DNA from: Bdellovibrio sp. | Lineage (GTDB): Bacteria; Bdellovibrionota; Bacteriovoracia; Bacteriovoracales; Bacteriovoracaceae | Length of the DNA: 64,000 bases | Direction of reading: 5' to 3' | NCBI GenBank assembly: GCA_016187935.1 | Contig: JACPIU010000020.1 | Span: 1-64,000 of the forward strand | Position numbers and translations under genes: made by a program | The notes under the pieces: generated by a model | Told to the model about the DNA's origin: nothing | Databases searched by the model: none | What the model saw: the letters and a program-made list of their open reading frames with translations, nothing else | In this document: positions 1 through 64,000 of the stretch, piece by piece | Numbering within the stretch: position 1 is the first letter of the stretch | Layout of the letters: each line of letters opens with the position of its first letter

Positions 1-1
1 T

Positions 2-232
2 TAAAACTCGATCATAGTCATCAAAAGTCATTTCAATAATTCTGCCGCTTGCAAACGTCCGTTTTTTTAAGCGGTTTCTCTCGTCGTACTCGCGGGTCTC
101 GGGATTTCGCGCATCAAAAACTTGGGTGAGCTGGCCGTCATCTAAAAACATCCTTGTTTGTTTAAGGATACTTGTAGATGAAAAATCATGATTGGCCAAT
201 ATGGCCCGAGTTAATTCATTGGTCAGGCCATC
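2..232 (-). CDS. Partial YD/Rhs-repeat-like coding fragment at left edge
   Basis: The minus frame is open from the TGA at 233-235 down to the window edge. The translation contains YD-repeat-like text: FDARNPETREYDERNRLKKR followed by FASGRIIEMTFDDYDR. Tandem YD repeats build the shells of Rhs-type and toxin-delivery proteins. The first ATG in frame is at 151 and has no convincing Shine-Dalgarno, and the open frame begins just behind the TetR stop. This could be a decayed remnant, or the start of a gene continuing left of the window. Only about 75 residues are visible, so neither length nor a toxin tip can be judged. Confidence 0.4.
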
Positions 233-822
233 TCACGAAGAATAGACTTCACCAAACGAGCAATATGCTTTTCCACCACTTTCGTTTCAAAAATGTGACG
301 GCAGTTTTGCTTTCCTAAGTGAGTACTGGCAATGAGGGCGGTATGGACAATGAAGGTGAAGATGGTCCGCACCGCCCATAGGCCATCGCTCTCTGAAAGT
401 TTCTTGCCCAATTCCTGCTCCAAGATTGCCAGAATATACTCGGACCCAGGCGGACCGGCCTGCTGGTTTGTGATCAAATCGCCCGGCAGCGGAAAATCGT
501 TTAAGAGTACTTTAAAATTGTTGATTAGTTGCGGGCCATTTTTCAAAAGCATTTCATAAAGATTCTGGGAAAATTCAACCGTCGTACGTTTTTTCTCTTG
601 CGCCAGCGTTTCCATTTGAAAAGTAAGTTGGGCGATACCATGGCGAAGGACTTCATAATAAAGATTCTGTTTATTGGAGAAGTGGTAATTCACCGCTGCC
701 AAATTAACGTTTGCCTTTTTAGCAATCGCACGCACGGAAGCACCGTCAAACCCTCGATCGGCAAAAAGATCGGTGGCGACTTGAAGAATACGCTCTCGGG
801 TATCAGGATTTTGTAGACTCAT
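223..822 (-). CDS. TetR/AcrR-family transcriptional regulator
   Basis: This 199-residue protein has an N-terminal TetR helix-turn-helix (about residues 10-56, with VRAIAKKANVNLAAVNYHFS as the recognition region). The all-helical C-terminal ligand-binding half resembles the CecR/YbiH type. Its ATG overlaps the stop of the upstream RND pump gene as ATGA, so it is the last gene of the tolC-RND-tetR operon and translationally coupled to it. Such regulators normally repress their own efflux operon and release DNA when they bind the pump substrate. A matching inverted repeat lies in the operon promoter at 5460-5477. The substrate is unknown. Confidence 0.9.
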   Translation of the reverse strand: MSLQNPDTRERILQVATDLFADRGFDGASVRAIAKKANVNLAAVNYHFSNKQNLYYEVLRHGIAQLTFQMETLAQEKKRTTVEFSQNLYEMLLKNGPQLINNFKVLLNDFPLPGDLITNQQAGPPGSEYILAILEQELGKKLSESDGLWAVRTIFTFIVHTALIASTHLGKQNCRHIFETKVVEKHIARLVKSILREMA

Positions 823-3800
823 TGTTCCACTCTTCTGTTATTAGGTTCGTCAACTTTGCCGATAAAAATGCGTTTCATAATTCCGCCAGACCATAGACGG
901 AAACGTTCCAGATAAGTGAAGGCGACAGGAACAATGAGAAGAGAGAGGAAGGTCGAACTGATGATTCCTCCAATCAAAGCAATTCCCATGCTGGTGCGCT
1001 GTTTTGAAGCCTCGTTTAATCCGATGGCGATGGGGCTCATGCCTGCGGCCAAGGCAAAAGATGTCATGAGAATCGGACGAAGACGATCACGCCCTGCCTT
1101 CAAGATGGCCTCTCTCATTGCCAGACCTTTGCTGATTTGTTGCTTGATATAATCCACCAAAATAATCGAGTTCTTGGTGGCCACACCCAAAAGCATAATA
1201 CAACCAATCATGGAGAAAAGATCAAGAGAGGCCTTGGTCAGAAAGAGTGCGAAGAAGGCACCACAAAGGCCCAAAGGAAGTACCATCATGATGGTGAATG
1301 GGAGGATATAAGATTCGTAGAGGGAGGCCAGCACCAAATAAATGAGCAGAGTCCCAAGACCTGCGGCCTTGAGCATACTGATAATCAATTCTTGAAAGTT
1401 TTCTGCCTGGCCGACAAATCTATATCCCATTTCTTCGGGCAATTTTATCTCGTCACGGAAAATACGCTTAACTTCATTAACCGCTCCTCCCATTCCAGGC
1501 CCATCAGGGGCAATATCAGCACCAATTTGGTAATATCGTTGACGATCTTGGCGAGTGATGGTCGCCGGGCCGGTCGTTTCTAAACTTCCACTCACATTCT
1601 TAAGTTGGATCAAGCGATAATTCATATTAGGAACATATATTTTGCTAAAGCTTTCGGCCAAATTTCGCTGATCTTCTTTCAGACGAATGCGAATGTCATA
1701 TTCTTCACCTTTCATTCTAAAAACCGCCGGGGTCTGTCCTTGCATCAATGTTCGAAGTTCCGAACCAATCACATTGGTGGAAACGCCCAGACGTTCGGAT
1801 TTAAAACGATCAGGAATAACCTGAAATTCCGGTTTCCCGGGACGAAAAGAAAGGTCTACATCTGTCAGCGAAGGATGATGGCGCAGTTTTTCGAAGACAT
1901 TAGTGGCGATCTTTTCCAACTCCTCTTCATTTGGCCCCTGAATATTCAAGCTAAATGGCCTCATGCCTGCCCCCATAAAGTCGTAATCACGCACTGAAGG
2001 TTTGGCAAAAGCAAATGGCGTAAGCTCATCCCTAATCATGGCCTTAAAACGGATAGTGTTTACCTTTCTCATTTTTGGAGAAACCAAGCGCACGTAAAAA
2101 GAGGCCTTATTGGACTCACCATCCTTTGTACCCACGGTGAGGACACTGATCAAAACTTCTTGGTGCGCTCTTATAAGCTTATCAACTTCCATACTCACAC
2201 GATTCATTTCAGAAAGACTCGTACCGGGGGGGAGTTCTAAGTTCACAGCAAATTCACCATTATCTTGAGCAGGCACAAAAGTTTTCGGGACATATTTTAG
2301 CACCATGATGGACAAGGCAAAAATCACCACTCCCGAAAACAAGGTTTTGAGCGGGTGATTTAAGGTGATGCCAAGAATTTTGATATAAACATCGGCCAGC
2401 CAATCTTGAAAACGTGTGAAATGCACCACCAGTCCTCCGAGAATCCTGTCATAGAAAGTTTTTTTCTGATTCTGGGTCACATCATCATGGCCCTTGATTT
2501 TTCCGACGAAATACGCCGACATCATGGGAGCAATTGTGAGGGCATCAAAAAGCGATATTATAAGAGCAAAACAAATGGTCAAACCAAATTGCTTGAAAAA
2601 CTGGCCCACCACTCCGTCTAAAAAAGCGATCGGACCAAAAACCGCCAGTACGGTCATGGTGGTTGCTACTACCGCCAGCATAACTTCATGAGCACCATCT
2701 AAAGCAGCGGTCTTGGCATCTTTTCCCATTTCCAAATGGCGGTAAATATTTTCCCGCACCACAATGGCATCATCCACCAAGAGCCCAACCGCCAAGGAAA
2801 GGGCCAGAAGCGACATGATATTGATCGAAAATCCTGCGGCCGAAACTAAAATGAAGGCACCAAGTAAGGAGTTAGGTAAGGCCAGGCCGGTAATCAGAGT
2901 CGAGCGAAATGAGCCAAGAAAAAAGAACACTACAATAACCGTCAAGGCGATTCCAAAATAAATTGACTCGGAAACATCTAAAATATTATCTTCAATCGGT
3001 TTTGCACCATTTCGCACTAAAGTGAGAAATGCATTCCCTTTAAGATTTTTTAAATGGGCATTTAAGGTTTCGATTTGTTTCGCAATATCTTTAGACACCG
3101 CCACCGTATTGGCGCCGGATTGCTTATAGACGTTTATAAAAAGTGCCTTATCTCCGTTCACATAACCTATATTTTTTTGATCTTCCAAACCTTGCTTAAC
3201 TTCGGCCACGTTCGCCAACGTCGTCGGCATCTCATTACCATAAAAACTGACCAGAGTGTTTTTAATTTCATCAAGACTTTGAAATTCACCAACAGTACGA
3301 AAAACTGTTTCTTGTTTTTGTGTGACATCCATTTTGCCGACGGGAATGTTCATTCCCGATTTTCCCAGGGAATCAGCAATTTGGAGCGCGGAAATTTCGC
3401 GTTCTTTAAGCTTCTTTAAGTCAAGTTCAACCCGTATTTCTCTCTTTCGACCACCAATAATCTCCACCATCCCCACAGAGAGGACCTGTTCAAACTTTGG
3501 CTTGACCACCAGGTTGGCCAAATCAAAGAGTTCAGCTTCGGCCAAATCCGCTTTGAGTGACATGGTTATAATCGGCTGATCAGCGGGATCTATTCTTCGA
3601 ATCACCGACTCTTTAACGTCTCTTGGGAGTTTAGTTCTGGCGGAAGTGACCTTATCGCGAATTTGCTGCTCGGCCTGTTTAATATCGATATTAAAATTGA
3701 ACTCAGTCACTACGATCGACACACCTTCCTGAGCGATAGCACTAATCCTTTTCACACCGGCGATGGTGGAAAATTCCTCTTCAAAAACTTTGGAAACAAT

Positions 3801-3998
3801 CGTTTCAATTTCTTTTGGGCCGGCGCCAGGATAGGGCGTGATGACCGAAACTATGGGAAATGTGACATCGGGAAAAATATCAATCGGCAATTTCGAAAGC
3901 GAGATCCGTCCCAAAATAATAGATAGGGCCACCAAGCAAGAAATAAAGACAGGTCGACTAATCGAAAGTCGGGCCAAAGAAAAACCTTTGCTACTCAT
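819..3998 (-). CDS. RND efflux pump inner-membrane permease (AcrB/MexB family)
   Basis: At 1059 residues this is the usual length for an RND permease. It has the family layout: N-terminal TM1, a first periplasmic loop with the DIFPDVTFPIVSV region, a central TM bundle, a second large periplasmic loop and a C-terminal TM bundle. The TM4 proton-relay pair is present as LVDDAIVVREN (Asp409, Asp410), matching AcrB Asp407/408 and indicating proton-driven export. The ATG at 3998 has GGAG 7 nt upstream and overlaps the tolC-like stop by 8 bp. No periplasmic adaptor (HlyD/AcrA type) gene lies in the operon, which is unusual. The transported compound (drug, lipid or other) cannot be inferred. Confidence 0.92.
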   Translation of the reverse strand: MSSKGFSLARLSISRPVFISCLVALSIILGRISLSKLPIDIFPDVTFPIVSVITPYPGAGPKEIETIVSKVFEEEFSTIAGVKRISAIAQEGVSIVVTEFNFNIDIKQAEQQIRDKVTSARTKLPRDVKESVIRRIDPADQPIITMSLKADLAEAELFDLANLVVKPKFEQVLSVGMVEIIGGRKREIRVELDLKKLKEREISALQIADSLGKSGMNIPVGKMDVTQKQETVFRTVGEFQSLDEIKNTLVSFYGNEMPTTLANVAEVKQGLEDQKNIGYVNGDKALFINVYKQSGANTVAVSKDIAKQIETLNAHLKNLKGNAFLTLVRNGAKPIEDNILDVSESIYFGIALTVIVVFFFLGSFRSTLITGLALPNSLLGAFILVSAAGFSINIMSLLALSLAVGLLVDDAIVVRENIYRHLEMGKDAKTAALDGAHEVMLAVVATTMTVLAVFGPIAFLDGVVGQFFKQFGLTICFALIISLFDALTIAPMMSAYFVGKIKGHDDVTQNQKKTFYDRILGGLVVHFTRFQDWLADVYIKILGITLNHPLKTLFSGVVIFALSIMVLKYVPKTFVPAQDNGEFAVNLELPPGTSLSEMNRVSMEVDKLIRAHQEVLISVLTVGTKDGESNKASFYVRLVSPKMRKVNTIRFKAMIRDELTPFAFAKPSVRDYDFMGAGMRPFSLNIQGPNEEELEKIATNVFEKLRHHPSLTDVDLSFRPGKPEFQVIPDRFKSERLGVSTNVIGSELRTLMQGQTPAVFRMKGEEYDIRIRLKEDQRNLAESFSKIYVPNMNYRLIQLKNVSGSLETTGPATITRQDRQRYYQIGADIAPDGPGMGGAVNEVKRIFRDEIKLPEEMGYRFVGQAENFQELIISMLKAAGLGTLLIYLVLASLYESYILPFTIMMVLPLGLCGAFFALFLTKASLDLFSMIGCIMLLGVATKNSIILVDYIKQQISKGLAMREAILKAGRDRLRPILMTSFALAAGMSPIAIGLNEASKQRTSMGIALIGGIISSTFLSLLIVPVAFTYLERFRLWSGGIMKRIFIGKVDEPNNRRVEQ

Positions 3999-5424
3999 AA
4001 ATTACTCCGGAAAACAACTTGAGCTGAGCATATGTTGTAATGAGGTCGGCCTGGTTTTTTAGCTTCAAGAGCTGAGCATTGGCGTAATCCTGTTCAAATT
4101 GTAAAATTTGAAAGGTTGTCGATCGACCGCGGTTTAATCGTACTTTCTCTTTTGCCAATTTTTCTTTTTGAGCTTGTTCCATTTTTTGAATGAGGAGGAG
4201 ACGATCTTGATAGTCCTTGAAGCGATTCACCAGATCTTCCCATTCCCTCTCCTGCTCGATTAATTTGCGCTCATAATTATATTGGGCCGCGAGTATTTCA
4301 TGGGCATAACCTTTCTTATTATCAGTGAAATTAGCGATATCTAGAGGTGTGTTAAAGCGCACTCCAACTACGGTGGCGGGATGATCTTGGCCCAACGACT
4401 GACTCATGGCCGGCGCGGAAGTATCGGCGCGACCGTTTAAGGAATAGGAACCGTAAAGTTCCAGAACAGGAGTATTTCTCTCTTCGCCTAAAACCGCTTG
4501 CGCCTGGAGCAATTTTTTCTGCGCCAATGAGGCCTCAACATCTTCGCGGTTCCCAACCCGTTTGGGAATGGGGAGCGCCAAAAGCTCTTCTTCTTGAGGT
4601 ATTCTCAGCTCCTCACGAACAATTTCGTCTTCAGACTCGCGAAGTGTATTAAAGGCCCGGGTGGCGCTTCTCTCCTCCATCAGGGCCGTTTGATAATCAA
4701 TCTCTCGCGCCGTCAACGCCGATGTCGATTGAAGATAATCTGACTCATCCGCCAATCCTTTGTGAAAACGAGCATAATTCCAGTCTTTAATTTTGGAAGA
4801 TCGTTCCAGACTCTCGGCCTGGACTTTCACCGTCTTTTGGGCCAATGCCAGTCTCCAGTAATTAATTTCCGCGCTCATCAGCAGTTGCTTGAAGCGATAT
4901 TTTTCTGAATTATTGATGAGATTAACTTGGGCCTCGATGATCTCTTCATTGGCCTTGGTCTCACGCCCCAGCCAGTTTTTCCACAAACTCTGCGTCAGCT
5001 CAAACGCAGGTGCCATGTCAAAAAAATTAGACTCGGGCAAAAGGGCCGGACTGGCGCCTATAATAGTAGTTTCGGAAATGTTATAGGAAAGACTCGCCTT
5101 GGCCCCAAATTGAAATTGATGGGTAAGTCCTGATTGAAAAGTTTTTCTGATGGTTTCACTTCCTTGAAAAGCGGGCGCCGCGGTGGGACGTTGATCGTCG
5201 CTATACTGACCGTTGAAAAAAAAACTCGGACGGTGGTAAAGCGCGGCCTCATTGCTTCGCAAGAGGGAACCCTGGATGGATTTAATAGCGCCTTGGAGAG
5301 CACTATTTTTTCCTCGAACATCTTGCAGGTAATCTTCAAAACTATAGGCAATGGCCTGCGCTGGCAGGATGAAATCGAGGACCAGAAGAACTTGAAATAT
5401 CCTTCCTATATTAATAATTACCAT
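3991..5424 (-). CDS. TolC-family outer-membrane efflux channel
   Basis: This 477-residue protein has a hydrophobic N-terminal export signal (about residues 1-26, ending near AQAIA). Two long helical coiled-coil repeats follow (roughly residues 150-270 and 370-470), as in TolC/OprM trimeric exit ducts. It is the first gene of the minus-strand efflux operon and should form the outer-membrane channel for the RND pump. The start is supported by GAGGT 6 nt before the ATG. The promoter and a putative TetR operator lie at 5435-5477. With no adaptor gene nearby, it must share an adaptor from elsewhere or pair directly with the pump. Confidence 0.9.
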   Translation of the reverse strand: MVIINIGRIFQVLLVLDFILPAQAIAYSFEDYLQDVRGKNSALQGAIKSIQGSLLRSNEAALYHRPSFFFNGQYSDDQRPTAAPAFQGSETIRKTFQSGLTHQFQFGAKASLSYNISETTIIGASPALLPESNFFDMAPAFELTQSLWKNWLGRETKANEEIIEAQVNLINNSEKYRFKQLLMSAEINYWRLALAQKTVKVQAESLERSSKIKDWNYARFHKGLADESDYLQSTSALTAREIDYQTALMEERSATRAFNTLRESEDEIVREELRIPQEEELLALPIPKRVGNREDVEASLAQKKLLQAQAVLGEERNTPVLELYGSYSLNGRADTSAPAMSQSLGQDHPATVVGVRFNTPLDIANFTDNKKGYAHEILAAQYNYERKLIEQEREWEDLVNRFKDYQDRLLLIQKMEQAQKEKLAKEKVRLNRGRSTTFQILQFEQDYANAQLLKLKNQADLITTYAQLKLFSGVIYE

Positions 5425-5434
5425 TAGTTACCTC

Positions 5435-5477
5435 AATAGAGCATTAGCGTTAAATTTAAGTCAAACGTTCGTTTAAC
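5435..5477 (-). promoter_or_regulatory. Promoter of efflux operon with putative TetR operator
   Basis: Reading the minus strand, TTGACT (5464-5459) is followed after 18 bp by TCTATT (5440-5435), a sigma-70-like pair just ahead of the tolC-like start. An inverted repeat, GTCAAACGTTCGTTTAAC at 5460-5477, overlaps the -35 box. Its half sites AAACG/CGTTT are separated by TT, with GT/AC at the outer ends. The position suits repression by the TetR protein encoded at the end of the same operon. The assignment to that regulator is inferred. Confidence 0.55.
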
Positions 5478-5559
5478 TTTTATCTCAAAGCGAAATCTTC
5501 TTCAAGTTAAATTCTCTTTAATGTATTAGGACGTTAGAAACGTCTGCAATGGTGATGTC

Positions 5560-5793
5560 ATGGACACAACTGAATTCAAACCCGAAGATCTGATAAAATT
5601 GGCCACCATGCCAATGCCCTTCGGAAGATACAAAGGGCAATTGTTGATTGACCTGCCAGAACCTTATGTAATTTGGTTTTATAATCAGGGCCTACCAAAA
5701 AGTGAACTGGGCCGTCTCTTGGCGCAACTTTATGAAATTAAGGTTAATGGCCTTGAGCATTTGTTTGTGCCATTTAAAAAAAATATAGAGTAA
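5560..5793 (+). CDS. DUF3820 family small protein
   Basis: The 77-residue protein carries the DUF3820 signature almost end to end: MPFGRYKGQLLIDLPEPYV, then a WFYNQGLPKSELGRLLAQLYEI segment and NGLEHL. Family members are small cytoplasmic proteins widespread in proteobacteria, without a firmly established biochemical role. It is transcribed divergently from the efflux operon. Nothing in the neighbourhood suggests a specific partner. Confidence 0.85.
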   Translation: MDTTEFKPEDLIKLATMPMPFGRYKGQLLIDLPEPYVIWFYNQGLPKSELGRLLAQLYEIKVNGLEHLFVPFKKNIE

Positions 5794-5925
5794 TTTTTTT
5801 TCCTTACCAGAACACTGATTCATGATGACTATAATCTTTTATTCGCATGTATCATGCTATTGAGTTTGATGTTTTTTTATTTCATGATTTGTGTTCCTTC
5901 TCGAATTTTAACAAGGAAAAAAACG

Positions 5926-6339
5926 ATGCTTGCGAAATTACTCATGTCTATCATTGTCTTCTGTTCCTTAGGCATGCTGGAGGATGGCGGTTCAAATATC
6001 TCCGCCGCCACTCATGAAATAGAGGTTGAAAAAAAACAAAGTGAAGAAATGCAAATCAAACTTCAAGCACGATTAAATGAACTGAAGTTGGAAATCCAAA
6101 ATCTGGAATTAAAAGTAAAAGAGAAAGTGAAAAAAATGAGTCGTACAGAGAACAGAAAATATCAAGATACGCTAGAAAAATTCAAACAAAAGGAAAGCGA
6201 CCTCAAAGAGGAATTAAATGCCTTAAAAGACAAAACTGGGGAAGACTGGAAAAAACTGAAACAAGATTTAAGTGCATCGCTCGATGATCTCGAGCAAAAG
6301 CTCAAAGAATGGTCGAAAAAAATCAAAGACATATACTAA
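5926..6339 (+). CDS. Secreted or membrane-anchored coiled-coil protein, unknown function
   Basis: I set the start at the ATG at 5926 because AAGGA lies a few bases upstream; the frame is open further back to 5854. The 137-residue product begins with a hydrophobic stretch (MLAKLLMSIIVFCSLGML) that should act as a signal or anchor. From about residue 30 to the end it is almost wholly charged heptad-like coiled coil (repeated KLKEE, LKLEIQNLELK and similar). No catalytic motif is visible. It may be a periplasmic structural or stress protein; I do not recognise the family. Confidence 0.65.
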   Translation: MLAKLLMSIIVFCSLGMLEDGGSNISAATHEIEVEKKQSEEMQIKLQARLNELKLEIQNLELKVKEKVKKMSRTENRKYQDTLEKFKQKESDLKEELNALKDKTGEDWKKLKQDLSASLDDLEQKLKEWSKKIKDIY

Positions 6340-6370
6340 TATGTGAGCACAATGAAGGGCCATTTCCTTA

Positions 6371-7252
6371 ATGATTGAAACACATCCATTTAGTATCACC
6401 CTTCGTGTCGCTCTTTTGATTGGAATGCTTGTCGTGTGTCTATGGTTCGAGTATCGCCGTCCACTAAGACAAATGACCCGCCCAAAATTTTTTCGAATAG
6501 CAGTCAATCTTGGAATTGCGGCGGTTGGAGCGATTGTACTTCGTCTCTTTTTTTTTCCGATTGTTTTTCTGATTTCAAATTGGACAGCTCATACCCATTT
6601 CGGAATCTTTCCGCTCCTCAAACTATCGAGTGAAGTGGAAATAATCGCTTCGCTCTTGGCCTTGGATTATACTCTCTACCTTTGGCATTGGATGAATCAC
6701 AAAATCCCATTTTTGTGGCGCTTCCATAACGTCCATCATGTAGATCTTGATCTCGATGTTTCTACCGCCTCACGCTTTCATTTCGGAGAACTCATTTTCT
6801 CGACAGGATTTCGCTCCGGACAGATTGTCTTATTTGGCATTAATCCGTTCATGTTGATTCTCTTTGAGACTCTCATCACAACGGCGGCACAATTTCATCA
6901 TAGCAATATTCGCCTGCCTTTTCCCTTTGAAAAAATTCTGAACAAGATCTTAGTCACTCCACGCATGCACGGAATCCACCACTCGATTGTGCAGATTGAG
7001 ACAGATTCGAACTTCTCGACGATCTTTCCATTTTGGGATCATTTGCATAGATCCATCAGACTTAATATTCCACAATCAGAAATCACTATTGGTGTCGCCG
7101 CCTATCGTGATCCAAAAGAACTTGGCCTTTTCAGAACGCTTTTGCTTCCATTTTCCACACCAAGGGATTGGAAGCTTCCTGACGGATCAACTCCAGAGCG
7201 GACCTCCTCGCCGAGGAGTCAAGACATTCCCCCAGGACAATTACTTGCTTAG
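6371..7252 (+). CDS. Fatty acid hydroxylase / sterol desaturase family membrane enzyme
   Basis: This 293-residue integral membrane protein has hydrophobic helices at about residues 8-25, 35-65 and 90-110. The di-iron histidine clusters of the superfamily are all present: HWMNH (HxxxH), HNVHH (HxxHH), an intermediate QFHHSN and HGIHH (HxxHH). These enzymes use O2 to hydroxylate or desaturate lipid acyl chains or isoprenoids at the inner membrane. The start lies 31 bp after the coiled-coil gene, so the two may be co-transcribed. The lipid substrate cannot be deduced. Confidence 0.85.
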   Translation: MIETHPFSITLRVALLIGMLVVCLWFEYRRPLRQMTRPKFFRIAVNLGIAAVGAIVLRLFFFPIVFLISNWTAHTHFGIFPLLKLSSEVEIIASLLALDYTLYLWHWMNHKIPFLWRFHNVHHVDLDLDVSTASRFHFGELIFSTGFRSGQIVLFGINPFMLILFETLITTAAQFHHSNIRLPFPFEKILNKILVTPRMHGIHHSIVQIETDSNFSTIFPFWDHLHRSIRLNIPQSEITIGVAAYRDPKELGLFRTLLLPFSTPRDWKLPDGSTPERTSSPRSQDIPPGQLLA

Positions 7253-7451
7253 ATGCTCCGTCTTAAAGGACTAGGGAGACGTGGTTACGGCTGTGGAAAA
7301 TACGTCCGTGGTCGGCATGTCCGTATACACAATACCTGTGATAGTAATAGAACGCCGTTCCCAAAGTATTGCCAGCAATGAAAGAATTACTGGAAATTAC
7401 ACTAGGACGTGCCAATGTCGTGGCAAGCAGCTTTCAAAACGCTGTTCTTTA

Positions 7452-7853
7452 TCAATCTTTATCACTAATTTCTGAAAGATTGGTGCTTTTTAGAAAGTTT
7501 AAATAGGTGTCGCGGGTCATTTTCCACTTATCATGCAAATTGCACGGCGATGATGAAGAACATCGACTGCGACCAAGAAAACATCCCTCCCATCGACTCA
7601 CCTGCTCAATGGGTTCTATGACGTCATAAAGGGAGGTCTTTTTGGAATCTTTGGCCATGCGAAAACCGCCTCCCTTGCCTTTTTGGGATTCAACTAATCC
7701 TTCATAGGTGAGCGTTTGCAAAAGTTTACCAAGATAATTTTCAGGTGCCCCAATTTCTTTGGCCAGCGTGGCGGCCCCGATATACTCACCTTCGGGAAGA
7801 CGAGATAAGACCGCCAATGCTTTCAGTGCATGTAATCCGGTTTTTGAAATCAT
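7452..7853 (-). CDS. Rrf2-family regulator, NsrR-like with three cysteines
   Basis: This 133-residue Rrf2 protein has a winged-helix N-terminus (residues about 1-60) with the typical ENYLGKLLQTLTYEGLVES segment. Three cysteines in the C-terminal half have C-x6-C-x5-C spacing (EGCFLGRSRC, then SSSSPC). That layout is typical of the [Fe-S] cluster-binding NsrR/IscR/RsrR group. It starts directly after the stop of the hemerythrin gene with a GGTGGG ribosome site, so the two form one unit. Next to an NO reductase it most likely senses nitric oxide through its cluster and represses the locus; this is inference from context. Confidence 0.85.
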   Translation of the reverse strand: MISKTGLHALKALAVLSRLPEGEYIGAATLAKEIGAPENYLGKLLQTLTYEGLVESQKGKGGGFRMAKDSKKTSLYDVIEPIEQVSRWEGCFLGRSRCSSSSPCNLHDKWKMTRDTYLNFLKSTNLSEISDKD

Positions 7854-8480
7854 CTAAAACCCACCACATCCGCCACAACCGCCCATCTCACTGCCACAAT
7901 CCTGAATCTTGGTCAGATCGGCCTTTTCAATCCCGTAAAAATTAGCAAGCTCTTCGGCAATGGCAAGATATTTTTCATGTGTCCCTTTTAGCATTTCACT
8001 TTCTTCTACTTGATGAAAGGCCGCCATCAATTCGGACTGGTCATCATCACTAAAAATACTATTGGCCATGGGATATAGTATATTATCCTCTTTTTGAATA
8101 TGAGGGCGCAACATTTCAATAAAGTTATGGGCATTTTCAATAAATTTCGCCAAAGCACTTTTATCTCCGGCCGCACCACCACTAAGAGAATCGGTCATCT
8201 GCTTTACACAATTGCGACCGTACTCATGTTCCTGACGCATGACTGCTGTCGGCCCTTGAAAGGGAGAAAAACCACGTTCCTCCATCATCCGAAAAAGATG
8301 TGTTTCTTCTTTACTGTGATGACAACGGTCTGAAAAATTAACGATGAAATCAATCGTCTTTTCGGCCATGGCCTTGTTTAAGCAACCATCAATTTTAGCT
8401 CGTCGTGCCATCTCTTCAGCACAATTCAGTACTTGTTCAATCACACGATGCTCAGTCATTAAAATCTTAGTTGGATTCAT
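7854..8480 (-). CDS. Hemerythrin HHE-domain protein with Cys/Gly tail
   Basis: I place the start at the ATG at 8480 (GGAG 8 nt upstream) rather than the in-frame GTG at 8510. The 208-residue product is a four-helix hemerythrin-like domain. Iron-ligand histidines are visible in TEHRVIEQ, CHHSKEETHLF, RQEHEYGR and LRPHIQKEDNILYPM. Family members bind a di-iron centre and handle O2, NO or iron. The last residues form a Cys/Gly tail (CGSEMGGCGGCGGF) that could hold another metal; this tail is not part of the usual domain. It is co-transcribed with the Rrf2 regulator and divergent from the Fe-S membrane protein, consistent with nitrosative or oxidative stress defence. Confidence 0.88.
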   Translation of the reverse strand: MNPTKILMTEHRVIEQVLNCAEEMARRAKIDGCLNKAMAEKTIDFIVNFSDRCHHSKEETHLFRMMEERGFSPFQGPTAVMRQEHEYGRNCVKQMTDSLSGGAAGDKSALAKFIENAHNFIEMLRPHIQKEDNILYPMANSIFSDDDQSELMAAFHQVEESEMLKGTHEKYLAIAEELANFYGIEKADLTKIQDCGSEMGGCGGCGGF

Positions 8481-8531
8481 TTTGAAATCTCCATAATATT
8501 TAAGCTTCACTAGTTGTCATTACAATAATAG

Positions 8532-8551
8532 CATATAGACATGCGATTATC
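8532..8551. promoter_or_regulatory. Putative shared regulatory site, copy 1
   Basis: A 20-bp stretch here matches 9721-9740 at 16 of 20 positions in the same orientation, including the shared blocks ACATGC and ATTATC. Both lie at the 5' end of plus-strand genes of the NO locus. This copy overlaps the start codon of the Fe-S membrane protein and lies in the divergent region shared with hemerythrin. It could be the Rrf2 target, but two copies are little evidence. Confidence 0.35.
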
Positions 8552-9572
8552 AACTTTAATCATTTTCCTCAAAGACCGCCGATCCATATTGCGAATCCGG
8601 CAAGCAGTTCAAGCCAGTTTTCTAACACTTACCCTATTTTTAGGTTACCAGTTTTGGGTTTTTGTCCGTTATTTCGAAGTCGAGAACGCCGCGACTTCCA
8701 TGCCAACCCGCCCGAGCGGAGTTGAAGCGTTCCTTCCTATTGGAGGCCTCACCAGCTTGCGCTATTGGTTTTCCACAGGTGAATTCCATCCTTATCACCC
8801 CGCCTCTTTAATTATTTTTCTGGCCGTCATTAGTGTATCAATCTTGCTGAGAAAATCTTTTTGCAGTTGGATCTGTCCCATCGGATTTTTATCGGAAAGA
8901 CTCTATCAACCGTGGGCAGGTATTTTCCGAAGAAATATTGAGCTGCCATTTTGGGCCGATCTTCCTCTTCGCGCCATTAAATATTTACTCCTGGGATTTT
9001 TTGTTTGGGCCATTGGCCTTGCGATGAGTGAAATTGCCCTGCGAGAATTCATGCATAGTGATTATTGGAAAATGGCGGATGTGAAAATGTTGCACTTTTT
9101 TACCAGTATTTCAAATTTCGCCCTGGGAATGATTCTGGTGATTGCGGCGCTTTCGATTCCTATCCGCAATTTTTGGTGCCGTTTTCTCTGCCCCTACGGT
9201 GCTTTGCTTGGTCTGGCAGGTCTTATTTCTCCCTTCACGATCACGCGCGACAACAATTCATGCACTCATTGTAAAAAATGTACCCATTATTGTCCTGCTT
9301 ATCTCCCGGTAGAGGCCAAATCTCGCATCACATCTCCTGAATGTTCGTCATGTTTAACCTGTCTCTCGGGATGTCCCAAAGGCTCAATTACCTTCTCGAC
9401 GCGAAAGAAAAGGTTCACCCTCCCCCCTTGGGCCTATCTACTTATACTTCTGGTTGTGTTTTTTGGAATTATTCAAACAGCAAAGTGGGCGGGGAATTGG
9501 AACTCAAGCTTAGATGAACATGAGTTCCGACAACTCATCCCCAAAAGCAAAGAATTGCAGCATCCTCGCTAA
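8541..9572 (+). CDS. NapH/NosR/CcoG-like polyferredoxin membrane protein
   Basis: This 343-residue membrane protein has several TM helices (about residues 20-40, 78-100, 140-165, 185-205 and 290-312). Two CxxxCP motifs lie in loops (CSWICP and CRFLCP). A double [4Fe-4S] ferredoxin region follows: CTHCKKCTHYCP and CSSCLTCLSGCP. Such proteins pass electrons from the quinone pool to periplasmic or cytoplasmic partners in nitrate, N2O or cytochrome oxidase maturation systems. Here it lies between the NO-sensing pair and the quinol NO reductase, so a role in feeding or repairing that system is likely. No good ribosome site precedes the ATG. Confidence 0.85.
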   Translation: MRLSTLIIFLKDRRSILRIRQAVQASFLTLTLFLGYQFWVFVRYFEVENAATSMPTRPSGVEAFLPIGGLTSLRYWFSTGEFHPYHPASLIIFLAVISVSILLRKSFCSWICPIGFLSERLYQPWAGIFRRNIELPFWADLPLRAIKYLLLGFFVWAIGLAMSEIALREFMHSDYWKMADVKMLHFFTSISNFALGMILVIAALSIPIRNFWCRFLCPYGALLGLAGLISPFTITRDNNSCTHCKKCTHYCPAYLPVEAKSRITSPECSSCLTCLSGCPKGSITFSTRKKRFTLPPWAYLLILLVVFFGIIQTAKWAGNWNSSLDEHEFRQLIPKSKELQHPR

Positions 9573-9690
9573 AACTGAGAAAACGAGTCGACACCAACAT
9601 CACGAATTGAAATATCATCATTGAGATATAGACATTCATCAAATCGTCATCTCACGACAGTTGAATTTTATAAAAAAAGAATTGCTTCTA

Positions 9691-9718
9691 TTGACATTCC
9701 GATGCCAATTCTGATAAT
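9691..9718 (+). promoter_or_regulatory. Sigma-70 promoter of the NO reductase gene
   Basis: A perfect -35 TTGACA (9691-9696) is followed after 16 bp by GATAAT (9713-9718), about 80 bp ahead of the NO reductase start. The putative regulatory repeat at 9721-9740 begins 2 bp downstream, where a bound repressor would block RNA polymerase. Confidence 0.7.
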
Positions 9719-9720
9719 CG

Positions 9721-9740
9721 GATATGCACATGCTATTATC
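9721..9740. promoter_or_regulatory. Putative shared regulatory site, copy 2
   Basis: This stretch is a 16/20 match to 8532-8551 and sits over the expected transcription start of the NO reductase promoter. The candidate ligand is the NsrR-like Rrf2 protein encoded at 7452-7853. The assignment is inferred from position only. Confidence 0.4.
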
Positions 9741-9799
9741 GCAGAACATCCAAATGTTGGAAAGAATAAGTTCTAACTTTATACAAGGAGATTCATCTT

Positions 9800-12094
9800 A
9801 TGCGTTACTGGAAGCACTGGCTGGCCTTTGCAATTGTTGTCATCACTTCTTTTGTTATTCTCGGTCACTATGGTAGGGAAATTTATCGTCAGGCCCCTCC
9901 CATTCCAAGTAACGTGGTGAGCGCCGACGGAACGGTTCTTTTTACCGGCGAGGACATCCGCGATGGACAAAATGTCTGGCAGTCCATGGGTGGTCAGGAA
10001 GTGGGATCGATCTGGGGACATGGCGCATATGTGGCGCCTGATTGGTCGGCCGACTGGCTTCATCGTGAGGCGGTCATCATTCTCGATCAGTGGGCAGGAG
10101 AGCAACAAAGCAACGCAAAATATGCCGATCTCTCTCCCGAACAGCAGGCGAGTCTGCGTGCGCGGCTTGAAAAAGAGCTTCGAACCAATACCTATTCTGC
10201 TGACACCGGGATAATTCAAGTCTCAAGTTTGCGGGCCGAAGCCATTCAACAATTGATAACTTATTATTCTAATCTTTTTAGTGCTGATCCGGCCTTCGAA
10301 GATTTGCGTGCGGCCTATGCCATCCCCGAATTGGCAATTCATAAAGAAAAATTGCGCAAACAGATGAGTGCCTTCTTCTTCTGGACGGCCTGGACTTGCG
10401 CGACCAATCGTCCTGGCTCAAATATTACTTACACCAATAACTGGCCTTCGGAAGAACTGATCGGCAATCGCCCCACGGGTGATATCGTTATCTGGTCAGT
10501 GATAAGCTTTATATTGTTATTGGCCGGAATTGGCGCTCTGGTTTGGTATCACGCCGTTCTTAAGAGACGGCCGGAAGAAGAGATGCCTGCCTATCCTGAG
10601 CGAGACCCATTGTTTAAGTTGTCGCTGACACCTTCGATGAAAGCAACTTTGAAATATTTTTGGATTGTGGCGGCCTTGATTGTGGTACAAGTCTTGATGG
10701 GGGCGTTCACCGCCCATTACGGCATTGAAGGTGAAGGATTTTTTGGAATCCCTTTGGCAAAATGGCTCCCCTATGCTGTCACTCGCACCTGGCATACCCA
10801 GCTTGGAATTTTTTGGATTGCCACTGCCTGGTTGGCAACAGGACTTTTCATCGCTCCCGCCATTTCCGGTGTGGAACCGAAACTGCAACGATTTGGGGTA
10901 AACTTTCTCTTTGTATGCTTGCTGATTATTGTTGTCGGATCAATGTTTGGACAATGGTTGGCGGTTCAACAAAAATTGGGACTCCCCATGAATTTCTGGT
11001 TTGGCCATCAAGGATATGAATATGTCGATCTGGGCCGATTCTGGCAAATCTTTTTATTTGTGGGACTTTTTGTTTGGTTGGCCCTGATGGGTCGAGCGAT
11101 GTGGCCGGCAGTCAAAAAACCTAGCGAAAATCGCAGTCTGCTGGCCCTCTTTCTCATCTCAACTCTCGCCATCGGAAGTTTTTACGGTGCCGGGCTGATG
11201 TGGGGACGCCAAACCAATCTGGCCATTGCCGAATACTGGCGTTGGTGGGTAGTGCATCTTTGGGTTGAAGGTTTCTTTGAAGTTTTCGCAACTGTCGTCA
11301 TCGCTTTCCTCTTCACTCGAATGGGATTACTACGCGTCACCACGGCCACAAAGGCAGTGCTCTTTTCAACCGTCATTTTTCTCTCCGGTGGAATCCTCGG
11401 AACATTCCATCATCTCTATTTTACCGGAACGCCTACCGCTATTTTGGCCTTAGGAGCATCATTCAGTGCTCTTGAGATTGTCCCCTTGGTTCTGGTCGGC
11501 TTTGAGGCCTATGAGAACCTGTCTTTGGTTTCGGTTCGAAAGTGGGTGGCCAATTACCGTTGGCCAATTTATTTCTTTGTGGCCGTGGCCTTCTGGAATT
11601 TTGTGGGTGCCGGTCTATTCGGATTTCTGATCAACCCACCCATCGCCCTCTATTACATGCAAGGATTAAATACCACTCCGGTGCATGGCCATGCCGCACT
11701 TTTTGGCGTTTACGGCATGCTGGGAATTGGCCTCATGCTTTTTTGTCTTAAAGGATTGTCCGAGCAGCGGCAATGGCGAACGGGAAGCTTAAAATTTGCT
11801 TTCTGGTCGATCAATCTTGGTCTGGTTCTTATGATTGTTTTAAGTCTTCTACCGGTCGGATTACTACAGACCTGGGCCAGTGTTGATAAAGGTATGTGGT
11901 TCGCACGATCAGCAGAATTTATGCAGCTTCCCTTGTTGATAAAATTGCGTTGGTTGCGCATTATCGGCGATACAGTATTCGCCGCGGGAATTCTCGCCCT
12001 CGGGTACTTTATCTTAGGTTTAAAAACAGGTCATTCGTATGTGCAAAATGAGAATGAAGTTAAAGAGCAAGTAGACGAACCTGCGATTGTCTGA
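9800..12094 (+). CDS. norZ: Quinol-dependent nitric oxide reductase (qNor)
   Basis: At 764 residues this matches single-subunit quinol-dependent NO reductases. An N-terminal TM and periplasmic domain (residues about 1-230, including QSMGGQEVGSIWGHGAYVAP) is fused to a 12-TM haem-copper-oxidase-type core. Histidine and glutamate ligands are visible in WHTQLGIFW, VVHLWVEGFFEVFAT, TFHHLYFTG and HGHAALFGVYG. The enzyme reduces 2 NO to N2O with quinol electrons in the inner membrane. The start is well supported by AAGGAG and the promoter at 9691-9718. No denitrification genes are nearby, so detoxification of NO is the likelier role. Confidence 0.95.
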   Translation: MRYWKHWLAFAIVVITSFVILGHYGREIYRQAPPIPSNVVSADGTVLFTGEDIRDGQNVWQSMGGQEVGSIWGHGAYVAPDWSADWLHREAVIILDQWAGEQQSNAKYADLSPEQQASLRARLEKELRTNTYSADTGIIQVSSLRAEAIQQLITYYSNLFSADPAFEDLRAAYAIPELAIHKEKLRKQMSAFFFWTAWTCATNRPGSNITYTNNWPSEELIGNRPTGDIVIWSVISFILLLAGIGALVWYHAVLKRRPEEEMPAYPERDPLFKLSLTPSMKATLKYFWIVAALIVVQVLMGAFTAHYGIEGEGFFGIPLAKWLPYAVTRTWHTQLGIFWIATAWLATGLFIAPAISGVEPKLQRFGVNFLFVCLLIIVVGSMFGQWLAVQQKLGLPMNFWFGHQGYEYVDLGRFWQIFLFVGLFVWLALMGRAMWPAVKKPSENRSLLALFLISTLAIGSFYGAGLMWGRQTNLAIAEYWRWWVVHLWVEGFFEVFATVVIAFLFTRMGLLRVTTATKAVLFSTVIFLSGGILGTFHHLYFTGTPTAILALGASFSALEIVPLVLVGFEAYENLSLVSVRKWVANYRWPIYFFVAVAFWNFVGAGLFGFLINPPIALYYMQGLNTTPVHGHAALFGVYGMLGIGLMLFCLKGLSEQRQWRTGSLKFAFWSINLGLVLMIVLSLLPVGLLQTWASVDKGMWFARSAEFMQLPLLIKLRWLRIIGDTVFAAGILALGYFILGLKTGHSYVQNENEVKEQVDEPAIV

Positions 12095-12101
12095 CAAATT
12101 C

Positions 12102-12145
12102 AATTCACTAAAGCATTTGCACTCTGGTAAGTGCTTTAGTGAATT
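12102..12145 (+). terminator. Strong hairpin after NO reductase gene
   Basis: Perfect 14-bp arms, AATTCACTAAAGCA (12102-12115) and TGCTTTAGTGAATT (12132-12145), with a 16-nt loop begin 8 bp after the norZ stop. There is no U-tract after the stem, so it may act as a transcript-stabilising or Rho-assisted end rather than a classical terminator. Confidence 0.55.
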
Positions 12146-12202
12146 CCTGTATCTTCCGATAAAGCATGCATAAGATTTAATGTAATTACGAGCGGGTAAT
12201 TC

Positions 12203-13015
12203 ATGAAATGTATGATGTTGCCATTTATCTTGTTAAGCTTAGTTATGACAATGTCTTGCGGCAAAGACATGTTAAATGGATTGAATAATGCCCCCGTTAA
12301 TCAATTAAACAAATCATCCTCTTCGCCTGATCCAACTCCAACCACCACTCCCACTATCGCGCCGGTCGACAATGAAGGCAACTGCACTTGCCCTTTGATC
12401 TATGCACCGGTATGCGGGGCAGATGGAATGACGTACGGAAACTCGTGTGTGGCCAAGTGTAAAAATGTCTTAAGCTATAGCGATGGTGAATGTCCTAACC
12501 AGGAGCTTGATCCCGACGAACAGAGCTGCATTTGTACCCTGGAGTACATGCCTGTCTGCGGGGCCGATGGCAATACCTATGGAAATAGTTGCGTGGCAAA
12601 ATGTAACAATATCACTTCATACACTCAAGGAGTTTGTTCTCACCCTACAGTTGATGCTTGCATTTGTCCCTTGATCTACTCGCCGGTTTGTGCCAGCAAT
12701 AATCAGACCTATTCCAATGGTTGTCTGGCAAAATGTGATAACTTCAGCTCCTATCGAGTCGGGAAATGTACAAAAATCGAAGAACCATCATCCGATCTTT
12801 TATGCAAATGTCCTTATATCTACGCCCCTGTTTGCGGCAGTGATAAAAAAACCTACGCCAATGCCTGTGTCGCTAAGTGTAACGACATCACAAGCTATCG
12901 CAACGGGAAATGTCTCGAACTTTTCTATCCAAAAAAAATACCAGTGGAAATTGAAGATATCAAAATAAAAATTCCAGTCCTGGCAAATCCGCTTAAATGG
13001 TCAATCCCAAGGTAG
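12203..13015 (+). CDS. Lipoprotein with four Kazal-type serine protease inhibitor domains
   Basis: This 270-residue protein has a signal peptide and a lipobox-like MTMSC (Cys19), so it is probably an outer-membrane or surface lipoprotein. A Ser/Pro/Thr linker (residues about 37-55) leads to four Kazal domains at about 61-97, 109-145, 153-189 and 201-237. Each has six cysteines and a PVCG- or PVCA-like core with a TYxN segment. The residue at the canonical P1 position (second after the second Cys) is Leu, Leu, Leu and Tyr, which suggests inhibition of elastase-, chymotrypsin- or subtilisin-like proteases. It is a single gene, convergent with the next one. A role in resisting host or self proteases is inference. 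Confidence 0.88.
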   Translation: MKCMMLPFILLSLVMTMSCGKDMLNGLNNAPVNQLNKSSSSPDPTPTTTPTIAPVDNEGNCTCPLIYAPVCGADGMTYGNSCVAKCKNVLSYSDGECPNQELDPDEQSCICTLEYMPVCGADGNTYGNSCVAKCNNITSYTQGVCSHPTVDACICPLIYSPVCASNNQTYSNGCLAKCDNFSSYRVGKCTKIEEPSSDLLCKCPYIYAPVCGSDKKTYANACVAKCNDITSYRNGKCLELFYPKKIPVEIEDIKIKIPVLANPLKWSIPR

Positions 13016-13027
13016 AAAGAAGATAAA

Positions 13028-13414
13028 CTAAAAATCACAATCTCTAAAAATGTATTCGCCAAGTTTTTTACTGTCTAAAAATAATTCAATATTAAGAGAT
13101 GACTGTTGGTGGCCCTCAGTTATTTTCGCTGTCACATATTGGTTCACCTTTGAAGTGAATACGCCGTAATTTTCACTCACCTGCAAAGATAGGAAAGATA
13201 ATTCCGTTCTGGCCAATTGACCTAAATGTTGCTGGGCATGTTTGGAATTGATGGCGAGATGATAGGCAATTTTATTTTCGCCACACCAGCTTTGCCCGCG
13301 ATGCAAAGAGACGGCACCGTTACCGCAACGGTAGACTTCAGTCCAATTTACACAACTGGCTTCGAGTTGCACGCTGAATATACACACACATACAAGCAGA
13401 AAAATATTTTTCAT
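13028..13414 (-). CDS. Small secreted protein, unknown function
   Basis: I set the start at the ATG at 13414, preceded by AAGGAG; a GTG six bases upstream is in frame. The 128-residue product has a signal peptide (MKNIFLLVCVCIFSVQLEAS). The mature part has four cysteines (SCVNW, YRCG, SWCG and the C-terminal RDCDF), likely forming two periplasmic disulfides. No known family is recognised. The gene ends 12 bp from the Kazal gene on the opposite strand and diverges from the copper operon. Confidence 0.65.
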   Translation of the reverse strand: MKNIFLLVCVCIFSVQLEASCVNWTEVYRCGNGAVSLHRGQSWCGENKIAYHLAINSKHAQQHLGQLARTELSFLSLQVSENYGVFTSKVNQYVTAKITEGHQQSSLNIELFLDSKKLGEYIFRDCDF

Positions 13415-13528
13415 ACACACTCCTTTCTTTAATTTTCCAAATTACTAATTATGCGATCAGCATCACTATGAATAGAGTTATTTTTTAATTCTGTAAGAAT
13501 TACCTATGTCCATTATCTGCTTGTATGT

Positions 13529-13549
13529 GTGAGATTTATTACATCTCAC
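13529..13549. promoter_or_regulatory. Inverted repeat upstream of copper efflux operon
   Basis: GTGAGAT (13529-13535) and ATCTCAC (13543-13549) form perfect 7-bp arms with a 7-bp spacer, about 50 bp before the first gene of the Cus-type operon. Shape and position suit an operator for a dimeric regulator, but no regulator gene lies in the locus. Confidence 0.4.
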
Positions 13550-13600
13550 CGTGACCGTTTGCCTTTGAAGATAGCGTATATCAAGTAGACTGGAAAAACT

Positions 13601-15067
13601 ATGGAAGTACTCCAAAAAGAAAATGATTCTGATTATCACGGTGTCGCTCTTTGTTGGATGTGGATTTTAGTTACTGTAATTTCTTTGTTTGGAATCATGC
13701 AAGCCTCTGGAAAAAGTTTGGATTTGAATGAATATCTGGCAGAGGTCAAAGAGGCAAATCTGTCCATTCAGGCCTCTCGCTTAAGGGCCTTGGCCCTCAA
13801 GCATAAAATCACATCTAATGCTACAGTAGATGATCCCTTTATTGCCGCAGGTATCGATGAAATTCCCTTCAGTGGTGGAAATGCTAAAGTTCGTCGCTAC
13901 CAAATCAGTCAATCCATTCCATTTCCGGGAAAGCTAAAGACCAGATCTGAAATTGCAGAAATAAGAGCAGAATCTTCTGAATTCGACATGCAAACCGTGG
14001 AGAGGAAAATTCATGTCTTGGCCACCCACACCTTTTTACGGGCGAGTTATAATCGCGAGGCCATGATTTTGAATGAGCAAATTCAAAAAATTATAACGGA
14101 AACCGCTGCGAGCGCCAAATCCCGCTACAAGACGGGAGATACCAGTCATCATGATTGGCTCCTCGCCAAACTCGAATTGTCTTTACTCAATGTAGAGTTT
14201 CTTCGTTTAGGAAGAATGCAGAAAACCTTAGCGGTCTTGCTCAATGAATTAAGAGCAATGAATCCTGACTCACCAATTGAAGTTAATTATCAAAATCTTA
14301 TAAAGATTGAAAATGACTCGAAGGAAATTCAAATCAATCTGGACATCCAGCCCGAATTAAGGGCATGGAATTCCCAGAAAAATGCAGCAGAAAAAGAACT
14401 GAAGCTGATTAAATTGTCATATGCCCCCGATTTTGTAATTCAAGGTATGGCCATGGAGCCAACGATGAAAGACGCGGAGATGTCGGAACCTGCCAGTTGG
14501 GGTGTTATGGTGGGAATGACGATACCTCTTTTCTTTTGGAGAAAACAATCGGAACTGGTTGCGGCGGCAGAAAAAGACAGGATGGCGACAATTGCTGACT
14601 ATCAATCTTTGCAAAATCGATTCAGTACTGAAATAACAGATGCGAAACAACAACTTCAAACATCACTCGATCTGGTAAAACTTTATAAAAATGATGTCAT
14701 TCCAATCACGGAGATAGCTGTCAAAAATGCAAGATCGGGCTACACAGTAAAAACTATGTCTTTGCGACAATTTCTTGAAGCGCTACGCTCGCAAAGAAAT
14801 CAGAAGCTTGAACTCTTTGCGGCACAAATGGATGTTATTGTTGCCAAGACTAGAATTCAACAGCTTCTTGCAAGTCCTCCGGTTACAAGGTTTGCACCAG
14901 CGCGGCCGACATTGTTCAATTCAGAGATGAATCCCTCAATGGGTGTCGATGATGGTATGGGAACTTCAGCCGTCATTAATATGGGATCAGGGATGAGTGA
15001 TCCCAAAAGAAAAAAGAAAGATTCCTCTTCCTCTGAAACAAAAGCAAGTGGCATGGGAGGAATGTGA
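13601..15067 (+). CDS. Outer-membrane factor of Cu/Ag efflux (CusC/TolC-like)
   Basis: This 488-residue outer-membrane efflux protein has an N-terminal hydrophobic export segment (about residues 20-37) and two helical coiled-coil halves. The C-terminal 60 residues are Met-rich (SEMNPSMGVDDGMG, INMGSGMSD, SGMGGM), which is common in copper or silver handling proteins. It is the first gene of a four-gene operon and overlaps the adaptor gene as TGATG. The start is uncertain: the ATG at 13601 has a poor ribosome site and an internal ATG at residue 20 is possible. It should form the exit duct of the CusA-type pump. Confidence 0.87.
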   Translation: MEVLQKENDSDYHGVALCWMWILVTVISLFGIMQASGKSLDLNEYLAEVKEANLSIQASRLRALALKHKITSNATVDDPFIAAGIDEIPFSGGNAKVRRYQISQSIPFPGKLKTRSEIAEIRAESSEFDMQTVERKIHVLATHTFLRASYNREAMILNEQIQKIITETAASAKSRYKTGDTSHHDWLLAKLELSLLNVEFLRLGRMQKTLAVLLNELRAMNPDSPIEVNYQNLIKIENDSKEIQINLDIQPELRAWNSQKNAAEKELKLIKLSYAPDFVIQGMAMEPTMKDAEMSEPASWGVMVGMTIPLFFWRKQSELVAAAEKDRMATIADYQSLQNRFSTEITDAKQQLQTSLDLVKLYKNDVIPITEIAVKNARSGYTVKTMSLRQFLEALRSQRNQKLELFAAQMDVIVAKTRIQQLLASPPVTRFAPARPTLFNSEMNPSMGVDDGMGTSAVINMGSGMSDPKRKKKDSSSSETKASGMGGM

Positions 15068-16191
15068 TGCGCTTTAATTTTTTAATCATTGCTCTTTTGA
15101 TCAGCACTACGGTTTTTTCTCAACAAGATCATTCTCTTCATGAAGCTGAGCATATCCATACAGCTCCACTTCAAAAGGATGAAGCTCGAATCCCCATTGA
15201 CGTTTCAATTGAACAGCAAATGAAAATCGGACTTAAACTCTCGAAGGCGGAAAAGAAAAAAGTGGAGCATATGATTCGCACTGTCGGAATCGTGACGGTT
15301 GATCAAACCAAAGAAGCTCATATCCATACCAAGATTAAAGGGTGGATTGAGCAAATTTACGCAGACTATACTGGGAGGCCTATCAAAAGAGGAGAACCAC
15401 TTTTCGAGCTTTATAGTCCTGATCTTGTTTCTACTCAGGAAGAATATTTGTCTGCTCGGAAACAAGGAGGTCAAGGCCTGGAAATTTCAAATGCCGCACT
15501 CGAGAGACTTAAACTTTGGGGAGTTCCTCAATCTGAGTTAGATAGACTTAAAACAACAAGAAAACCTAAAAGAACCATTACCTTCACATCACCGGTAAGT
15601 GGAGTTATCGTCAATAAAACTGCAATTCGCGGGATGTACATCAATCCTGAAATGGAGCTTTATCACATCGCGGATTTATCCCGCATTTGGATCATTGTCA
15701 CTTTATATGAGAATGATGTCGCCACCATTGCCACCGGCGATGAAGCAGATATTCAGCTCCCTTACAATCCAAATAAGGTTTTCAAAGGAAAGATTAGCTA
15801 TATCTATCCAGAAATTGAATTGGAAACCCGTACAGGAAAGGCCAGGATTGAAATAAATAATCCTGATCAAAAGCTGAAGCCGGGAATGTTTGCCAATGTG
15901 AAACTCAAAAAAAATCTTGGAGAATCGGTGGTAGTTCCTGATGATTCCGTCATCGATACCGGAACGAGAAAAATCGTTTTTGCCAAAATAGGTCCAGCCC
16001 GTTTTGAACCTCGTGAAGTCAAAGTAGGCCCTCGCGTGGATGACAATTTTATTATTCTCATGGGACTTCAGGGCGGAGAGGACGTTGTTTCGAGCGCTAA
16101 TTTTCTCATCGATGCAGAAAGTAAATTACAAGCGGCCATCAAAAAAGGCTCCGCTCCCTCGCAAAGTCATGGCGGACATGGTGAAAAGTGA
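15067..16191 (+). CDS. cusB: CusB-like periplasmic adaptor
   Basis: The start at ATG 15067 is supported by GGGAGGA upstream and the TGATG overlap with the previous stop; an in-frame GTG lies one codon earlier. The 374-residue protein has a signal peptide (ending near TTVFSQ) and a His-rich N-terminus (HSLHEAEHIHT). The membrane-fusion fold carries the CusB-type segment YSPDLVSTQEEYLSARKQGG in the helical hairpin and SPVSGVIVNK in the lipoyl part. It links the inner-membrane pump to the outer-membrane factor and may pass Cu(I)/Ag(I) to it. Confidence 0.92.
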   Translation: MRFNFLIIALLISTTVFSQQDHSLHEAEHIHTAPLQKDEARIPIDVSIEQQMKIGLKLSKAEKKKVEHMIRTVGIVTVDQTKEAHIHTKIKGWIEQIYADYTGRPIKRGEPLFELYSPDLVSTQEEYLSARKQGGQGLEISNAALERLKLWGVPQSELDRLKTTRKPKRTITFTSPVSGVIVNKTAIRGMYINPEMELYHIADLSRIWIIVTLYENDVATIATGDEADIQLPYNPNKVFKGKISYIYPEIELETRTGKARIEINNPDQKLKPGMFANVKLKKNLGESVVVPDDSVIDTGTRKIVFAKIGPARFEPREVKVGPRVDDNFIILMGLQGGEDVVSSANFLIDAESKLQAAIKKGSAPSQSHGGHGEK

Positions 16192-16200
16192 GATGGCCTT

Positions 16201-19200
16201 ATGATTAAAAAGATAATCACCTGGTGCGGAAAAAATTCGAAAATCACGATAATTTTGGCCACACTCTCGGGACTTTGGGGTGCCTATTGTTTGAAAAATA
16301 TTCGGGTTGATGCCATTCCCGATCTTTCTGAAACGCAAGTCATCATTTTTTCTGAATGGATGGGAAGGGGACCAGATCTCATTGAAAATCAAATCACCTA
16401 TCCTCTTGTCACAACGATGCTCTCAGCTCCCAAAGTTTCTATCGTGCGTGGCTTCTCCATGTTCGGAATGTCTTTTGTCTATGTAATTTTTAAGGACGGA
16501 ACAGACATCTATTGGGCCAGATCACGAGTTGTTGAATACCTGTCCAAACTTTCAGGCCAATTTCCTCCAGATGTAACTCCCTCGATCGGGCCTGATGCCA
16601 CAGGTGTAGGTTGGGTTTTTCAATATGCCCTTATTGATACGAGTGAGACACACGATCTTTCTGAAATAAAGACCTTTCAGGATTGGTATTTGAAGTATTG
16701 GCTGGCCTCAGTTCCGGGCGTTGCCGAAGTTACAAGTGTTGGAGGATTTGAAAAACAATATCAAGTCGAGGTTGATCCCAATAGACTTGCCGCTTTTAAA
16801 ATTCCTATCCAAAAAGTTATAAGCAGTATTCGTGACAATAATAAAGATGTCGGTGGCAGAACTCTTGAGATTTCCGAGCGTGAATACTATGTCAGAGGTT
16901 TAGGATATATTAAAGATTCCAAAGAAATTGAAGACATCACTATTGGTATTGGTCCTGACAACACTCCCATTCGAGTAGCAGATGTCGCCAACGTAGGCCT
17001 GGGGCCCAATATTCGGAGGGGCCTTTCCGATCTGGACGGAAGAGGTGATACCGTAGGTGGCCTTATCATTATGAGGCAAGGCGAAGACGTCTCAAGCGTA
17101 ATCGCCGCAATAAAAAAGAAGATTGACGATGTCAAAGACGCATTCCCACCAGGAATTGAGCTTAAAATCGTTTATGATAGATCGTCTCTTATCACGGAAG
17201 CTGTTACCACGCTCACAGAGAATATACTTGAAGAAATGATTCTTGTTTGTATTGTTATTCTCATTTTTCTTTTCCATTTCAGAAGTACACTTGTTGTTGC
17301 AATTACATTGCCTCTATCCGTCTTGATTTCTATGATTCCGATGTACTATTTCGATATCAGTCTAAATATTATGTCAATGGGAGGAATCATTCTCGCAATC
17401 GGGGATATCGTTGATGGTGTTGTTGTTTTTATTGAAAATAGTCATAAAAAAATTGCAGCGAGTAATGGAACACGACCATCTCAGGAACTTGCGATTGAGG
17501 CCTGTGCAGAGTTGGGACCATCGATTTTCAGTGCGCTTCTCATCATTGGTGTTTCGTTTCTTCCGATCTTTGCGCTTCAGGCCCAAGAAGGGAAGCTTTT
17601 TCATCCACTTGCTTATACCAAAACCTTTGCCATGCTTGCAGCGGCGCTTGTTTCAATCACAATTACGCCTCCGCTCATCGCTTATTTTGTTAAAGGAAAA
17701 ATTAGGAGAGAAGACGAAAATCCAATCAACCGTTGGTTAAAAAATCGCTATCAGATCATTTTAGATTGGAGTCTTCGAAATGCCAAAGTTGTTATAGGGG
17801 GAATGACAGGTCTTATTGCTCTTTGTATTTTTGCATTTATAGATTTGGGGTCGGAGTTCATGCCCCCTCTGTGGGAAGGCGATCTTCTTTACATGCCTAT
17901 CACGGTCCCTGGGATCTCCATAACAGCAGCTTCTGATCTTTTAACCAGGCAAGGTGCGGCCATTAAATCAATCTCGGAAGTAGAAACGGTTTTCGGAAAA
18001 GCTGGCCGATTTGAAACCGCAACTGACCCCGCCCCTCTCTCTATGTTTGAATACACCATTCGTTTAAAGCCACGCAGCAAATGGCGCAAAGGTTTAAGCG
18101 ATGATCGCCTGGTCGCAGAACTGGATAAGGCGGTCGAAGTGCCGGGACTCAACCGGGCATGGACCAAACCAATTCGAGGAAGGATTGATATGCTCTCAAC
18201 AGGAATTAGAACCCCGGTTGGAATTAAAATTTTTGGTAAGGATTTAAAAGTTATTGAAGAAATTGGTCAGCAACTTGAGCGGACACTCAGTACGATTCGT
18301 GGAACTCGAAGCGTTTACGCAGAAAGAATTATTGGCGGTTACTATTTGGATTTTGAACCTGACAGGAAAGCGCTTGGCAGATATGGTCTCAATGTGGGCG
18401 ATGCTCAAATGGTAGTTGAAACCGCGATTGGTGGAATGGAAATTTCCCAAACTATCGAAGGCCGAGAGCGCTATACTATCAATGTCCGCTACTCACGAGA
18501 ACTTAGAGATAACATTGAAAAATTAAGTCGCATTCTGGTGGCGACACCAAATGGTGCTCAAGTTCCGCTGGCCCAACTTGGAAAACTCACAACTCGTATG
18601 GGCCCTCCAATGGTCTTGGACGAGAGTGGTTCACTTGCCGGCTATGTCTATATTGACTTAAAAGACCGTGATCCCGGCGGCTACGTTAACGATGCAAAAG
18701 AGGCGGTAAAAAACGCCGTTAAACTTCCACCTGGTTATTTCATCACATGGACTGGTCAGTATGAATACTTAGAGCGGATGCAAAATCGCATGAAGATTGT
18801 TGTCCCTCTCACGCTCCTTCTCATTTTTGGTTTTCTCTATTTTAGCATGCGATCGATTTCTAAGGCGATCATGATTATGGTGTCAGTTCCATTGTCTCTC
18901 ATTGGCGGAATCCTTCTCATGTGGTCGCTTAAATATAATACTAGTGTTGCGGTTTGGGCAGGGGCCATCGCCCTTATTGGTGTTGCTGTTGAAACTGCAT
19001 CTATCATGGTGGTATTCCTCGATGAGGCATGGAAAAAGAGGCAATCCGAAGGACAGCTTAAAACCTCTGATGACTTTAAGATTGCCACCCTTGAAGGAGC
19101 ACAGAAAAGCTTACGATCAGTTCTAATGGCGGTAAGCATGAATATTTTTGGTCTCTTACCTGTCATGATTGCCACAGGCCTTGGTGCCGACGTCATGAAA

Positions 19201-19320
19201 AGAATTTCGTCCCCCATGTTCGGAGGACTTGTTTCTCTCATGTTTCTCACTTTAATCATTATTCCCATAATTTACAAAATTCGTGAAGAGCGGATCTGTT
19301 CAAAGAAGGTGAATTCATGA
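16201..19320 (+). CDS. cusA: CusA-like Cu(I)/Ag(I) RND exporter
   Basis: This 1039-residue heavy-metal RND permease carries all three methionines of the CusA metal site at matching spacing. They are Met565 (GDLLYMP), Met615 (TDPAPLSMFEY) and Met664 (RIDMLSTGIRTP), each offset by 8 from E. coli CusA 573/623/672. TM4 holds an acidic pair in AIGDIVDGVVVFIENSHKK. It exports monovalent copper or silver from the periplasm or cytoplasm using the proton gradient. It follows the adaptor gene by 9 bp and overlaps the next gene as ATGA. The methionine triad argues against a Zn/Co/Cd (CzcA) role. Confidence 0.95.
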   Translation: MIKKIITWCGKNSKITIILATLSGLWGAYCLKNIRVDAIPDLSETQVIIFSEWMGRGPDLIENQITYPLVTTMLSAPKVSIVRGFSMFGMSFVYVIFKDGTDIYWARSRVVEYLSKLSGQFPPDVTPSIGPDATGVGWVFQYALIDTSETHDLSEIKTFQDWYLKYWLASVPGVAEVTSVGGFEKQYQVEVDPNRLAAFKIPIQKVISSIRDNNKDVGGRTLEISEREYYVRGLGYIKDSKEIEDITIGIGPDNTPIRVADVANVGLGPNIRRGLSDLDGRGDTVGGLIIMRQGEDVSSVIAAIKKKIDDVKDAFPPGIELKIVYDRSSLITEAVTTLTENILEEMILVCIVILIFLFHFRSTLVVAITLPLSVLISMIPMYYFDISLNIMSMGGIILAIGDIVDGVVVFIENSHKKIAASNGTRPSQELAIEACAELGPSIFSALLIIGVSFLPIFALQAQEGKLFHPLAYTKTFAMLAAALVSITITPPLIAYFVKGKIRREDENPINRWLKNRYQIILDWSLRNAKVVIGGMTGLIALCIFAFIDLGSEFMPPLWEGDLLYMPITVPGISITAASDLLTRQGAAIKSISEVETVFGKAGRFETATDPAPLSMFEYTIRLKPRSKWRKGLSDDRLVAELDKAVEVPGLNRAWTKPIRGRIDMLSTGIRTPVGIKIFGKDLKVIEEIGQQLERTLSTIRGTRSVYAERIIGGYYLDFEPDRKALGRYGLNVGDAQMVVETAIGGMEISQTIEGRERYTINVRYSRELRDNIEKLSRILVATPNGAQVPLAQLGKLTTRMGPPMVLDESGSLAGYVYIDLKDRDPGGYVNDAKEAVKNAVKLPPGYFITWTGQYEYLERMQNRMKIVVPLTLLLIFGFLYFSMRSISKAIMIMVSVPLSLIGGILLMWSLKYNTSVAVWAGAIALIGVAVETASIMVVFLDEAWKKRQSEGQLKTSDDFKIATLEGAQKSLRSVLMAVSMNIFGLLPVMIATGLGADVMKRISSPMFGGLVSLMFLTLIIIPIIYKIREERICSKKVNS

Positions 19321-20690
19321 TCAAGGCCCACCTCTTCCTGGTCTTTATTTTTACATTAGCTTCGCGTAATGTATTTTCTCAAACAGAACATCATCAAGAA
19401 AAATCCCTTCCATCATCAAAGAATTCAAAGGAACATTCGATATTTCCACACCATCAAATGAAAAAACACTTTTATCCGATGACGGCATCCGATTGCTCAG
19501 AAAAAGAAGTCTATCTTCCAACAATGGCAATGTGTATGCCGTTTCCAATGGGAGAAAGTCCGATGGGTTTGGTCATGCTTTCCGGCAACGCCTTTGTTGT
19601 AGCATCTTCTTCTGAAGGACCACGCGGACGGCGAGCGATAACGAGTCCAAATATGTTCATGCTGGATGCAGGTAGAACTTTAGGAACTCGACATTATGTT
19701 AACTTTAATTTAATGGGAACTTTTGAGCGTTGGACTTTTCCAGAGAATGGTTATCCAGAGATCTTACAAATTGGTGAGAATGATGTTCATGGAAAACCCT
19801 ATCTCGACGGGCAACACCCTCATTCATCACCGATTATGGGAATGACTTTAAGTGATATGATTCGCTTGGAGAATGAAAAGGATTATCTTCGAGTTTTCTT
19901 TGCGCCAAGAGGGGAATCCACGGATGGTCCCATCGCTTTCATGCACCGTCCGACGGGTATTATCAATCCCGATGTACCACTCGGGCATCATATTGGTCAG
20001 GATGTTGGACATATTTCGAGTACTGTTCTTGGGGGTTCGCTTGCTGTGAACAAGACCAATTTGCAGCTTTCTATCTTCAATGGGTCCGAACCTGAACCAA
20101 CCAAAGTGGATTTACCCCTTGGTTCTTTGAATTCATGGGCGGCAAGACTCATACAAGAATTTTCTCCAAGAATATTAGGTATGATATCGATTGCCTATGT
20201 GAAAGAACCCGAAGGACATCATGATGAATCAGATGCTGAGAACAATCCTTTACATCAGTGGCGATTTTCCACTTCAGCGTATACCGAGCATGCAATGGGT
20301 TCTGATTGGACTCTTTATAATGCATTGATTTATGGTCACATCACGAATTATGAACGGGCCTCAACCCTCTCTTCTCTAACTCAAGAATTTTGGCTAAAAA
20401 GTTCACGCCCAAGAATTTGGAGTAGAATTGAATTTGTTCAGCGAACAGCACGCCAACTTCAAATTTCTTCCGTTCCTGATCAAGATACTGCAAAATGGGT
20501 TTCTGCCGTGACACTGGGATACTCTTATGCATTAGTTCATTTTAGTGTTGCAGAACTGGCGATCGGAACTTCAGTCACTAAAGACTTTTTACCTGCAGAA
20601 TTTATCTCCGCTTATGCTGGAAATCCCTGGACTGGAAAAATATTATTACAAATCCGAGGCATGGGAATGCAAGCATTAATGTTCGATTAG
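19317..20690 (+). CDS. Met/His-rich outer-membrane protein of copper locus
   Basis: This 457-residue secreted protein (signal ending near NVFSQ) has a His/Met-rich mature N-terminus (EHHQEKS, FPHHQMKK, PTMAMCMPFPMGESPMG). A long run of alternating polar and hydrophobic strands follows, as in outer-membrane beta-barrels. It overlaps the CusA gene by ATGA, so it belongs to the same operon. I recall uncharacterised proteins of this kind beside CusA genes in other bacteria, but no function is established. A copper-binding porin or copper sensor in the outer membrane is plausible. Confidence 0.75.
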   Translation: MIKAHLFLVFIFTLASRNVFSQTEHHQEKSLPSSKNSKEHSIFPHHQMKKHFYPMTASDCSEKEVYLPTMAMCMPFPMGESPMGLVMLSGNAFVVASSSEGPRGRRAITSPNMFMLDAGRTLGTRHYVNFNLMGTFERWTFPENGYPEILQIGENDVHGKPYLDGQHPHSSPIMGMTLSDMIRLENEKDYLRVFFAPRGESTDGPIAFMHRPTGIINPDVPLGHHIGQDVGHISSTVLGGSLAVNKTNLQLSIFNGSEPEPTKVDLPLGSLNSWAARLIQEFSPRILGMISIAYVKEPEGHHDESDAENNPLHQWRFSTSAYTEHAMGSDWTLYNALIYGHITNYERASTLSSLTQEFWLKSSRPRIWSRIEFVQRTARQLQISSVPDQDTAKWVSAVTLGYSYALVHFSVAELAIGTSVTKDFLPAEFISAYAGNPWTGKILLQIRGMGMQALMFD

Positions 20691-20721
20691 ATTTTTTGAT
20701 TTATTAATGGAGAAATGAAGC

Positions 20722-22758
20722 ATGAAATTAGATACCTTTTTAAAACCTGGGGCCATCGCCATTATTGGCGCCAGTCTTGATCCAAACAAGCTCGGTTGGC
20801 AAGTTTTGAATAACTTAATCAGTGGAGGTTATAGAGGTGAGATTTATCCTGTTAATTTAAAGGCATCCAACATTTTAGGCTTGAAGACTTATCCGACGGT
20901 GAAACAAATCAAAAATAAAATTGATCTGGCGGTCATTGTTCTACCTGCCAAATTGGTTTCTGAAGAGGTGAAAAATTGTGCCGAAGTTGAAATTAAAAAT
21001 TTGATCATCATCAGTGCCGGTTTTTCGGAAAGCGATGAGAAAGGCGAGGCCCTGGAAAAAGAATTGATAGATATTGCCAATAAATGGAAACTCAATATTC
21101 TCGGTCCGAATTGCCTTGGTTTTGTGAACACTAAAGAAAACCTCAATCTTACTTTTGCCAAATCACGATCAAGGCCTGGAAACGTTGCCTTTCTGTCACA
21201 ATCAGGCGCATTAGGTAGCGCTGTGCTGGATTGGGTGGCAAACAAACCATATGGCCTTTCGCACTTCGTGAGCCTTGGTAACAAGGCGATACTCAACGAA
21301 AATGATTTTTTTGAGGCCTTGATCCATGATGAAAACTCCACGTTAGTTATTGCCTATCTGGAAGAAATTGAAGATGGAGAGAGCTTCATGACAATTGTGT
21401 CTCGTCTCTCGAAAATAAAACCGGTGGCGATTTTGAAGGCAGGTAGAACCAAATCCGGCTCCGAAGCGGCCCATTCGCACACCGGCAGTTTTACTGGAAC
21501 CCATGAAGCCGTCATCGCCGGTTTGATGCGCTCTGGGGCCATTATCCTGGACAATCCCGAGCAAATGTTTGACCTCATCCACCTCGCTGCCGGAAGAAAC
21601 TGGACATTCCACAATCAAAGACTCTTCATCATTTCTAATTCCGGTGGCCCTCTTGTTTTGGCGGCCGATCACGCAGAGCAGATAGGTTTTAAACTGGGTG
21701 AATTTGATTCGGCAGCATTTCAGACCTTAAAAAAAGTTCTGCCGTCCAATGTGCATGTGACAAATCCTTTGGATTTGATTGGCGATGCCAATCATGATCG
21801 CTATCGTGCTGCAATCGAGGTGGTATTGGCCGATCCGACCTGTGACAATCTCCTGGTGTTATTGGCGCCTCAATCAGCTCTAGAAATCGAAAAAACAGCG
21901 GAAGTGATCATAGCTGAAACCAAGAAATATCCTCACAAGACAATTTTCACCAGTTTTATGGGAGGAGAATTGCTAAACCGAGCAAAGGCATTGTTGGCCA
22001 CGCATGATATTCCAAATTTTTCTTTCCCAGAACGTGCCATAACAGTTCTAGCAAAATTGGTTCATAACCGCGAGGAGGTTAAAGACCTAAGAGAATATAG
22101 CGCGAAAAAATCCACAGTTTTGCACTCTAAAGGTCAGAAAGGTCAGCAGCTCGATTATTTACATGCATTCAAGATACTTAAAGAATTCAAAATACCGACA
22201 GTCCAAACTGTGAAAATCGACCGTCCAAGTGATTTAAACCGACTGTCTTATCCCGCCGTGCTCAAAATCGTTGGCCCACAACTTCTCCATAAGACGGAAC
22301 ATAAGTCAGTTGCTCTGCATCTCAAAACATTGCAAGAAGCAAATGAAGCGTTTAAAAATTTTGCCGGATTATTAAGACAAGAAGACAACTATTGTGTGGC
22401 CCAGCCCATGATCAAAGGTGAGTTGGAATTGATTCTCGGCTTCAAACGAGATAGATCATTCGGCCCGCTTATTGTTGTCGGTCTGGGGGGAATCTATACC
22501 GAAATTTTAAATGATATCACAGTGAGTGTCAGTGATATCAATAGCACCGAAGCCCTTGCTTGTCTTAAGCGGTTAAAAATCTACCGCATTTTGCAAGGCG
22601 CACGCGCTCAGCATTTTGATATCAATGCTCTAATCGATATTATGCTCAAGGTTGCCGCCATTGCTCATGAGCATCCGGAGATTTCCGAGATGGATGTTAA
22701 TCCCTTGTTCCTATTACATTCGGGCCTACTTGCAGTCGATGTTAGAATAATTCTCTAA
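20722..22758 (+). CDS. ADP-forming acyl-CoA synthetase (acetate-CoA ligase family)
   Basis: This 678-residue protein has a CoA-binding Rossmann domain (GAIAIIGASLDPNKLGWQ, residues about 8-130) and a succinyl-CoA-ligase-like domain with the phospho-histidine region AHSHTGSFTGTHEAVI (about 250-265). A C-terminal ATP-grasp domain (about 470-678, with PAVLKIVGPQLLHKTEHKSV and EMDVNPLF) completes it. The family interconverts acyl-CoA and ADP with acid and ATP. No acetyltransferase (GNAT) domain is attached, unlike Pat-type proteins. AGAAATGAAG upstream gives a weak ribosome site. The stop is 8 bp before the 125-bp palindromic element. Confidence 0.9.
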   Translation: MKLDTFLKPGAIAIIGASLDPNKLGWQVLNNLISGGYRGEIYPVNLKASNILGLKTYPTVKQIKNKIDLAVIVLPAKLVSEEVKNCAEVEIKNLIIISAGFSESDEKGEALEKELIDIANKWKLNILGPNCLGFVNTKENLNLTFAKSRSRPGNVAFLSQSGALGSAVLDWVANKPYGLSHFVSLGNKAILNENDFFEALIHDENSTLVIAYLEEIEDGESFMTIVSRLSKIKPVAILKAGRTKSGSEAAHSHTGSFTGTHEAVIAGLMRSGAIILDNPEQMFDLIHLAAGRNWTFHNQRLFIISNSGGPLVLAADHAEQIGFKLGEFDSAAFQTLKKVLPSNVHVTNPLDLIGDANHDRYRAAIEVVLADPTCDNLLVLLAPQSALEIEKTAEVIIAETKKYPHKTIFTSFMGGELLNRAKALLATHDIPNFSFPERAITVLAKLVHNREEVKDLREYSAKKSTVLHSKGQKGQQLDYLHAFKILKEFKIPTVQTVKIDRPSDLNRLSYPAVLKIVGPQLLHKTEHKSVALHLKTLQEANEAFKNFAGLLRQEDNYCVAQPMIKGELELILGFKRDRSFGPLIVVGLGGIYTEILNDITVSVSDINSTEALACLKRLKIYRILQGARAQHFDINALIDIMLKVAAIAHEHPEISEMDVNPLFLLHSGLLAVDVRIIL

Positions 22759-22766
22759 CAGACTGT

Positions 22767-22891
22767 TATACCCTTCGCAGTTTGGTTTTCAAGTAGGCGG
22801 ACAAGGCGCGACGCTGAGGCGTGCTTCCAGCACGTCGCAGGCGTCGAGTCCGCAGGCCAACGCCCTGGAAAATCAAAATCCGAAGGGTATA
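22767..22891. repeat. 125-bp palindromic element, full copy 1
   Basis: The ends are perfect 11-bp inverted repeats, TATACCCTTCG (22767-22777) and CGAAGGGTATA (22881-22891). The interior is an imperfect palindrome (GTTTTCAAGTAGGCG against CGCCCTGGAAAATC; GGCGTGCT-TCC-AGCACGTC at the tip). It is identical over all 125 bp to 42051-42175. If TA is taken as a target duplication, the termini are TACCCTTCG/CGAAGGGTA, as in TA-specific MITEs. It lies between the convergent acyl-CoA synthetase and cytochrome b genes and could serve both as a terminator. No transposase is in the window. Confidence 0.9.
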
Positions 22892-22894
22892 AAC

Positions 22895-24037
22895 CTACTT
22901 TTTTGTTTCATGGAAAATCCGGTGAGGTTTTCCATAAACATCAAATTCATATTCTTTTCCAAAAATAATGCGCTTGCTCTCCGCCCAGTATCCTAGCAAT
23001 CCAAAAATGATTATCAAAATAACCATTGTAATGCCAATTCCCACTGACACCGGCCGCTTGCCAGGATGTCTGGCCTTGGTTTTATCCAAAAATGGCCAGA
23101 CTATCAATAACAGTGGCGCGATTCCTAAGATTAAAATACCGAGCAACTTGGGTAGATATTTTAACACTTGATACATTGGAAGAAAGTACCATTCTGGCTT
23201 AATGGCATGGGGGGTCTGCAAAGGATCGGCCTTTTCGCCCAATTCAAAAGGCATCAGAATGGATAAAGTAATTAGTATTCCGATTAAAAGATAAAAAACA
23301 ATTCCCTCTTTCAATATATGATGCGGGAAAAATGGAGTTCCTTCTCCCATTTGCAATTTTTTTTCCTCATCGACTCTTTCCATGGTGGAGATTCCCTGCA
23401 TGCGTACTAAAAGCAAATGAACGCCAATCATAAAGAAAACCAGCCATGGAAGGATAATGACATGAACAACAAAAAAGCGTGAAAGTGTTTCACCACCAAC
23501 GCTTGTTCCTCCACGTAAGAATACTTTTATCCACTCTCCGATAATGGGTACTGCACCGGCAATTTCCGTTCCCACCGTCGTGGCCCAATAGGCCAGTTGA
23601 TTCCAAGGTAATAAATAACCGGTGAATCCAAAGATGAGAGTAAAAATGAAAAGAAAAACTCCCAAGACCCAAGTTAACTCTCTTGGTTTTTTAAAGGAAC
23701 CCATAAAAAAAGTTCGTAACATATGCAGGAAGACTACCATGATCATAAGATTAGCGCCCCAAGCATGCACCTGTCGGTACAACCAACCCAAGTAAGGTTT
23801 GGTCATGATGAATTTGATGCTTTCAAATGCTTCATTCACAGTAGCACGATAATAAATCAAAAGAAGAATTCCGGTAATGACTTGGCTGACAAATAAAAAT
23901 AAAGACATGCTTCCTAGTGTGTGAAGCCAACCAATATTTTTGGGCAAAGGTTTGTTGACTTGTTTACCAATAAGTTCCTGGATTTTCCCTAGATCAAACC
24001 GTTCTCCTAACCATGTAATAATTTTATCTTTGCTCAT
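22895..24037 (-). CDS. Cytochrome b subunit of a quinol:cytochrome c oxidoreductase
   Basis: This 380-residue protein has about eight TM helices, combining cytochrome b6-like and subunit IV-like halves. Haem-ligand histidines are visible in the RQVHAWGANLM / VVFLHMLRTFF pair and the FFVVHVIILPW / FMIGVHLLLVR pair. The quinol-site PEWY motif is present (KPEWYFLPMYQVLKYLP). It is the last gene of the multihaem cytochrome-Rieske-cytochrome b operon and oxidises (mena)quinol at the inner membrane. The TAG stop lies 3 bp from the palindromic element. Confidence 0.95.
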   Translation of the reverse strand: MSKDKIITWLGERFDLGKIQELIGKQVNKPLPKNIGWLHTLGSMSLFLFVSQVITGILLLIYYRATVNEAFESIKFIMTKPYLGWLYRQVHAWGANLMIMVVFLHMLRTFFMGSFKKPRELTWVLGVFLFIFTLIFGFTGYLLPWNQLAYWATTVGTEIAGAVPIIGEWIKVFLRGGTSVGGETLSRFFVVHVIILPWLVFFMIGVHLLLVRMQGISTMERVDEEKKLQMGEGTPFFPHHILKEGIVFYLLIGILITLSILMPFELGEKADPLQTPHAIKPEWYFLPMYQVLKYLPKLLGILILGIAPLLLIVWPFLDKTKARHPGKRPVSVGIGITMVILIIIFGLLGYWAESKRIIFGKEYEFDVYGKPHRIFHETKK

Positions 24038-24045
24038 TAAATCTC

Positions 24046-24489
24046 CTAAACAGTAACCATGACCCTGCCATTTACAACTTTAATACTATAGGACAGAAGC
24101 GGCTTTGGCGGTGGACCTGAAATCACCGTACCATCTTCAGGATTAAAAAATCCGGCATGGCAAGGACAAGCAATTCGATGTTTTTTATCATCCCAGTCTA
24201 CAATGCAACCTAAATGAGTACAGATGGCGGAAAAGGCCTTGAATCCACTTGCCATATGAACAACTAAGATGACTTTCCCCCCAGAAATTATCTTTTTTGC
24301 CGTTCCGATAGGAATGTCTCCTTCCATGCCGACATCAATCATGCTTCCCACCGGCGCTTGGTGTGTGAGTGGCAAAAGATAGGTAATGGCCGGAAAAATA
24401 AATCCTACCAAAGTCACAGCTATTCCCCCCTTTAAAATCCATCCCAGAAAGTCTCGATGGCCAAGGCGAATTTCTTTCTCTTCAGGCAT
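24046..24489 (-). CDS. Rieske [2Fe-2S] protein
   Basis: This 147-residue protein has an N-terminal TM anchor (about residues 15-37) and a Rieske domain. The cluster-binding boxes CTHLGC (with the following IVDW) and CPCHAGFF are intact, and a Pro loop GPPPKP follows. It carries electrons from quinol at the cytochrome b subunit to the c-type cytochrome. It lies 8 bp ahead of the cytochrome b gene and 11 bp behind the nine-haem cytochrome gene, so these are one transcription unit. Confidence 0.95.
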   Translation of the reverse strand: MPEEKEIRLGHRDFLGWILKGGIAVTLVGFIFPAITYLLPLTHQAPVGSMIDVGMEGDIPIGTAKKIISGGKVILVVHMASGFKAFSAICTHLGCIVDWDDKKHRIACPCHAGFFNPEDGTVISGPPPKPLLSYSIKVVNGRVMVTV

Positions 24490-24500
24490 AAAAAAATCTC

Positions 24501-25715
24501 CTATTTCAAACGAGTGTATTGCTTATATCTCTTCCAAAGTGTCAGGATCATAATAGAAATAAAAATCCAGATGAAAACAAGTGCTAGTTTACGAGCATGT
24601 CGGTCTTTACGCTTGCGTTTGAGAAGAGAATCGATCTCATCATTCTTTGCTTTTAGTTCAACATGCAGTTTTGAGATTTTTTCAAAATCTAAAGTGTGTT
24701 GAAGAGGTCTAAATTCGATTGTTTTAGTTTTTACCTCTTCTAAGATTGCCTCTTCATCTTCAATAAAAAAGCCGTCAATGCCGGCCTGGCGAACCAAAAG
24801 CGCTGAACTCTTCATCATGCGTTCAGAATCTTTAAGCAGAGTCAAAATGCGCTCCCCCTGTATTAATGCAGAATCTGTTTTCTGATGACACTTTAAACAC
24901 ATTAGTTCATAAAATTCCAAATTCGCCGGTCCCACATCATGATTGCGATGACAGGCAATACATTCGGGAAACTTGCCTGCCATCACTAATTTGGCATGCA
25001 CGCTTTCCAAAATAAACTTCCGTTCATTGATATGGCATTTTCCACAGACAGAGACGATCTTATTAACTTGCGGGGGATTGGCGCCATGAGAACCGTGACA
25101 ACTTACGCACTGGGCACTTGCCGTATCACCTTTTTCCATTAAGGCCTTGCCATGCACACTGTTCTTATATTTCTCGGGGATATCGAACGGCAAGTTATGC
25201 CGATTCATTAATTTTTCATTGCCGTGACATTGCTCACAGGTTTTGGTGACGTTGAGCGGATGGACAGGAGCAGTTGGATCGTTAACTTTCACCACATCGT
25301 GGTAGCTATGACAATCACTACAAACGGCAACATCGTTCATGCCTTTCTGAAATAACCCTCTTCCATGATGGGAAGTTTTGTATTGCGCCAATTGATCAGT
25401 CGGTATCCCAAAGAAATTCATGCGCTCCACATCGGCATGACATTTCCCGCAAATATTGGCCACCATTTTTTTGTCAGGAACACCCACATAACCTTTTTGA
25501 ACATCATGAGCATCTTTCTGCAATTTCTGTGTCGCATTTCCTCCATGACAACTGTCACAAAAGATTTCTTCCTTGGAATGAACAGAGGCCTTCATATCTT
25601 CAAAATAATCAACATGGCATTTGAGACAGGAATTACTCATGGCAGATGGGGCAAAAAAAGAATTAGCGGTCCAAAAAAACAGCATAAAAATTACAAATCT
25701 GATTTTTGTATTCAA
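24501..25715 (-). CDS. Membrane-anchored nine-haem cytochrome c
   Basis: I prefer the TTG at 25715, which has GAGGAG 8 nt upstream, over an in-frame TTG at 25733; the product is about 404 residues. After a signal peptide (IRFVIFMLFFWTANSFF) there are nine CxxCH haem sites: CLKCH, CDSCH, CGKCH, CSDCH, CEQCH, CVSCH, CGKCH, CIACH and CLKCH. A helical region (about residues 270-360) and a C-terminal TM helix (LALVFIWIFISIMILTLW) follow. It is first in an operon with Rieske and cytochrome b genes, replacing the usual cytochrome c1, and should accept their electrons in the periplasm. Confidence 0.9.
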   Translation of the reverse strand: MNTKIRFVIFMLFFWTANSFFAPSAMSNSCLKCHVDYFEDMKASVHSKEEIFCDSCHGGNATQKLQKDAHDVQKGYVGVPDKKMVANICGKCHADVERMNFFGIPTDQLAQYKTSHHGRGLFQKGMNDVAVCSDCHSYHDVVKVNDPTAPVHPLNVTKTCEQCHGNEKLMNRHNLPFDIPEKYKNSVHGKALMEKGDTASAQCVSCHGSHGANPPQVNKIVSVCGKCHINERKFILESVHAKLVMAGKFPECIACHRNHDVGPANLEFYELMCLKCHQKTDSALIQGERILTLLKDSERMMKSSALLVRQAGIDGFFIEDEEAILEEVKTKTIEFRPLQHTLDFEKISKLHVELKAKNDEIDSLLKRKRKDRHARKLALVFIWIFISIMILTLWKRYKQYTRLK

Positions 25716-25842
25716 GAAGCATTCTCCTCTCAACCATCAACTTCATATCAATGTGTAATTAAAAACATAAATTGATAGATCAGATAGGAAAACGCTCAGT
25801 CATGATGATGTTTTATTTCATTTGCACAGAAGTGTCAGGCAA

Positions 25843-25881
25843 TGAATTCTCAAGAGATATAGACTATCTCTTGAGAATTCA
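25843..25881. terminator. Perfect 17-bp hairpin downstream of VOC genes
   Basis: Arms TGAATTCTCAAGAGATA (25843-25859) and TATCTCTTGAGAATTCA (25865-25881) enclose a 5-nt loop, 9 bp past the end of the minus-strand VOC gene. No long T-run follows on the minus strand. It probably ends the VOC transcript and insulates the cytochrome operon. Confidence 0.6.
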
Positions 25882-25890
25882 CATTTTATA

Positions 25891-26304
25891 TTATCGGCCA
25901 GTCTTCGTCTTCTCTTCGGGTTGGATATAAATCATGTCCCATATATGTCCATCCAGGTCCTCAAAGATATGTCCGTATAATGAACCTTCTATCCTTGCTT
26001 GTTTGGGCGCAGTTGCTCCGGCGGCAACTGCCTTGCTCACAAGCTGATCGACCTCGTTGCGACTATTAGCAGTGACACAGACGAATACTTCCGCGCTCTT
26101 TTTGGCATCGGGAAGGGTTTTTTTAGTAAAATCCTGAAAATCGCTCTCTGTCTGCAACATGGCATAAGAATTTTCACCAATAACCATACAAGCAGAAGTT
26201 TCGCTCGACATTTTTTGATTGAACTCAAACCCGACTTTCGAGAAAAACTCCATTGAACGCTTCAGATCTTTCACCGGTAAGTTAATGAATACTTCTTTTG
26301 GCAT
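25891..26304 (-). CDS. VOC (glyoxalase/bleomycin resistance) superfamily protein
   Basis: This 137-residue protein starts MPKEVFINLPVKDLKRSMEF, the usual first strand of a vicinal oxygen chelate fold. A second half carries SLYGHIFEDLDGHIWDMIYI with the metal-binding-type His and Glu/Asp positions. Members include dioxygenases, glyoxalases, epimerases and antibiotic-binding proteins, so the substrate cannot be named. It lies 15 bp downstream of another VOC gene on the same strand and is probably co-transcribed with it. Confidence 0.82.
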   Translation of the reverse strand: MPKEVFINLPVKDLKRSMEFFSKVGFEFNQKMSSETSACMVIGENSYAMLQTESDFQDFTKKTLPDAKKSAEVFVCVTANSRNEVDQLVSKAVAAGATAPKQARIEGSLYGHIFEDLDGHIWDMIYIQPEEKTKTGR

Positions 26305-26319
26305 AAACTACTCCTTGTA

Positions 26320-26700
26320 TTATTTGACGTTTCTATCGTTCTTCAAAATTCCAAACAAATTCCCTTCGGTATCGATGGCATAGGCATGCCATCCAACCCC
26401 GGGAATCGCATGTTTTGGCATTTCAATCATTCCTTTGTTGGCAGTAATCTTTTTGACATATTCGTCAACATCTGAGACATCAATGGTACAAACATAGGCA
26501 TTGATATTTCCACGATGTTCAATATTTGTCGTTCTTTTTAATAGACCACCATCAATGCCAAGCCCTTCCCCCGTCATAATCAACCAATATTCCATGGGCC
26601 CATTCCATTTCTCAAATGTCCAACCAAAGACATTTTTATAAAAATTTATTGCCCGCAACGGATCATCTGCTTGTATTTCAAAATGCATGACTCGAGACAT
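26320..26700 (-). CDS. VOC superfamily protein (glyoxalase-like)
   Basis: This 126-residue protein has two betaalphabetabetabeta halves: MHFEIQADDPLRAINFYKNV at the N-terminus and GVGWHAYAIDTEGNLFGI at the C-terminus. The pattern is close to the small stand-alone VOC proteins often found in pairs. It is upstream of, and probably in one unit with, the second VOC gene. No substrate can be assigned, and nothing links it to the acyl-CoA operon beyond position (107 bp gap to the end of the SDR gene). Confidence 0.82.
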   Translation of the reverse strand: MSRVMHFEIQADDPLRAINFYKNVFGWTFEKWNGPMEYWLIMTGEGLGIDGGLLKRTTNIEHRGNINAYVCTIDVSDVDEYVKKITANKGMIEMPKHAIPGVGWHAYAIDTEGNLFGILKNDRNVK

Positions 26701-26806
26701 GTCGCGCTCCTCTTGTTTGGATTTTCTAAGATTATTTTATTAGATACAAATAGGGAGCATAATGACGTCAGTCACCGTGAAAAATAACAGGTGTCTCAAT
26801 TTTTTC

Positions 26807-27778
26807 TTACAAGAACAAATCCGGTTGTAATTTCGCGCCGGCCTTCATGCTATATTGTTCAAAATCCTCAACACCGGCCGTCTTCAATACTTGATCATCG
26901 ATGAAGAAGTTTCCACTGCAATTCTTGGCGTTTCGAATCAAGATTTGATAGGCGGCATCGGCCATAATTTTGGGGTGACGACTGCGGTTATAAATAACCT
27001 CACCCATGGGCATATTCTCTATCGCTGCCGTAGCAATAGTGGTGTGCGGCCAGAGCGCATTCACGGCAAATCCTTCTTTATGCCATTCTTGGGCGAGTCC
27101 GAGCACACACAAACTCATTCCATATTTTGACAAGGTATATCCCAAATGGTCTCCCGCCCAAGGAGGATTCATATTAATGGGAGGCGAAAGAGTGAGGATG
27201 TGGGGATTCATGGCCTTGCTTAAATAGGGATAACAACTCTTGCTGGCAAAAAAGGTTCCGCGCACGTTCACCTGTTGCATGAGATCATACTGTTTCGCCG
27301 ATAAGTGGGGAGTTTTCTCAAGATAAATAGCACTGGCATTGTTGATGAGAATATCAATGCCTCCGAAATGTTCAGCAGCTTTTTTGACCACCTCGTCGAT
27401 CTGATCGACATCACGAACATCTAACTTCAAGGCCAAGGCCTTACCACCGACCTTTTCGATTTCTTCAGCAGCGGTATGAATGGTGCCTTTTAATTTGGCA
27501 TGTGGTTCGGTGGTTTTGGCGGCGATGACAATGTTAGCGCCATCACGGGCGGCACGCAGGGCAATTTCCAGGCCGATACCGCGTGAGCCCCCAGTGATAA
27601 ATAAGGTTTTTCCACGAAGATCGCCCACCACTTCACCTAGGCCGGCGGAGGACTTGATATCGGTGGCCTTAAATTTTTGGGCGCTCAAGAAAGAACTCGC
27701 AGCAAAGAGCACCTTGTCACCAATGCGATTCAATTTTTCTTTTAACCTGTCTTTTGCCTCACCATATTTTCCAATCAT
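26807..27778 (-). CDS. SDR oxidoreductase, HSDL2-like
   Basis: This 323-residue protein has a 50-residue N-terminal extension before the Rossmann motif TGGSRGIGLEIA. NNAS and a late SDR pattern (LSPP, then YTLSKYGMSL with the YxxxK pair) are present, so the core is intact. The sequence resembles hydroxysteroid dehydrogenase-like 2 proteins, which are tied to lipid and acyl-CoA metabolism. It overlaps the end of the acyl-CoA dehydrogenase gene by 20 bp and is the last gene of the liuR-led operon. It may oxidise a 3-hydroxyacyl-CoA intermediate; the substrate is inferred only from context. Confidence 0.82.
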   Translation of the reverse strand: MIGKYGEAKDRLKEKLNRIGDKVLFAASSFLSAQKFKATDIKSSAGLGEVVGDLRGKTLFITGGSRGIGLEIALRAARDGANIVIAAKTTEPHAKLKGTIHTAAEEIEKVGGKALALKLDVRDVDQIDEVVKKAAEHFGGIDILINNASAIYLEKTPHLSAKQYDLMQQVNVRGTFFASKSCYPYLSKAMNPHILTLSPPINMNPPWAGDHLGYTLSKYGMSLCVLGLAQEWHKEGFAVNALWPHTTIATAAIENMPMGEVIYNRSRHPKIMADAAYQILIRNAKNCSGNFFIDDQVLKTAGVEDFEQYSMKAGAKLQPDLFL

Positions 27779-29513
27779 CGAGAATCCCCATTAAACGTGG
27801 ATGGATCAGGCGATGATAATCCCAAAAGAGTTTGCCGCGACTCTCTTCTTTGTCATAATGTTTGGCCAAGACTTTCATGGTGGCCAAATAACTCATCGCC
27901 TGGCAAATACTTTCAGAATGCATCATCAACTTTTCCAATTTTTCTTTTTGCATCCAATTTTTACTGTCAAATAATTTAAAAAACTCTTCCGGTCGCAAAG
28001 TTTTTAAAATAAGAGTACTCAGGCCTTTTTTTACCTGAGCATCCAACTTTAAAAATTCACGTTGCCCATGTTCCGCCCCGGATTTGGTGGGAACAGGGAG
28101 AGGCCCTGGTAGAAGAAAGCTTAAAAAATCCGCCGGTCGCTTAAATACATCTTTCACCAAATCTTTTAACACCATCAAGGCCTGGATTTGTGACGTTCCC
28201 TCGTAGACAACTGGTCCAAAGCTGTCGCGGTGCCAGCGTTCTACCGAATGATCTAACATAAGCCCATGTCCACCTAAGGCCTGGATGGATTTTTTAGAAA
28301 TCTCTAAGGCCGACTCGGCACCATAATATTTGAGAAGGGGTGTGAGTTGTCTGGTACGCTGACTGGCCTCCTCGAAGATTTTTTGTTCGCGCTCACATAG
28401 TTCTCCGGTATGCCGTTTTTTCAAATCTAACCGATGATACAGAGTAAAATAATTCAAACTGTCTATATAAAGCGCACGAAAGGCATCGCACTCCACTTGC
28501 CACTGATCGAAATTTCGTTTGAACAACGGCAACTCCATGAGTGGTCGTCCAAATTGTTTTCGTTCTTGGGCATATTTTTTGACATAATCCAGGCAGGCCT
28601 CCATGATTCCCAAGCCTTGGCCACCAACTCCCACTCGGCTTTGATTCATAAGATGGAACATCATCGTGAGACCATGATTTTTATCGCCGACTAATTTGGC
28701 AATACTATTGTCAAACATGACTTCACAAGTGAAAGACCCCCGCATGCCAAGTTTATGTTCATCTTTAGTGACCAGATAATTTTGTTTGCCATTAACAAAT
28801 TGCTCAATTAGAAAAAGTGAAATTCCTCCTAATCCCTCCGGTTCCCCTTGAATGCGTGCCAGAACAAAACTCAAACCACCACCGGCATTGGTAATGAACA
28901 TTTTATTGCCGCGAATTTGGTATGAACCATCCGGTTGCAAAATCGCGGTTGTTTGTAATGATCCGATATCGGAACCTGCCTCGGGTTCAGTCAAGGCCAT
29001 GCAGCCGCTCAACTCACCATTTAAAATCTTGGGAATCAGTCGCTGACAATCTTCTGGAGCGCAAAAACGTTCCAACATATCAGCAATACCTGAGTAAAAA
29101 CCCAATTGCGAAGATGACGCCAAACAAGCGCGTCCGATAAATGCAAAGGCCATGAAGTTCAAGGCCACGGGAAGCTCCAATCCTCCATAATGGCGGGCCG
29201 TCGTCAAACCATAGAGTTCGAGTTGCTTGGCCTCGTGATATAAATTTTTCAGCAATTCGTTGGGAATCATCAGGCCAGAAACAATCTCCCCCGGGCCGTG
29301 TTTATCGAGAAGAGGTGCGCGAGGGGCGATTTTTTCTTCACTCCATTTGCAAATTTGCTCCAACATTTCCTTGTAAAAAGTCTGAACCTCATGAGGGTCA
29401 CTCCAACCCTCAGGTGTAGGATAAGACGGATAATAAACGGGTAATACACCTTCCCAATCAAAGGCGTGGTTAAACAACCATTGCCACTCTTGTGAATCGC
29501 GAAAATAACTCAC
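27759..29513 (-). CDS. Acyl-CoA dehydrogenase, long form with C-terminal extension
   Basis: This 584-residue protein carries acyl-CoA dehydrogenase signatures: CMALTEPEAGSDIGSLQTTA in the middle domain and YEGTSQIQALMVLKDLVKD near residue 470. The Glu of YEGT fits the MCAD-type catalytic base. The C-terminal 120 residues after this point form an extension typical of the longer acyl-CoA dehydrogenases. FAD-linked alpha,beta-dehydrogenation of an acyl-CoA is expected. It follows the beta-keto acid cleavage gene by 20 bp in the operon. Confidence 0.9.
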   Translation of the reverse strand: MSYFRDSQEWQWLFNHAFDWEGVLPVYYPSYPTPEGWSDPHEVQTFYKEMLEQICKWSEEKIAPRAPLLDKHGPGEIVSGLMIPNELLKNLYHEAKQLELYGLTTARHYGGLELPVALNFMAFAFIGRACLASSSQLGFYSGIADMLERFCAPEDCQRLIPKILNGELSGCMALTEPEAGSDIGSLQTTAILQPDGSYQIRGNKMFITNAGGGLSFVLARIQGEPEGLGGISLFLIEQFVNGKQNYLVTKDEHKLGMRGSFTCEVMFDNSIAKLVGDKNHGLTMMFHLMNQSRVGVGGQGLGIMEACLDYVKKYAQERKQFGRPLMELPLFKRNFDQWQVECDAFRALYIDSLNYFTLYHRLDLKKRHTGELCEREQKIFEEASQRTRQLTPLLKYYGAESALEISKKSIQALGGHGLMLDHSVERWHRDSFGPVVYEGTSQIQALMVLKDLVKDVFKRPADFLSFLLPGPLPVPTKSGAEHGQREFLKLDAQVKKGLSTLILKTLRPEEFFKLFDSKNWMQKEKLEKLMMHSESICQAMSYLATMKVLAKHYDKEESRGKLFWDYHRLIHPRLMGILDDWKIW

Positions 29514-29533
29514 TTTAACTCCTTACTCCTTAT

Positions 29534-30391
29534 CTATGCCAGACCGTAAACCTTCCGAGCTTCGTCCACAGTGGCAACATTCTGCCCTATTTCTCTGACA
29601 ATCTTGGCCAGGGCCTCCACCAATTTTCCATTGGAATAGGTTTTCTCACCATTGGGTAAATAAAATGTATCCTCAACACCGGTTCGAACATGGCCTCCCA
29701 GTTCACAGGCACGGCGCAAGAGAGGCCACACCTCCTCTTGACCTATGGCAATGACCTGCCATGCCGCTTTGGGTGGCATTTCTTCTAAAAGCAGAGGAAG
29801 CCAGGATGGTTTGGCAGGCATTCCACTACTCACTCCCATCACGAGGGAAACATTGATGGGATCACTCAAAAGGCCAGTGCTCTTATACATCGAAATACTG
29901 CGCAAAATTCCGGTATCAAAACACTCACACTCAGGGCGGACATTGTTTTCCTTCATGGCCTTCAAGAAGCTAGCGATCTTGTCCACAGGATTATCAAAGA
30001 GAATCGGAGGCCAGGCCCATGAACCATCTTTTTTGGTTTTCAGATAATTCAAGGTGCCGGAATTCATGGCGGCGATTTCCGGCCGCACGGCCTTGAGACA
30101 GGCCACCGGTCCCGAGATATCCGGTCCCATCACCCCCGTCGACATATTGATAAGCATCTTCGGAACGGCAGTGCGAACGGCATCACAAATTTCAGAAACA
30201 ACACTCACATCCCATGTGGGGAAGGCCCCTTTATCCGGTTCTTGGCGCCGGAAATGGCAATGGACCACACTGGCACCGGCGTTATACGCCTCCAAGGCCG
30301 CCGCTGCCATCTCTTTTGGAGTCACGGGAACTTTATGCATTTTGGGATCGGTCAGTACACCTGTAATGGCACACGATATGACAGTACTCAT
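29534..30391 (-). CDS. Beta-keto acid cleavage enzyme (BKACE/Kce, DUF849)
   Basis: The start at ATG 30391 has GGAGGG upstream and gives ATGA overlap with the acyl-CoA dehydrogenase stop; a longer in-frame ATG at 30412 is less likely. The 285-residue TIM-barrel protein has the zinc-site segment SVVHCHFR and the family text GTLNYL, ECFDTG, GVSSGMPA and RTGVEDTFYLPNG. BKACE enzymes condense a beta-keto acid with acetyl-CoA to release acetoacetate and a new acyl-CoA. In this liu-like operon it occupies the place where HMG-CoA lyase would be expected. The actual keto acid is unknown. Confidence 0.88.
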   Translation of the reverse strand: MSTVISCAITGVLTDPKMHKVPVTPKEMAAAALEAYNAGASVVHCHFRRQEPDKGAFPTWDVSVVSEICDAVRTAVPKMLINMSTGVMGPDISGPVACLKAVRPEIAAMNSGTLNYLKTKKDGSWAWPPILFDNPVDKIASFLKAMKENNVRPECECFDTGILRSISMYKSTGLLSDPINVSLVMGVSSGMPAKPSWLPLLLEEMPPKAAWQVIAIGQEEVWPLLRRACELGGHVRTGVEDTFYLPNGEKTYSNGKLVEALAKIVREIGQNVATVDEARKVYGLA

Positions 30392-31530
30392 TCCATTCCC
30401 TCCATTTTGCAAATAATTTCCTTCATGATTTCATTGGAACCGCCCCCAATTCCCAGTAATTTGCCATCTCTAAAATAGCGGGCCACTTCATATTCAGTCA
30501 TAAGTCCGTAGCCTCCGTGGATCTGGACACATTCCTCTGTAACTCGCTGTTGCGTCTGGGCGGTAATGAGCTTGAGCATCGAAACATCTTTGGTGAAATC
30601 AATTCCATGATTAGCCATTTGAATACATTTAAAGCTCATGGTTTCAAGCAGGGTAATTTCCGAGAGCATTTGTGCCATTTTATGCCGGGTGACTTGATGC
30701 TTATAGAGGGGTTGTCCAAAGGCCTGACGTTCAAAAATATATTTTTTGGTCAGATCATAGCAGCGCTTAAGTCCACCGATGGCCAGCGCCACTGCGGCTA
30801 GACGCTCAAATTGGAATTGTTCCATTTGATAAATAAATCCCTTTCCTTCCTGACCGATCAAATGCTCTTTTGGCACACGAACATTATCCAAAATAATTTC
30901 CGCCGTATCAGAGGAAGGAAAACATGTTTTCTTTAAGCGCTTGCCAGTGGAAACCCCTGGAGTTTTGGTGGGAACAACGATAAGCGACATTCCCTGATAG
31001 CCAGGGCCTGGAGTCGTGCGTGCCAAGAGAGTCAAAAAATCGGCCTGAGTACCATTTGTGATAAACATTTTGCGGCCATTGATCACGTAGTCGTTACCAT
31101 CTTTTACCGCTTTGGTATCAATAGCGGCGACATCAGAACCATGCCCTGGCTCAGTCACGGCAATTGAGCAAATCATATCACCGGAAATGGCAGGCGCCAG
31201 ATAAGTTTTCTTCAAAAAATCAGAGCCGTGTTTGGCCAAGGCCGGAGTGGCCATATCACATTGAACCGACAGCCCCAGTGCCACCCCGGGAGAACCGCAT
31301 TTTCCCAGTTCATGATTGAGAAGATAACTGTAGCTATGATCAGCATTGGCACCACCATAATCGGAGGAATAGGTCACCCCGAGAAAACCCAATTCTCCGC
31401 ATCTCTTCCAAACCGAGCGCGGAGTAAAACCTTGCGCTTCCCATTCTTCGACATGGGGACGCAGTTCTTTTTCGACGAAAGTACTGACGGATTTTTTAAA
31501 CATTTTATGTTCTTCATTAAAGGGCATCAT
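30388..31530 (-). CDS. Acyl-CoA dehydrogenase, isovaleryl/long-chain type
   Basis: This 380-residue protein has the two acyl-CoA dehydrogenase signatures (AVTEPGHGSDVAAIDT and a C-terminal YFRDGKLLGIGGGSNEIM). The usual catalytic Glu of the C-terminal motif is Gly here (GIGGGS). A Glu in QFERLAAVALAIGG matches the position used by isovaleryl-CoA and long-chain dehydrogenases. This fits leucine-derived isovaleryl-CoA oxidation, consistent with the neighbouring carboxylase. Its start abuts the stop of the biotin carboxylase gene. Confidence 0.9.
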   Translation of the reverse strand: MMPFNEEHKMFKKSVSTFVEKELRPHVEEWEAQGFTPRSVWKRCGELGFLGVTYSSDYGGANADHSYSYLLNHELGKCGSPGVALGLSVQCDMATPALAKHGSDFLKKTYLAPAISGDMICSIAVTEPGHGSDVAAIDTKAVKDGNDYVINGRKMFITNGTQADFLTLLARTTPGPGYQGMSLIVVPTKTPGVSTGKRLKKTCFPSSDTAEIILDNVRVPKEHLIGQEGKGFIYQMEQFQFERLAAVALAIGGLKRCYDLTKKYIFERQAFGQPLYKHQVTRHKMAQMLSEITLLETMSFKCIQMANHGIDFTKDVSMLKLITAQTQQRVTEECVQIHGGYGLMTEYEVARYFRDGKLLGIGGGSNEIMKEIICKMEGME

Positions 31531-33507
31531 TTATTCTTCTCCTTCTAGTTGAATAAGTTGTTCATTTTTTTCCACCATTTGTCCGCTGGCCACAAAGACA
31601 TCCTTGACCACCCCGGTTTTATGAGCAGCGACACTGTTTTCCATTTTCATCGATTCGATAATTACCAGTTCATCACCGGCCTTAACTTTGTCTCCTTGGC
31701 GCACAAAGACTTTAACGATCTTCCCAGGCATGGAAGACAGATAGCGATTCGCGGCACCGGCAATTTCAGCTTCCTTAAAACGCGGGATTTGCGTAATCTC
31801 GATCGGGCCCAAGATGGGATGATGGGCCCATGAATTAACCACGCAAAAACGCAATTGCCGCTCAGATATTTTAAAGCTCACATTTTGATCCTCATAATCG
31901 AGGAAGGTAATGCTATGAGTGGCACCGTGGTTGATCTGTACTTCAAAGTGATCGTCAATGTGGCGATATGAAAGGAGGTATTTTTGGCCTTCACACTCAT
32001 ATTCAACTTGAGCTGGCCGATAGAAATTATTACGCCAGCCGGTGGGAAGCTCTTTAAGAATTTTTTGCTTATGCTTACGTTCAAACCAATCTTTTAACCA
32101 TACAGCATACACAATCTCGTGATGCATTTCCGCCGGATTTGCTTTTTTCAATTCCTCGCCATAGAGGGGTAGGAAATTGGTACCATAGCTGCCATCAATA
32201 AATTGGGGATGCTCCAGAATTTTCGAAAGTAAGGCGTGATTGGTGGTGAGGCCAAGGAGTTCCAAGCGCGCTAAGATCCAGTGCATTTTTCTCATCGATT
32301 CCTGACGAGAATTTCCATGGGCAATAACTTTGGCCAGCATGGGGTCATAAAAAATTCCAATTTCGCTGCCGTCTTCGAGTCCATGATCAATACGAATCCC
32401 CGGCCCATGAACTTCACGCCAGCGTAGTACCTTGCCACTCATAGGCAAAAAATCATGGCGCCAATCTTCGGCATATAAACGACATTCAACAGCGTGTCCG
32501 GTTTGTTTCAAGCTACTTTGTTGCAACGTCAACGCCTCACCTTGAGCGATGCGCAGTTGCCACTCGACTAAATCAACCCCGGTGACTTCTTCTGTGATGG
32601 GATGTTCTACTTGAATGCGCGTATTCATTTCTAAGAAGTAAAAGTTTTTGCTGGCAGAATCGACAATGAACTCGACCGTTCCGACCCCGAGATATTGCAC
32701 TGATCGGGCTATCGCCACTGCGGCCTGCCCCATCTTTTCTCGCAACTCAGGAGTCACGCTGGGTGATGGCGTCTCCTCAATAATTTTTTGATGGCGCCGT
32801 TGCACTGAACATTCGCGCTCAAAGAGATGCACGGTATGCCCTGACTGATCGGCCAAAACTTGAATTTCGATATGCTTAATAACGGGAAAATATTTTTCAA
32901 TTAGAATTGTGTCATCACCAAAGGCGTTCTTAGCATTGCGCTTGGCAGCTTCTATGGCGGTGGCAAGCGTTTTCTCCGATTCCACCACCTGCATACCTTT
33001 GCCACCACCACCCGCCGCGGCCTTGATCAAAATCGGATACCCGATTTTTTTCGCCTCTTTTTCTAAACGTCCAAGCGACTGATCATCACCATTGTATCCC
33101 GGCACGATGGGTAGGCCAAGGGCATTAACGATATCACGGGCGACATTTTTCATGCCCATTTTATCCATGGCCTCAGCTCGCGGGCCGATAAAACAGATGC
33201 CGGCCCTTTCACAGGCAAGCGCCAAATCTGAATTTTCCGATAGAAATCCATAACCGGGATGGAGTGCGTCCGCTCCCTGTTTTTTGGCAGCGCTGACCAC
33301 TTTCTCTATGTTGAGATAAGACTCTAAAGCGGTCATTCCTCCCAAGGCCACGGCTTCATCGGAGAGCTTCACCGCCAAACTGTCTCGATCATGGTCAGAG
33401 TAGAGCACCAAAGTTTGGATTCCCAATTTGTGGCAGGCGCGAATGACTCTGCAGGCAATCTCACCTCGATTGGCCACGCATACTTTTTTAAAATATTTAG
33501 CTTCCAC
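31531..33507 (-). CDS. Acyl-CoA carboxylase biotin-carboxylase/BCCP subunit (MCC alpha-like)
   Basis: This 658-residue protein has an N-terminal biotin carboxylase domain (ATP-grasp, residues about 1-450, with AAAGGGGKGMQVVES and EMNTRIQVEHPITEEVTG). A middle domain and a C-terminal biotinyl domain with ESMKMENSV, biotin on the central Lys, complete it. The length and fused carrier match the alpha subunit of methylcrotonyl-CoA and related carboxylases. With the beta subunit 11 bp upstream in the operon it would carboxylate a branched enoyl-CoA. A propionyl-, geranyl- or acetyl-CoA substrate cannot be excluded. Confidence 0.92.
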   Translation of the reverse strand: MEAKYFKKVCVANRGEIACRVIRACHKLGIQTLVLYSDHDRDSLAVKLSDEAVALGGMTALESYLNIEKVVSAAKKQGADALHPGYGFLSENSDLALACERAGICFIGPRAEAMDKMGMKNVARDIVNALGLPIVPGYNGDDQSLGRLEKEAKKIGYPILIKAAAGGGGKGMQVVESEKTLATAIEAAKRNAKNAFGDDTILIEKYFPVIKHIEIQVLADQSGHTVHLFERECSVQRRHQKIIEETPSPSVTPELREKMGQAAVAIARSVQYLGVGTVEFIVDSASKNFYFLEMNTRIQVEHPITEEVTGVDLVEWQLRIAQGEALTLQQSSLKQTGHAVECRLYAEDWRHDFLPMSGKVLRWREVHGPGIRIDHGLEDGSEIGIFYDPMLAKVIAHGNSRQESMRKMHWILARLELLGLTTNHALLSKILEHPQFIDGSYGTNFLPLYGEELKKANPAEMHHEIVYAVWLKDWFERKHKQKILKELPTGWRNNFYRPAQVEYECEGQKYLLSYRHIDDHFEVQINHGATHSITFLDYEDQNVSFKISERQLRFCVVNSWAHHPILGPIEITQIPRFKEAEIAGAANRYLSSMPGKIVKVFVRQGDKVKAGDELVIIESMKMENSVAAHKTGVVKDVFVASGQMVEKNEQLIQLEGEE

Positions 33508-33518
33508 AAGTTACTCCT

Positions 33519-35129
33519 CTACATCCTGAATACCCCAAAGCCTGAATCTAAATCGGTCAGTCCCTGGTTGATCGCGGCCAAACATATACCCAATACCGCA
33601 CGAGTATCACGCGGATCAATGATGCCATCATCCCATACTCTACTGGTGGAATAATAGGCCCCGGATTCATGAGCGATCCGTGATCGCAATGTTTCTTTAG
33701 CTATTTTCATCTTGGCGGCATCTATCTTGCCGGCAAAAAAGCCACTCTTTTCCGCTTTCTGTTTTTGCACAATCTCCATCACTCCCACCAATTGCTCCTC
33801 CCCCATGACCGCCAGCTTGGAATTCGGCCAGGAAAAGAGAAAGCGAGGAGCATAAGCGCGCCCGCACATTCCATAGTTTCCGGCACCGTAAGAAGCCCCC
33901 ATGACAACCGTAATGGCGGGTATAGTGCAGTTAGAAACGGCATTAATTAATTTCGCGCCATTTTTAATAATACCTTCTTCTTCAGCTTTCTTTCCCACCA
34001 TGAAGCCCGTGATATTTTGAAAAAAGAGCAGTGGAATGCGACGCTTGTTCATGAGTTGAATAAACTGCGCTCCCTTATTGGCCGAAGCTGAAAAGAGCAC
34101 GCCGTTGTTGGCCAATATCCCCACCCTATGACCGTGCAGATGAGCAAATCCCGTCACCAGACTTTCGCCATAGAGTGGTTTAAATTCTAAAAAGCGTGAG
34201 CCATCCACGATACGGGCAATAACCTCGCGCATATCAAAGGGTTTTCGAACATCAGCGGAAACAATCTTTAAGAGATCTTCTGAGGGATAGAGCGGTTCAC
34301 AACTCGAACTCGATGCCTTGGCTTCGGGCCAGTTTAAACTTGCCACGATCTGGCGCGCTTTTTTAATCGCCTGGGCCTCGTTCTCGGCCAGAAAATCACA
34401 TAGACCGGATTGGCGACTATGCATATCGGCCCCACCCAATGATTCATCATCACTATCTTCATTAATCGCCATCTTGACTAATGGCGGACCGGCCAAATAA
34501 GTTTTGGCCTGCTTTTGAACCATAATGATGTAATCGCACATTCCGGGAACATAGGCCCCACCGGCGGTACTCGACCCAAAAACCACCGAAATGCTGGGTA
34601 GTCCAAGACCCGAACGTCGAGTGATTTCTCGAAAGGCCCTGCCTCCGTAATTAAAAATTTTGGCCTGTTGCGGGAGATCGGCGCCGGCCGATTCGGTCAA
34701 ATAAATCACCGGCAGTTTATTTTCTAAGGCAATTTCGTCCAAGCGCGTGGCCTTCTGCAAACTGACTTCGTTTAAAGCTCCACCTTTTTCAGTGGGAACG
34801 TTGGCATTGATCAGACACAACACACCACTCACGATTCCAATACCGGCCACCACCGAGCCACCGAGAGTCATATCTTCTTGTTCCCAACCGGCCAGGGGCA
34901 TGAGTTCTAAAAAAGGCGAATCAACATCAAGCAGCAGTTCAATGCGATCCCGCGCCAATAATTTACCGCGACTGTGGTGCCGTTCAATATATTTTTGCTG
35001 TCCTTGCTGAACACTTAAGTGCAGCCGTTCTTTCAATTCCAAACACAAGGCCTGCATCTGCTGATAGTTTTCTTGCACCCGAGCGGTTTGCACTGAAAGC
35101 GATGTTCTGATCACATCAAATTCTTGCAC
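33519..35129 (-). CDS. Acyl-CoA carboxylase carboxyltransferase subunit (MCC beta-like)
   Basis: I choose the GTG at 35129 because GGAGGAGG lies 6 nt upstream; the ATG at 35150 would put that site inside the gene. The product is 536 residues with N- and C-terminal crotonase-like carboxyltransferase halves. Family signatures include VVFGSSTAGGAYVPGMCDY, ESLGGADMHSRQSGLCDF and GASYGAGNYGMCGRAY. It transfers CO2 from biotin to an acyl-CoA, most likely 3-methylcrotonyl-CoA. It overlaps the MerR regulator gene by 14 bp. Confidence 0.9.
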   Translation of the reverse strand: MQEFDVIRTSLSVQTARVQENYQQMQALCLELKERLHLSVQQGQQKYIERHHSRGKLLARDRIELLLDVDSPFLELMPLAGWEQEDMTLGGSVVAGIGIVSGVLCLINANVPTEKGGALNEVSLQKATRLDEIALENKLPVIYLTESAGADLPQQAKIFNYGGRAFREITRRSGLGLPSISVVFGSSTAGGAYVPGMCDYIIMVQKQAKTYLAGPPLVKMAINEDSDDESLGGADMHSRQSGLCDFLAENEAQAIKKARQIVASLNWPEAKASSSSCEPLYPSEDLLKIVSADVRKPFDMREVIARIVDGSRFLEFKPLYGESLVTGFAHLHGHRVGILANNGVLFSASANKGAQFIQLMNKRRIPLLFFQNITGFMVGKKAEEEGIIKNGAKLINAVSNCTIPAITVVMGASYGAGNYGMCGRAYAPRFLFSWPNSKLAVMGEEQLVGVMEIVQKQKAEKSGFFAGKIDAAKMKIAKETLRSRIAHESGAYYSTSRVWDDGIIDPRDTRAVLGICLAAINQGLTDLDSGFGVFRM

Positions 35130-35538
35130 CTGGAACCTCCTCCATTTCATCCAATTCGCGCAGTCTTTCTACACATTTTCTTCCATGTTCGATTAGTTCG
35201 CGCTCCATGGCCTCCAGTTCTTTTTTCTCTCTTTGAATCTTCTCCATGTACTGATGACCGTATAAAATGGCCTGCTTGATCTGCTCGCGCTCATCCATCA
35301 CAACATCAGCACGTCCTAAAATGCTCACAATTTGATCGAGTGTCATGCCAAAGCGCTTTCCACGCAAGATGAGCTTCAACCTTGCCCGGTCACGCCGCCC
35401 AAAAGTACGTTGATTACCCTGCCCGCGATGCGGTTTGATCAGACCTTTCTCTTCATAAAAACGAATTGTCCGGGTACTTAGAGCAAACTCAGTGGCCAGC
35501 TGAGAAATGCTGTAACTTTTTGATTTTACGTTTTTCAT
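35116..35538 (-). CDS. liuR: MerR-family regulator, LiuR-like
   Basis: This 140-residue MerR protein has an N-terminal winged helix (YSISQLATEFALSTRTIRFY, then EEKGLIKPHRGQGNQRTF) and a coiled-coil C-terminus, without the cysteines of metal sensors. It heads an operon for acyl-CoA carboxylation and dehydrogenation, as LiuR does in proteobacterial leucine catabolism operons. A palindrome lies in the spacer of its own promoter (35551-35566), the classical MerR arrangement. There is no recognisable ribosome site, and the start codon falls almost at the predicted transcript start. Confidence 0.82.
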   Translation of the reverse strand: MKNVKSKSYSISQLATEFALSTRTIRFYEEKGLIKPHRGQGNQRTFGRRDRARLKLILRGKRFGMTLDQIVSILGRADVVMDEREQIKQAILYGHQYMEKIQREKKELEAMERELIEHGRKCVERLRELDEMEEVPGARI

Positions 35539-35547
35539 TGCATCACA

Positions 35548-35576
35548 ATGTTAACGTTAACGTAAACTCTCGTCAA
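35548..35576 (-). promoter_or_regulatory. Promoter of liuR operon with palindromic operator in the spacer
   Basis: On the minus strand TTGACG (35576-35571), a 17-bp spacer and TAACAT (35553-35548) form a promoter. The spacer contains most of TTTACGTTAACGTTAA (35566-35551), built on the perfect palindrome ACGTTAACGT. The operator therefore lies between -35 and -10, as for MerR proteins. The predicted transcript start (about 35541) is within 3 nt of the liuR ATG at 35538, implying a leaderless or near-leaderless mRNA. Confidence 0.7.
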
Positions 35577-35603
35577 TCAGGCGATTTGCTCACTCTGGCC
35601 TTT

Positions 35604-35671
35604 TACCCTTCGCAGTTTGCTTTTCAAGTAGGCGGACAAGACGCGACGCTAAGGCGTGCTGCCTGCAAGTC
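35604..35671. repeat. Half copy of the 125-bp palindromic element
   Basis: Positions 35604-35660 match the left half of the full copies with three or four mismatches (TACCCTTCGCAGTTTGCTTT onward, through GGCGTGCT). After the central loop the sequence diverges and no CGAAGGGTA end is found before the next gene. It lies between the divergent liuR and papain-like genes. It looks like an old, decayed or deleted copy. Confidence 0.75.
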
Positions 35672-35747
35672 AAAGAGTATATCTCGCCTTAATCAGTCCA
35701 GTATAAAAAACTGGTCCGTCATATGTTTTCTCCTAATAATAGAAGCG

Positions 35748-36578
35748 ATGAGAAGAAAAATAGTCATCTCCCTTATTGTTTTTCTGGCGGCAAGTTGGAG
35801 ATCGGCACCGCCGAACCAACACGATTTCCCTACTTTTGATGATGGGAGTTGGTATCTCATCGCTGATCGAGACATCCCCACTGAACGCCATCACTTGAAG
35901 CATCAAGAAATTTTCGGGCGAGATATGACCGGATACAATTATCTGGTTTTGAAGGCCATCGATAATATTCAGAGCAGGGCCCTTGATGGTGGCGGATATT
36001 TTCTTGGAAGGGATGCCACCCCTCCCGAATCGCCGATCGGACATGCGTTACAACTTTTTGAAAAACCACTCCTCGCCCCAACACGCAAAACAAGTTACTG
36101 CACAGGGGCCACTTATGCCGCCTTCATTGAAACGCTAAATTCGATCATTGGCCCCGAAGAGCGCTCTTTACTTTCTGAAGATCGCTTTGAGGCCTTTCGC
36201 ATGCAAGAACTCGATGGAGGTCGTCGCGAAGACCATGTCAAATTTTGGGGGCACTGGAATGCCGACAATACTGGGCATAGCTATGCCATGATTGATTACA
36301 CCGAGATGGGCAAATTGATCACGGCCAAGAGTGCAAGGCCAGGCGATTTCGTTAATATTGTTTGGAAAAACAATCGCGGACATGCCGTCATTTTTCTGGG
36401 ATGGAATGTCGATGAAAAAGGTGAAAAAAGTTTGCTCTATTGGTCAAGTCAACCTTCCTCCAATGGACTCGGTGACAGTCAAACTCATCTCTCTAATACC
36501 AAGAGCGTCACCTTCGTAAGGTTAATTAATCCTCGTAAAATGTTTTCCTTCGATATTGATACAATTGTAGAATATTAA
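35748..36578 (+). CDS. Secreted papain-fold (NlpC/CHAP-like) protein, putative
   Basis: I start at the ATG at 35748 (MRRKIVISLIVFLAASWRSA, a signal peptide). The frame is open to 35466, but that stretch runs through the repeat fragment and liuR promoter. The 276-residue product has a candidate catalytic Cys in SYCTGATYAAFIE and a His in RGHAVIFLGW. These are arranged as in NlpC/P60 or CHAP cysteine hydrolases that cut peptidoglycan peptides. Family membership is inferred from these motifs only. The next gene starts 1 bp after its stop. Confidence 0.6.
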   Translation: MRRKIVISLIVFLAASWRSAPPNQHDFPTFDDGSWYLIADRDIPTERHHLKHQEIFGRDMTGYNYLVLKAIDNIQSRALDGGGYFLGRDATPPESPIGHALQLFEKPLLAPTRKTSYCTGATYAAFIETLNSIIGPEERSLLSEDRFEAFRMQELDGGRREDHVKFWGHWNADNTGHSYAMIDYTEMGKLITAKSARPGDFVNIVWKNNRGHAVIFLGWNVDEKGEKSLLYWSSQPSSNGLGDSQTHLSNTKSVTFVRLINPRKMFSFDIDTIVEY

Positions 36579-36579
36579 A

Positions 36580-37740
36580 ATGCGCAATCTCTTTATCAAC
36601 AATCCACAAGAAATTTATTTGAATTCTGGTACAGAGTCGAAAACTCCCATCACTGTCATGAATGCCATCGAAAACTATAAGCATCAGTATGAAATGAATC
36701 CCACTTCAGGCTTTGTCACTTCTTATCAAAAAATGTGGGAGATGCAGATGCATATCGCCCGCTTTTTCAATTGCAATCCACAAGAATTATTTTTAAGAAA
36801 CAATATCACGGAAGTCATGAACCAATTTATTTTAGGCAGTCCTATGCCCTCCGGTAGCGAAATTCTAGTCACCAATCTGGAATATCAGGCCATTTTAAAT
36901 TGTGTGCGATTTAAGGCGGAAAGAGAGCATCTGACCATCAAAGTTGTCGATATTCCTGTTAAAAAAGATCTTGAAAAAAGTGAAATCCTGGAATTGGTCA
37001 AAAAGGCCATCTCAAATGCAACCAAAATGTTGGTCATCAGTCACATTTTCACTGGTTCTGGAGCGGTGGTCCCTGTCAAGGAAATTGCCGAAATAACTTC
37101 CTCCCGAGGAATTAAATTGGTGGTGGATGGAGCTCACTCACCTGGCGCACTCAAAGTTGATTTTCAAGTTTTTAAAGAGGTGGATTTTTTTGGAGGAAAT
37201 TTTCATAAATGGATGATGGGCCCGAAAGGCACGGCCTTCGGTTGGACCAACCCAAAACATCATGATGATCTCGTCCCTCTTATGGCAGGTTGGACAACTT
37301 TTGAGACGATTTCACCATTTGACACGTTTGGCGGCGGTTCTCAATTTACCTCAAAGATGATGCTGCTTGGAACGCAAAATTTCTGCCAATTCATAGGCAT
37401 CAATGATCTTCTCAACTTCTGGGAAGAACATGGTGAGAATACAATTCGAAACAAAATCTTAAAACTGACTCAATTTGCTGAAAATTTAATATCAGAACAG
37501 ACTCAACTCAAATCCCTTTATCCCAAGGATAAAAAACTGCAAGGGCCTTTGATCACTTTTGTCTTGCCAGAAAAATTAGAAAAAGAAGGTTATCACCTGA
37601 TGCATCGACTTTATAAAGAAAACCATCTTCAAGTGGCCTCAACCAAAATCAAGGGAATTTGGCATCTACGAATTTCTCCTCATATTTACAATACCGAGGA
37701 AGAAATTATTCAAGCCGCAACATTCTTGAAAAAATTGTAA
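36580..37740 (+). CDS. Class V aminotransferase-fold PLP enzyme
   Basis: This 386-residue protein resembles the isopenicillin-N-epimerase/cysteine desulfurase branch of class V enzymes. A PLP-pocket Asp lies in VVDGAHSPGALKVDF and the Schiff-base Lys in FFGGNFHKWMMGPKGTAFGW. It has no signal peptide, so it acts in the cytoplasm. The substrate cannot be predicted. It is separated by 1 bp from the secreted papain-like gene, implying co-transcription and perhaps a shared amino-acid or peptide pathway. Confidence 0.85.
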   Translation: MRNLFINNPQEIYLNSGTESKTPITVMNAIENYKHQYEMNPTSGFVTSYQKMWEMQMHIARFFNCNPQELFLRNNITEVMNQFILGSPMPSGSEILVTNLEYQAILNCVRFKAEREHLTIKVVDIPVKKDLEKSEILELVKKAISNATKMLVISHIFTGSGAVVPVKEIAEITSSRGIKLVVDGAHSPGALKVDFQVFKEVDFFGGNFHKWMMGPKGTAFGWTNPKHHDDLVPLMAGWTTFETISPFDTFGGGSQFTSKMMLLGTQNFCQFIGINDLLNFWEEHGENTIRNKILKLTQFAENLISEQTQLKSLYPKDKKLQGPLITFVLPEKLEKEGYHLMHRLYKENHLQVASTKIKGIWHLRISPHIYNTEEEIIQAATFLKKL

Positions 37741-37766
37741 CCAGGTTATTGAAAAAGGCCCAGATG

Positions 37767-39419
37767 CTAGGCCCGTACACGCTTGATCGATTCGAGTGCC
37801 ACGACTCCTGCCAAAATGATGAGGATGCTGGAAGTCAAGGTAATCACGAGTAAAAGATCAAAACCATGAGTTTTTTGGATTCCGTCATAGAATAATCCAC
37901 CCAAGGCCAATAACGTCATCGTCAGCACAAAGAGCATGGGAATCAAGGTAAAATAGATCGGTCGTTTAGATTCTTTGATCCAGACAGTGATGGTCAAAAG
38001 TGTCAAGGCCGCTAGGAGCTGGTTGGAGGCCCCAAACAAGCCCCAAAATTTCGCCCAGGAACCTTCACTAGAAAAATATAAAATTAGACCGGCCGGAATA
38101 ACGACAGACCAGGTACCGATGAATGACCCAAACCAGCCTTTGAGCCCCGTCAACTCCTGAATCAGATAACGTCCAAGCCGAGTGGCAACATCGATGGTAT
38201 CAAAAACAAAAGTGGAAAAGGCCATGGCACCAAAGGTCATTGCCTCCAGACGATATTTTTCTCCCACCAACATAGTTAAAAAATCCCCCAGCCCTTTGCC
38301 ATAAATAGTTCCCGGTTTCATGCCTTTAATACCCTCGGGCAGTTGAACCATAACTACGGCCAAAGCGATAAAGGCCACCAAAGCTTCCGACAACATGGCA
38401 CCATAACCAATCGGATGGGTGTGAGTTTCCTTGTCAATTTGCTTTGAGGTAGTCCCTGAACACACCAAGCCGTGGAAGCCTGAACAGGCACCACAGGCAA
38501 TGGTGACAAATAAAAAAGGAAACATGCCAGTCGTCCCGGCAAACCATGAAACGCCTTCTTTGAGTGGCGGTAATTGAATGGTGTGTCCTCCAAAGAGCAA
38601 ACCAATAAGTCCAATGGCCAAAGCGAAATATAAAACAAATCCGCCCAGGAATCCCCGAGGCTGGAGCAGCATCCATGTTGGCAGCATAGAGCCCAAGGCG
38701 CAATAAAGTGCAATCAAGATTGCCCAGGTTTTCATATCAAGCAAGAAATACTGGGACGTCATAGTCCCGGCCCATGATGTGACAATCACCAAAACCGGAA
38801 AAATAATGGAAATCAACCACAGCGGAAGTTTTAAAAATTTCTGTATCAACCCCAAGATAAAGCATAAGCAAAGATAATAAACCGACGCCGCGGCCACGGC
38901 CCCACCGGGATGAAAGTTGACATGCACAGCTTGCAATTCTTCCGAAGTGTAGACAAAACTTGAAGCGGTCACATCCCCAAAAGCCACAATAATATAAACC
39001 AACGAGATCAAGATAAATCCCATCAAGGCCAGTCCGGCCCGTCGTGAAATATGAGTGCGCGCCAACTCGGCGATGGAACAGGCCCCATGCTTTACGGAAA
39101 CAACCAAACTGGAAAAATCATGAACGGCGCCAATGAAAATAACTCCAAAAGCGATCCACAAAAGCCCTGGCAGCCAACCGAAAGTAACAGCGGCAATAAT
39201 AGGCCCGGCAATGGGGCCGGCGGCAGCGATGGCGGAGAAATGTTGACCGAAGAGATAAAAAGGATGAGTGGGAACAAAATCAATTCCATCTTTCATTTTG
39301 TTGGCGGGCGTTTGTCGAGTCGCCGAGAGATCAAAATGTCCGGCCACCCAACGGCCATAAGTCCAATAACCTGCGACTAAGAAGGCAATGAAAACGATCG
39401 TGAGTATTGCAACCGACAT
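37767..39419 (-). CDS. cstA: Carbon starvation protein CstA (peptide/pyruvate transporter family)
   Basis: I use ATG 39419; an in-frame TTG is two codons upstream. The 550-residue protein has many TM helices and CstA-family text, including GYWTYGRWVA near the N-terminus, FSAIAAAGPIAGPIIAA, GAVHDFSSLVVSVKH, and SGFHGLVCSGTTSKQ. CstA proteins import peptides or pyruvate under carbon limitation. The short length (E. coli CstA is about 700 residues) matches the shorter CstA-like subfamily. It is convergent with the aminotransferase gene, 26 bp apart. Confidence 0.9.
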   Translation of the reverse strand: MSVAILTIVFIAFLVAGYWTYGRWVAGHFDLSATRQTPANKMKDGIDFVPTHPFYLFGQHFSAIAAAGPIAGPIIAAVTFGWLPGLLWIAFGVIFIGAVHDFSSLVVSVKHGACSIAELARTHISRRAGLALMGFILISLVYIIVAFGDVTASSFVYTSEELQAVHVNFHPGGAVAAASVYYLCLCFILGLIQKFLKLPLWLISIIFPVLVIVTSWAGTMTSQYFLLDMKTWAILIALYCALGSMLPTWMLLQPRGFLGGFVLYFALAIGLIGLLFGGHTIQLPPLKEGVSWFAGTTGMFPFLFVTIACGACSGFHGLVCSGTTSKQIDKETHTHPIGYGAMLSEALVAFIALAVVMVQLPEGIKGMKPGTIYGKGLGDFLTMLVGEKYRLEAMTFGAMAFSTFVFDTIDVATRLGRYLIQELTGLKGWFGSFIGTWSVVIPAGLILYFSSEGSWAKFWGLFGASNQLLAALTLLTITVWIKESKRPIYFTLIPMLFVLTMTLLALGGLFYDGIQKTHGFDLLLVITLTSSILIILAGVVALESIKRVRA

Positions 39420-39453
39420 CTCCAACCCCTGTGTATAATTTATCTGAAGATGA

Positions 39454-39488
39454 TATGGCCGTGATCATAAAAAAACCACGGCCATTTT
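39454..39488 (+). terminator. Intrinsic terminator-like hairpin
   Basis: ATGGCCGTG and CACGGCCAT pair around a loop and are followed by TTTTTC on the plus strand. No plus-strand gene ends nearby. It lies between two minus-strand genes (cstA and the secreted protein at 39527) and may act on either strand; on the minus strand no T-run follows the stem. Confidence 0.5.
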
Positions 39489-39526
39489 TCTTATAAAGGC
39501 GATTAGAGAACTTAGAGCGAAAGGAA

Positions 39527-40042
39527 TTAAGGAATCATAGGCGCGGTAGCGCGAAGAGGATGAGCAAAGAGCCGACCTTGCCTAACCACTTCTTCACCTT
39601 TCACGCGGTCAAAATACTTTTTTGTTATTTCGACGATGGTTGGGGCCATTGGACGGATTCTGCATACCAAATGGGTCATATCAGTTACCTTGATCGAAAT
39701 ATCGTAACCATCAACGGCAAGATCATTTTTTTCCGCTTTATAAACATTCTGGCCGCAACCTAAACGCTCGCGGGAAACCATGGGGACGACCAGATTTTCA
39801 ATCGTCGGCCCTCTGAAACAGAAAGCATTGCGGGGACAATTATTTTCACCCATCAAAAAAACCTTGATCTTACTGTTCACATAATCAAGCGTCACGGTTC
39901 CATTGACAAATTGCTCACCAAAGGCAGAAGTATAATCAATGCGATAGAATTCCGCCGTTTGAGCGGCGATGATACTTCTGGCGTTGGAATTGAAACTTGC
40001 CAAAGAAAAACACAGAGTCAAAAGGACTAAAATCGATCTCAT
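39527..40042 (-). CDS. Secreted protein, unknown function
   Basis: ATG 40042 is preferred (GGAG upstream) over one 11 codons earlier. The 171-residue product has a signal peptide (MRSILVLLTLCFSLASF). The mature domain has four cysteines (NNCPRNAFCFRGP, RLGCGQN, HLVCRIRP), probably two disulfides, and mainly beta-strand character. No family is recognised. It is divergent from the multihaem cytochrome pair. Confidence 0.62.
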   Translation of the reverse strand: MRSILVLLTLCFSLASFNSNARSIIAAQTAEFYRIDYTSAFGEQFVNGTVTLDYVNSKIKVFLMGENNCPRNAFCFRGPTIENLVVPMVSRERLGCGQNVYKAEKNDLAVDGYDISIKVTDMTHLVCRIRPMAPTIVEITKKYFDRVKGEEVVRQGRLFAHPLRATAPMIP

Positions 40043-40247
40043 AAATAATCTCCAATGAAAAGGGTGTGCAGCCATTTAGTCGAGGACAATATGGTCCGTC
40101 TATGGAATAAGTAAAATTACCATTGCGTCGATGGGGCCATAAGTAGCCCTTATAAACTTGCATGTAATTTTTTCACAATATAGACAAACCCTCCCCCGAG
40201 GGTTAAAGAGCGATATTTATAATGTAAACATGATGACGGAATTTCTT

Positions 40248-40796
40248 ATGAAAATTTCTCTGATTCTTTTTATGGGTTTATGTCTGTCCTTCCAACTCTT
40301 CGCAACTCAAAGTTATTTATCCGTTTTTACTGCTTCCTACCCTACAGTTCGCGGCACCCAACTGGAAAGTTGTGCCACCTGCCATTCGCCTATCAAGGCC
40401 GATTTCCTAAACGCTTATGGACTCGATCTGCGCGACAAAGGGAAAAAATTTAATTTTAAAATCATTGAAGGACTCGACTCTGACCAAGACGGCAAAAGCA
40501 ATATAGACGAAATTAAAGTTGAATCTTACCCAGGTTCTCAGGTTGGTGCTGCAGAGTATTTGATTTTCACCAATAAGAATGGAGATGTTCACTTCAATCA
40601 TGAAATGCATGTAACCTCCGCTTCCTATACAGTTAATGGCGACTGCAACAAGTGCCATGGTGTCGACATGTTTCCCAAATATTTCGATAACAATGTTCCA
40701 GTGAAAGACAAGGCCCATACCATCTGTTGGCGTTGTCATACAGAATCGGGAAACCCGAATGCTCCTTTGCGATGTGAAGGCTGCCACAATGAGTAA
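40248..40796 (+). CDS. Tetrahaem cytochrome c with calcium-loop segment
   Basis: I start at ATG 40248 (MKISLILFMGLCLSFQLF, signal peptide); ATGs at 40230 and 40233 are possible. The 182-residue protein has four CxxCH sites: CATCH, CNKCH, CWRCH and CEGCH. Between the first and second lies DSDQDGKSNIDE, which looks like a thrombospondin type 3 or EF-hand-like Ca2+ loop. The spacing resembles the cytochrome c7/c3-like families of deltaproteobacteria. It overlaps the next cytochrome gene by 8 bp, so the pair should make a periplasmic electron-transfer module. Confidence 0.85.
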   Translation: MKISLILFMGLCLSFQLFATQSYLSVFTASYPTVRGTQLESCATCHSPIKADFLNAYGLDLRDKGKKFNFKIIEGLDSDQDGKSNIDEIKVESYPGSQVGAAEYLIFTNKNGDVHFNHEMHVTSASYTVNGDCNKCHGVDMFPKYFDNNVPVKDKAHTICWRCHTESGNPNAPLRCEGCHNE

Positions 40797-41277
40797 GATT
40801 ATTTTGGCCTTATGCCTGGTTACTTGTTTGGGACTTTGGGCACAAAAGGCCATGGCCAAGGCGGAAGACTGCACCGAATGTCATGAGCAATTGGAAAATC
40901 CTATCAAGCATGGTCCTGCCTCGGATGGTTGTACCTTTTGTCACAATCCTGACCATAGCATCAACACCGGTAGGCCTCTTCGTTTGATAGAAGAGCCAAA
41001 TAAATTGTGCCTGATGTGCCATGATGGGATTGCCAATGAAGGCCACCCTATTCAAGGTCATCCTTTAAGCGGTCCCAAAGATCCGGTTTATCCAAAACGA
41101 AAATTCTCTTGCGTTTCCTGTCACAGTCCTCATAGTACCAAAATGCCTAAGCTTTTCCGTTACGATTTCTCGCTTAAGACACCTTATAAAGGGTCCATGT
41201 GCGCCATCTGCCATTGGAGTATGTTTAATAACACTCCCAAACCTCTGCCACCGCCATGGAGCGACTATCAAAAATAA
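40789..41277 (+). CDS. Pentahaem cytochrome c with paired CxxCH
   Basis: Starting at ATG 40789, this 162-residue protein has a signal peptide (IILALCLVTCLGLWAQKAMA) and five CxxCH motifs: CTECH, CTFCH, CLMCH, CVSCH and CAICH. Internal His residues (HGPASD, HPIQGHPLSGP, HSPHST) could be distal haem ligands. The layout is that of the doubled-CxxCH cytochrome family. It is translationally coupled to the tetrahaem cytochrome upstream. Redox partners are not in the neighbourhood; the nine-haem/Rieske operon lies 15 kb away. Confidence 0.85.
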   Translation: MSKIILALCLVTCLGLWAQKAMAKAEDCTECHEQLENPIKHGPASDGCTFCHNPDHSINTGRPLRLIEEPNKLCLMCHDGIANEGHPIQGHPLSGPKDPVYPKRKFSCVSCHSPHSTKMPKLFRYDFSLKTPYKGSMCAICHWSMFNNTPKPLPPPWSDYQK

Positions 41278-42080
41278 CATTTGCAAAAGAGGTCCGTATA
41301 AAAACTTTGATTTTTCCCACATTATTTTGCTTGTTCTGCCTTATCTCTCCCGATCTCCGGGCCAAAGAGTTTCAATTTTTTTGCAGTAGTAAAGGTTGGT
41401 ATCCATCTATCGGCAAAGACTATTATCACACCTTCATCAAATCTTCAGACTGTAGAACGATTGACCGTCGTCTGGCAATTACCGCCTTATTTAAGGCAAG
41501 ATCAATATGTCGCACATGGGCCCAGTCGTTTGATATTGACGACAAGGATGTTACATTTTTTTTAAAAGGCAAGTCACAAAGTCAATGCCAAGAGGCCAAC
41601 CATAAGATCGACCGCGATTTTGAGCAGCGAAGAATCAATCGGATTTATTCCTATCCGAACACCAACTACTACATCAATAATACCGGTATCGAAAAACCGA
41701 TCTATCTCGCCGATGGAAACGAGCAACCCCAATGGATTCAGTTGGGAAACAGAAGATTTTGCGGTCTAATCAATGCCGATATGGCCTTGTTGGAAACGCC
41801 TCAAAGCATAATTGTGCGAATTCTCTCCAGTGAACAGGAGCTTTCATATCTTCGCATCTCAAAAGATTCTCAGGGAGAAATTTTTCGTGCTACTTCAAGG
41901 AAATTCAAGAACGCTCAATTCATACATCGAAACCAGGGTTTGACTTTTTTTAATTACAACCGCGAAGGGATCAGACAGTCAGAGATATCTTTTAATCTCA
42001 GTTATCGAGATAAAGTCAGAGGCGAGCGATTTTGCCGGCCCCTGACTTGGTATACCCTTCGCAGTTTGGTTTTCAAGTAG
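41256..42080 (+). CDS. Secreted protein, unknown, ending inside the palindromic element
   Basis: This 274-residue protein has an N-terminal hydrophobic export segment (TLIFPTLFCLFCLISPDLRA, about residues 17-36). The mature region has several cysteines and Tyr/Asn-rich strands. No family is recognised. It overlaps the pentahaem cytochrome gene by 22 bp; no good ribosome site is seen, so the start could lie downstream. The last ten residues (WYTLRSLVFK with the TAG stop) are encoded by the 125-bp repeat, so the native C-terminus has been replaced or extended. Confidence 0.6.
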   Translation: MERLSKITFAKEVRIKTLIFPTLFCLFCLISPDLRAKEFQFFCSSKGWYPSIGKDYYHTFIKSSDCRTIDRRLAITALFKARSICRTWAQSFDIDDKDVTFFLKGKSQSQCQEANHKIDRDFEQRRINRIYSYPNTNYYINNTGIEKPIYLADGNEQPQWIQLGNRRFCGLINADMALLETPQSIIVRILSSEQELSYLRISKDSQGEIFRATSRKFKNAQFIHRNQGLTFFNYNREGIRQSEISFNLSYRDKVRGERFCRPLTWYTLRSLVFK

Positions 42081-42175
42081 GCGGACAAGGCGCGACGCTG
42101 AGGCGTGCTTCCAGCACGTCGCAGGCGTCGAGTCCGCAGGCCAACGCCCTGGAAAATCAAAATCCGAAGGGTATA
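42051..42175. repeat. 125-bp palindromic element, full copy 2
   Basis: This is identical over 125 bp to 22767-22891 and in the same orientation. The terminal 11-bp inverted repeats TATACCCTTCG/CGAAGGGTATA are intact. It lies between a plus-strand gene, whose coding end it supplies, and the minus-strand tpx gene, whose stop is 7 bp away. Complete identity of two copies 19 kb apart points to recent movement or gene conversion. Confidence 0.92.
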
Positions 42176-42181
42176 AATCAA

Positions 42182-42679
42182 TTATTTCAATGTTTGAACT
42201 GCCTTGTTGTAATCAGGTTCCTGCGAGATTTCCGGAACTTGTTCGGTGTAAAGAACTTTGTTGTTTTCATCTAAAACGATCACGGCCCGCGAGCAAAGCC
42301 CGCTCAAAACAGAATCGGTAATTTGCAGCTTATAATCCTTGGCAAAGGTGCTTCTAAAAGTACTCAAAGGTTCACAATTCGTAATCCCCTCCGCTCCGCA
42401 AAAACGTTTTAAAGCAAAAGGCAGATCGGCCGAGATACAAAGAACGACAGTATTGGGAAGCGAAGCGGCTTCAACGTTGAATTTTCTTACCGATGATGCA
42501 CAAGTGGGGGTATCAACACTGGGAAAAACATTTAATACTTTTCGTTTTCCCTTATATGTGGACAAACTCACGTCGCTTAAATCAGATTTGGTTAATTTGA
42601 AATCAGGGGCAATACTGCCGATCGCCGGTAAATTGCCTAGAGTGGATACTTTGTTGCCTTTTAAAGTGATATTCGCCAT
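42182..42679 (-). CDS. tpx: Thiol peroxidase Tpx
   Basis: This 165-residue atypical 2-Cys peroxiredoxin has the peroxidatic Cys in FPSVDTPTCASSVRKF (about residue 60) and the resolving Cys in LKRFCGAEGI (about residue 94). The N-terminus GNKVSTLGNLPAIGSIAPDF is typical of Tpx. It reduces lipid and alkyl hydroperoxides with thioredoxin as donor. GGGAG precedes the ATG. It is a single gene ending at the palindromic element. Confidence 0.95.
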   Translation of the reverse strand: MANITLKGNKVSTLGNLPAIGSIAPDFKLTKSDLSDVSLSTYKGKRKVLNVFPSVDTPTCASSVRKFNVEAASLPNTVVLCISADLPFALKRFCGAEGITNCEPLSTFRSTFAKDYKLQITDSVLSGLCSRAVIVLDENNKVLYTEQVPEISQEPDYNKAVQTLK

Positions 42680-42754
42680 AAAACTCCCATTGTTTTGTTA
42701 CTGATTGCAGGATAACACTTTTAGGTTTTTTTTGTAGACTATTCCTCTAGGTAA

Positions 42755-42925
42755 ATCGCTACATATGCTCGACAAATCCTTGGATTTGAAACCCTTGGGC
42801 AATTAGGACGTCGTGGCCTTGCAAGTGAGGCCACCGATGAGCATGTTTTCTATGACGCCAAAGAAGCAGAGCGTCACATGTCCCATTTCAGACTTGCATT
42901 CCTAGGCGCAATTTTTAAAAGTTAA
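42755..42925 (+). pseudogene. Possible gene remnant in a 470-bp gap
   Basis: The gap 42680-43148 has no convincing gene. An open frame without a start codon (42755-42925) has coding-like text such as GRRGLASEATDEHVFYDAK and ERHMSHFRLAFLGAIF, and ends TAA. A second, 49-codon frame (42934-43083, MPLAFYHFYGPLLRLLFL...) follows, also without a ribosome site. They may be debris of a former gene or chance; no family is recognised. Confidence 0.2.
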
Positions 42926-43148
42926 GATAATCCATGCCATTAGCTTTTTATCATTTTTATGGGCCACTCCTTCGACTCCTTTTTTTAATACAGTGGAAAT
43001 ACTCTGGCAGTATTACAGAAGGAATTCGCCCGGAAACTGGGAATTCTTCCAAGACCAATATCGACACCATTTCCATACAATGACAGGCTGACTTTTGCAC
43101 CGATCGTGGGCATAATCTCTCAATCACTGGCCTTTAAAGGAAATAATC

Positions 43149-44015
43149 ATGAAGACGAATTTAGAAATTGTCCCTGACCTTCTCAATAATAAAGAGGCCT
43201 TTAGCGCCGAATTTTATCAGCGTTTTCAACTTCGCCATGCGCCCGCACCTCTGCAATTAAATGCTACCGTTGCAAAAAACTATTTATTTCCAACTTTCTA
43301 TGGTGATGTCACTTGTGCTATTGGCATTTTTTTCTGCTCATATAAAAGGGCCCTTGAGGTGATGCCTCATCCCAAGATGCGGCCCATTTCCATGGGGCGT
43401 GGACGCTCGTTGGTGGTCTTTTCCAATTATATCTATCGCAATGTTTTAGGCGTTCTCCCCTATAATGAAATCGCCATGACCATTCCGATCATGGTGGATC
43501 CTCTCCTGAACGTCCCAGTTTTACCCATGATATTGCCCTTGTTTAAAAACTTTGGTTACTATTGTTTTTCCATGCCCGTCACTTCTCTGGAAAATCAAAT
43601 TCGAGGTGAAAAAATCTGGGGTCTGCCCAAAGTGGTGCAGGAAATTAACATTGAAGAAACGAATGATTTCTGCCAGGTGGAGGCCAAAGAGAACTCAGGC
43701 CAAACTTATTATGAATTAAAAATTCCCAAAAATGGCAGGGCCACTGAATTTGATGTAAGCGCAAACCTCTATTCTGTACGAGAGCGTGAATTTCTCAAAA
43801 GCGCAACCCACTTTAAAGGCACCTTTAATGTCATCAAACATATGGCCCTCCTATTCAAAGGCCCACAATTACCAGAGCGCGAATATTTAAAAATACACAA
43901 CACTCCTTCCGCTCAAATGATTAATCACTTGAGCATCGAAGAACATCCCTTTCAGCTACGCTATTGCTGCAAATTGGCCAGTTGCTTCGATTTGCCTGCC
44001 ATACAAAAAATTTAA
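43149..44015 (+). CDS. Acetoacetate decarboxylase-like fold protein
   Basis: This 288-residue cytoplasmic protein resembles the acetoacetate decarboxylase superfamily through the segment RGEKIWGLPKVVQEINIEE, where family members have an E-x-WGxPK motif, and by its overall strand pattern. Members decarboxylate acetoacetate or act as aldolase/dehydratase-like enzymes using a Lys Schiff base. The Lys of LPK is conserved; the full active site cannot be confirmed by eye. AAAGGAAA precedes the ATG. It is a single gene. Confidence 0.55.
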   Translation: MKTNLEIVPDLLNNKEAFSAEFYQRFQLRHAPAPLQLNATVAKNYLFPTFYGDVTCAIGIFFCSYKRALEVMPHPKMRPISMGRGRSLVVFSNYIYRNVLGVLPYNEIAMTIPIMVDPLLNVPVLPMILPLFKNFGYYCFSMPVTSLENQIRGEKIWGLPKVVQEINIEETNDFCQVEAKENSGQTYYELKIPKNGRATEFDVSANLYSVREREFLKSATHFKGTFNVIKHMALLFKGPQLPEREYLKIHNTPSAQMINHLSIEEHPFQLRYCCKLASCFDLPAIQKI

Positions 44016-44115
44016 CTCACTCCATACTTCATCATGGTTGCTCTTTCATGCAGAGTTCGGGAGAGAGAGAAATGAGATCTGTAAAACGATTAAGAGAGGA
44101 TAGGCCTTATCAATA

Positions 44116-44790
44116 CTAAAAAATAATTTTTCTTTCATACTCAAGCCCGTTCTTCGGAGCTTGATCGGTTAAGCATAAATCAACAAGAGCTTGGGCCACA
44201 TCACCGGCGGAGATGGGGGCGTATTTCTTAAGACCACCTATCATCACAGGTCTTAAGCTTTTAAAAACACCAATCCCGATTTTTTCCCCGAAGCGATCCT
44301 TGTCCCTTTCTCCAATCAAAAAAGATGGTCGAACAGCGATAAATTTCGGCCAATTCATACCGGCCAGGTCATGTTCTATCATGCCCTTGGTTTTTAAATA
44401 AAAACTTGGACTATTTTTCTTGGCCCCAACAGAGGAGATGATTCCCATCACTTGGGCGGCGTTCTTATGCGCCAACTTGGCAAAGGCCACATTGTAATCA
44501 TGATCAATATGATAGAAACGCTCTTTCGTTTTGGCCTTCTTGATAGTTGAACCCAAAGCGCTGAGAACTATATCGCCGCAAATATATTCTTCAGAGTTAG
44601 ATAACAGATCAAAATCAATGACATGAATTTTCAGTTTAGGAACTGGACCAAATAATTTTATTTTGTCGTCATCGGAAAGTTTTTTTCGAATAAAGATTTT
44701 AACCACATCAACACAATCAGAAGCGCAGCATATTTTTACCAAATTCCGCCCTACTAAACCTGTCGCACCCAATATTAAAACTGTTTTCAT
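44116..44790 (-). CDS. NAD(P)-binding atypical SDR, HTATIP2/TIP30-like
   Basis: This 224-residue Rossmann-fold protein has the N-terminal motif VLILGATGLVGRNLV. The middle text (VLSALGSTIKKAKTKERFYHIDHDY, IISSVGAKKNSPSFYLKTKG) resembles TIP30/HTATIP2-like oxidoreductases, including the candidate YxxxK (FYLKTKG). The substrate is unknown. It is an isolated minus-strand gene. Confidence 0.75.
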   Translation of the reverse strand: MKTVLILGATGLVGRNLVKICCASDCVDVVKIFIRKKLSDDDKIKLFGPVPKLKIHVIDFDLLSNSEEYICGDIVLSALGSTIKKAKTKERFYHIDHDYNVAFAKLAHKNAAQVMGIISSVGAKKNSPSFYLKTKGMIEHDLAGMNWPKFIAVRPSFLIGERDKDRFGEKIGIGVFKSLRPVMIGGLKKYAPISAGDVAQALVDLCLTDQAPKNGLEYERKIIF

Positions 44791-44836
44791 ATGACAACTT
44801 CTTTAATGTGAAGGAGGTAGCATAGATTATACATCA

Positions 44837-46417
44837 TTACAAAAAATCATAGAGACTTGGATAGATTCTAAATTTCAGACCTCTCACAGTGGTATCCAGA
44901 TATGTCTTTGTGATAGGTAAAACACGGGGAGGGCGGTCGGCGAAAATCTTGCCTCCACACGAGAGGGTACGTTCTGGAGATTTGTCCAAATCATATTCGA
45001 AAACGTCATCTAATTGCTTGGCAATTTCACGATCTCGGATCAGCGCCATGATTTCGGAATTATGTTTCTCGCTTCGCACATTCATATTATTTGAACCCAA
45101 AATTGCCACCGATCGATCCAGAATTACAGCTTTAGTATGAAGTGTTCGTCCCGGCCAATAATCATCAATTTCACAATTGTTCTTTTTCTCAAATTCCAAT
45201 AAATCTTTATGTCCTTGCCAGGCATAAACTTCTATACCGGCATCCACCAAACGTTGAATGGTAGGAAGAGCGGCATAAAAATTAAATTTGCCTAAATCGT
45301 GACTCTTCAGCGAATTCGTAATGATTTGTACTTTAATCCGTGTGGCGGCCTTTTGAAGGATTTTAATCATCCTATCAGACAAGGTTAAATAGGGAATAAA
45401 GAGACGCATAGAATGTTTTGCATGGGGTAGAATAAATTCTAAAGCGTCAAGCGTCTTTGAAGCATGCATGATCTTATTCTTCACAAATTTGCGATCAACA
45501 AATGGATTATCGTAAATTAATCTCACCGGAGTAGTGTGGCCTTCATTCTCACCCACCAAGGGAAAATAGCGCGGATTTCCTAAGAAATGACCGAGTGGCA
45601 AATCTACAACTTTTTCTGTTCTCAAAAAACCTGCCGGACGATAAGGTATCCTAGCAATGTCATAATAAAAATAATAATGTAACACTTTTAGTTGCATTCT
45701 CGGATCGGTGGGGAAATTGCCACCCAATTTATCCAAGTGTTTTTGTAATAAAAATGGCTTGATAAAAACTTTTGTCGCTACCTGCGCCACTGGCCCTTCA
45801 AATAGAATATCCGTGTCATGCCAACCAACCTTGGTAAGTCCACCTTGAAGATATTCACTGCCTATATTCATTCCGCCCATAATGAGCTTGTCGCCATCGA
45901 CAACGAAGACTTTGTCGTGAATACGATTTTCCGCTAATTTGAAGGAAAAACCACGAAAGTTCCAAAATTTATTCCATTGAACAATGTTTTTCCTGCCAAC
46001 TAATTTTTTAAGTTGAAGATACATTTTGCTGGCAAAGAAATCTCCAGTTGAGGCCGGGGAAGTCCAATCTACCATGATTTTGATATCAATATTCGGATTG
46101 CGCTCCTTCAAACTTTTCAACTCGTGGTACATGGCCTTTCCTTCATCGTCGCCATACCAGTAAGGAACAGTAATAAAAACGTATTCTTTCGCATCTGCCA
46201 AGAGTTTGATTCTGGCGCGTTTCGAGTTAACACCAAGATGTAAAAGTGTGGCCTTATTGTTGGTTTCTTGAGATTTCGTAATTTCATCTAAAGATGATTT
46301 ATTCAGAACATACCCAAGTACCTCGGCCAAATCGGGTGTCGTACTTTCCTGGGCCAATACTAAAAAGCTAAATAAAAACCCATTGAGGACAATCAAAGGC
46401 CACATAATTTTCGGCAT
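44837..46417 (-). CDS. Exported phospholipase D-family protein (two HKD motifs)
   Basis: ATG 46417 is chosen because GGAG lies 6 nt upstream, giving a signal peptide MPKIMWPLIVLNGFLFSFLV and a 526-residue product. Both catalytic HxKxxxxD motifs are present: IHDKVFVVDGDKLIMGGMN (about residue 180) and LHTKAVILDRSVAILGSNNM (about residue 430). The layout matches the cardiolipin synthase/phospholipase D group. Because it is exported, hydrolysis of phospholipids in the periplasm or outside the cell is more likely than cardiolipin synthesis. In a predator this could act on prey membranes (inference). Confidence 0.85.
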   Translation of the reverse strand: MPKIMWPLIVLNGFLFSFLVLAQESTTPDLAEVLGYVLNKSSLDEITKSQETNNKATLLHLGVNSKRARIKLLADAKEYVFITVPYWYGDDEGKAMYHELKSLKERNPNIDIKIMVDWTSPASTGDFFASKMYLQLKKLVGRKNIVQWNKFWNFRGFSFKLAENRIHDKVFVVDGDKLIMGGMNIGSEYLQGGLTKVGWHDTDILFEGPVAQVATKVFIKPFLLQKHLDKLGGNFPTDPRMQLKVLHYYFYYDIARIPYRPAGFLRTEKVVDLPLGHFLGNPRYFPLVGENEGHTTPVRLIYDNPFVDRKFVKNKIMHASKTLDALEFILPHAKHSMRLFIPYLTLSDRMIKILQKAATRIKVQIITNSLKSHDLGKFNFYAALPTIQRLVDAGIEVYAWQGHKDLLEFEKKNNCEIDDYWPGRTLHTKAVILDRSVAILGSNNMNVRSEKHNSEIMALIRDREIAKQLDDVFEYDLDKSPERTLSCGGKIFADRPPRVLPITKTYLDTTVRGLKFRIYPSLYDFL

Positions 46418-46712
46418 AACTTTCTCCATGCTGGTGCATGTTTTTTGCAAACCAAAGGCCAAAAAGCGTCTGTTTTGGGCCGATTCATCTTTCCCTTTTG
46501 TCGTGAAATCTATCTCACTGTCAAAATATTAGGCGCTAGACGCCGAAAGACACCGCAAGGCCATTTTGCTCCTGAGAACCAAACTTGGGTGTTACCAAAT
46601 CCCAAGCACTTAAGGCCGGCACGACTTATGCAGAATAACCAAACGAGTGTGTTCATGGGTGAACATGCTTGTTTGGGAACATTACACACTTTTCTGACTA
46701 AGGATGGTCAAT

Positions 46713-48323
46713 ATGAAAAGTTGCCTATGGGGAAAATATTTCTCGTTCGTTTTTTATCTCAGTTTGTTACTCGTCACCAGACCAAGTTTTGCCACGCTCA
46801 TTCAGATTTTGCATACCAATGACATCCACTCGCATCTTGAGCATGCGCCTCATCAACCTGATCTGGGAGGGTACGCGCAGCTCAAGGTGCAACTCGCCAC
46901 CTTACGACAATGGGGATCAGAACGTGGCATTGGAACAATTGCCATGGATGCAGGAGATTTTTTGGAAGGGAATATTTACTATCTCGCCGATCGTGGCAAA
47001 AAGGCCTATCAAATTCATGGCGAAGTTGGCTTCGATGTTGCCACTATCGGCAATCATGATTATCTTATGGGAGCACGGGATCTCGAACCAATCCTGCGTG
47101 ATGTTCACACCAGCTTTCAACTTCTGGGCGCCAACTTTCACGTCAATAAAAAATACACCGCTATCAATTCGAAGATTAAACCTTATTGGGAAACTGTGGT
47201 TAATGGAGTGAAAGTCGGAGTGGTCGGACCGACCTTGAATGATGTTCTGTACAAGTGGCGTATCGAGGAAGGAGACATCAGTGATGAAATTGAGGCGACA
47301 CAAAAATACGCCAGAGAGTTACGCGCTCGTGGAAATCAAGTTGTTATTGCCCTCACTCACGTAGGGCTCTCTAAAGATCGCAAGATCGCTAAAAATGTGC
47401 CTGAGGTCGACTTCATTGTCGGCGGGCACAGTCATGATAGGCTTTTCTCTGTTGAATACGTACAAAGCAAAGGAAATAAACGTATCGGGATCGTTCAAGC
47501 GGGTAATCATCTGGAATGGCTGGGGCAATTGATTCTCGATTATGATCCAAATAAAAAATCTGTCCGTGTGGCATCCTATCAACTCATCCCGGTCAAAGCT
47601 CCTTACAAAGATTCCGAGATTGAAGAACGCATTGCGGACGCCAACGATGCTCTTGAAATCCTCTTTGGGCCGGGCTGGTTGGCAGACATCGTGGGAGTCT
47701 CAAAACTTAAAACTCCCCAGATGGGTGGCAATAAACTTGTGTGGCAATTCTTGCTGAACGATGCCATCCGTGAAGCAGTTGATGGAGACTTCGCGGTTAA
47801 TGCCGAGGCCCTGGCGGGCACCAACTATCCCACCAACAAGGACATCACCCGTCGCGATCTCTATAACTCAAATCCTCGGACTTTTGAATTTAACAAAAAA
47901 TATGGATACAATGTTTATACCGCCCGCGTTCGCGGACTTTGGATTTCCCTTATTTTTCGTGTGGTCATGCGCCTCGGACTTCCACTCTATGTTTCAGGCA
48001 TCACCTTTGATGCCAAACCCGTGGGCGAAGGCAAGTACGGCGAGAAATATAAAGTTTCCAATTTGCGCGTCAACGGTAAACGCATCGGATTGTTAAAACT
48101 CTATAAAGTCGCTTTGCCTGAGGCCATCGTGCGTGGTGGCTTTGCCATCACTGAATGGGTGGGCCTATTGCTGAAATTCCCTGATGATTACAAAATCTCC
48201 ATGTGGCAGGCCTTGGAGAACAAAGTTCGGCAGTTGAAGGTGATACAAGAGGACTATCTGGATCGTTATTTCTTCAAACAAGACGGAGTCATGATGCGGC
48301 CTGAGCGAGTTTATCTCCCCTAA
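46713..48323 (+). CDS. Periplasmic 5'-nucleotidase / UshA-like metallophosphoesterase
   Basis: ATG 46713 has AAGGA 8 nt upstream; an ATG at 46704 is in frame. The 536-residue product has a signal peptide and the calcineurin-like metal motifs ILHTNDIHSHLE, DAGDFLEG, GNHDYLMGA, THVG and GGHSHDRLF in order. A C-terminal 5'-nucleotidase domain (about residues 330-520) follows. Such enzymes release nucleosides from nucleotides outside the cytoplasm. Its stop overlaps that of the convergent acyltransferase gene (CTAA at 48320-48323). No clear promoter was identified in the 295 bp upstream. Confidence 0.9.
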   Translation: MKSCLWGKYFSFVFYLSLLLVTRPSFATLIQILHTNDIHSHLEHAPHQPDLGGYAQLKVQLATLRQWGSERGIGTIAMDAGDFLEGNIYYLADRGKKAYQIHGEVGFDVATIGNHDYLMGARDLEPILRDVHTSFQLLGANFHVNKKYTAINSKIKPYWETVVNGVKVGVVGPTLNDVLYKWRIEEGDISDEIEATQKYARELRARGNQVVIALTHVGLSKDRKIAKNVPEVDFIVGGHSHDRLFSVEYVQSKGNKRIGIVQAGNHLEWLGQLILDYDPNKKSVRVASYQLIPVKAPYKDSEIEERIADANDALEILFGPGWLADIVGVSKLKTPQMGGNKLVWQFLLNDAIREAVDGDFAVNAEALAGTNYPTNKDITRRDLYNSNPRTFEFNKKYGYNVYTARVRGLWISLIFRVVMRLGLPLYVSGITFDAKPVGEGKYGEKYKVSNLRVNGKRIGLLKLYKVALPEAIVRGGFAITEWVGLLLKFPDDYKISMWQALENKVRQLKVIQEDYLDRYFFKQDGVMMRPERVYLP

Positions 48324-49300
48324 TGCAAGACAGACTCCTGCAAAGTGTGCAGTAATTGCTTGGCCAAAACTCCCTCTTGATCCAATGAAGGATGTATTTG
48401 CAATGCCATGGATAATTGTCCATTCCAAGTAACCAATCCAAGGGCCACGGGATGAGACTTTGAAAGAGGTGGACAAAAGGCCCAAGTTTGATCGGCATTG
48501 GGATGTGACCAAACACCTAAATTACTGAGTGTACCGGTCCAAGAATGTTTTTTATCGTGATATTTCTTCATCAATCGATGCATCCCATTTAGTCCGATCA
48601 TGCGACCAAGCAAAATCCCCCACCATGCCGCCCAATGATAGCCAATCTTTAAGGCGGTCTTCAGTGTTTTACCGACATCGGCATCTTGCATGAAGCGGGA
48701 CAGAGTCACAGAAATATAGCTGGCATGATTACTATAAGGATTTTTCCGTTTGACACTGGCGCGCATATTAACCGGAATCAACCAAATATTTTTCTTCTGT
48801 TCATTCTGCAATAAGGTGCGAACACATTCATCTAAACGTTGCAAAATGAGAGCGGTCAAAGTCACTTGTTTTGAACGGGCCAGATTCATTAAATGATTGG
48901 TTTGCTCAACGCTATAAACAAACACGCAAGGAATCATTTTCTTGCCGGGAAGGGAATGTTCGCGCCTTTTCCAATTAATTGAATTGGCCTTCGATTCCAG
49001 GAAATATTTTATAAATCCCAAACACCGCCAGAAGAAATTAGACCGGCTTTCGGTTTGTGCTCGATAGATGGCATTGGGGCATTGCTGTTGCTCCAATAAA
49101 ACCTGGAAACCACCAACTCCATCATATTGACCGTGATCGAGGTAATAGATATCCTCGACCGCACCTGCCGATGAACATTTGAGATAAACAATATCCGTGA
49201 ATTCTCCAAAGGAACGAATGATAGGGAACCACTCACCTACCCAATCAAGCTTCCAATTGTGATCGTCAAATTTATTCAATCTTTTGATTTCCCGGTCCAA
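48320..49300 (-). CDS. Condensation-fold acyltransferase (HxxxDG)
   Basis: This 326-residue protein has HGQYDG in YYLDHGQYDGVGGFQVLLE, the HxxxDG catalytic motif of the chloramphenicol-acetyltransferase/condensation/wax-ester-synthase superfamily. The C-terminal half carries the supporting TGTLSNLGVW segment typical of these folds. It probably forms an ester or amide with a thioester-bound acyl chain. The called start is a TTG at 49300 overlapping the radical SAM stop by 29 bp; a TTG at 49279 is an alternative. It is last in a minus-strand arm with two radical SAM genes, opposite a dedicated fatty acid set. Confidence 0.75.
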   Translation of the reverse strand: MDREIKRLNKFDDHNWKLDWVGEWFPIIRSFGEFTDIVYLKCSSAGAVEDIYYLDHGQYDGVGGFQVLLEQQQCPNAIYRAQTESRSNFFWRCLGFIKYFLESKANSINWKRREHSLPGKKMIPCVFVYSVEQTNHLMNLARSKQVTLTALILQRLDECVRTLLQNEQKKNIWLIPVNMRASVKRKNPYSNHASYISVTLSRFMQDADVGKTLKTALKIGYHWAAWWGILLGRMIGLNGMHRLMKKYHDKKHSWTGTLSNLGVWSHPNADQTWAFCPPLSKSHPVALGLVTWNGQLSMALQIHPSLDQEGVLAKQLLHTLQESVLH

Positions 49301-50633
49301 AATATACTGGAATAATATTGCGTTTAATTTTGAGCCAATAATAGAATGAATTGGTCAAATGGTATATTTTATTTTTATAGGTTGACTTAAGCCAACGCTT
49401 TAAAATGTTTTTAATCGAATAAAATTCTCGCAGCACACGCCAGAAATTTTGCATGATCATTTCAGCATCCATATGAGGATGTTTAAAGACAACATAGCCT
49501 TCACGGTAGTGTGAAAGATCACTGTCAATAATGATTCCATTGCTCAAGGCCTTTCTGCCGGCCGGTGTTGCGGGGTATGGAGTATTAATAAAAAACTCCG
49601 CAATTGTAATATTTAATTCTTCTAAGTATTTGAGGGTGTCATCAAAAACCGCGGGAGTGTCCTGCTCCAACCCGAACATAATGAGAGCATGCACGGCAAT
49701 TCCGACGTCCTGAATTTGGGCGATTTGTTCAGCAAATTTATCAGCACGGTTAAAACCTTTATTGACTTGGTTCAAATTGGTCTGAGAGAGACTTTCCATT
49801 CCCAAGGCCACCCAGCGGCATCCGGCCTTATAGGCCAATTCAAGAAGTTCGCGGTCTTTGTGAATATTAATGGTCGTCTGAGTTCCCCACACCACTCTTA
49901 AGGGAATCATTTGACGAAAAAGTTCTTTGGCGTATTCGAAATCTTCCATCAAATTGTCGTCTGTAAAAAAAATCAAATTAAAAAGCGAATGTTTTTTGGC
50001 GGCATTAATATCACGAATCACATGCTCTATAGGACGATGACGGTAGGTGTACCCATGGAATTGAATAATTGAGCAATAGTCACATTTAAAAGGGCACCCC
50101 CGTGTGGCATGAATGGGATAGATCACGGTATGATCTTTTTTTATCAGATCGTAACGAGGCGTAGGAATATTATCCAGAGGAACTTCCGAAGTCCCCTTAT
50201 AGATTTTCTTCAAACATCCATTCTCAATATCCTTCAACATTTGGGGGAAAACTTGATCGCCATCGCCCACACATAAAGCGTCCACATGCGGTGAAACCAA
50301 ATCGGGATGCATGCTAGCGAGATAGCCTCCCATCAACACAACTTTCCCTCGTTTTCTAAATTCATCCGCCAAATCGAGGGCACGTCGAACTTGCATGACC
50401 TGGGCCGAAATCGCCACCACTTGTGCCGGATCATCAAAATTTACATCTTCAAAGCAATCCTCCACCAACTCCATTTCGACATCAGAGCGGACATAGGCCG
50501 CCAAATAAGGCAGTGCCGAATGGACCACATTGGCAACAGAAAGTTTGTCAATCAGACGATCGGCACGAACGACCTTTCCTTGATCATCATAATGAGACGA
50601 ATGGACCAGCAGTAGTCGTTGAATCGTTCCCAT
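49272..50633 (-). CDS. B12-binding-type radical SAM protein
   Basis: This 453-residue protein has an N-terminal Rossmann-like cobalamin-binding region (residues about 1-140, VVAISAQVMQVRRAL and GKVVLMGGYLASMHP). A radical SAM core has the cluster motif GCPFKCDYCSI (CxxxCxxC) near residue 178, and a C-terminal helical region follows. The family includes methylases and lipid-modifying enzymes such as those of hopanoid and bacteriochlorophyll pathways. It lies between a Tes-like radical SAM gene (9 bp upstream) and an acyltransferase gene, so a role in altering an acyl chain is likely. Whether cobalamin is bound cannot be judged by eye. Confidence 0.85.
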   Translation of the reverse strand: MGTIQRLLLVHSSHYDDQGKVVRADRLIDKLSVANVVHSALPYLAAYVRSDVEMELVEDCFEDVNFDDPAQVVAISAQVMQVRRALDLADEFRKRGKVVLMGGYLASMHPDLVSPHVDALCVGDGDQVFPQMLKDIENGCLKKIYKGTSEVPLDNIPTPRYDLIKKDHTVIYPIHATRGCPFKCDYCSIIQFHGYTYRHRPIEHVIRDINAAKKHSLFNLIFFTDDNLMEDFEYAKELFRQMIPLRVVWGTQTTINIHKDRELLELAYKAGCRWVALGMESLSQTNLNQVNKGFNRADKFAEQIAQIQDVGIAVHALIMFGLEQDTPAVFDDTLKYLEELNITIAEFFINTPYPATPAGRKALSNGIIIDSDLSHYREGYVVFKHPHMDAEMIMQNFWRVLREFYSIKNILKRWLKSTYKNKIYHLTNSFYYWLKIKRNIIPVYFGPGNQKIE

Positions 50634-50642
50634 GTGTCGACT

Positions 50643-52136
50643 CTAAGTCAACTCTTTGCGAGTCGGGGCCTGAACATTGGACATACTCAAACGCTTATCC
50701 TTAAAACGATGAACATTATTATAAGCACAACCTGGCATCAATCGGCCGTCGGGAAGAGCATAATGGGTACAGCATTTTCGAATACGTGAGATATCAAAAT
50801 CATTTTCATCCATAAAGGAGTGTACAAAAATTGCCTTAATCTTGGTTTCTTGCAGTTTCCACAATTGCTCTTGACCCATATTGTCCGCGACTTGGTATTC
50901 TTTAAGAATTGATTTGAGTGAGCCAAGCACTTTCTCAGTATCAACCGTTACCGACTGGGCGGACCAAAGATTATAAATGGCGTCCTGAATAAGCTGCTGG
51001 GCCTTATCATCCATTCCGGCGCCTAAGATCGCACGGTTAGTGAGGGCATCGAGATAAATCGCCAAATCTCCAAAATGAGTCAATGGAACAAATTTATCTT
51101 TTTCGACGCCTAAAGCATAGCAGGCAGTATAGCAACTTGGGTGCGAGCAAGGAATCGGCAGAAAATCCTCTTTCTTCAACCACTCGGTTTGTGATTCAAG
51201 CAGTCCATGAATATCCACTTGCGTGAGTTTCTTTAACGGATCTTGCGGAAAGGCAGTACCACCGGCACCAGTGTAGGCCGCCGGTTGAATGGTGACTGAA
51301 GTTACAAAGTCGTGCGACAGCGCAAAATTCACGACCTTTCCAACTTCGTTATCGTTAAACCCACGAGCGATAGTCGGTACAAAAATTGTCGGAATTTTAT
51401 ATTTATCACATTTTTCCAAACACGCCATTTTGGCCTCAAGCAAATTTTCTCCGCGAATGGCGTGATAATTGGCATCACTTAGGGAATCAAACTGCAAAGA
51501 CAAATAAAGCCCGGCCTCTTTAAAACGACGGGCAAATTCATCACTTCGACCGATTTTTAAACCATGTGATGACACCAAAACACGTTTGATTTCTTTACGC
51601 GAACGAGCATGTTCCGCCAATTCAAAAAACTTGGGATGCAAGGTCGGCTCACCACCACTCAACAAGCAAAGTTCCAAGGAACCTTCACGCTCGATCAGTC
51701 CATCAATGACATGCCTAAACTCGCTTAATTCCATATTGTAGTTATTCTGATTCCACACAATACAAATGGGACACTCAAGATCGCACTTATTGCTGATTTC
51801 GATAATCGGCGAACAAGTATGTTGTTCATGATCGGCACACAGACCGCAATCATCCGGACATCCCTTATCGACGGGAGTTGAAAACTTCTTGGGAATAGTT
51901 CCGGGTTTTGTATAGGAAAGGGATTTAACCCAATAATTCACATCGCTCGAAAGAAGGGCATTGAACTCGCCATGTTGCTGGCAGCGTTTATTTAATACCA
52001 CCTGATTGTCGACGAAAATAATCTTGGCCTGAATCGTTTTCCTACATTTTGGACAAATCGATTGGGTGGCAGAAAAAAAGGCGCCACGACGATCTTCTTT
52101 GTCTTTAAAAGTCGTATCCCCACAACAATTCACCAT
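50643..52136 (-). CDS. Radical SAM protein of the Tes/MJ0619 family
   Basis: ATG 52136 is chosen (AGGTGG upstream). The 497-residue protein opens with a zinc-like region (ICPKC, then CQQHGEF). It continues with GCPDDCGLCADHEQHTCSPI and the radical SAM motif CDLECPIC near residue 117. Further C-terminal cysteines (PCSHPSCYTACYALG, KCCTHYALPDGRLMPGC) could hold extra clusters. This cysteine layout is that of the family containing archaeal tetraether synthase Tes and MJ0619, whose bacterial members are proposed to join lipid tails. First gene of the minus arm of the lipid cluster. The family call is firm; the reaction is not. Confidence 0.85.
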   Translation of the reverse strand: MVNCCGDTTFKDKEDRRGAFFSATQSICPKCRKTIQAKIIFVDNQVVLNKRCQQHGEFNALLSSDVNYWVKSLSYTKPGTIPKKFSTPVDKGCPDDCGLCADHEQHTCSPIIEISNKCDLECPICIVWNQNNYNMELSEFRHVIDGLIEREGSLELCLLSGGEPTLHPKFFELAEHARSRKEIKRVLVSSHGLKIGRSDEFARRFKEAGLYLSLQFDSLSDANYHAIRGENLLEAKMACLEKCDKYKIPTIFVPTIARGFNDNEVGKVVNFALSHDFVTSVTIQPAAYTGAGGTAFPQDPLKKLTQVDIHGLLESQTEWLKKEDFLPIPCSHPSCYTACYALGVEKDKFVPLTHFGDLAIYLDALTNRAILGAGMDDKAQQLIQDAIYNLWSAQSVTVDTEKVLGSLKSILKEYQVADNMGQEQLWKLQETKIKAIFVHSFMDENDFDISRIRKCCTHYALPDGRLMPGCAYNNVHRFKDKRLSMSNVQAPTRKELT

Positions 52137-52224
52137 AAACAACCACCTATTTTATTGAATAAGGTATCATGCTACAATCGCACCAATCTATTGAATAGTT
52201 AGCGTAAAGATTTTACAGGGAACG

Positions 52225-52257
52225 TTGCCCGCTCACCCCCCCCCTGCTATCTATAAG
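52225..52257 (+). promoter_or_regulatory. Candidate promoter with C9 tract in its spacer
   Basis: TTGCCC (52225-52230) and TATCTA (52248-52253, preceded by TG at 52245-52246) are 17 bp apart. The spacer contains nine consecutive C residues (52236-52244). A second -10-like TATAAG is at 52252-52257. Length change in the C tract would alter promoter spacing, the classic route to phase variation. The -35 and -10 matches are only moderate. Confidence 0.45.
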
Positions 52258-52285
52258 CTAGACACGATATTTTTTTGGGCGTTTT

Positions 52286-53032
52286 ATGCGTATTAACCTT
52301 GAAAATTGCAAGGTCATTGTGACTGGTGGCTCGCGCGGCCTAGGGCGGGCCATCGTGATGGAGCTGGCCAAATGTGGTGCCCAGGTGGCCTTTACCTATT
52401 CGAATAGCGAACCAGAGGCCGACAAAACCGTACAAATAGTACAGCACCAAACCGGACAAAAAATCACAGCTATGAAGGCCAGTGCCACTGATCGAATGGG
52501 TCTGATAGAATCGGTCAAAACCTTAATGCAGGCATGGAAATCGGTAGATGTGCTCATCAACAATGCCGGAGTAAGTGAATTTTTGCCTCTCGCCTTGATG
52601 GAAGAATCCGAATGGGACCGCACTCTCGATACCAATTTGAAAGGTGTTTACCTCACCACCAAGGCGGTTATTCAACATATGATCCGAAATCGCCAAGGGC
52701 ATATCCTCAATATTGGCTCACTGGCAGGCGCCCGTCTGTTGGCCGCCCCCATCGATTACTGCTCATCAAAAGCAGGTGTCATCGGTTTTACCGAGGCGCT
52801 GGCGAAAGAAGTCGGCCGCTACCAGATAAAAGTGAACTGCCTCGCCCCCGGAATTTTAGATGGTGGGGTGGCCAAAGGAATTCCTGAAAACAAATATGTG
52901 GAGTTTATGGAACAAATTTCACTTCACAGGCCCGGCAACTTTGATGAAGTGGCGCGCTTCGTGGCCTTTTTAGTATCCGGTAAAAATAGTTATATGAGTG
53001 GTTCAACCATCATCATGGATGGTGGCTTATGA
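52286..53032 (+). CDS. FabG-type 3-oxoacyl-ACP reductase
   Basis: This 248-residue classical SDR has the cofactor loop TGGSRGLGRAI, NNAG, and the catalytic Ser/Tyr/Lys (NIGSLAGAR, YCSSKAG). It closes with the FabG-like SGSTIIMDGGL. It should reduce 3-oxoacyl-ACP with NADPH. First gene of the plus-strand arm of the lipid cluster; it overlaps the next SDR gene by 4 bp. This is one of three SDR genes in the cluster. Confidence 0.9.
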   Translation: MRINLENCKVIVTGGSRGLGRAIVMELAKCGAQVAFTYSNSEPEADKTVQIVQHQTGQKITAMKASATDRMGLIESVKTLMQAWKSVDVLINNAGVSEFLPLALMEESEWDRTLDTNLKGVYLTTKAVIQHMIRNRQGHILNIGSLAGARLLAAPIDYCSSKAGVIGFTEALAKEVGRYQIKVNCLAPGILDGGVAKGIPENKYVEFMEQISLHRPGNFDEVARFVAFLVSGKNSYMSGSTIIMDGGL

Positions 53033-53784
53033 ATAAATTGTTTTTAGTCATTGGTGGTTCCGGCCATGTTGGCCAGGCCCTAGTCCTAAGTCTTCTCAAT
53101 GAAGGATACGAAGTCGTTGCAACTTTTCATACCAACCAATCGGTCTTGAAAAATGCTCAACTGTCTCAGGCCAAATGGATTGCCTGTGATGTCCGCACAA
53201 ATGATGGGCGCAAGGGACTGCGAGAGTATCTGGACAAACTGGAACGTCCTCTGGATGGCGTTGCCATCACTGTAGGAAAAACTCCTCCGTCACTCAAAAA
53301 AGATAATGCCGAACGCTTAAACTTCTATCGATCTTTCGAAGGTACGGAAGATCAAACGGCCACATGGATGGATGAGGCCTTTAACGTTCATGGGAAAGGC
53401 ACCTATCTGGCGCTTAAAGAAACCATTCCTTATTTACAAAACGCCGTCAATCCCAACATCGTTATCACAGGATCTTTAATAGGCCATAAGGCCGTCAACA
53501 CTCCCGTGGCCTTTGCGGCAACCAAATCCTGCACTCGTGGGCTGGTTGAATCTCTGTCAAAAGATTTAGGCGAATTCAACATCAAAGTAAACTCAGTTGA
53601 TCCGGGGATGCTGGAAAGTGGGGCTTCGGCCTTAATCTCGGATCAATTGAAACGCGAATATTTAAAACATTGCTCCCTTCGCAGGTTTGGGAAAGCGGAA
53701 GAAGTGGCCAATGTCATAACTTATTTTTTAGATGAAAATACATATGTGACCGGGCAATCTGTTCTTTTGGATGGTGCTCTGTAG
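53029..53784 (+). CDS. SDR protein with Phe in place of the catalytic Tyr
   Basis: This 251-residue Rossmann protein resembles FabG/enoyl reductase-like SDRs (VIGGSGHVGQAL, ITGSLIGHKAV, and a FabG-like end GQSVLLDGAL). The YxxxK motif reads FAATK: Phe162 where Tyr should be, with Lys166 kept. Ser149 is conserved. Enoyl-ACP reductases (FabI) also shift the Tyr position, so the protein may have a different mechanism, or be a structural or binding subunit. It overlaps the preceding FabG gene by 4 bp; the FabZ-like gene follows 13 bp downstream. Confidence 0.82.
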   Translation: MNKLFLVIGGSGHVGQALVLSLLNEGYEVVATFHTNQSVLKNAQLSQAKWIACDVRTNDGRKGLREYLDKLERPLDGVAITVGKTPPSLKKDNAERLNFYRSFEGTEDQTATWMDEAFNVHGKGTYLALKETIPYLQNAVNPNIVITGSLIGHKAVNTPVAFAATKSCTRGLVESLSKDLGEFNIKVNSVDPGMLESGASALISDQLKREYLKHCSLRRFGKAEEVANVITYFLDENTYVTGQSVLLDGAL

Positions 53785-53797
53785 GGGGAGGTTTGTT

Positions 53798-54274
53798 GTG
53801 AGATACTTTTTAGTCGATAAAGTAACCGAAGTGGTACCAGGTGAGTATGCCCGAGGGCTTAAGGCCGTCACTCTGACTGAGCCAATTCTGCATGACCATT
53901 TTCCCGATTATCCTGTGCTTCCAGGCGCCATGATTATTGAAGGTCTGGCGCAACTGGCAGGGCTCATTCTCGAAGTAACTTTTAACAAGACGGACGAAAA
54001 GATCGTGCGCGCCATCTTGGTTCAAGTCGATAAAATGAAATTTTATCGGCCGACAACACCGGGTGAAGTGCTCACCTATGAAGCAAGAATTGAATCTTTG
54101 CTGGAAGATGCCGCACGCATGGGTGTGACGGCAAAATGCGGAGAGGAAGTTCGTGCCACCGGCAAAATCAACTTCCAGATGGCACCCATCAATACCGATA
54201 ACATAAAAAAACAGCGCCAAGATATTTATCGCGTCTGGACTAAGGAGATAAAAAATTGTCCTCCTCTACGATAA
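53798..54274 (+). CDS. FabZ/FabA-like hot-dog dehydratase
   Basis: I choose the GTG at 53798 because GGGGGAGG lies 6 nt upstream; an ATG at 53771 overlaps the previous gene. The 158-residue hot-dog protein has the catalytic His in HDHFPDYPVLPGAMIIEGLAQ, and the Glu of the same stretch is in the FabZ-like position. It would dehydrate 3-hydroxyacyl-ACP. Its end overlaps the start of the truncated ketosynthase-like gene by 19 bp. Confidence 0.88.
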   Translation: MRYFLVDKVTEVVPGEYARGLKAVTLTEPILHDHFPDYPVLPGAMIIEGLAQLAGLILEVTFNKTDEKIVRAILVQVDKMKFYRPTTPGEVLTYEARIESLLEDAARMGVTAKCGEEVRATGKINFQMAPINTDNIKKQRQDIYRVWTKEIKNCPPLR

Positions 54275-55164
54275 AAACAACACAGTCAGAACAAGTTGAG
54301 ATAAGCATTTTAGGTTTCGGGCAAGTTATCCCCGAAGGCATGAGTTTTAATGCATGCCCAAACCGCGAAACAAAAATTGATTTTGGAACCATATTAAAAG
54401 ATCGCAAGGCCTCTAAGTTTTTTTCCAAACAAGATTCACTGGCCCTACTGGCCTGCCATCAGGCATGGAGTATGTCCAATATTGTTGATCCTAACTATCA
54501 CGATCGAACCGGAATTTATCTCTGTGTGGGCATTCTCCCTTTTGAAGACAAACCACTCCAGAAAATTGCAGAATTGTCACAAACCGATGGCATGTTGGAT
54601 ATGCAGAAATCCTCCACTGATAGCTTTAATGCCATGAACCCCTTGTTAACTTTTAAATGTCTCCCCAATATGCCGCTCTATCACGTCTCGGCAACTTTAG
54701 GCATCACCGGACGTTATTTTATGACTTATCCAGGAATTCCCGAATGGTTCTCCGCCTTGGAAAGGGCGGTATTCGATTTACAGTCTGGCCTGGTGGATTA
54801 TGCCATTGTGGGTGCCGCCGCTGACCAGAACAACTACTTGGTTCAACATCATATTCGTCGCATTCGCCCAGACTTGTTGGATAAATTAGTTGATGTTTCT
54901 TCGGCCATGGTTTTAACCACTCAAAGAAATGGAACCCCACTGGCACGTATTAAAAATATCGAGACCAAATATCAGGCCTTCAATCCGCTGGGAAATAAAT
55001 CCCTCTTGGTGCAGTCCAGCGGGGCCTTTTTCGCCCATACTGGCGTGGTTGAGCCCTCGCTCTATCTCAACTTTAAATTGCAAGAAAGAAATGATAAAGA
55101 ACTTTGCTACTCGTGGAAGGGTTCCAATTACAATTCATGCTCGATGACACTGGAGTTGTTATGA
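54256..55164 (+). CDS. Half-length ketosynthase-like protein lacking the active Cys (KS-beta/CLF-like)
   Basis: This 302-residue protein begins at a TTG at 54256 with AAGGAG 8 nt upstream. It matches the N-terminal part of beta-ketoacyl synthases, but the active-site segment reads LYHVSATLGITGRYF, with Thr147 where Cys should be. The C-terminal half with the two catalytic histidines is missing. Such partner subunits (chain-length factor, KS-beta) dimerise with a full KS and shape chain length. It overlaps the complete KS gene by ATGA, supporting a heterodimer. Confidence 0.75.
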   Translation: MSSSTIKTTQSEQVEISILGFGQVIPEGMSFNACPNRETKIDFGTILKDRKASKFFSKQDSLALLACHQAWSMSNIVDPNYHDRTGIYLCVGILPFEDKPLQKIAELSQTDGMLDMQKSSTDSFNAMNPLLTFKCLPNMPLYHVSATLGITGRYFMTYPGIPEWFSALERAVFDLQSGLVDYAIVGAAADQNNYLVQHHIRRIRPDLLDKLVDVSSAMVLTTQRNGTPLARIKNIETKYQAFNPLGNKSLLVQSSGAFFAHTGVVEPSLYLNFKLQERNDKELCYSWKGSNYNSCSMTLELL

Positions 55165-56381
55165 ACAAAAGAGTTGTCATCACTGGAATCGGCGCTGTTA
55201 CTCCCATCGGTAATAATGTAAAAGATTTTGCCCGCAATCTGTTTGCCATGCGATCAGGGGCAGGACGCATTCAACGTTTTGACCCGGCCGAACTTCCTAC
55301 CAAAATCGCCTGTGAAGTCAAAAATCTTGATGGTGATTTCCGCGATGTCAAAATTACCTTTGCCTTAGTCGCGGCACGCGAGGCCTTGCGCCATGCCTTT
55401 GGACAATTGGCCATCCCCGACCATGCCAAATCACTACTCAGCATGGGCATTGGGCTGGAATTGTTTGCCGTGGATGATCTTATCTCTCTCCACAATAAAG
55501 GCCATGAAAATGTGGAAGACGCCAACTCGCTAACTTTTTTGAATACCCCCTCTGATATCTGCGCCCATCTTATTTGCCAGGAGGCAAAGATCAACCACTC
55601 TCCTCTTTTGCATATCTCGGCCTGTGCTGCGGGAACAGACGCTATTGGCACCGCTTTTTTAAAAATTCGCGCCGGCCATGTGCAAGTGGCCCTGGCCGGT
55701 GGCACGGACTCCATGATCAATCCCATGGGCCTAGCAGGATTCTGCCGTATCGGAGCCATGACTCAAAAAAATGATACACCCGATATTGCCTCCAGGCCTT
55801 TCGATAAAGACCGTGATGGTTTTGTTTTAGGAGAAGGCTCGGGTTTTTTAGTTTTAGAAGAAGAAGAATTTGCCAAAAAGCGAGGCGCAAAAATTCTCGC
55901 CACGCTGGAAGGTTATGGTAATAGCTTGGATGCCTATAGTATCAGCGATCCGCATCCTGAAGGTGCTGGGGCTTTGAAATCCATGTCACGGGCCTTGTCC
56001 ATTGCAGGTTTGAACGTCGATCAGATAGATGCTGTCAACGCCCATGGTACGGCCACGCCCAAGAATGATCCCGCCGAATCAGCGGCGATACGAAAACTTT
56101 TGGGGGAACGCTACAAACAAGTTCCGGTCTCTTCCACTAAATCTTTGATCGGGCACTGCATTTCCGCCGCCGGTGCCATCGAAACCGTGGTGTGTGTGCT
56201 TTCCTTTTTGGAGAACAAACTGCATGCTACTCGCAATTTAACCGAAGTTGCGCCCGGTTGTGAGCTTCGTCACATCTTGGGCGAACCGATCGAATTTAAA
56301 GGTCGATATATTTTAAAAAATTCTTTTGGTTTCGGCGGTCAAAATGGCTCCCTTATCGTGGGCCGGTGGGTAAATTCATGA
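55161..56381 (+). CDS. 3-oxoacyl-ACP synthase, FabF-like (KS-alpha)
   Basis: Starting at ATG 55161 (GGAG upstream), this 406-residue ketosynthase has the complete Cys-His-His triad. Cys155 is in HISACAAGTDAIG, His295 in NAHGTATPKNDPAE and His332 in KSLIGHCISAAGA. The end FGFGGQNGSLIVGRW is a typical thiolase-fold tail. It would elongate acyl-ACP with malonyl-ACP. It is coupled by overlap to the Cys-less KS before it and to the FabG gene after it (ATGA). Confidence 0.92.
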   Translation: MNKRVVITGIGAVTPIGNNVKDFARNLFAMRSGAGRIQRFDPAELPTKIACEVKNLDGDFRDVKITFALVAAREALRHAFGQLAIPDHAKSLLSMGIGLELFAVDDLISLHNKGHENVEDANSLTFLNTPSDICAHLICQEAKINHSPLLHISACAAGTDAIGTAFLKIRAGHVQVALAGGTDSMINPMGLAGFCRIGAMTQKNDTPDIASRPFDKDRDGFVLGEGSGFLVLEEEEFAKKRGAKILATLEGYGNSLDAYSISDPHPEGAGALKSMSRALSIAGLNVDQIDAVNAHGTATPKNDPAESAAIRKLLGERYKQVPVSSTKSLIGHCISAAGAIETVVCVLSFLENKLHATRNLTEVAPGCELRHILGEPIEFKGRYILKNSFGFGGQNGSLIVGRWVNS

Positions 56382-57112
56382 CACTTCTTCGAGATAAACT
56401 CATCCTCATTGCCGGAGCGACCGGGGCCATCGGTGAGGCCATCGCTCGCCAATGTGTTATCCAGGGTGCTCAAGTCATTTTGGGATACAACAAAGCTCAG
56501 GAAAAAGCGCAGGCACTTCAAAACGAGTTGCACGCCCAAAGTTTGAAACTCGATCTCTCCAACAACCAAGAACTCGAGCAGACCTTCAACGAACACAAGG
56601 CCATGCTCGACAATGTTACCGGTCTGGTCAATGCCTCCGGTATTAATGTCTCAGGGCCGCTTATGTCTTTGGATGGGGCGGCGGTGGAAAGACAAATTAA
56701 CGCCAATCTAACCGGGGCCATTCAACTCACACGATTGACCTCCAAATCTATGATCAGAAAGCGCCAAGGTAGTATCATTCACATGGGCTCGGTTTCTGCC
56801 CATCGCATGATTCGAGGCCATAGCGTCTATTCCGCGACAAAGGCCGGATTAGAAGGTTTTACCAAGGCCTTGGCAGCGGAACTCGCCAAACGTGGAATCA
56901 GGGTCAATACCATTCTTCCTGGTCCTGTGATGAGCGAGATGTTGAAAAACAGTATGGAAACAACCGGTGATAATCCGGCGGAAAGAGTTCCCATGCAACG
57001 TTTGATTACACCCGATGAAGTGGCCCATGCCACGGTCTTTTTGCTCTCGGATAACGCATCCGCCATCACCGGGGTTTGTCTACCTGTCGATGGTGGATAC
57101 TTACTTTGGTAA
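56378..57112 (+). CDS. FabG-type SDR reductase
   Basis: Starting at ATG 56378 (ATGA overlap with KS-alpha), this 244-residue SDR has the cofactor motif AGATGAIGEAIARQC, a Ser in HMGSVSAHRM and an intact YxxxK (YSATKAGLEG). It ends in the FabG-like GVCLPVDGGYLLW. It is a second complete oxoacyl reductase in the cluster, 20 bp before the carrier protein gene. Two functional reductases plus the Phe-variant suggest different intermediates. Confidence 0.88.
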   Translation: MTLLRDKLILIAGATGAIGEAIARQCVIQGAQVILGYNKAQEKAQALQNELHAQSLKLDLSNNQELEQTFNEHKAMLDNVTGLVNASGINVSGPLMSLDGAAVERQINANLTGAIQLTRLTSKSMIRKRQGSIIHMGSVSAHRMIRGHSVYSATKAGLEGFTKALAAELAKRGIRVNTILPGPVMSEMLKNSMETTGDNPAERVPMQRLITPDEVAHATVFLLSDNASAITGVCLPVDGGYLLW

Positions 57113-57132
57113 TAATTTAAAAGGAGAAATAT

Positions 57133-57522
57133 ATGGCTACCCTGACTCGTGAAGCTCTTGTAACCGGTGTTATCGAATGTATCTCAGAAAGTTTGGCCAA
57201 AGATCAGGCTTCGATTACAGAAAAGACACTTCTGATCTCAGAACTCGGTGCCGATTCACTGGACATCATGGATATCATGTTTCATTTGGAAGAAAAGTTC
57301 AGCATTAACCTGCAAAAAGAAGATTTCAACTTCTTAAAACGACTTAACTTAAGTGATGAAGAAGGCATCAAAGAAGGATTGCTTACTCCAGTTGCCAAGA
57401 CCAAATTGAAAGAATGGTTGCCTTCTTTAGAAGAACAGAAAGATCTGCGACCTGCTGATCTCGGCCAATATCTCTCAGTGGCCTCAATTGTCAAGATGCT
57501 TGAAACCCAACAGGGAGTCTGA
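57133..57522 (+). CDS. Oversized acyl carrier protein
   Basis: The 129-residue protein carries the phosphopantetheine site LGADSLDIMDIMFHLEEKF with Ser42. Ordinary ACPs are about 80 residues; here about 40 extra residues lie between the third helix region and the C-terminal helix (about residues 66-110, KRLNLSDEEG through LRPADLGQYL). AAAAGGAGAAAT supplies a clear ribosome site. It ends the lipid operon, and its 3' end overlaps the convergent kinase gene by 39 bp. Confidence 0.88.
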   Translation: MATLTREALVTGVIECISESLAKDQASITEKTLLISELGADSLDIMDIMFHLEEKFSINLQKEDFNFLKRLNLSDEEGIKEGLLTPVAKTKLKEWLPSLEEQKDLRPADLGQYLSVASIVKMLETQQGV

Positions 57523-59019
57523 CGGCACGGCTTCCTCGCGTGTGAACTTCTTAAATTTCAGCACAAATTGGGTGTGAGGGTGATGACTATTTAAAAATAA
57601 TTCCCCTCGATGGAAGCGAACAATTTCCGCCGCGATAGAGAGCCCAAGTCCGGTCCCTTTGCCGACCGCTTTAGTGGTAAAGAAAGGATTCAAAATTTTA
57701 TTTTGCAATTCCTTGCTAATCCCCGGCCCGCTATCGGTCACTGTCAACTGCCAAACATCATGGCAATCCTCGAGTGCAATTTCGATCCACCTTTCTTCCA
57801 AGCTGGCAATGGCGTCCAAGGCGTTCGAAACCAAGTTAAGCAGCACTTGTTGTAGTTGAACTTGCTGGCCATAGATTTCGGCCTGGTCAGAAATATTCTT
57901 CAGTCGCAAGTCCACATTTGAGTTCTTCAGATGCAGTTCATTTAAACGTACCGTCTCAGTCACCACCTCCTGGAGTTTTACACAGGAGAACGTGCTGCTG
58001 CGATCCGCATGGACCAGATTTCTTATTCCCTTCATGATCTTGTCAATATGATCGGTCATCTCCTGAATATGCACGATGCCGTCCTTCATCACTTGGCATT
58101 CCATCCCCGTTTTCTGAAGCTGTTTTTCCATTTTGTAGAGCGTACCATTGATGATGAACAAGGGATTATTGATTTCATGGGCAATACTTCCGGAAATTTC
58201 GGCCAAAGCGACAACTTTAGAACTCATGGCCACGGTGTCTTTTTGATCAGCGATGATTTTTTTTTGCATTTCATTTGCTTCATATAAATCATTGGTATGT
58301 TGTGAAAGATGGCCGAGTTCATCTCTGGACTTGTATTCCACGAAAGACGAGGTATCACCGTGGGCCCTTTTTCTCATGGAGTCTTGAATCAGTTTAATGG
58401 GTTGTAAAATCTGTTTTTTCATCACCCAATAAATCACAAAAATAATTGCCGACACACATAGAAGCAAAACCCAAATTTGGAAATAGAGCAAGCTATTGAT
58501 CATTCCCAATTCTGGTCCTGTCCCCACCTCAATTAATATCAGGCCATCGATAAAGGCCAATTTTCCCACTTCTTGAGGAGCCATTTTCGCCGGCATGGTA
58601 TAAATAATGTGACCGTGGTCATTATCCGGAAACTCTTTGGGGTGTTCACTTTCACCACTTTTTTTAATCATTTCCTGATAGTCGGGAGGAAGGACGTCCA
58701 GACTGTTACCTATCCATTTCCGCTTGCTTGCGGCCACCACTTTCAGAGGATCACCTGCCACGATGATAATTTCATTAACCCCCGGCCCTCCTTGAAAAGA
58801 AGCGACAAATCGCTGAAGTTCAACAGGATCACGCGAAGACTCAACCACAAATTGAGTAGCGCTCGCTAAAAGATTGGCCCTTAAAATTAATTGCTTTTGC
58901 ACAAAACTTTTGCCAGATCGAAAGTCAAACAGAATCCCCACGAGGAAGATGAGGGTACTCAAAACAACAACCGGCAACATAATTTTAAAGCGCAGTGAGG
59001 CAAGTTTTTCCAGTAACAC
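57484..59019 (-). CDS. Membrane sensor histidine kinase
   Basis: This 511-residue protein has TM helices at about 12-32 and 180-200 flanking a periplasmic domain, then HAMP (about 201-250). A HisKA phosphoacceptor (HEINNP, His281) and a C-terminal HATPase domain follow, with N, G1 and G2 boxes (NLVSNALDAI, DSGPGIS, GKGTGLGLSIA). It begins with GTG 13 bp after the solute-binding lipoprotein gene. No response regulator is adjacent. The convergent gene is the lipid-cluster ACP, with a 39-bp overlap. Confidence 0.9.
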   Translation of the reverse strand: MLLEKLASLRFKIMLPVVVLSTLIFLVGILFDFRSGKSFVQKQLILRANLLASATQFVVESSRDPVELQRFVASFQGGPGVNEIIIVAGDPLKVVAASKRKWIGNSLDVLPPDYQEMIKKSGESEHPKEFPDNDHGHIIYTMPAKMAPQEVGKLAFIDGLILIEVGTGPELGMINSLLYFQIWVLLLCVSAIIFVIYWVMKKQILQPIKLIQDSMRKRAHGDTSSFVEYKSRDELGHLSQHTNDLYEANEMQKKIIADQKDTVAMSSKVVALAEISGSIAHEINNPLFIINGTLYKMEKQLQKTGMECQVMKDGIVHIQEMTDHIDKIMKGIRNLVHADRSSTFSCVKLQEVVTETVRLNELHLKNSNVDLRLKNISDQAEIYGQQVQLQQVLLNLVSNALDAIASLEERWIEIALEDCHDVWQLTVTDSGPGISKELQNKILNPFFTTKAVGKGTGLGLSIAAEIVRFHRGELFLNSHHPHTQFVLKFKKFTREEAVPSDSLLGFKHLDN

Positions 59020-59032
59020 AAGACCTACTTTT

Positions 59033-60010
59033 TTATCGGGGTAGGAGATCGTGATAAATCAATCTCTCAATCAAGACCGGTGTAGTCAACTGACCTGTTT
59101 CTCTCATAACTCTTTCTATCCCTTTCAAAATTTTTAGCAACGTTCCACCATTTTGCAGGTATGAGCTTTGCTGCTCATAAGACACCATCATAATATCTTG
59201 TTCAACACTTTTTTTAAAATCCTCAACTGAAATATTTTCCCGACGGGCCATGATGGCATAAGACTCGTCGGGATGATCTTTGGCATACTCCTGCGCCTTC
59301 TTATAGGCCATGAGGAGAGATACAATTTCATTTCGTCTGTTTTTCAACAGTTCCCTGTGGGCCATCAGCACATCAACGATTTCCCCAGGAATCTCACGGG
59401 AAGAAAAAATAATTTTATAATCGGGATTCTTCAAAATCGCCGTGGAAAAAGGTGGGTAGCTGGCCATCGCCTCAATTTTTCTATAAGCAAGTTCTTCATC
59501 CATGTGGACCAAGCTCTGGTGTATGGGCGCCACATCCTTAAAGGAAAGTTTATTCATACCCAACGCCCGATGAAGTAAATATGGCCCGGGTGACCCGATA
59601 TCCACTCCAATCTTTTTTCCTTTTAATTTATTGACGTTAGAAATGGACTTATGGGCGACAATGACATCGCCGCCGTTGGAATAATCCGTGATAAAAAAGG
59701 CCACCGTGTCCTGCTTTGGCCGGGCCGCCAAAAGAAGAAGCTCACTCAAGGTACCAGGCAAGATGTCCGCCTGCCCTCTTTCAAAGGCGCGCTTGGCATC
59801 CCCCAGCGTGCTGAATTCTTTAAGTTGAACATTCACCCCCGCCTGCTTAAAAAATCCTTTTTCCTGTGCCAAATATAAATACTCGTATCCAGGCCAGGTA
59901 TTCAAAGCGATTTTAAGCGGAGGTTGAGGCGTGCTGTGGCAACTATTAAAAAATATAAAAAACAAAACACAACAAATGATTTTTGTCAGAATAGATAAAT
60001 ACACATCCAC
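59033..60010 (-). CDS. NMT1/ABC-type solute-binding lipoprotein
   Basis: This 325-residue protein has a signal peptide with lipobox (IFFNSCHS) and the NMT1/nitrate-taurine-type binding fold (LKIALNTWPGYEYLYLAQEK, QADILPGTLSE, GKKIGVDIGSPG). Such proteins bind thiamine precursors, sulfonates or nitrate for ABC import. No permease or ATPase gene is adjacent; instead the histidine kinase follows at 13 bp. The pair may form a signalling receptor, with the lipoprotein presenting ligand to the kinase. It starts at a GTG with no clear ribosome site. Confidence 0.85.
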   Translation of the reverse strand: MDVYLSILTKIICCVLFFIFFNSCHSTPQPPLKIALNTWPGYEYLYLAQEKGFFKQAGVNVQLKEFSTLGDAKRAFERGQADILPGTLSELLLLAARPKQDTVAFFITDYSNGGDVIVAHKSISNVNKLKGKKIGVDIGSPGPYLLHRALGMNKLSFKDVAPIHQSLVHMDEELAYRKIEAMASYPPFSTAILKNPDYKIIFSSREIPGEIVDVLMAHRELLKNRRNEIVSLLMAYKKAQEYAKDHPDESYAIMARRENISVEDFKKSVEQDIMMVSYEQQSSYLQNGGTLLKILKGIERVMRETGQLTTPVLIERLIYHDLLPR

Positions 60011-60025
60011 TAATTTAACTGGAAC

Positions 60026-60064
60026 AAATAAAAAAGGCCCATAAAAAATAGGCCTTTTTTATTT
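60026..60064 (-). terminator. Bidirectional intrinsic terminator
   Basis: AAATAAAAAAGGCC and GGCCTTTTTTATTT flank a short AT loop, giving a GC stem core with T-runs on either strand. It lies 22 bp downstream of the minus-strand gene at 60087 and ends that transcript before the lipoprotein-kinase operon. Confidence 0.8.
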
Positions 60065-60086
60065 GTATTCTGCTCAACTATGTAAA

Positions 60087-60668
60087 CTATTCGGCCTTAA
60101 ATTTGATCTCATCACGACCAACTTTCGTTTTATAAACAGAGTCCGTTTCCAAGGCGCGAGCACGCAACACGGCTTTAGTTTCTTGCATTGATGTTTGGGC
60201 CACGTTGACTTCAAAGGTTTCATCACCCGTTGGGGTCAATTTCACTGCCTTTTTGAAATTGAGCACCAAAGACTTTTTGGCGCGATCAAGTACAAGACCT
60301 TGTTTTTTGCACACGCGCTTGGCAGTTTGATATCCTTCGAAGACCACTTCGCTACAAGCATGGCCTAAATCAAGATTTGGTGTACACACAGTACGCTTTA
60401 ATTCCGGCACGGCAGTCACTTCAACATCGGCCTCAACGCATTCATTGCGCACAAAGAGCAATTCATAATTCACCGTTACTTTCTCAGCTGTTTTAGCTGT
60501 TCTTTTAAATACAAAAGTCTGAGAGGCCTTGGCGTATTCTGAATTGGAAATAGTGCCAACATGAGCTTCCTTCCCTACCAAATCAATCACACTGGATGCT
60601 GGCGCATCGTCGGCCAAAAGAGCTTGGGCCATAACCATTGCCAACACCGAAACGATCATTTTCATCAT
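60087..60668 (-). CDS. Secreted protein, unknown function
   Basis: The start ATG at 60668 has GGAGG upstream. The 193-residue product has a signal peptide (MIVSVLAMVMAQALLADD) and a beta-rich mature domain. Four cysteines (RNECVEAD, RTVCTPN, GHACSEV, KRVCKKQG) probably form two disulfides. No family is recognised. It is followed by its own terminator and preceded by a gap with a possible small membrane protein gene. Confidence 0.65.
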   Translation of the reverse strand: MMKMIVSVLAMVMAQALLADDAPASSVIDLVGKEAHVGTISNSEYAKASQTFVFKRTAKTAEKVTVNYELLFVRNECVEADVEVTAVPELKRTVCTPNLDLGHACSEVVFEGYQTAKRVCKKQGLVLDRAKKSLVLNFKKAVKLTPTGDETFEVNVAQTSMQETKAVLRARALETDSVYKTKVGRDEIKFKAE

Positions 60669-60815
60669 AACTTCCTCCGATTAAGCGACCCTAAACAACA
60701 GTGGCGTGGGTTTAGCGCAAAAATTCAGGCCCCACACGCTGCGCTGCGCTACAATTCTCAGATCAACGCTAACCAGATGTTTTAACTGAAATTTCTAGTG
60801 TGTAATTATTATAAT

Positions 60816-60968
60816 CTAATGCCCAGATTGAGTCTGATTTAGGCCATCTTCAGACAAACCATCCGTAGACAAACCATCCGTGGCCATGAAAATGGAAAAG
60901 GCCAGTATTACAAGAACAATCATGAGGGAGGTATTTTTGAGACCGTTAATTTTCTTTTCAGAATTCAT
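60816..60968 (-). CDS. Possible 50-residue membrane protein with repeat tail
   Basis: A 50-codon frame in the 490-bp gap has AGGA 5 nt before its ATG. The peptide has a basic N-terminus (MNSEKKINGLK), one TM helix (SLMIVLVILAFSIFMA) and an acidic tail with near-repeats DGLST, DGLSE, DGLN. The tail is encoded by a tandem 15-bp repeat (60852-60866 and 60867-60881). Composition and topology look genuine, but there is no family evidence. Confidence 0.45.
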   Translation of the reverse strand: MNSEKKINGLKNTSLMIVLVILAFSIFMATDGLSTDGLSEDGLNQTQSGH

Positions 60969-61161
60969 CTGCATCCTATTGATTGCAGTGTAAAGCAGAT
61001 ATTGTAAAATTATCGGGTTTTTTCTACCTGGCGGTATGATGCTTCACTTTTCAAATACTTCCATTGAATTCTAGACATTCAATGAACCCGGGACATTCTC
61101 CTCTTAGGGTACAAACTGCCAATATTTTGTGTCTTCCATCTCTGACCTTCCGTCTCTGAGC

Positions 61162-61665
61162 TTATTTTCGTTCCAAGCAATCGCTCAAAGTAGAATACCA
61201 CTCTGTACCTTTGCCCTTGATAGAGATCATCCCCTCTGTCGCTTGCACCAAATATTGAGCGGCCACCTCACGGGACCAATCAAGCCCATAACCTGTATAG
61301 GGAAGCCCAAAGAGTTTTGGTCGACATATTCCCACACTTTCTTTCCGTGTCAGAGTCACATCTTGTGCCAATTGAAAACGCTCGGAAAATCCGGTTAAAC
61401 CACGATTGTGACAGGCCTTAAGATCAAATTCTTTGGCATGCCCAAGAACAATCTCAAGTTGTCCTTGCTTCAACACCAGATCAACGCCTTCCACATCCAA
61501 CTTCACAGCAGTCCCAGTGAGGTCAATTTCAATTCCATGTAGCGTGAATTTTTGATCCACATGGGCACTGGGCCGGCACTGCCCCCAGAGAGAATTAGGT
61601 CTCTCCAGCGCGCTCACGTTCATGGCACAAAATAATATAGCAATGATAAATAATTTATTTTTCAT
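61162..61665 (-). CDS. Secreted protein, unknown function
   Basis: The ATG at 61665 has GGGGAG upstream. The 167-residue product has a signal peptide (MKNKLFIIAILFCAMNVSA) and four Cys (WGQCRP, KACHNRG, GICRPK, SDCLERK) suited to disulfides in the periplasm. No family is recognised. It lies upstream, on the same strand, of other secreted-protein genes and 102 bp past the flagellin gene end. Confidence 0.65.
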   Translation of the reverse strand: MKNKLFIIAILFCAMNVSALERPNSLWGQCRPSAHVDQKFTLHGIEIDLTGTAVKLDVEGVDLVLKQGQLEIVLGHAKEFDLKACHNRGLTGFSERFQLAQDVTLTRKESVGICRPKLFGLPYTGYGLDWSREVAAQYLVQATEGMISIKGKGTEWYSTLSDCLERK

Positions 61666-61767
61666 ATCTGACTCCCCTCAAACAGTTGCCCCCTCTTACC
61701 AATCAACCTGGCATCTGTCAGTGATCCCTGTTCGCCTGGGAAATTTTTACATGAGCTGATGGAAGCG

Positions 61768-62598
61768 CTATCCCACCAAACGCAGAACCGTACTGGGAGA
61801 AGCATTAATAGTCGCGAGACTTGAGATTCCTGAATCCATTAAGAGACCGGCACGGACACTGGCCGCTGTTTCCTGCGCGTAATCGGCATCTCGAATCTTG
61901 GAATTAGCGGCGGATAAATTCTCGCGTGAAATCATAACACTTTGAATGGCACTTTGCATGCGATTGGTAATGCCACCAATTTCTGAGCGACTTTTTGATA
62001 TTTCGTCGATCATGTTGGCGACTACAGCAATGGAGTTTTGGGCATCTTCCTTGGTGATGACCGAGGTACTGGCGGCCCCAAACATATCGGCCTTTCTCAA
62101 GATATTGGCCATGTTGTAATCAATTTTTTCATAATGAGTATTATTGATACCAACTTGCATCTCATACATTTGGCCATTGCCATCAAGCAGTTTTCTTCCA
62201 TTAAAATCGGTGGAAGCCGTGATACGGCCGATTTCTTGCTTCAAAGACTGAAATTCGCGCTCAACCATCAGACGCTCACCATCTCCCATGGTGTCGGTGG
62301 CCGATTGTAAGGCCAGCTCACGCAAACGAGAGGAGATATCGTGAATAGTCCCCAAGGCCCCTTCACCTACTTGAAACATAGTGATGGCCTCTTGAGAATT
62401 TCGTTCGGCCTGTCCCATCGAACGAATTTGTGATTTCATTTTTTCCGAAATGGCGAGGCCGGAAGGGTCTTGAGCGGCCTCATAAATTCTCTCGCCTGAA
62501 CTCAAACGACTAAGCGCACGCTCTTTGTCTTGTTTGGAATTACCAAGGGCGCGTTGGGCGGACATTGCTAGAGTATTAGTGTTAACTCTAAAACCCAT
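61768..62598 (-). CDS. fliC: Flagellin
   Basis: This 276-residue protein has the conserved N-terminal (MGFRVNTNTLAMSAQRAL, LSSGERIYEAAQDPSGLAIS) and C-terminal (ISRENLSAANSKIRDADYAQ) helical domains of flagellin. There is almost no variable D2/D3 centre, as in short Bdellovibrio-type flagellins. It polymerises into the flagellar filament after export by the flagellar type III system. AAGGA precedes the ATG and a sigma-28 promoter lies about 55 bp upstream. It is a single gene here. Confidence 0.95.
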   Translation of the reverse strand: MGFRVNTNTLAMSAQRALGNSKQDKERALSRLSSGERIYEAAQDPSGLAISEKMKSQIRSMGQAERNSQEAITMFQVGEGALGTIHDISSRLRELALQSATDTMGDGERLMVEREFQSLKQEIGRITASTDFNGRKLLDGNGQMYEMQVGINNTHYEKIDYNMANILRKADMFGAASTSVITKEDAQNSIAVVANMIDEISKSRSEIGGITNRMQSAIQSVMISRENLSAANSKIRDADYAQETAASVRAGLLMDSGISSLATINASPSTVLRLVG

Positions 62599-62652
62599 AT
62601 CTTCCTTGAAAATTTATTACTCAAACCATCCATTTGGTCCAAGTCCTGAGAC

Positions 62653-62680
62653 TTATCGGCAATTATTGCCAAAAACTCAA
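62653..62680 (-). promoter_or_regulatory. Sigma-28 (FliA) promoter of flagellin gene
   Basis: On the minus strand TTGAGTTT (62680-62673), a 12-bp spacer and GCCGATAA (62660-62653) match the sigma-28 consensus; the -10 octamer is exact and the -35 agrees at 6 of 8. The position fits late flagellar expression. Confidence 0.8.
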
Positions 62681-62824
62681 TTTGATGGAAATCGAACGAA
62701 TCTCCGACAAAGCTGGTAACGCTTCGCATCATGGCTTCATTATTGCTTCTAAGACGTGTGAGGAGCATTCGCAGGAGGCAAAAAGCTGAATAGGGAACAA
62801 AACGATACCAATTGTGAATCAAAA

Positions 62825-63010
62825 ATGATTCACCATGGTGGCATCTTGGCACCACAGGAGATTATTGACACTGAACTTGATCTTCGTGCTCCAGTGCTTG
62901 AATTTGAGCATCACTATCAGGAATTACAAATCGATCTCACAGCTTTTAGACGCTTTCCTTGGTGGTCACATATCTTTGTCTTGCTCGTTCTACCCTTTCT
63001 TATGGCCTAG
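62825..63010 (+). other. Unresolved small reading frames in 420-bp gap
   Basis: The region 62681-63021 has a 61-codon plus frame (IHHGGILAPQEIIDTELDLR, ending in a hydrophobic WSHIFVLLVLPFLMA). A 34-codon frame ending at about 62790 lies before it in another frame. No ribosome site is seen. Their text looks somewhat coding, so this may be a frameshifted remnant. I see no family match. A plus-strand terminator at 63722 lacks any other client. Confidence 0.2.
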
Positions 63011-63021
63011 CGGTCTGCTAA

Positions 63022-63672
63022 TTAAAACGCATTGACGAAATAAAATAGAGCATTTTTGGAAAAATCAACTGGGGCAAGACCAGGTTTGCCCTGAGGAACG
63101 GCACCATGAAAGAGACGCTCCCATGCCGCAGCATTGCGGGAAAAATCCATGGGCACGGTGCTGATATCACGACGAAGAGAATCATTCAGCAACTTGGCAA
63201 CGAATTCGGAGCAATACAATCTTTCTCTGCCTTGAGCATCGAAATTATCCCAAAGAAAATAGGGATCAAAAGGTAGGCCTAAAAATTTTTTTTGATAGGT
63301 TTCCCAAAGCTTCTGTTCAAAATTTTTAAAGCTCTCGGGATGTTTGTGATAGAGCTGGTCTAATTCGCGCGTACGAAAAATATGCGCCACGCCTTCAGTT
63401 CGTACAGTATTTAAAAATTGCTCCAGGAGAACATGATGAACTCCTCGTCCCAAGGCCTGGGCCACGACAATCACACCTGCATCTTTTTGTACAACAATGC
63501 CTGAATGAGAATAGGGTGAATCGGTTTCATTTTCGATCAAAGGGCAAAGCGAACAATTAAGTGAGATGAGAATGACATCACCGGTCCTAACCTCAAGAAT
63601 TTCCTCAGATCCCTTCGCGCAAAGTATTCCGGCACAACATACCAAAACAATAAACCGCACAAATCTTCTCAT
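63022..63672 (-). CDS. YiiX/YebB-like permuted papain-fold amidase, secreted
   Basis: ATG 63672 is chosen (AAAGG upstream). The 216-residue product has a signal peptide (MRRFVRFIVLVCCAGILC). The catalytic His (SPYSHSGIVVQKD) comes before the Cys (LYCSEFVAKLLND), the circularly permuted order of the YiiX/YaeF NlpC-like family. CSLCPLIENETDSPYSHSG is the typical opening of YiiX. Members are thought to cut amide or thioester bonds of cell-wall or lipid substrates. It is a single gene. Confidence 0.85.
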   Translation of the reverse strand: MRRFVRFIVLVCCAGILCAKGSEEILEVRTGDVILISLNCSLCPLIENETDSPYSHSGIVVQKDAGVIVVAQALGRGVHHVLLEQFLNTVRTEGVAHIFRTRELDQLYHKHPESFKNFEQKLWETYQKKFLGLPFDPYFLWDNFDAQGRERLYCSEFVAKLLNDSLRRDISTVPMDFSRNAAAWERLFHGAVPQGKPGLAPVDFSKNALFYFVNAF

Positions 63673-63721
63673 ACTCACACCTTTAGCGCCCAAACTTTGA
63701 GGCACCAGAACTTGCCAAAAT

Positions 63722-63748
63722 CTCCCAGGTCCAAGGGAGTTTTTTTTT
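63722..63748 (+). terminator. Intrinsic terminator on plus strand
   Basis: CTCCC (63722-63726), an 8-nt loop, GGGAG (63735-63739) and nine T residues. The orientation serves a plus-strand transcript, but the only annotated gene just upstream is on the minus strand. It may end an antisense or unannotated transcript from 62.6-63.7 kb. Confidence 0.65.
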
Positions 63749-63887
63749 GGTCTTCTCTAGCAAATCAGTCAGATTTCGCATGATTGAGCGGCATACTAGC
63801 TCTGAATAGCAAGAATTGCCAAGTGCAAAGGCCGGCCCTATCTGGCAAAATATTATTAAAAATCAGAATGTTACCAGGGATCGCCCG

Positions 63888-64000
63888 ATGAAATCTGTAA
63901 TCACAAATTCCGTTGTTAAAAAACTCTGCCACACATGCGGCCCGCTTTTGACCATCGTCGCGATCTTACAGCTAAGCTTATGGCCCATAGAGAATGCTAA
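63888..64000 (+). CDS. Start of a secreted protein gene running off the right edge
   Basis: An ATG at 63888 with AGGGA 7 nt upstream opens a frame to the window end. The first 37 residues show a basic start (MKSVITNSVVKKL), two Cys (CHTCGP) and a hydrophobic stretch (LLTIVAILQLSLW) like a signal peptide. No function can be assigned. Confidence 0.6.
   Translation, partial: MKSVITNSVVKKLCHTCGPLLTIVAILQLSLWPIENA

Follow-up and report, generated by a model that had tools for sequence, protein, structure and literature searches.

A Tes-like radical SAM gene linked to a dedicated type II fatty-acid operon in Bdellovibrionota, a candidate locus for an unusual lipid

The window analyzed (a stretch of 64,000 nucleotides of one contig) comes from a Bdellovibrio-type groundwater bacterium and contains two divergent operons (Table 1). 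On the minus strand, a radical SAM gene related to the archaeal tetraether synthase (Tes) is in an operon with the genes of a B12-type radical SAM enzyme and of a condensation-fold acyltransferase. On the plus strand is an operon of genes of the type II fatty-acid synthesis (FASII) type. No sigma-70-like promoter was found in the intergenic region between them, fewer than in shuffled sequences.

Table 1. Features of the two divergent operons, with positions in the window
Feature	Position	Strand	Evidence and remarks
Condensation/WS-DGAT/PapA-fold acyltransferase-like protein, 326 aa	48320..49300	-	Overlaps the B12-type radical SAM gene; HxxxDG
B12-type radical SAM protein (BchE/HpnJ-like)	49272..50633	-	Radical_SAM (Pfam); downstream from the Tes-like gene, 9-bp gap
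Tes-like radical SAM protein	50643..52136	-	Radical_SAM (Pfam), HMPTM Zn-ribbon, NF045702, NF045646, 7TOL
Intergenic region between the divergent operons	52137..52285		Sequence read
FabG-type ketoreductase (SDR 1)	52286..53032	+	TIGR01830, 219 bits
SDR 2, catalytic Tyr/Lys motif degenerate (FxxxK)	53029..53784	+	Family profiles, alignment
FabZ-like dehydratase	53771..54274	+	PF07977; TIGR01750, 98 bits; conserved start probably near 53798
Chain-length-factor-like truncated pseudo-ketosynthase	54256..55164	+	PF00109, E = 0.0033; ketosynthase alignment
FabF-like ketosynthase, Cys-His-Lys-His intact	55161..56381	+	TIGR03150, 393 bits; alignment
SDR 3 (FabG-like, YxxxK present)	56366..57112	+	Family profiles, alignment
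Dedicated ACP, GADSL phosphopantetheine site, extended C terminus	57133..57522	+	PF00550, alignment

The sequence-only reading had located the Tes-like gene between 50643 and 52136 and had given no strand. Read on the plus strand, this segment gives 15 stops; the gene lies on the minus strand. There, the open reading frame covers 50643–52142 when read from a TTG (499 aa), and 497 aa when read from the ATG at 52136. A Shine–Dalgarno-like AGGTGG is present six bases 5′ of that ATG, so that the coordinates proposed earlier are the likely extent of the gene. Two Pfam domains score above their cut-offs, Radical_SAM and the N-terminal zinc ribbon HMPTM (an older name under which MJ0619 was a methanopterin methylase). 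With the solved structure of Tes (also called GDGT-MAS; MJ0619, 7TOL), the alignment is full-length and far beyond chance (E = 1.4e-66). The AlphaFold model of the protein has a pLDDT of 56 with the metal-site regions unresolved, and it was used for its fold match alone; the top Foldseek matches of this low-confidence model are 7TOL and 7TOM. A search of IMG/VR with the alignment of the family gave no relatives. One contig scan gave a single match, at 95% identity, in the metagenome-assembled genome MEPP01000011.

The metal ligands were compared column by column with the PDB chain of MJ0619 (residues of the Tes-like protein are numbered here from the TTG). All the Cys and His sites tested match those of MJ0619, as the cysteine layout had suggested at first reading. 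They include the rubredoxin site CxxC..CxxH (C30, C33, C54, H57), the N-terminal auxiliary cluster (C95, C99, C102, and H105, corresponding to C73, C77, C80, and a His of MJ0619), the radical SAM CxxxCxxC (C120, C124, C127), and the cysteines of the C-terminal cluster (C337, C457, C458, C472). The protein shares with archaeal Tes (7TOL/7TOM) also the four-part architecture and the equivalent of Tyr459 (Y461); in the compared set, a Tyr at this position occurs only in MJ0619 and in the Bdellovibrionota clade. On the other hand, every Bdellovibrionota member examined has His441 where Tes has its labile ligand Met439, the positions of Ser271 and Arg275 are changed, and the protein has an extra Cys332, which is common to TrsS-like haloarchaeal proteins. 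In 1000 archaeal homologues, Met439 is invariant (PMC9433317). The M439A and Y459 variants of MJ0619, however, stay active, and Tyr459 is not essential (PMC9433317), so that neither His441 nor Y461 decides which reaction is catalyzed and the Met-to-His change alone does not exclude coupling. The ligands of the N-terminal cluster are missing in relatives from haloarchaeal plasmids and in two actinobacterial relatives, and those of the C-terminal cluster are lost in a Persicobacter relative.

The NCBIfam equivalog profiles do not separate Tes from TrsS for this protein. It scores 283 bits with the Tes profile (NF045702, cut-off 450) and 282 bits, in one continuous alignment, with the profile of the radical SAM (seleno)protein TrsS (NF045646, cut-off 490), and its orthologues in other Bdellovibrionota behave alike. 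The NF045702 cut-off was exceeded in none of the 241 sampled genomes of the phylum and in three of the 14 control genomes. A tree was computed from 15 sequences. Its seven Bdellovibrionota relatives form one supported group, within which the four members bearing the cluster (those of the window, G002, G040, and G030) form a supported subgroup. The placement of the group is tested weakly by this tree, with archaeal Tes represented by MJ0619 only: in the AU test, grouping with MJ0619 (p = 0.17), with the haloarchaeal proteins (p = 0.22), or with a protein of Mycolicibacterium vanbaalenii (p = 0.35) was not rejected. With both scores under the cut-offs and none of the three placements rejected, we regard the protein, on the basis of its sequence, as a member of the Tes superfamily that is assigned to neither Tes nor TrsS. 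The homology with Tes/MJ0619 claimed by the sequence-only reading is, thus, upheld by the 7TOL match and the aligned cysteines. The outcome that it named as refuting, a placement in a separate methanopterin branch of MJ0619, has to be abandoned: MJ0619, for which a role as pterin methylase had been suggested, has been demonstrated to be the tetraether synthase (PMC9433317), and there is no such branch to fall into.

Of its two partners on the minus strand, the B12-type radical SAM protein scores 111 bits with HpnJ and 103 bits with TIGR04072, with BchE similar and all under the cut-offs; a B12-binding domain is above the cut-off in its orthologue L030. The acyltransferase-like protein has no Pfam match. 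Its HxxxDG motif (H56-D60-G61) is invariant across five homologues, and its AlphaFold model (pLDDT 82) matches, by Foldseek, heterocyclization and condensation domains of NRPS, PapA5, and WS/DGAT. A second condensation-fold copy, 49% identical, is present elsewhere in the genome (L075 10150–12024, at ∼41–43 kb of G000:C6), convergent with a gene for a membrane-like protein of ∼310 aa. Members of the family of this last protein, which matches nothing in Pfam, also border the Tes-type clusters of G030, G026, and G278.

In the plus-strand operon, the pseudo-ketosynthase has neither the active Cys nor the C-terminal ketosynthase domain. The reading frame of the complete ketosynthase opens at 55104, with the conserved start at 55161, and its nearest solved structures are those of FabF. 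The housekeeping fabH-fabD-fabG-fabF genes of the same genome (G000) are on another contig (C25), and FabI is on C11; the locus would therefore be a dedicated acyl assembly line. The link to an ACP and a ketosynthase noticed in the sequence-only reading was confirmed, with these genes on the strand opposite to the Tes-like gene and with the pairing kept in other genomes.

A Tes relative occurs in five of the 97 genomes drawn from relatives and in eight of the 369 in the phylum (the window's own genome being counted in both). Eight other Bdellovibrionota genomes have a Tes relative or a pseudo-ketosynthase: three with the whole set, one with a diverged set, and four with parts. The linkage to genes of FASII type is kept at 95%, 76%, and 62% identity of the Tes relatives. 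The layout in G002 is the same as in the window. In G040 (76%), the FASII-type genes are directly downstream from the Tes relative with FabI inserted, and the pair of B12-type radical SAM and acyltransferase genes lies on the same contig at a distance of ∼14 kb. In G030 (62%), the whole set forms one collinear operon, and the B12-type radical SAM protein is fused to the acyltransferase (761 aa). The diverged operon of G278 (36%) contains ACP, FabG, dehydratases, a nitroreductase, two ketosynthases, and a pseudo-ketosynthase. G219 and G227 have a Tes–FabG pair at contig ends. In G026, the Tes relative is alone on one contig, with the B12-type radical SAM, acyltransferase, ketosynthase, and pseudo-ketosynthase genes on another. 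In G001, of the same genus as the window, the short contig with the FASII genes breaks off before the expected site of the Tes gene. Among the 97 relatives, an orthologue of the B12-type radical SAM protein (E below 1e-90) is found in exactly the five genomes with a Tes relative; the pseudo-ketosynthase is found in the same five (weakly in G026) and in the fragmented congener G001. These counts ignore shared descent, and the main weight is on adjacency that recurs from genome to genome, on rearranged gene orders, and on the fusion.

Other relatives of Tes are found next to methyltransferase genes rather than lipid genes. On haloarchaeal plasmids (L052 4980–7143, L063 3902–6180, L064 3983–6093), a radical SAM gene of the Tes/TrsS family is directly followed by a methyltransferase gene. 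G026 also contains, on contig C2 (L032 9560–12269), a shortened Tes-like protein of 378 aa, without the rubredoxin and N-cluster parts, with genes of a B12 radical SAM enzyme and of an SDR as neighbors. An aquaporin and a low-molecular-weight phosphatase beside the relatives in G026 (contig C22) and G219 had prompted the idea of a role with metalloids (arsenic). It was dropped for this clade since the same aquaporin, in G278, flanks a full FASII-type operon with a Tes relative.

With the genes, their conserved linkage, the ligand sites, the complete ketosynthase, and the ACP serine as observations, we infer the substrate, the order of steps, the coupling, and the product as follows. The ketosynthase and pseudo-ketosynthase, the ketoreductases, the dehydratase, and the dedicated ACP would build a special fatty-acyl chain, with enoyl reduction by the FabI encoded elsewhere in the genome. 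The Tes-like enzyme would cleave SAM and abstract a hydrogen from an unactivated carbon of the chain, and the carbon radical would be parked on the C-terminal [4Fe-4S] cluster, as for MJ0619 (PMC9433317). A new C–C bond could then form with a second chain, giving a tail-coupled lipid like diabolic acid, or inside one chain. Further tailoring of the chain (by C-methylation or rearrangement, for example) may be the task of the B12 radical SAM enzyme, and the condensation-fold acyltransferase may transfer the chain to a final acceptor.

These steps are not equally probable. That the Tes-like enzyme acts on the acyl chain of the linked FASII-type line is probable. For the locus as a dedicated acyl-chain pathway in which the Tes-like enzyme processes the chain with formation of a new C–C bond, we would give a probability of roughly 0.45. 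That the enzyme joins two chains is possible, if somewhat unlikely, and one should be more hesitant still about a complete route, coupled to a carrier protein, to lipids with joined tails (membrane-spanning or macrocyclic) in Bdellovibrionota, with a Tes-type enzyme, its own ketosynthase/chain-length-factor line, the B12-type radical SAM enzyme, and the condensation-fold transferase. The acyl-chain pathway is favored by the full-length homology with Tes, all the metal sites tested, Y461, the linkage, the co-occurrence of the B12-type radical SAM orthologue with Tes relatives, the separate housekeeping FASII genes, the complete active site of the ketosynthase, and the Ser of the ACP. Points against it are His441, the changes at Ser271 and Arg275, Cys332, and a Tes score that is under its cut-off and tied with that of TrsS, to which are added the tree, compatible with a placement either with Tes or apart from it, the methyltransferase pairing of relatives, and the split contigs of G026.

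A natural-product pathway, or one of ladderane or polyene type, might instead operate, although we would not bet on it. In such a pathway, the ketosynthase and pseudo-ketosynthase would make a polyunsaturated ACP-bound chain to be cyclized or desaturated by the two radical SAM enzymes, and nothing membrane-spanning would be formed. A truncated ketosynthase without active site next to an active one fits this proposal, as do SDRs of ketoreductase type and FabZ with no enoyl reductase in the operon of the window; in G040, however, FabI is inside the operon. Clusters combining FASII, radical SAM, and B12-radical SAM genes have been proposed as ladderane loci in the anammox bacterium Kuenenia and as the candidate for polyunsaturated hydrocarbons in Desulfotalea, which shares Kuenenia-type clusters and makes such hydrocarbons but not ladderanes (PMC2649909). 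As described there, those clusters resemble the present one in their FabF paralogues, some of them devoid of active site, FabG, FabZ, ACP, and the two kinds of radical SAM genes (PMC2649909). They differ from the cluster of the window in that the latter contains no phytoene-desaturase-like gene. Its B12-type protein is similar to the lipid B12-radical SAM family TIGR04072, which is associated with ladderanes, but is far under the cut-off (103 of 360 bits) and about equally close to HpnJ and BchE; an assignment to ladderane synthesis by way of this family, thus, failed.

An enzyme of the Tes fold could also modify an acyl-ACP or acyl-lipid by radical chemistry without coupling (by methylation, dehydrogenation, or insertion of sulfur, for example), but this seems to us improbable. 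Such a reaction would agree with the replacement of the labile Met by His, the changed positions of Ser271 and Arg275, and the relatives elsewhere that pair with methyltransferases. Moreover, MJ0619 proceeds via a C–S cluster-bound intermediate (PMC9433317), which makes other outcomes chemically near. The activity of M439A speaks on the other side. Very improbable is a TrsS-like function unrelated to lipids in an incidental FASII neighborhood: the tied scores, the single-stretch alignment, Cys332, and the haloarchaeal grouping left standing by the AU test would suit it, but the score is far from the TrsS cut-off, the FASII-type linkage is kept at 36%–76% identity despite rearranged operons and a gene fusion, and the N-cluster ligands kept in the Bdellovibrionota clade are missing in the TrsS-like haloarchaeal proteins examined.

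Mss, the membrane-spanning lipid synthase of Thermotoga and Clostridia, is the confirmed bacterial coupling enzyme. By description, the proposed tail–tail C–C coupling of fatty acyl chains is a feature in common with Mss. The two differ in that a search of four genomes gave no match to DUF2229 (PF09989), which we take to mark the ether-forming partner Ger and which served as marker for the Ger/PlsA route (the domain was found in Thermotoga maritima). Because of this result, the lipids, if made, are more likely ester- than ether-linked. The sequence-only reading had tentatively connected the homologue with membrane-spanning lipids: its tie to a dedicated type II system with ACP and ketosynthase is retained, and a membrane-spanning product would be a possibility only, in view of the profile scores, the tree, His441, and the result for DUF2229. 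Models of Mss are reported to share the catalytic architecture of Tes (PMC13274423). In bacteria, 456 Tes homologues were listed by Zeng et al., with branched tetraethers guessed as product (PMC8941075), and the activity of bacterial Tes homologues was described in 2025 as unconfirmed (PMC11868695).

The Bdellovibrionota gene is encoded with ACP, ketosynthase, FabG, and FabZ, whereas archaeal isoprenoid lipids use none of these. In a literature search, we found no report of a Tes homologue inside an ACP/ketosynthase operon, which does not disprove that one exists. By synteny at 36%–76% identity and by the fusion, a clade of Tes homologues is tied to a self-contained fatty-acid line of ∼10 genes. 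The substrate is thereby narrowed to an acyl chain, and the question becomes testable with one small gene set. Judged from its genes, the locus is a good candidate for an unusual, possibly tail-coupled, lipid. Coupling, if confirmed, would matter for the origin of biomarkers of the branched tetraether and diabolic-acid type.

There are other loci of possible interest in these genomes. One (L047 1–5709, at ∼70–75.7 kb of G000:C48) contains an OleC-like β-lactone synthetase (below cut-off), an α/β hydrolase, a KAS III (PRK09258 above cut-off), an ACP, a FabF-like ketosynthase, and an FAD oxidoreductase that reads like phytoene desaturase; it resembles a pathway to olefins or polyunsaturated hydrocarbons. 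Three B12-type radical SAM genes are grouped in L044 9146–15987 (G000:C6) and four in L045 7485–13971 (G030:C57), the latter arranged head to tail behind a further gene of radical SAM type; the neighbors read like GNAT and GH3 enzymes, with, in G030, also an RND/MMPL-like transporter. Within the window, as judged by eye, a protein of 764 aa (9800–12094) resembles quinol-dependent nitric oxide reductases, which would point to respiration at low oxygen, and the protein at 12203–13015 has four Cys repeats of Kazal-like type, a pattern known from secreted protease inhibitors. Also by eye, acyl-CoA dehydrogenase-like and biotin-dependent carboxylase-like genes at 29534–35150 are perhaps an operon for the degradation of branched-chain acyl-CoA.
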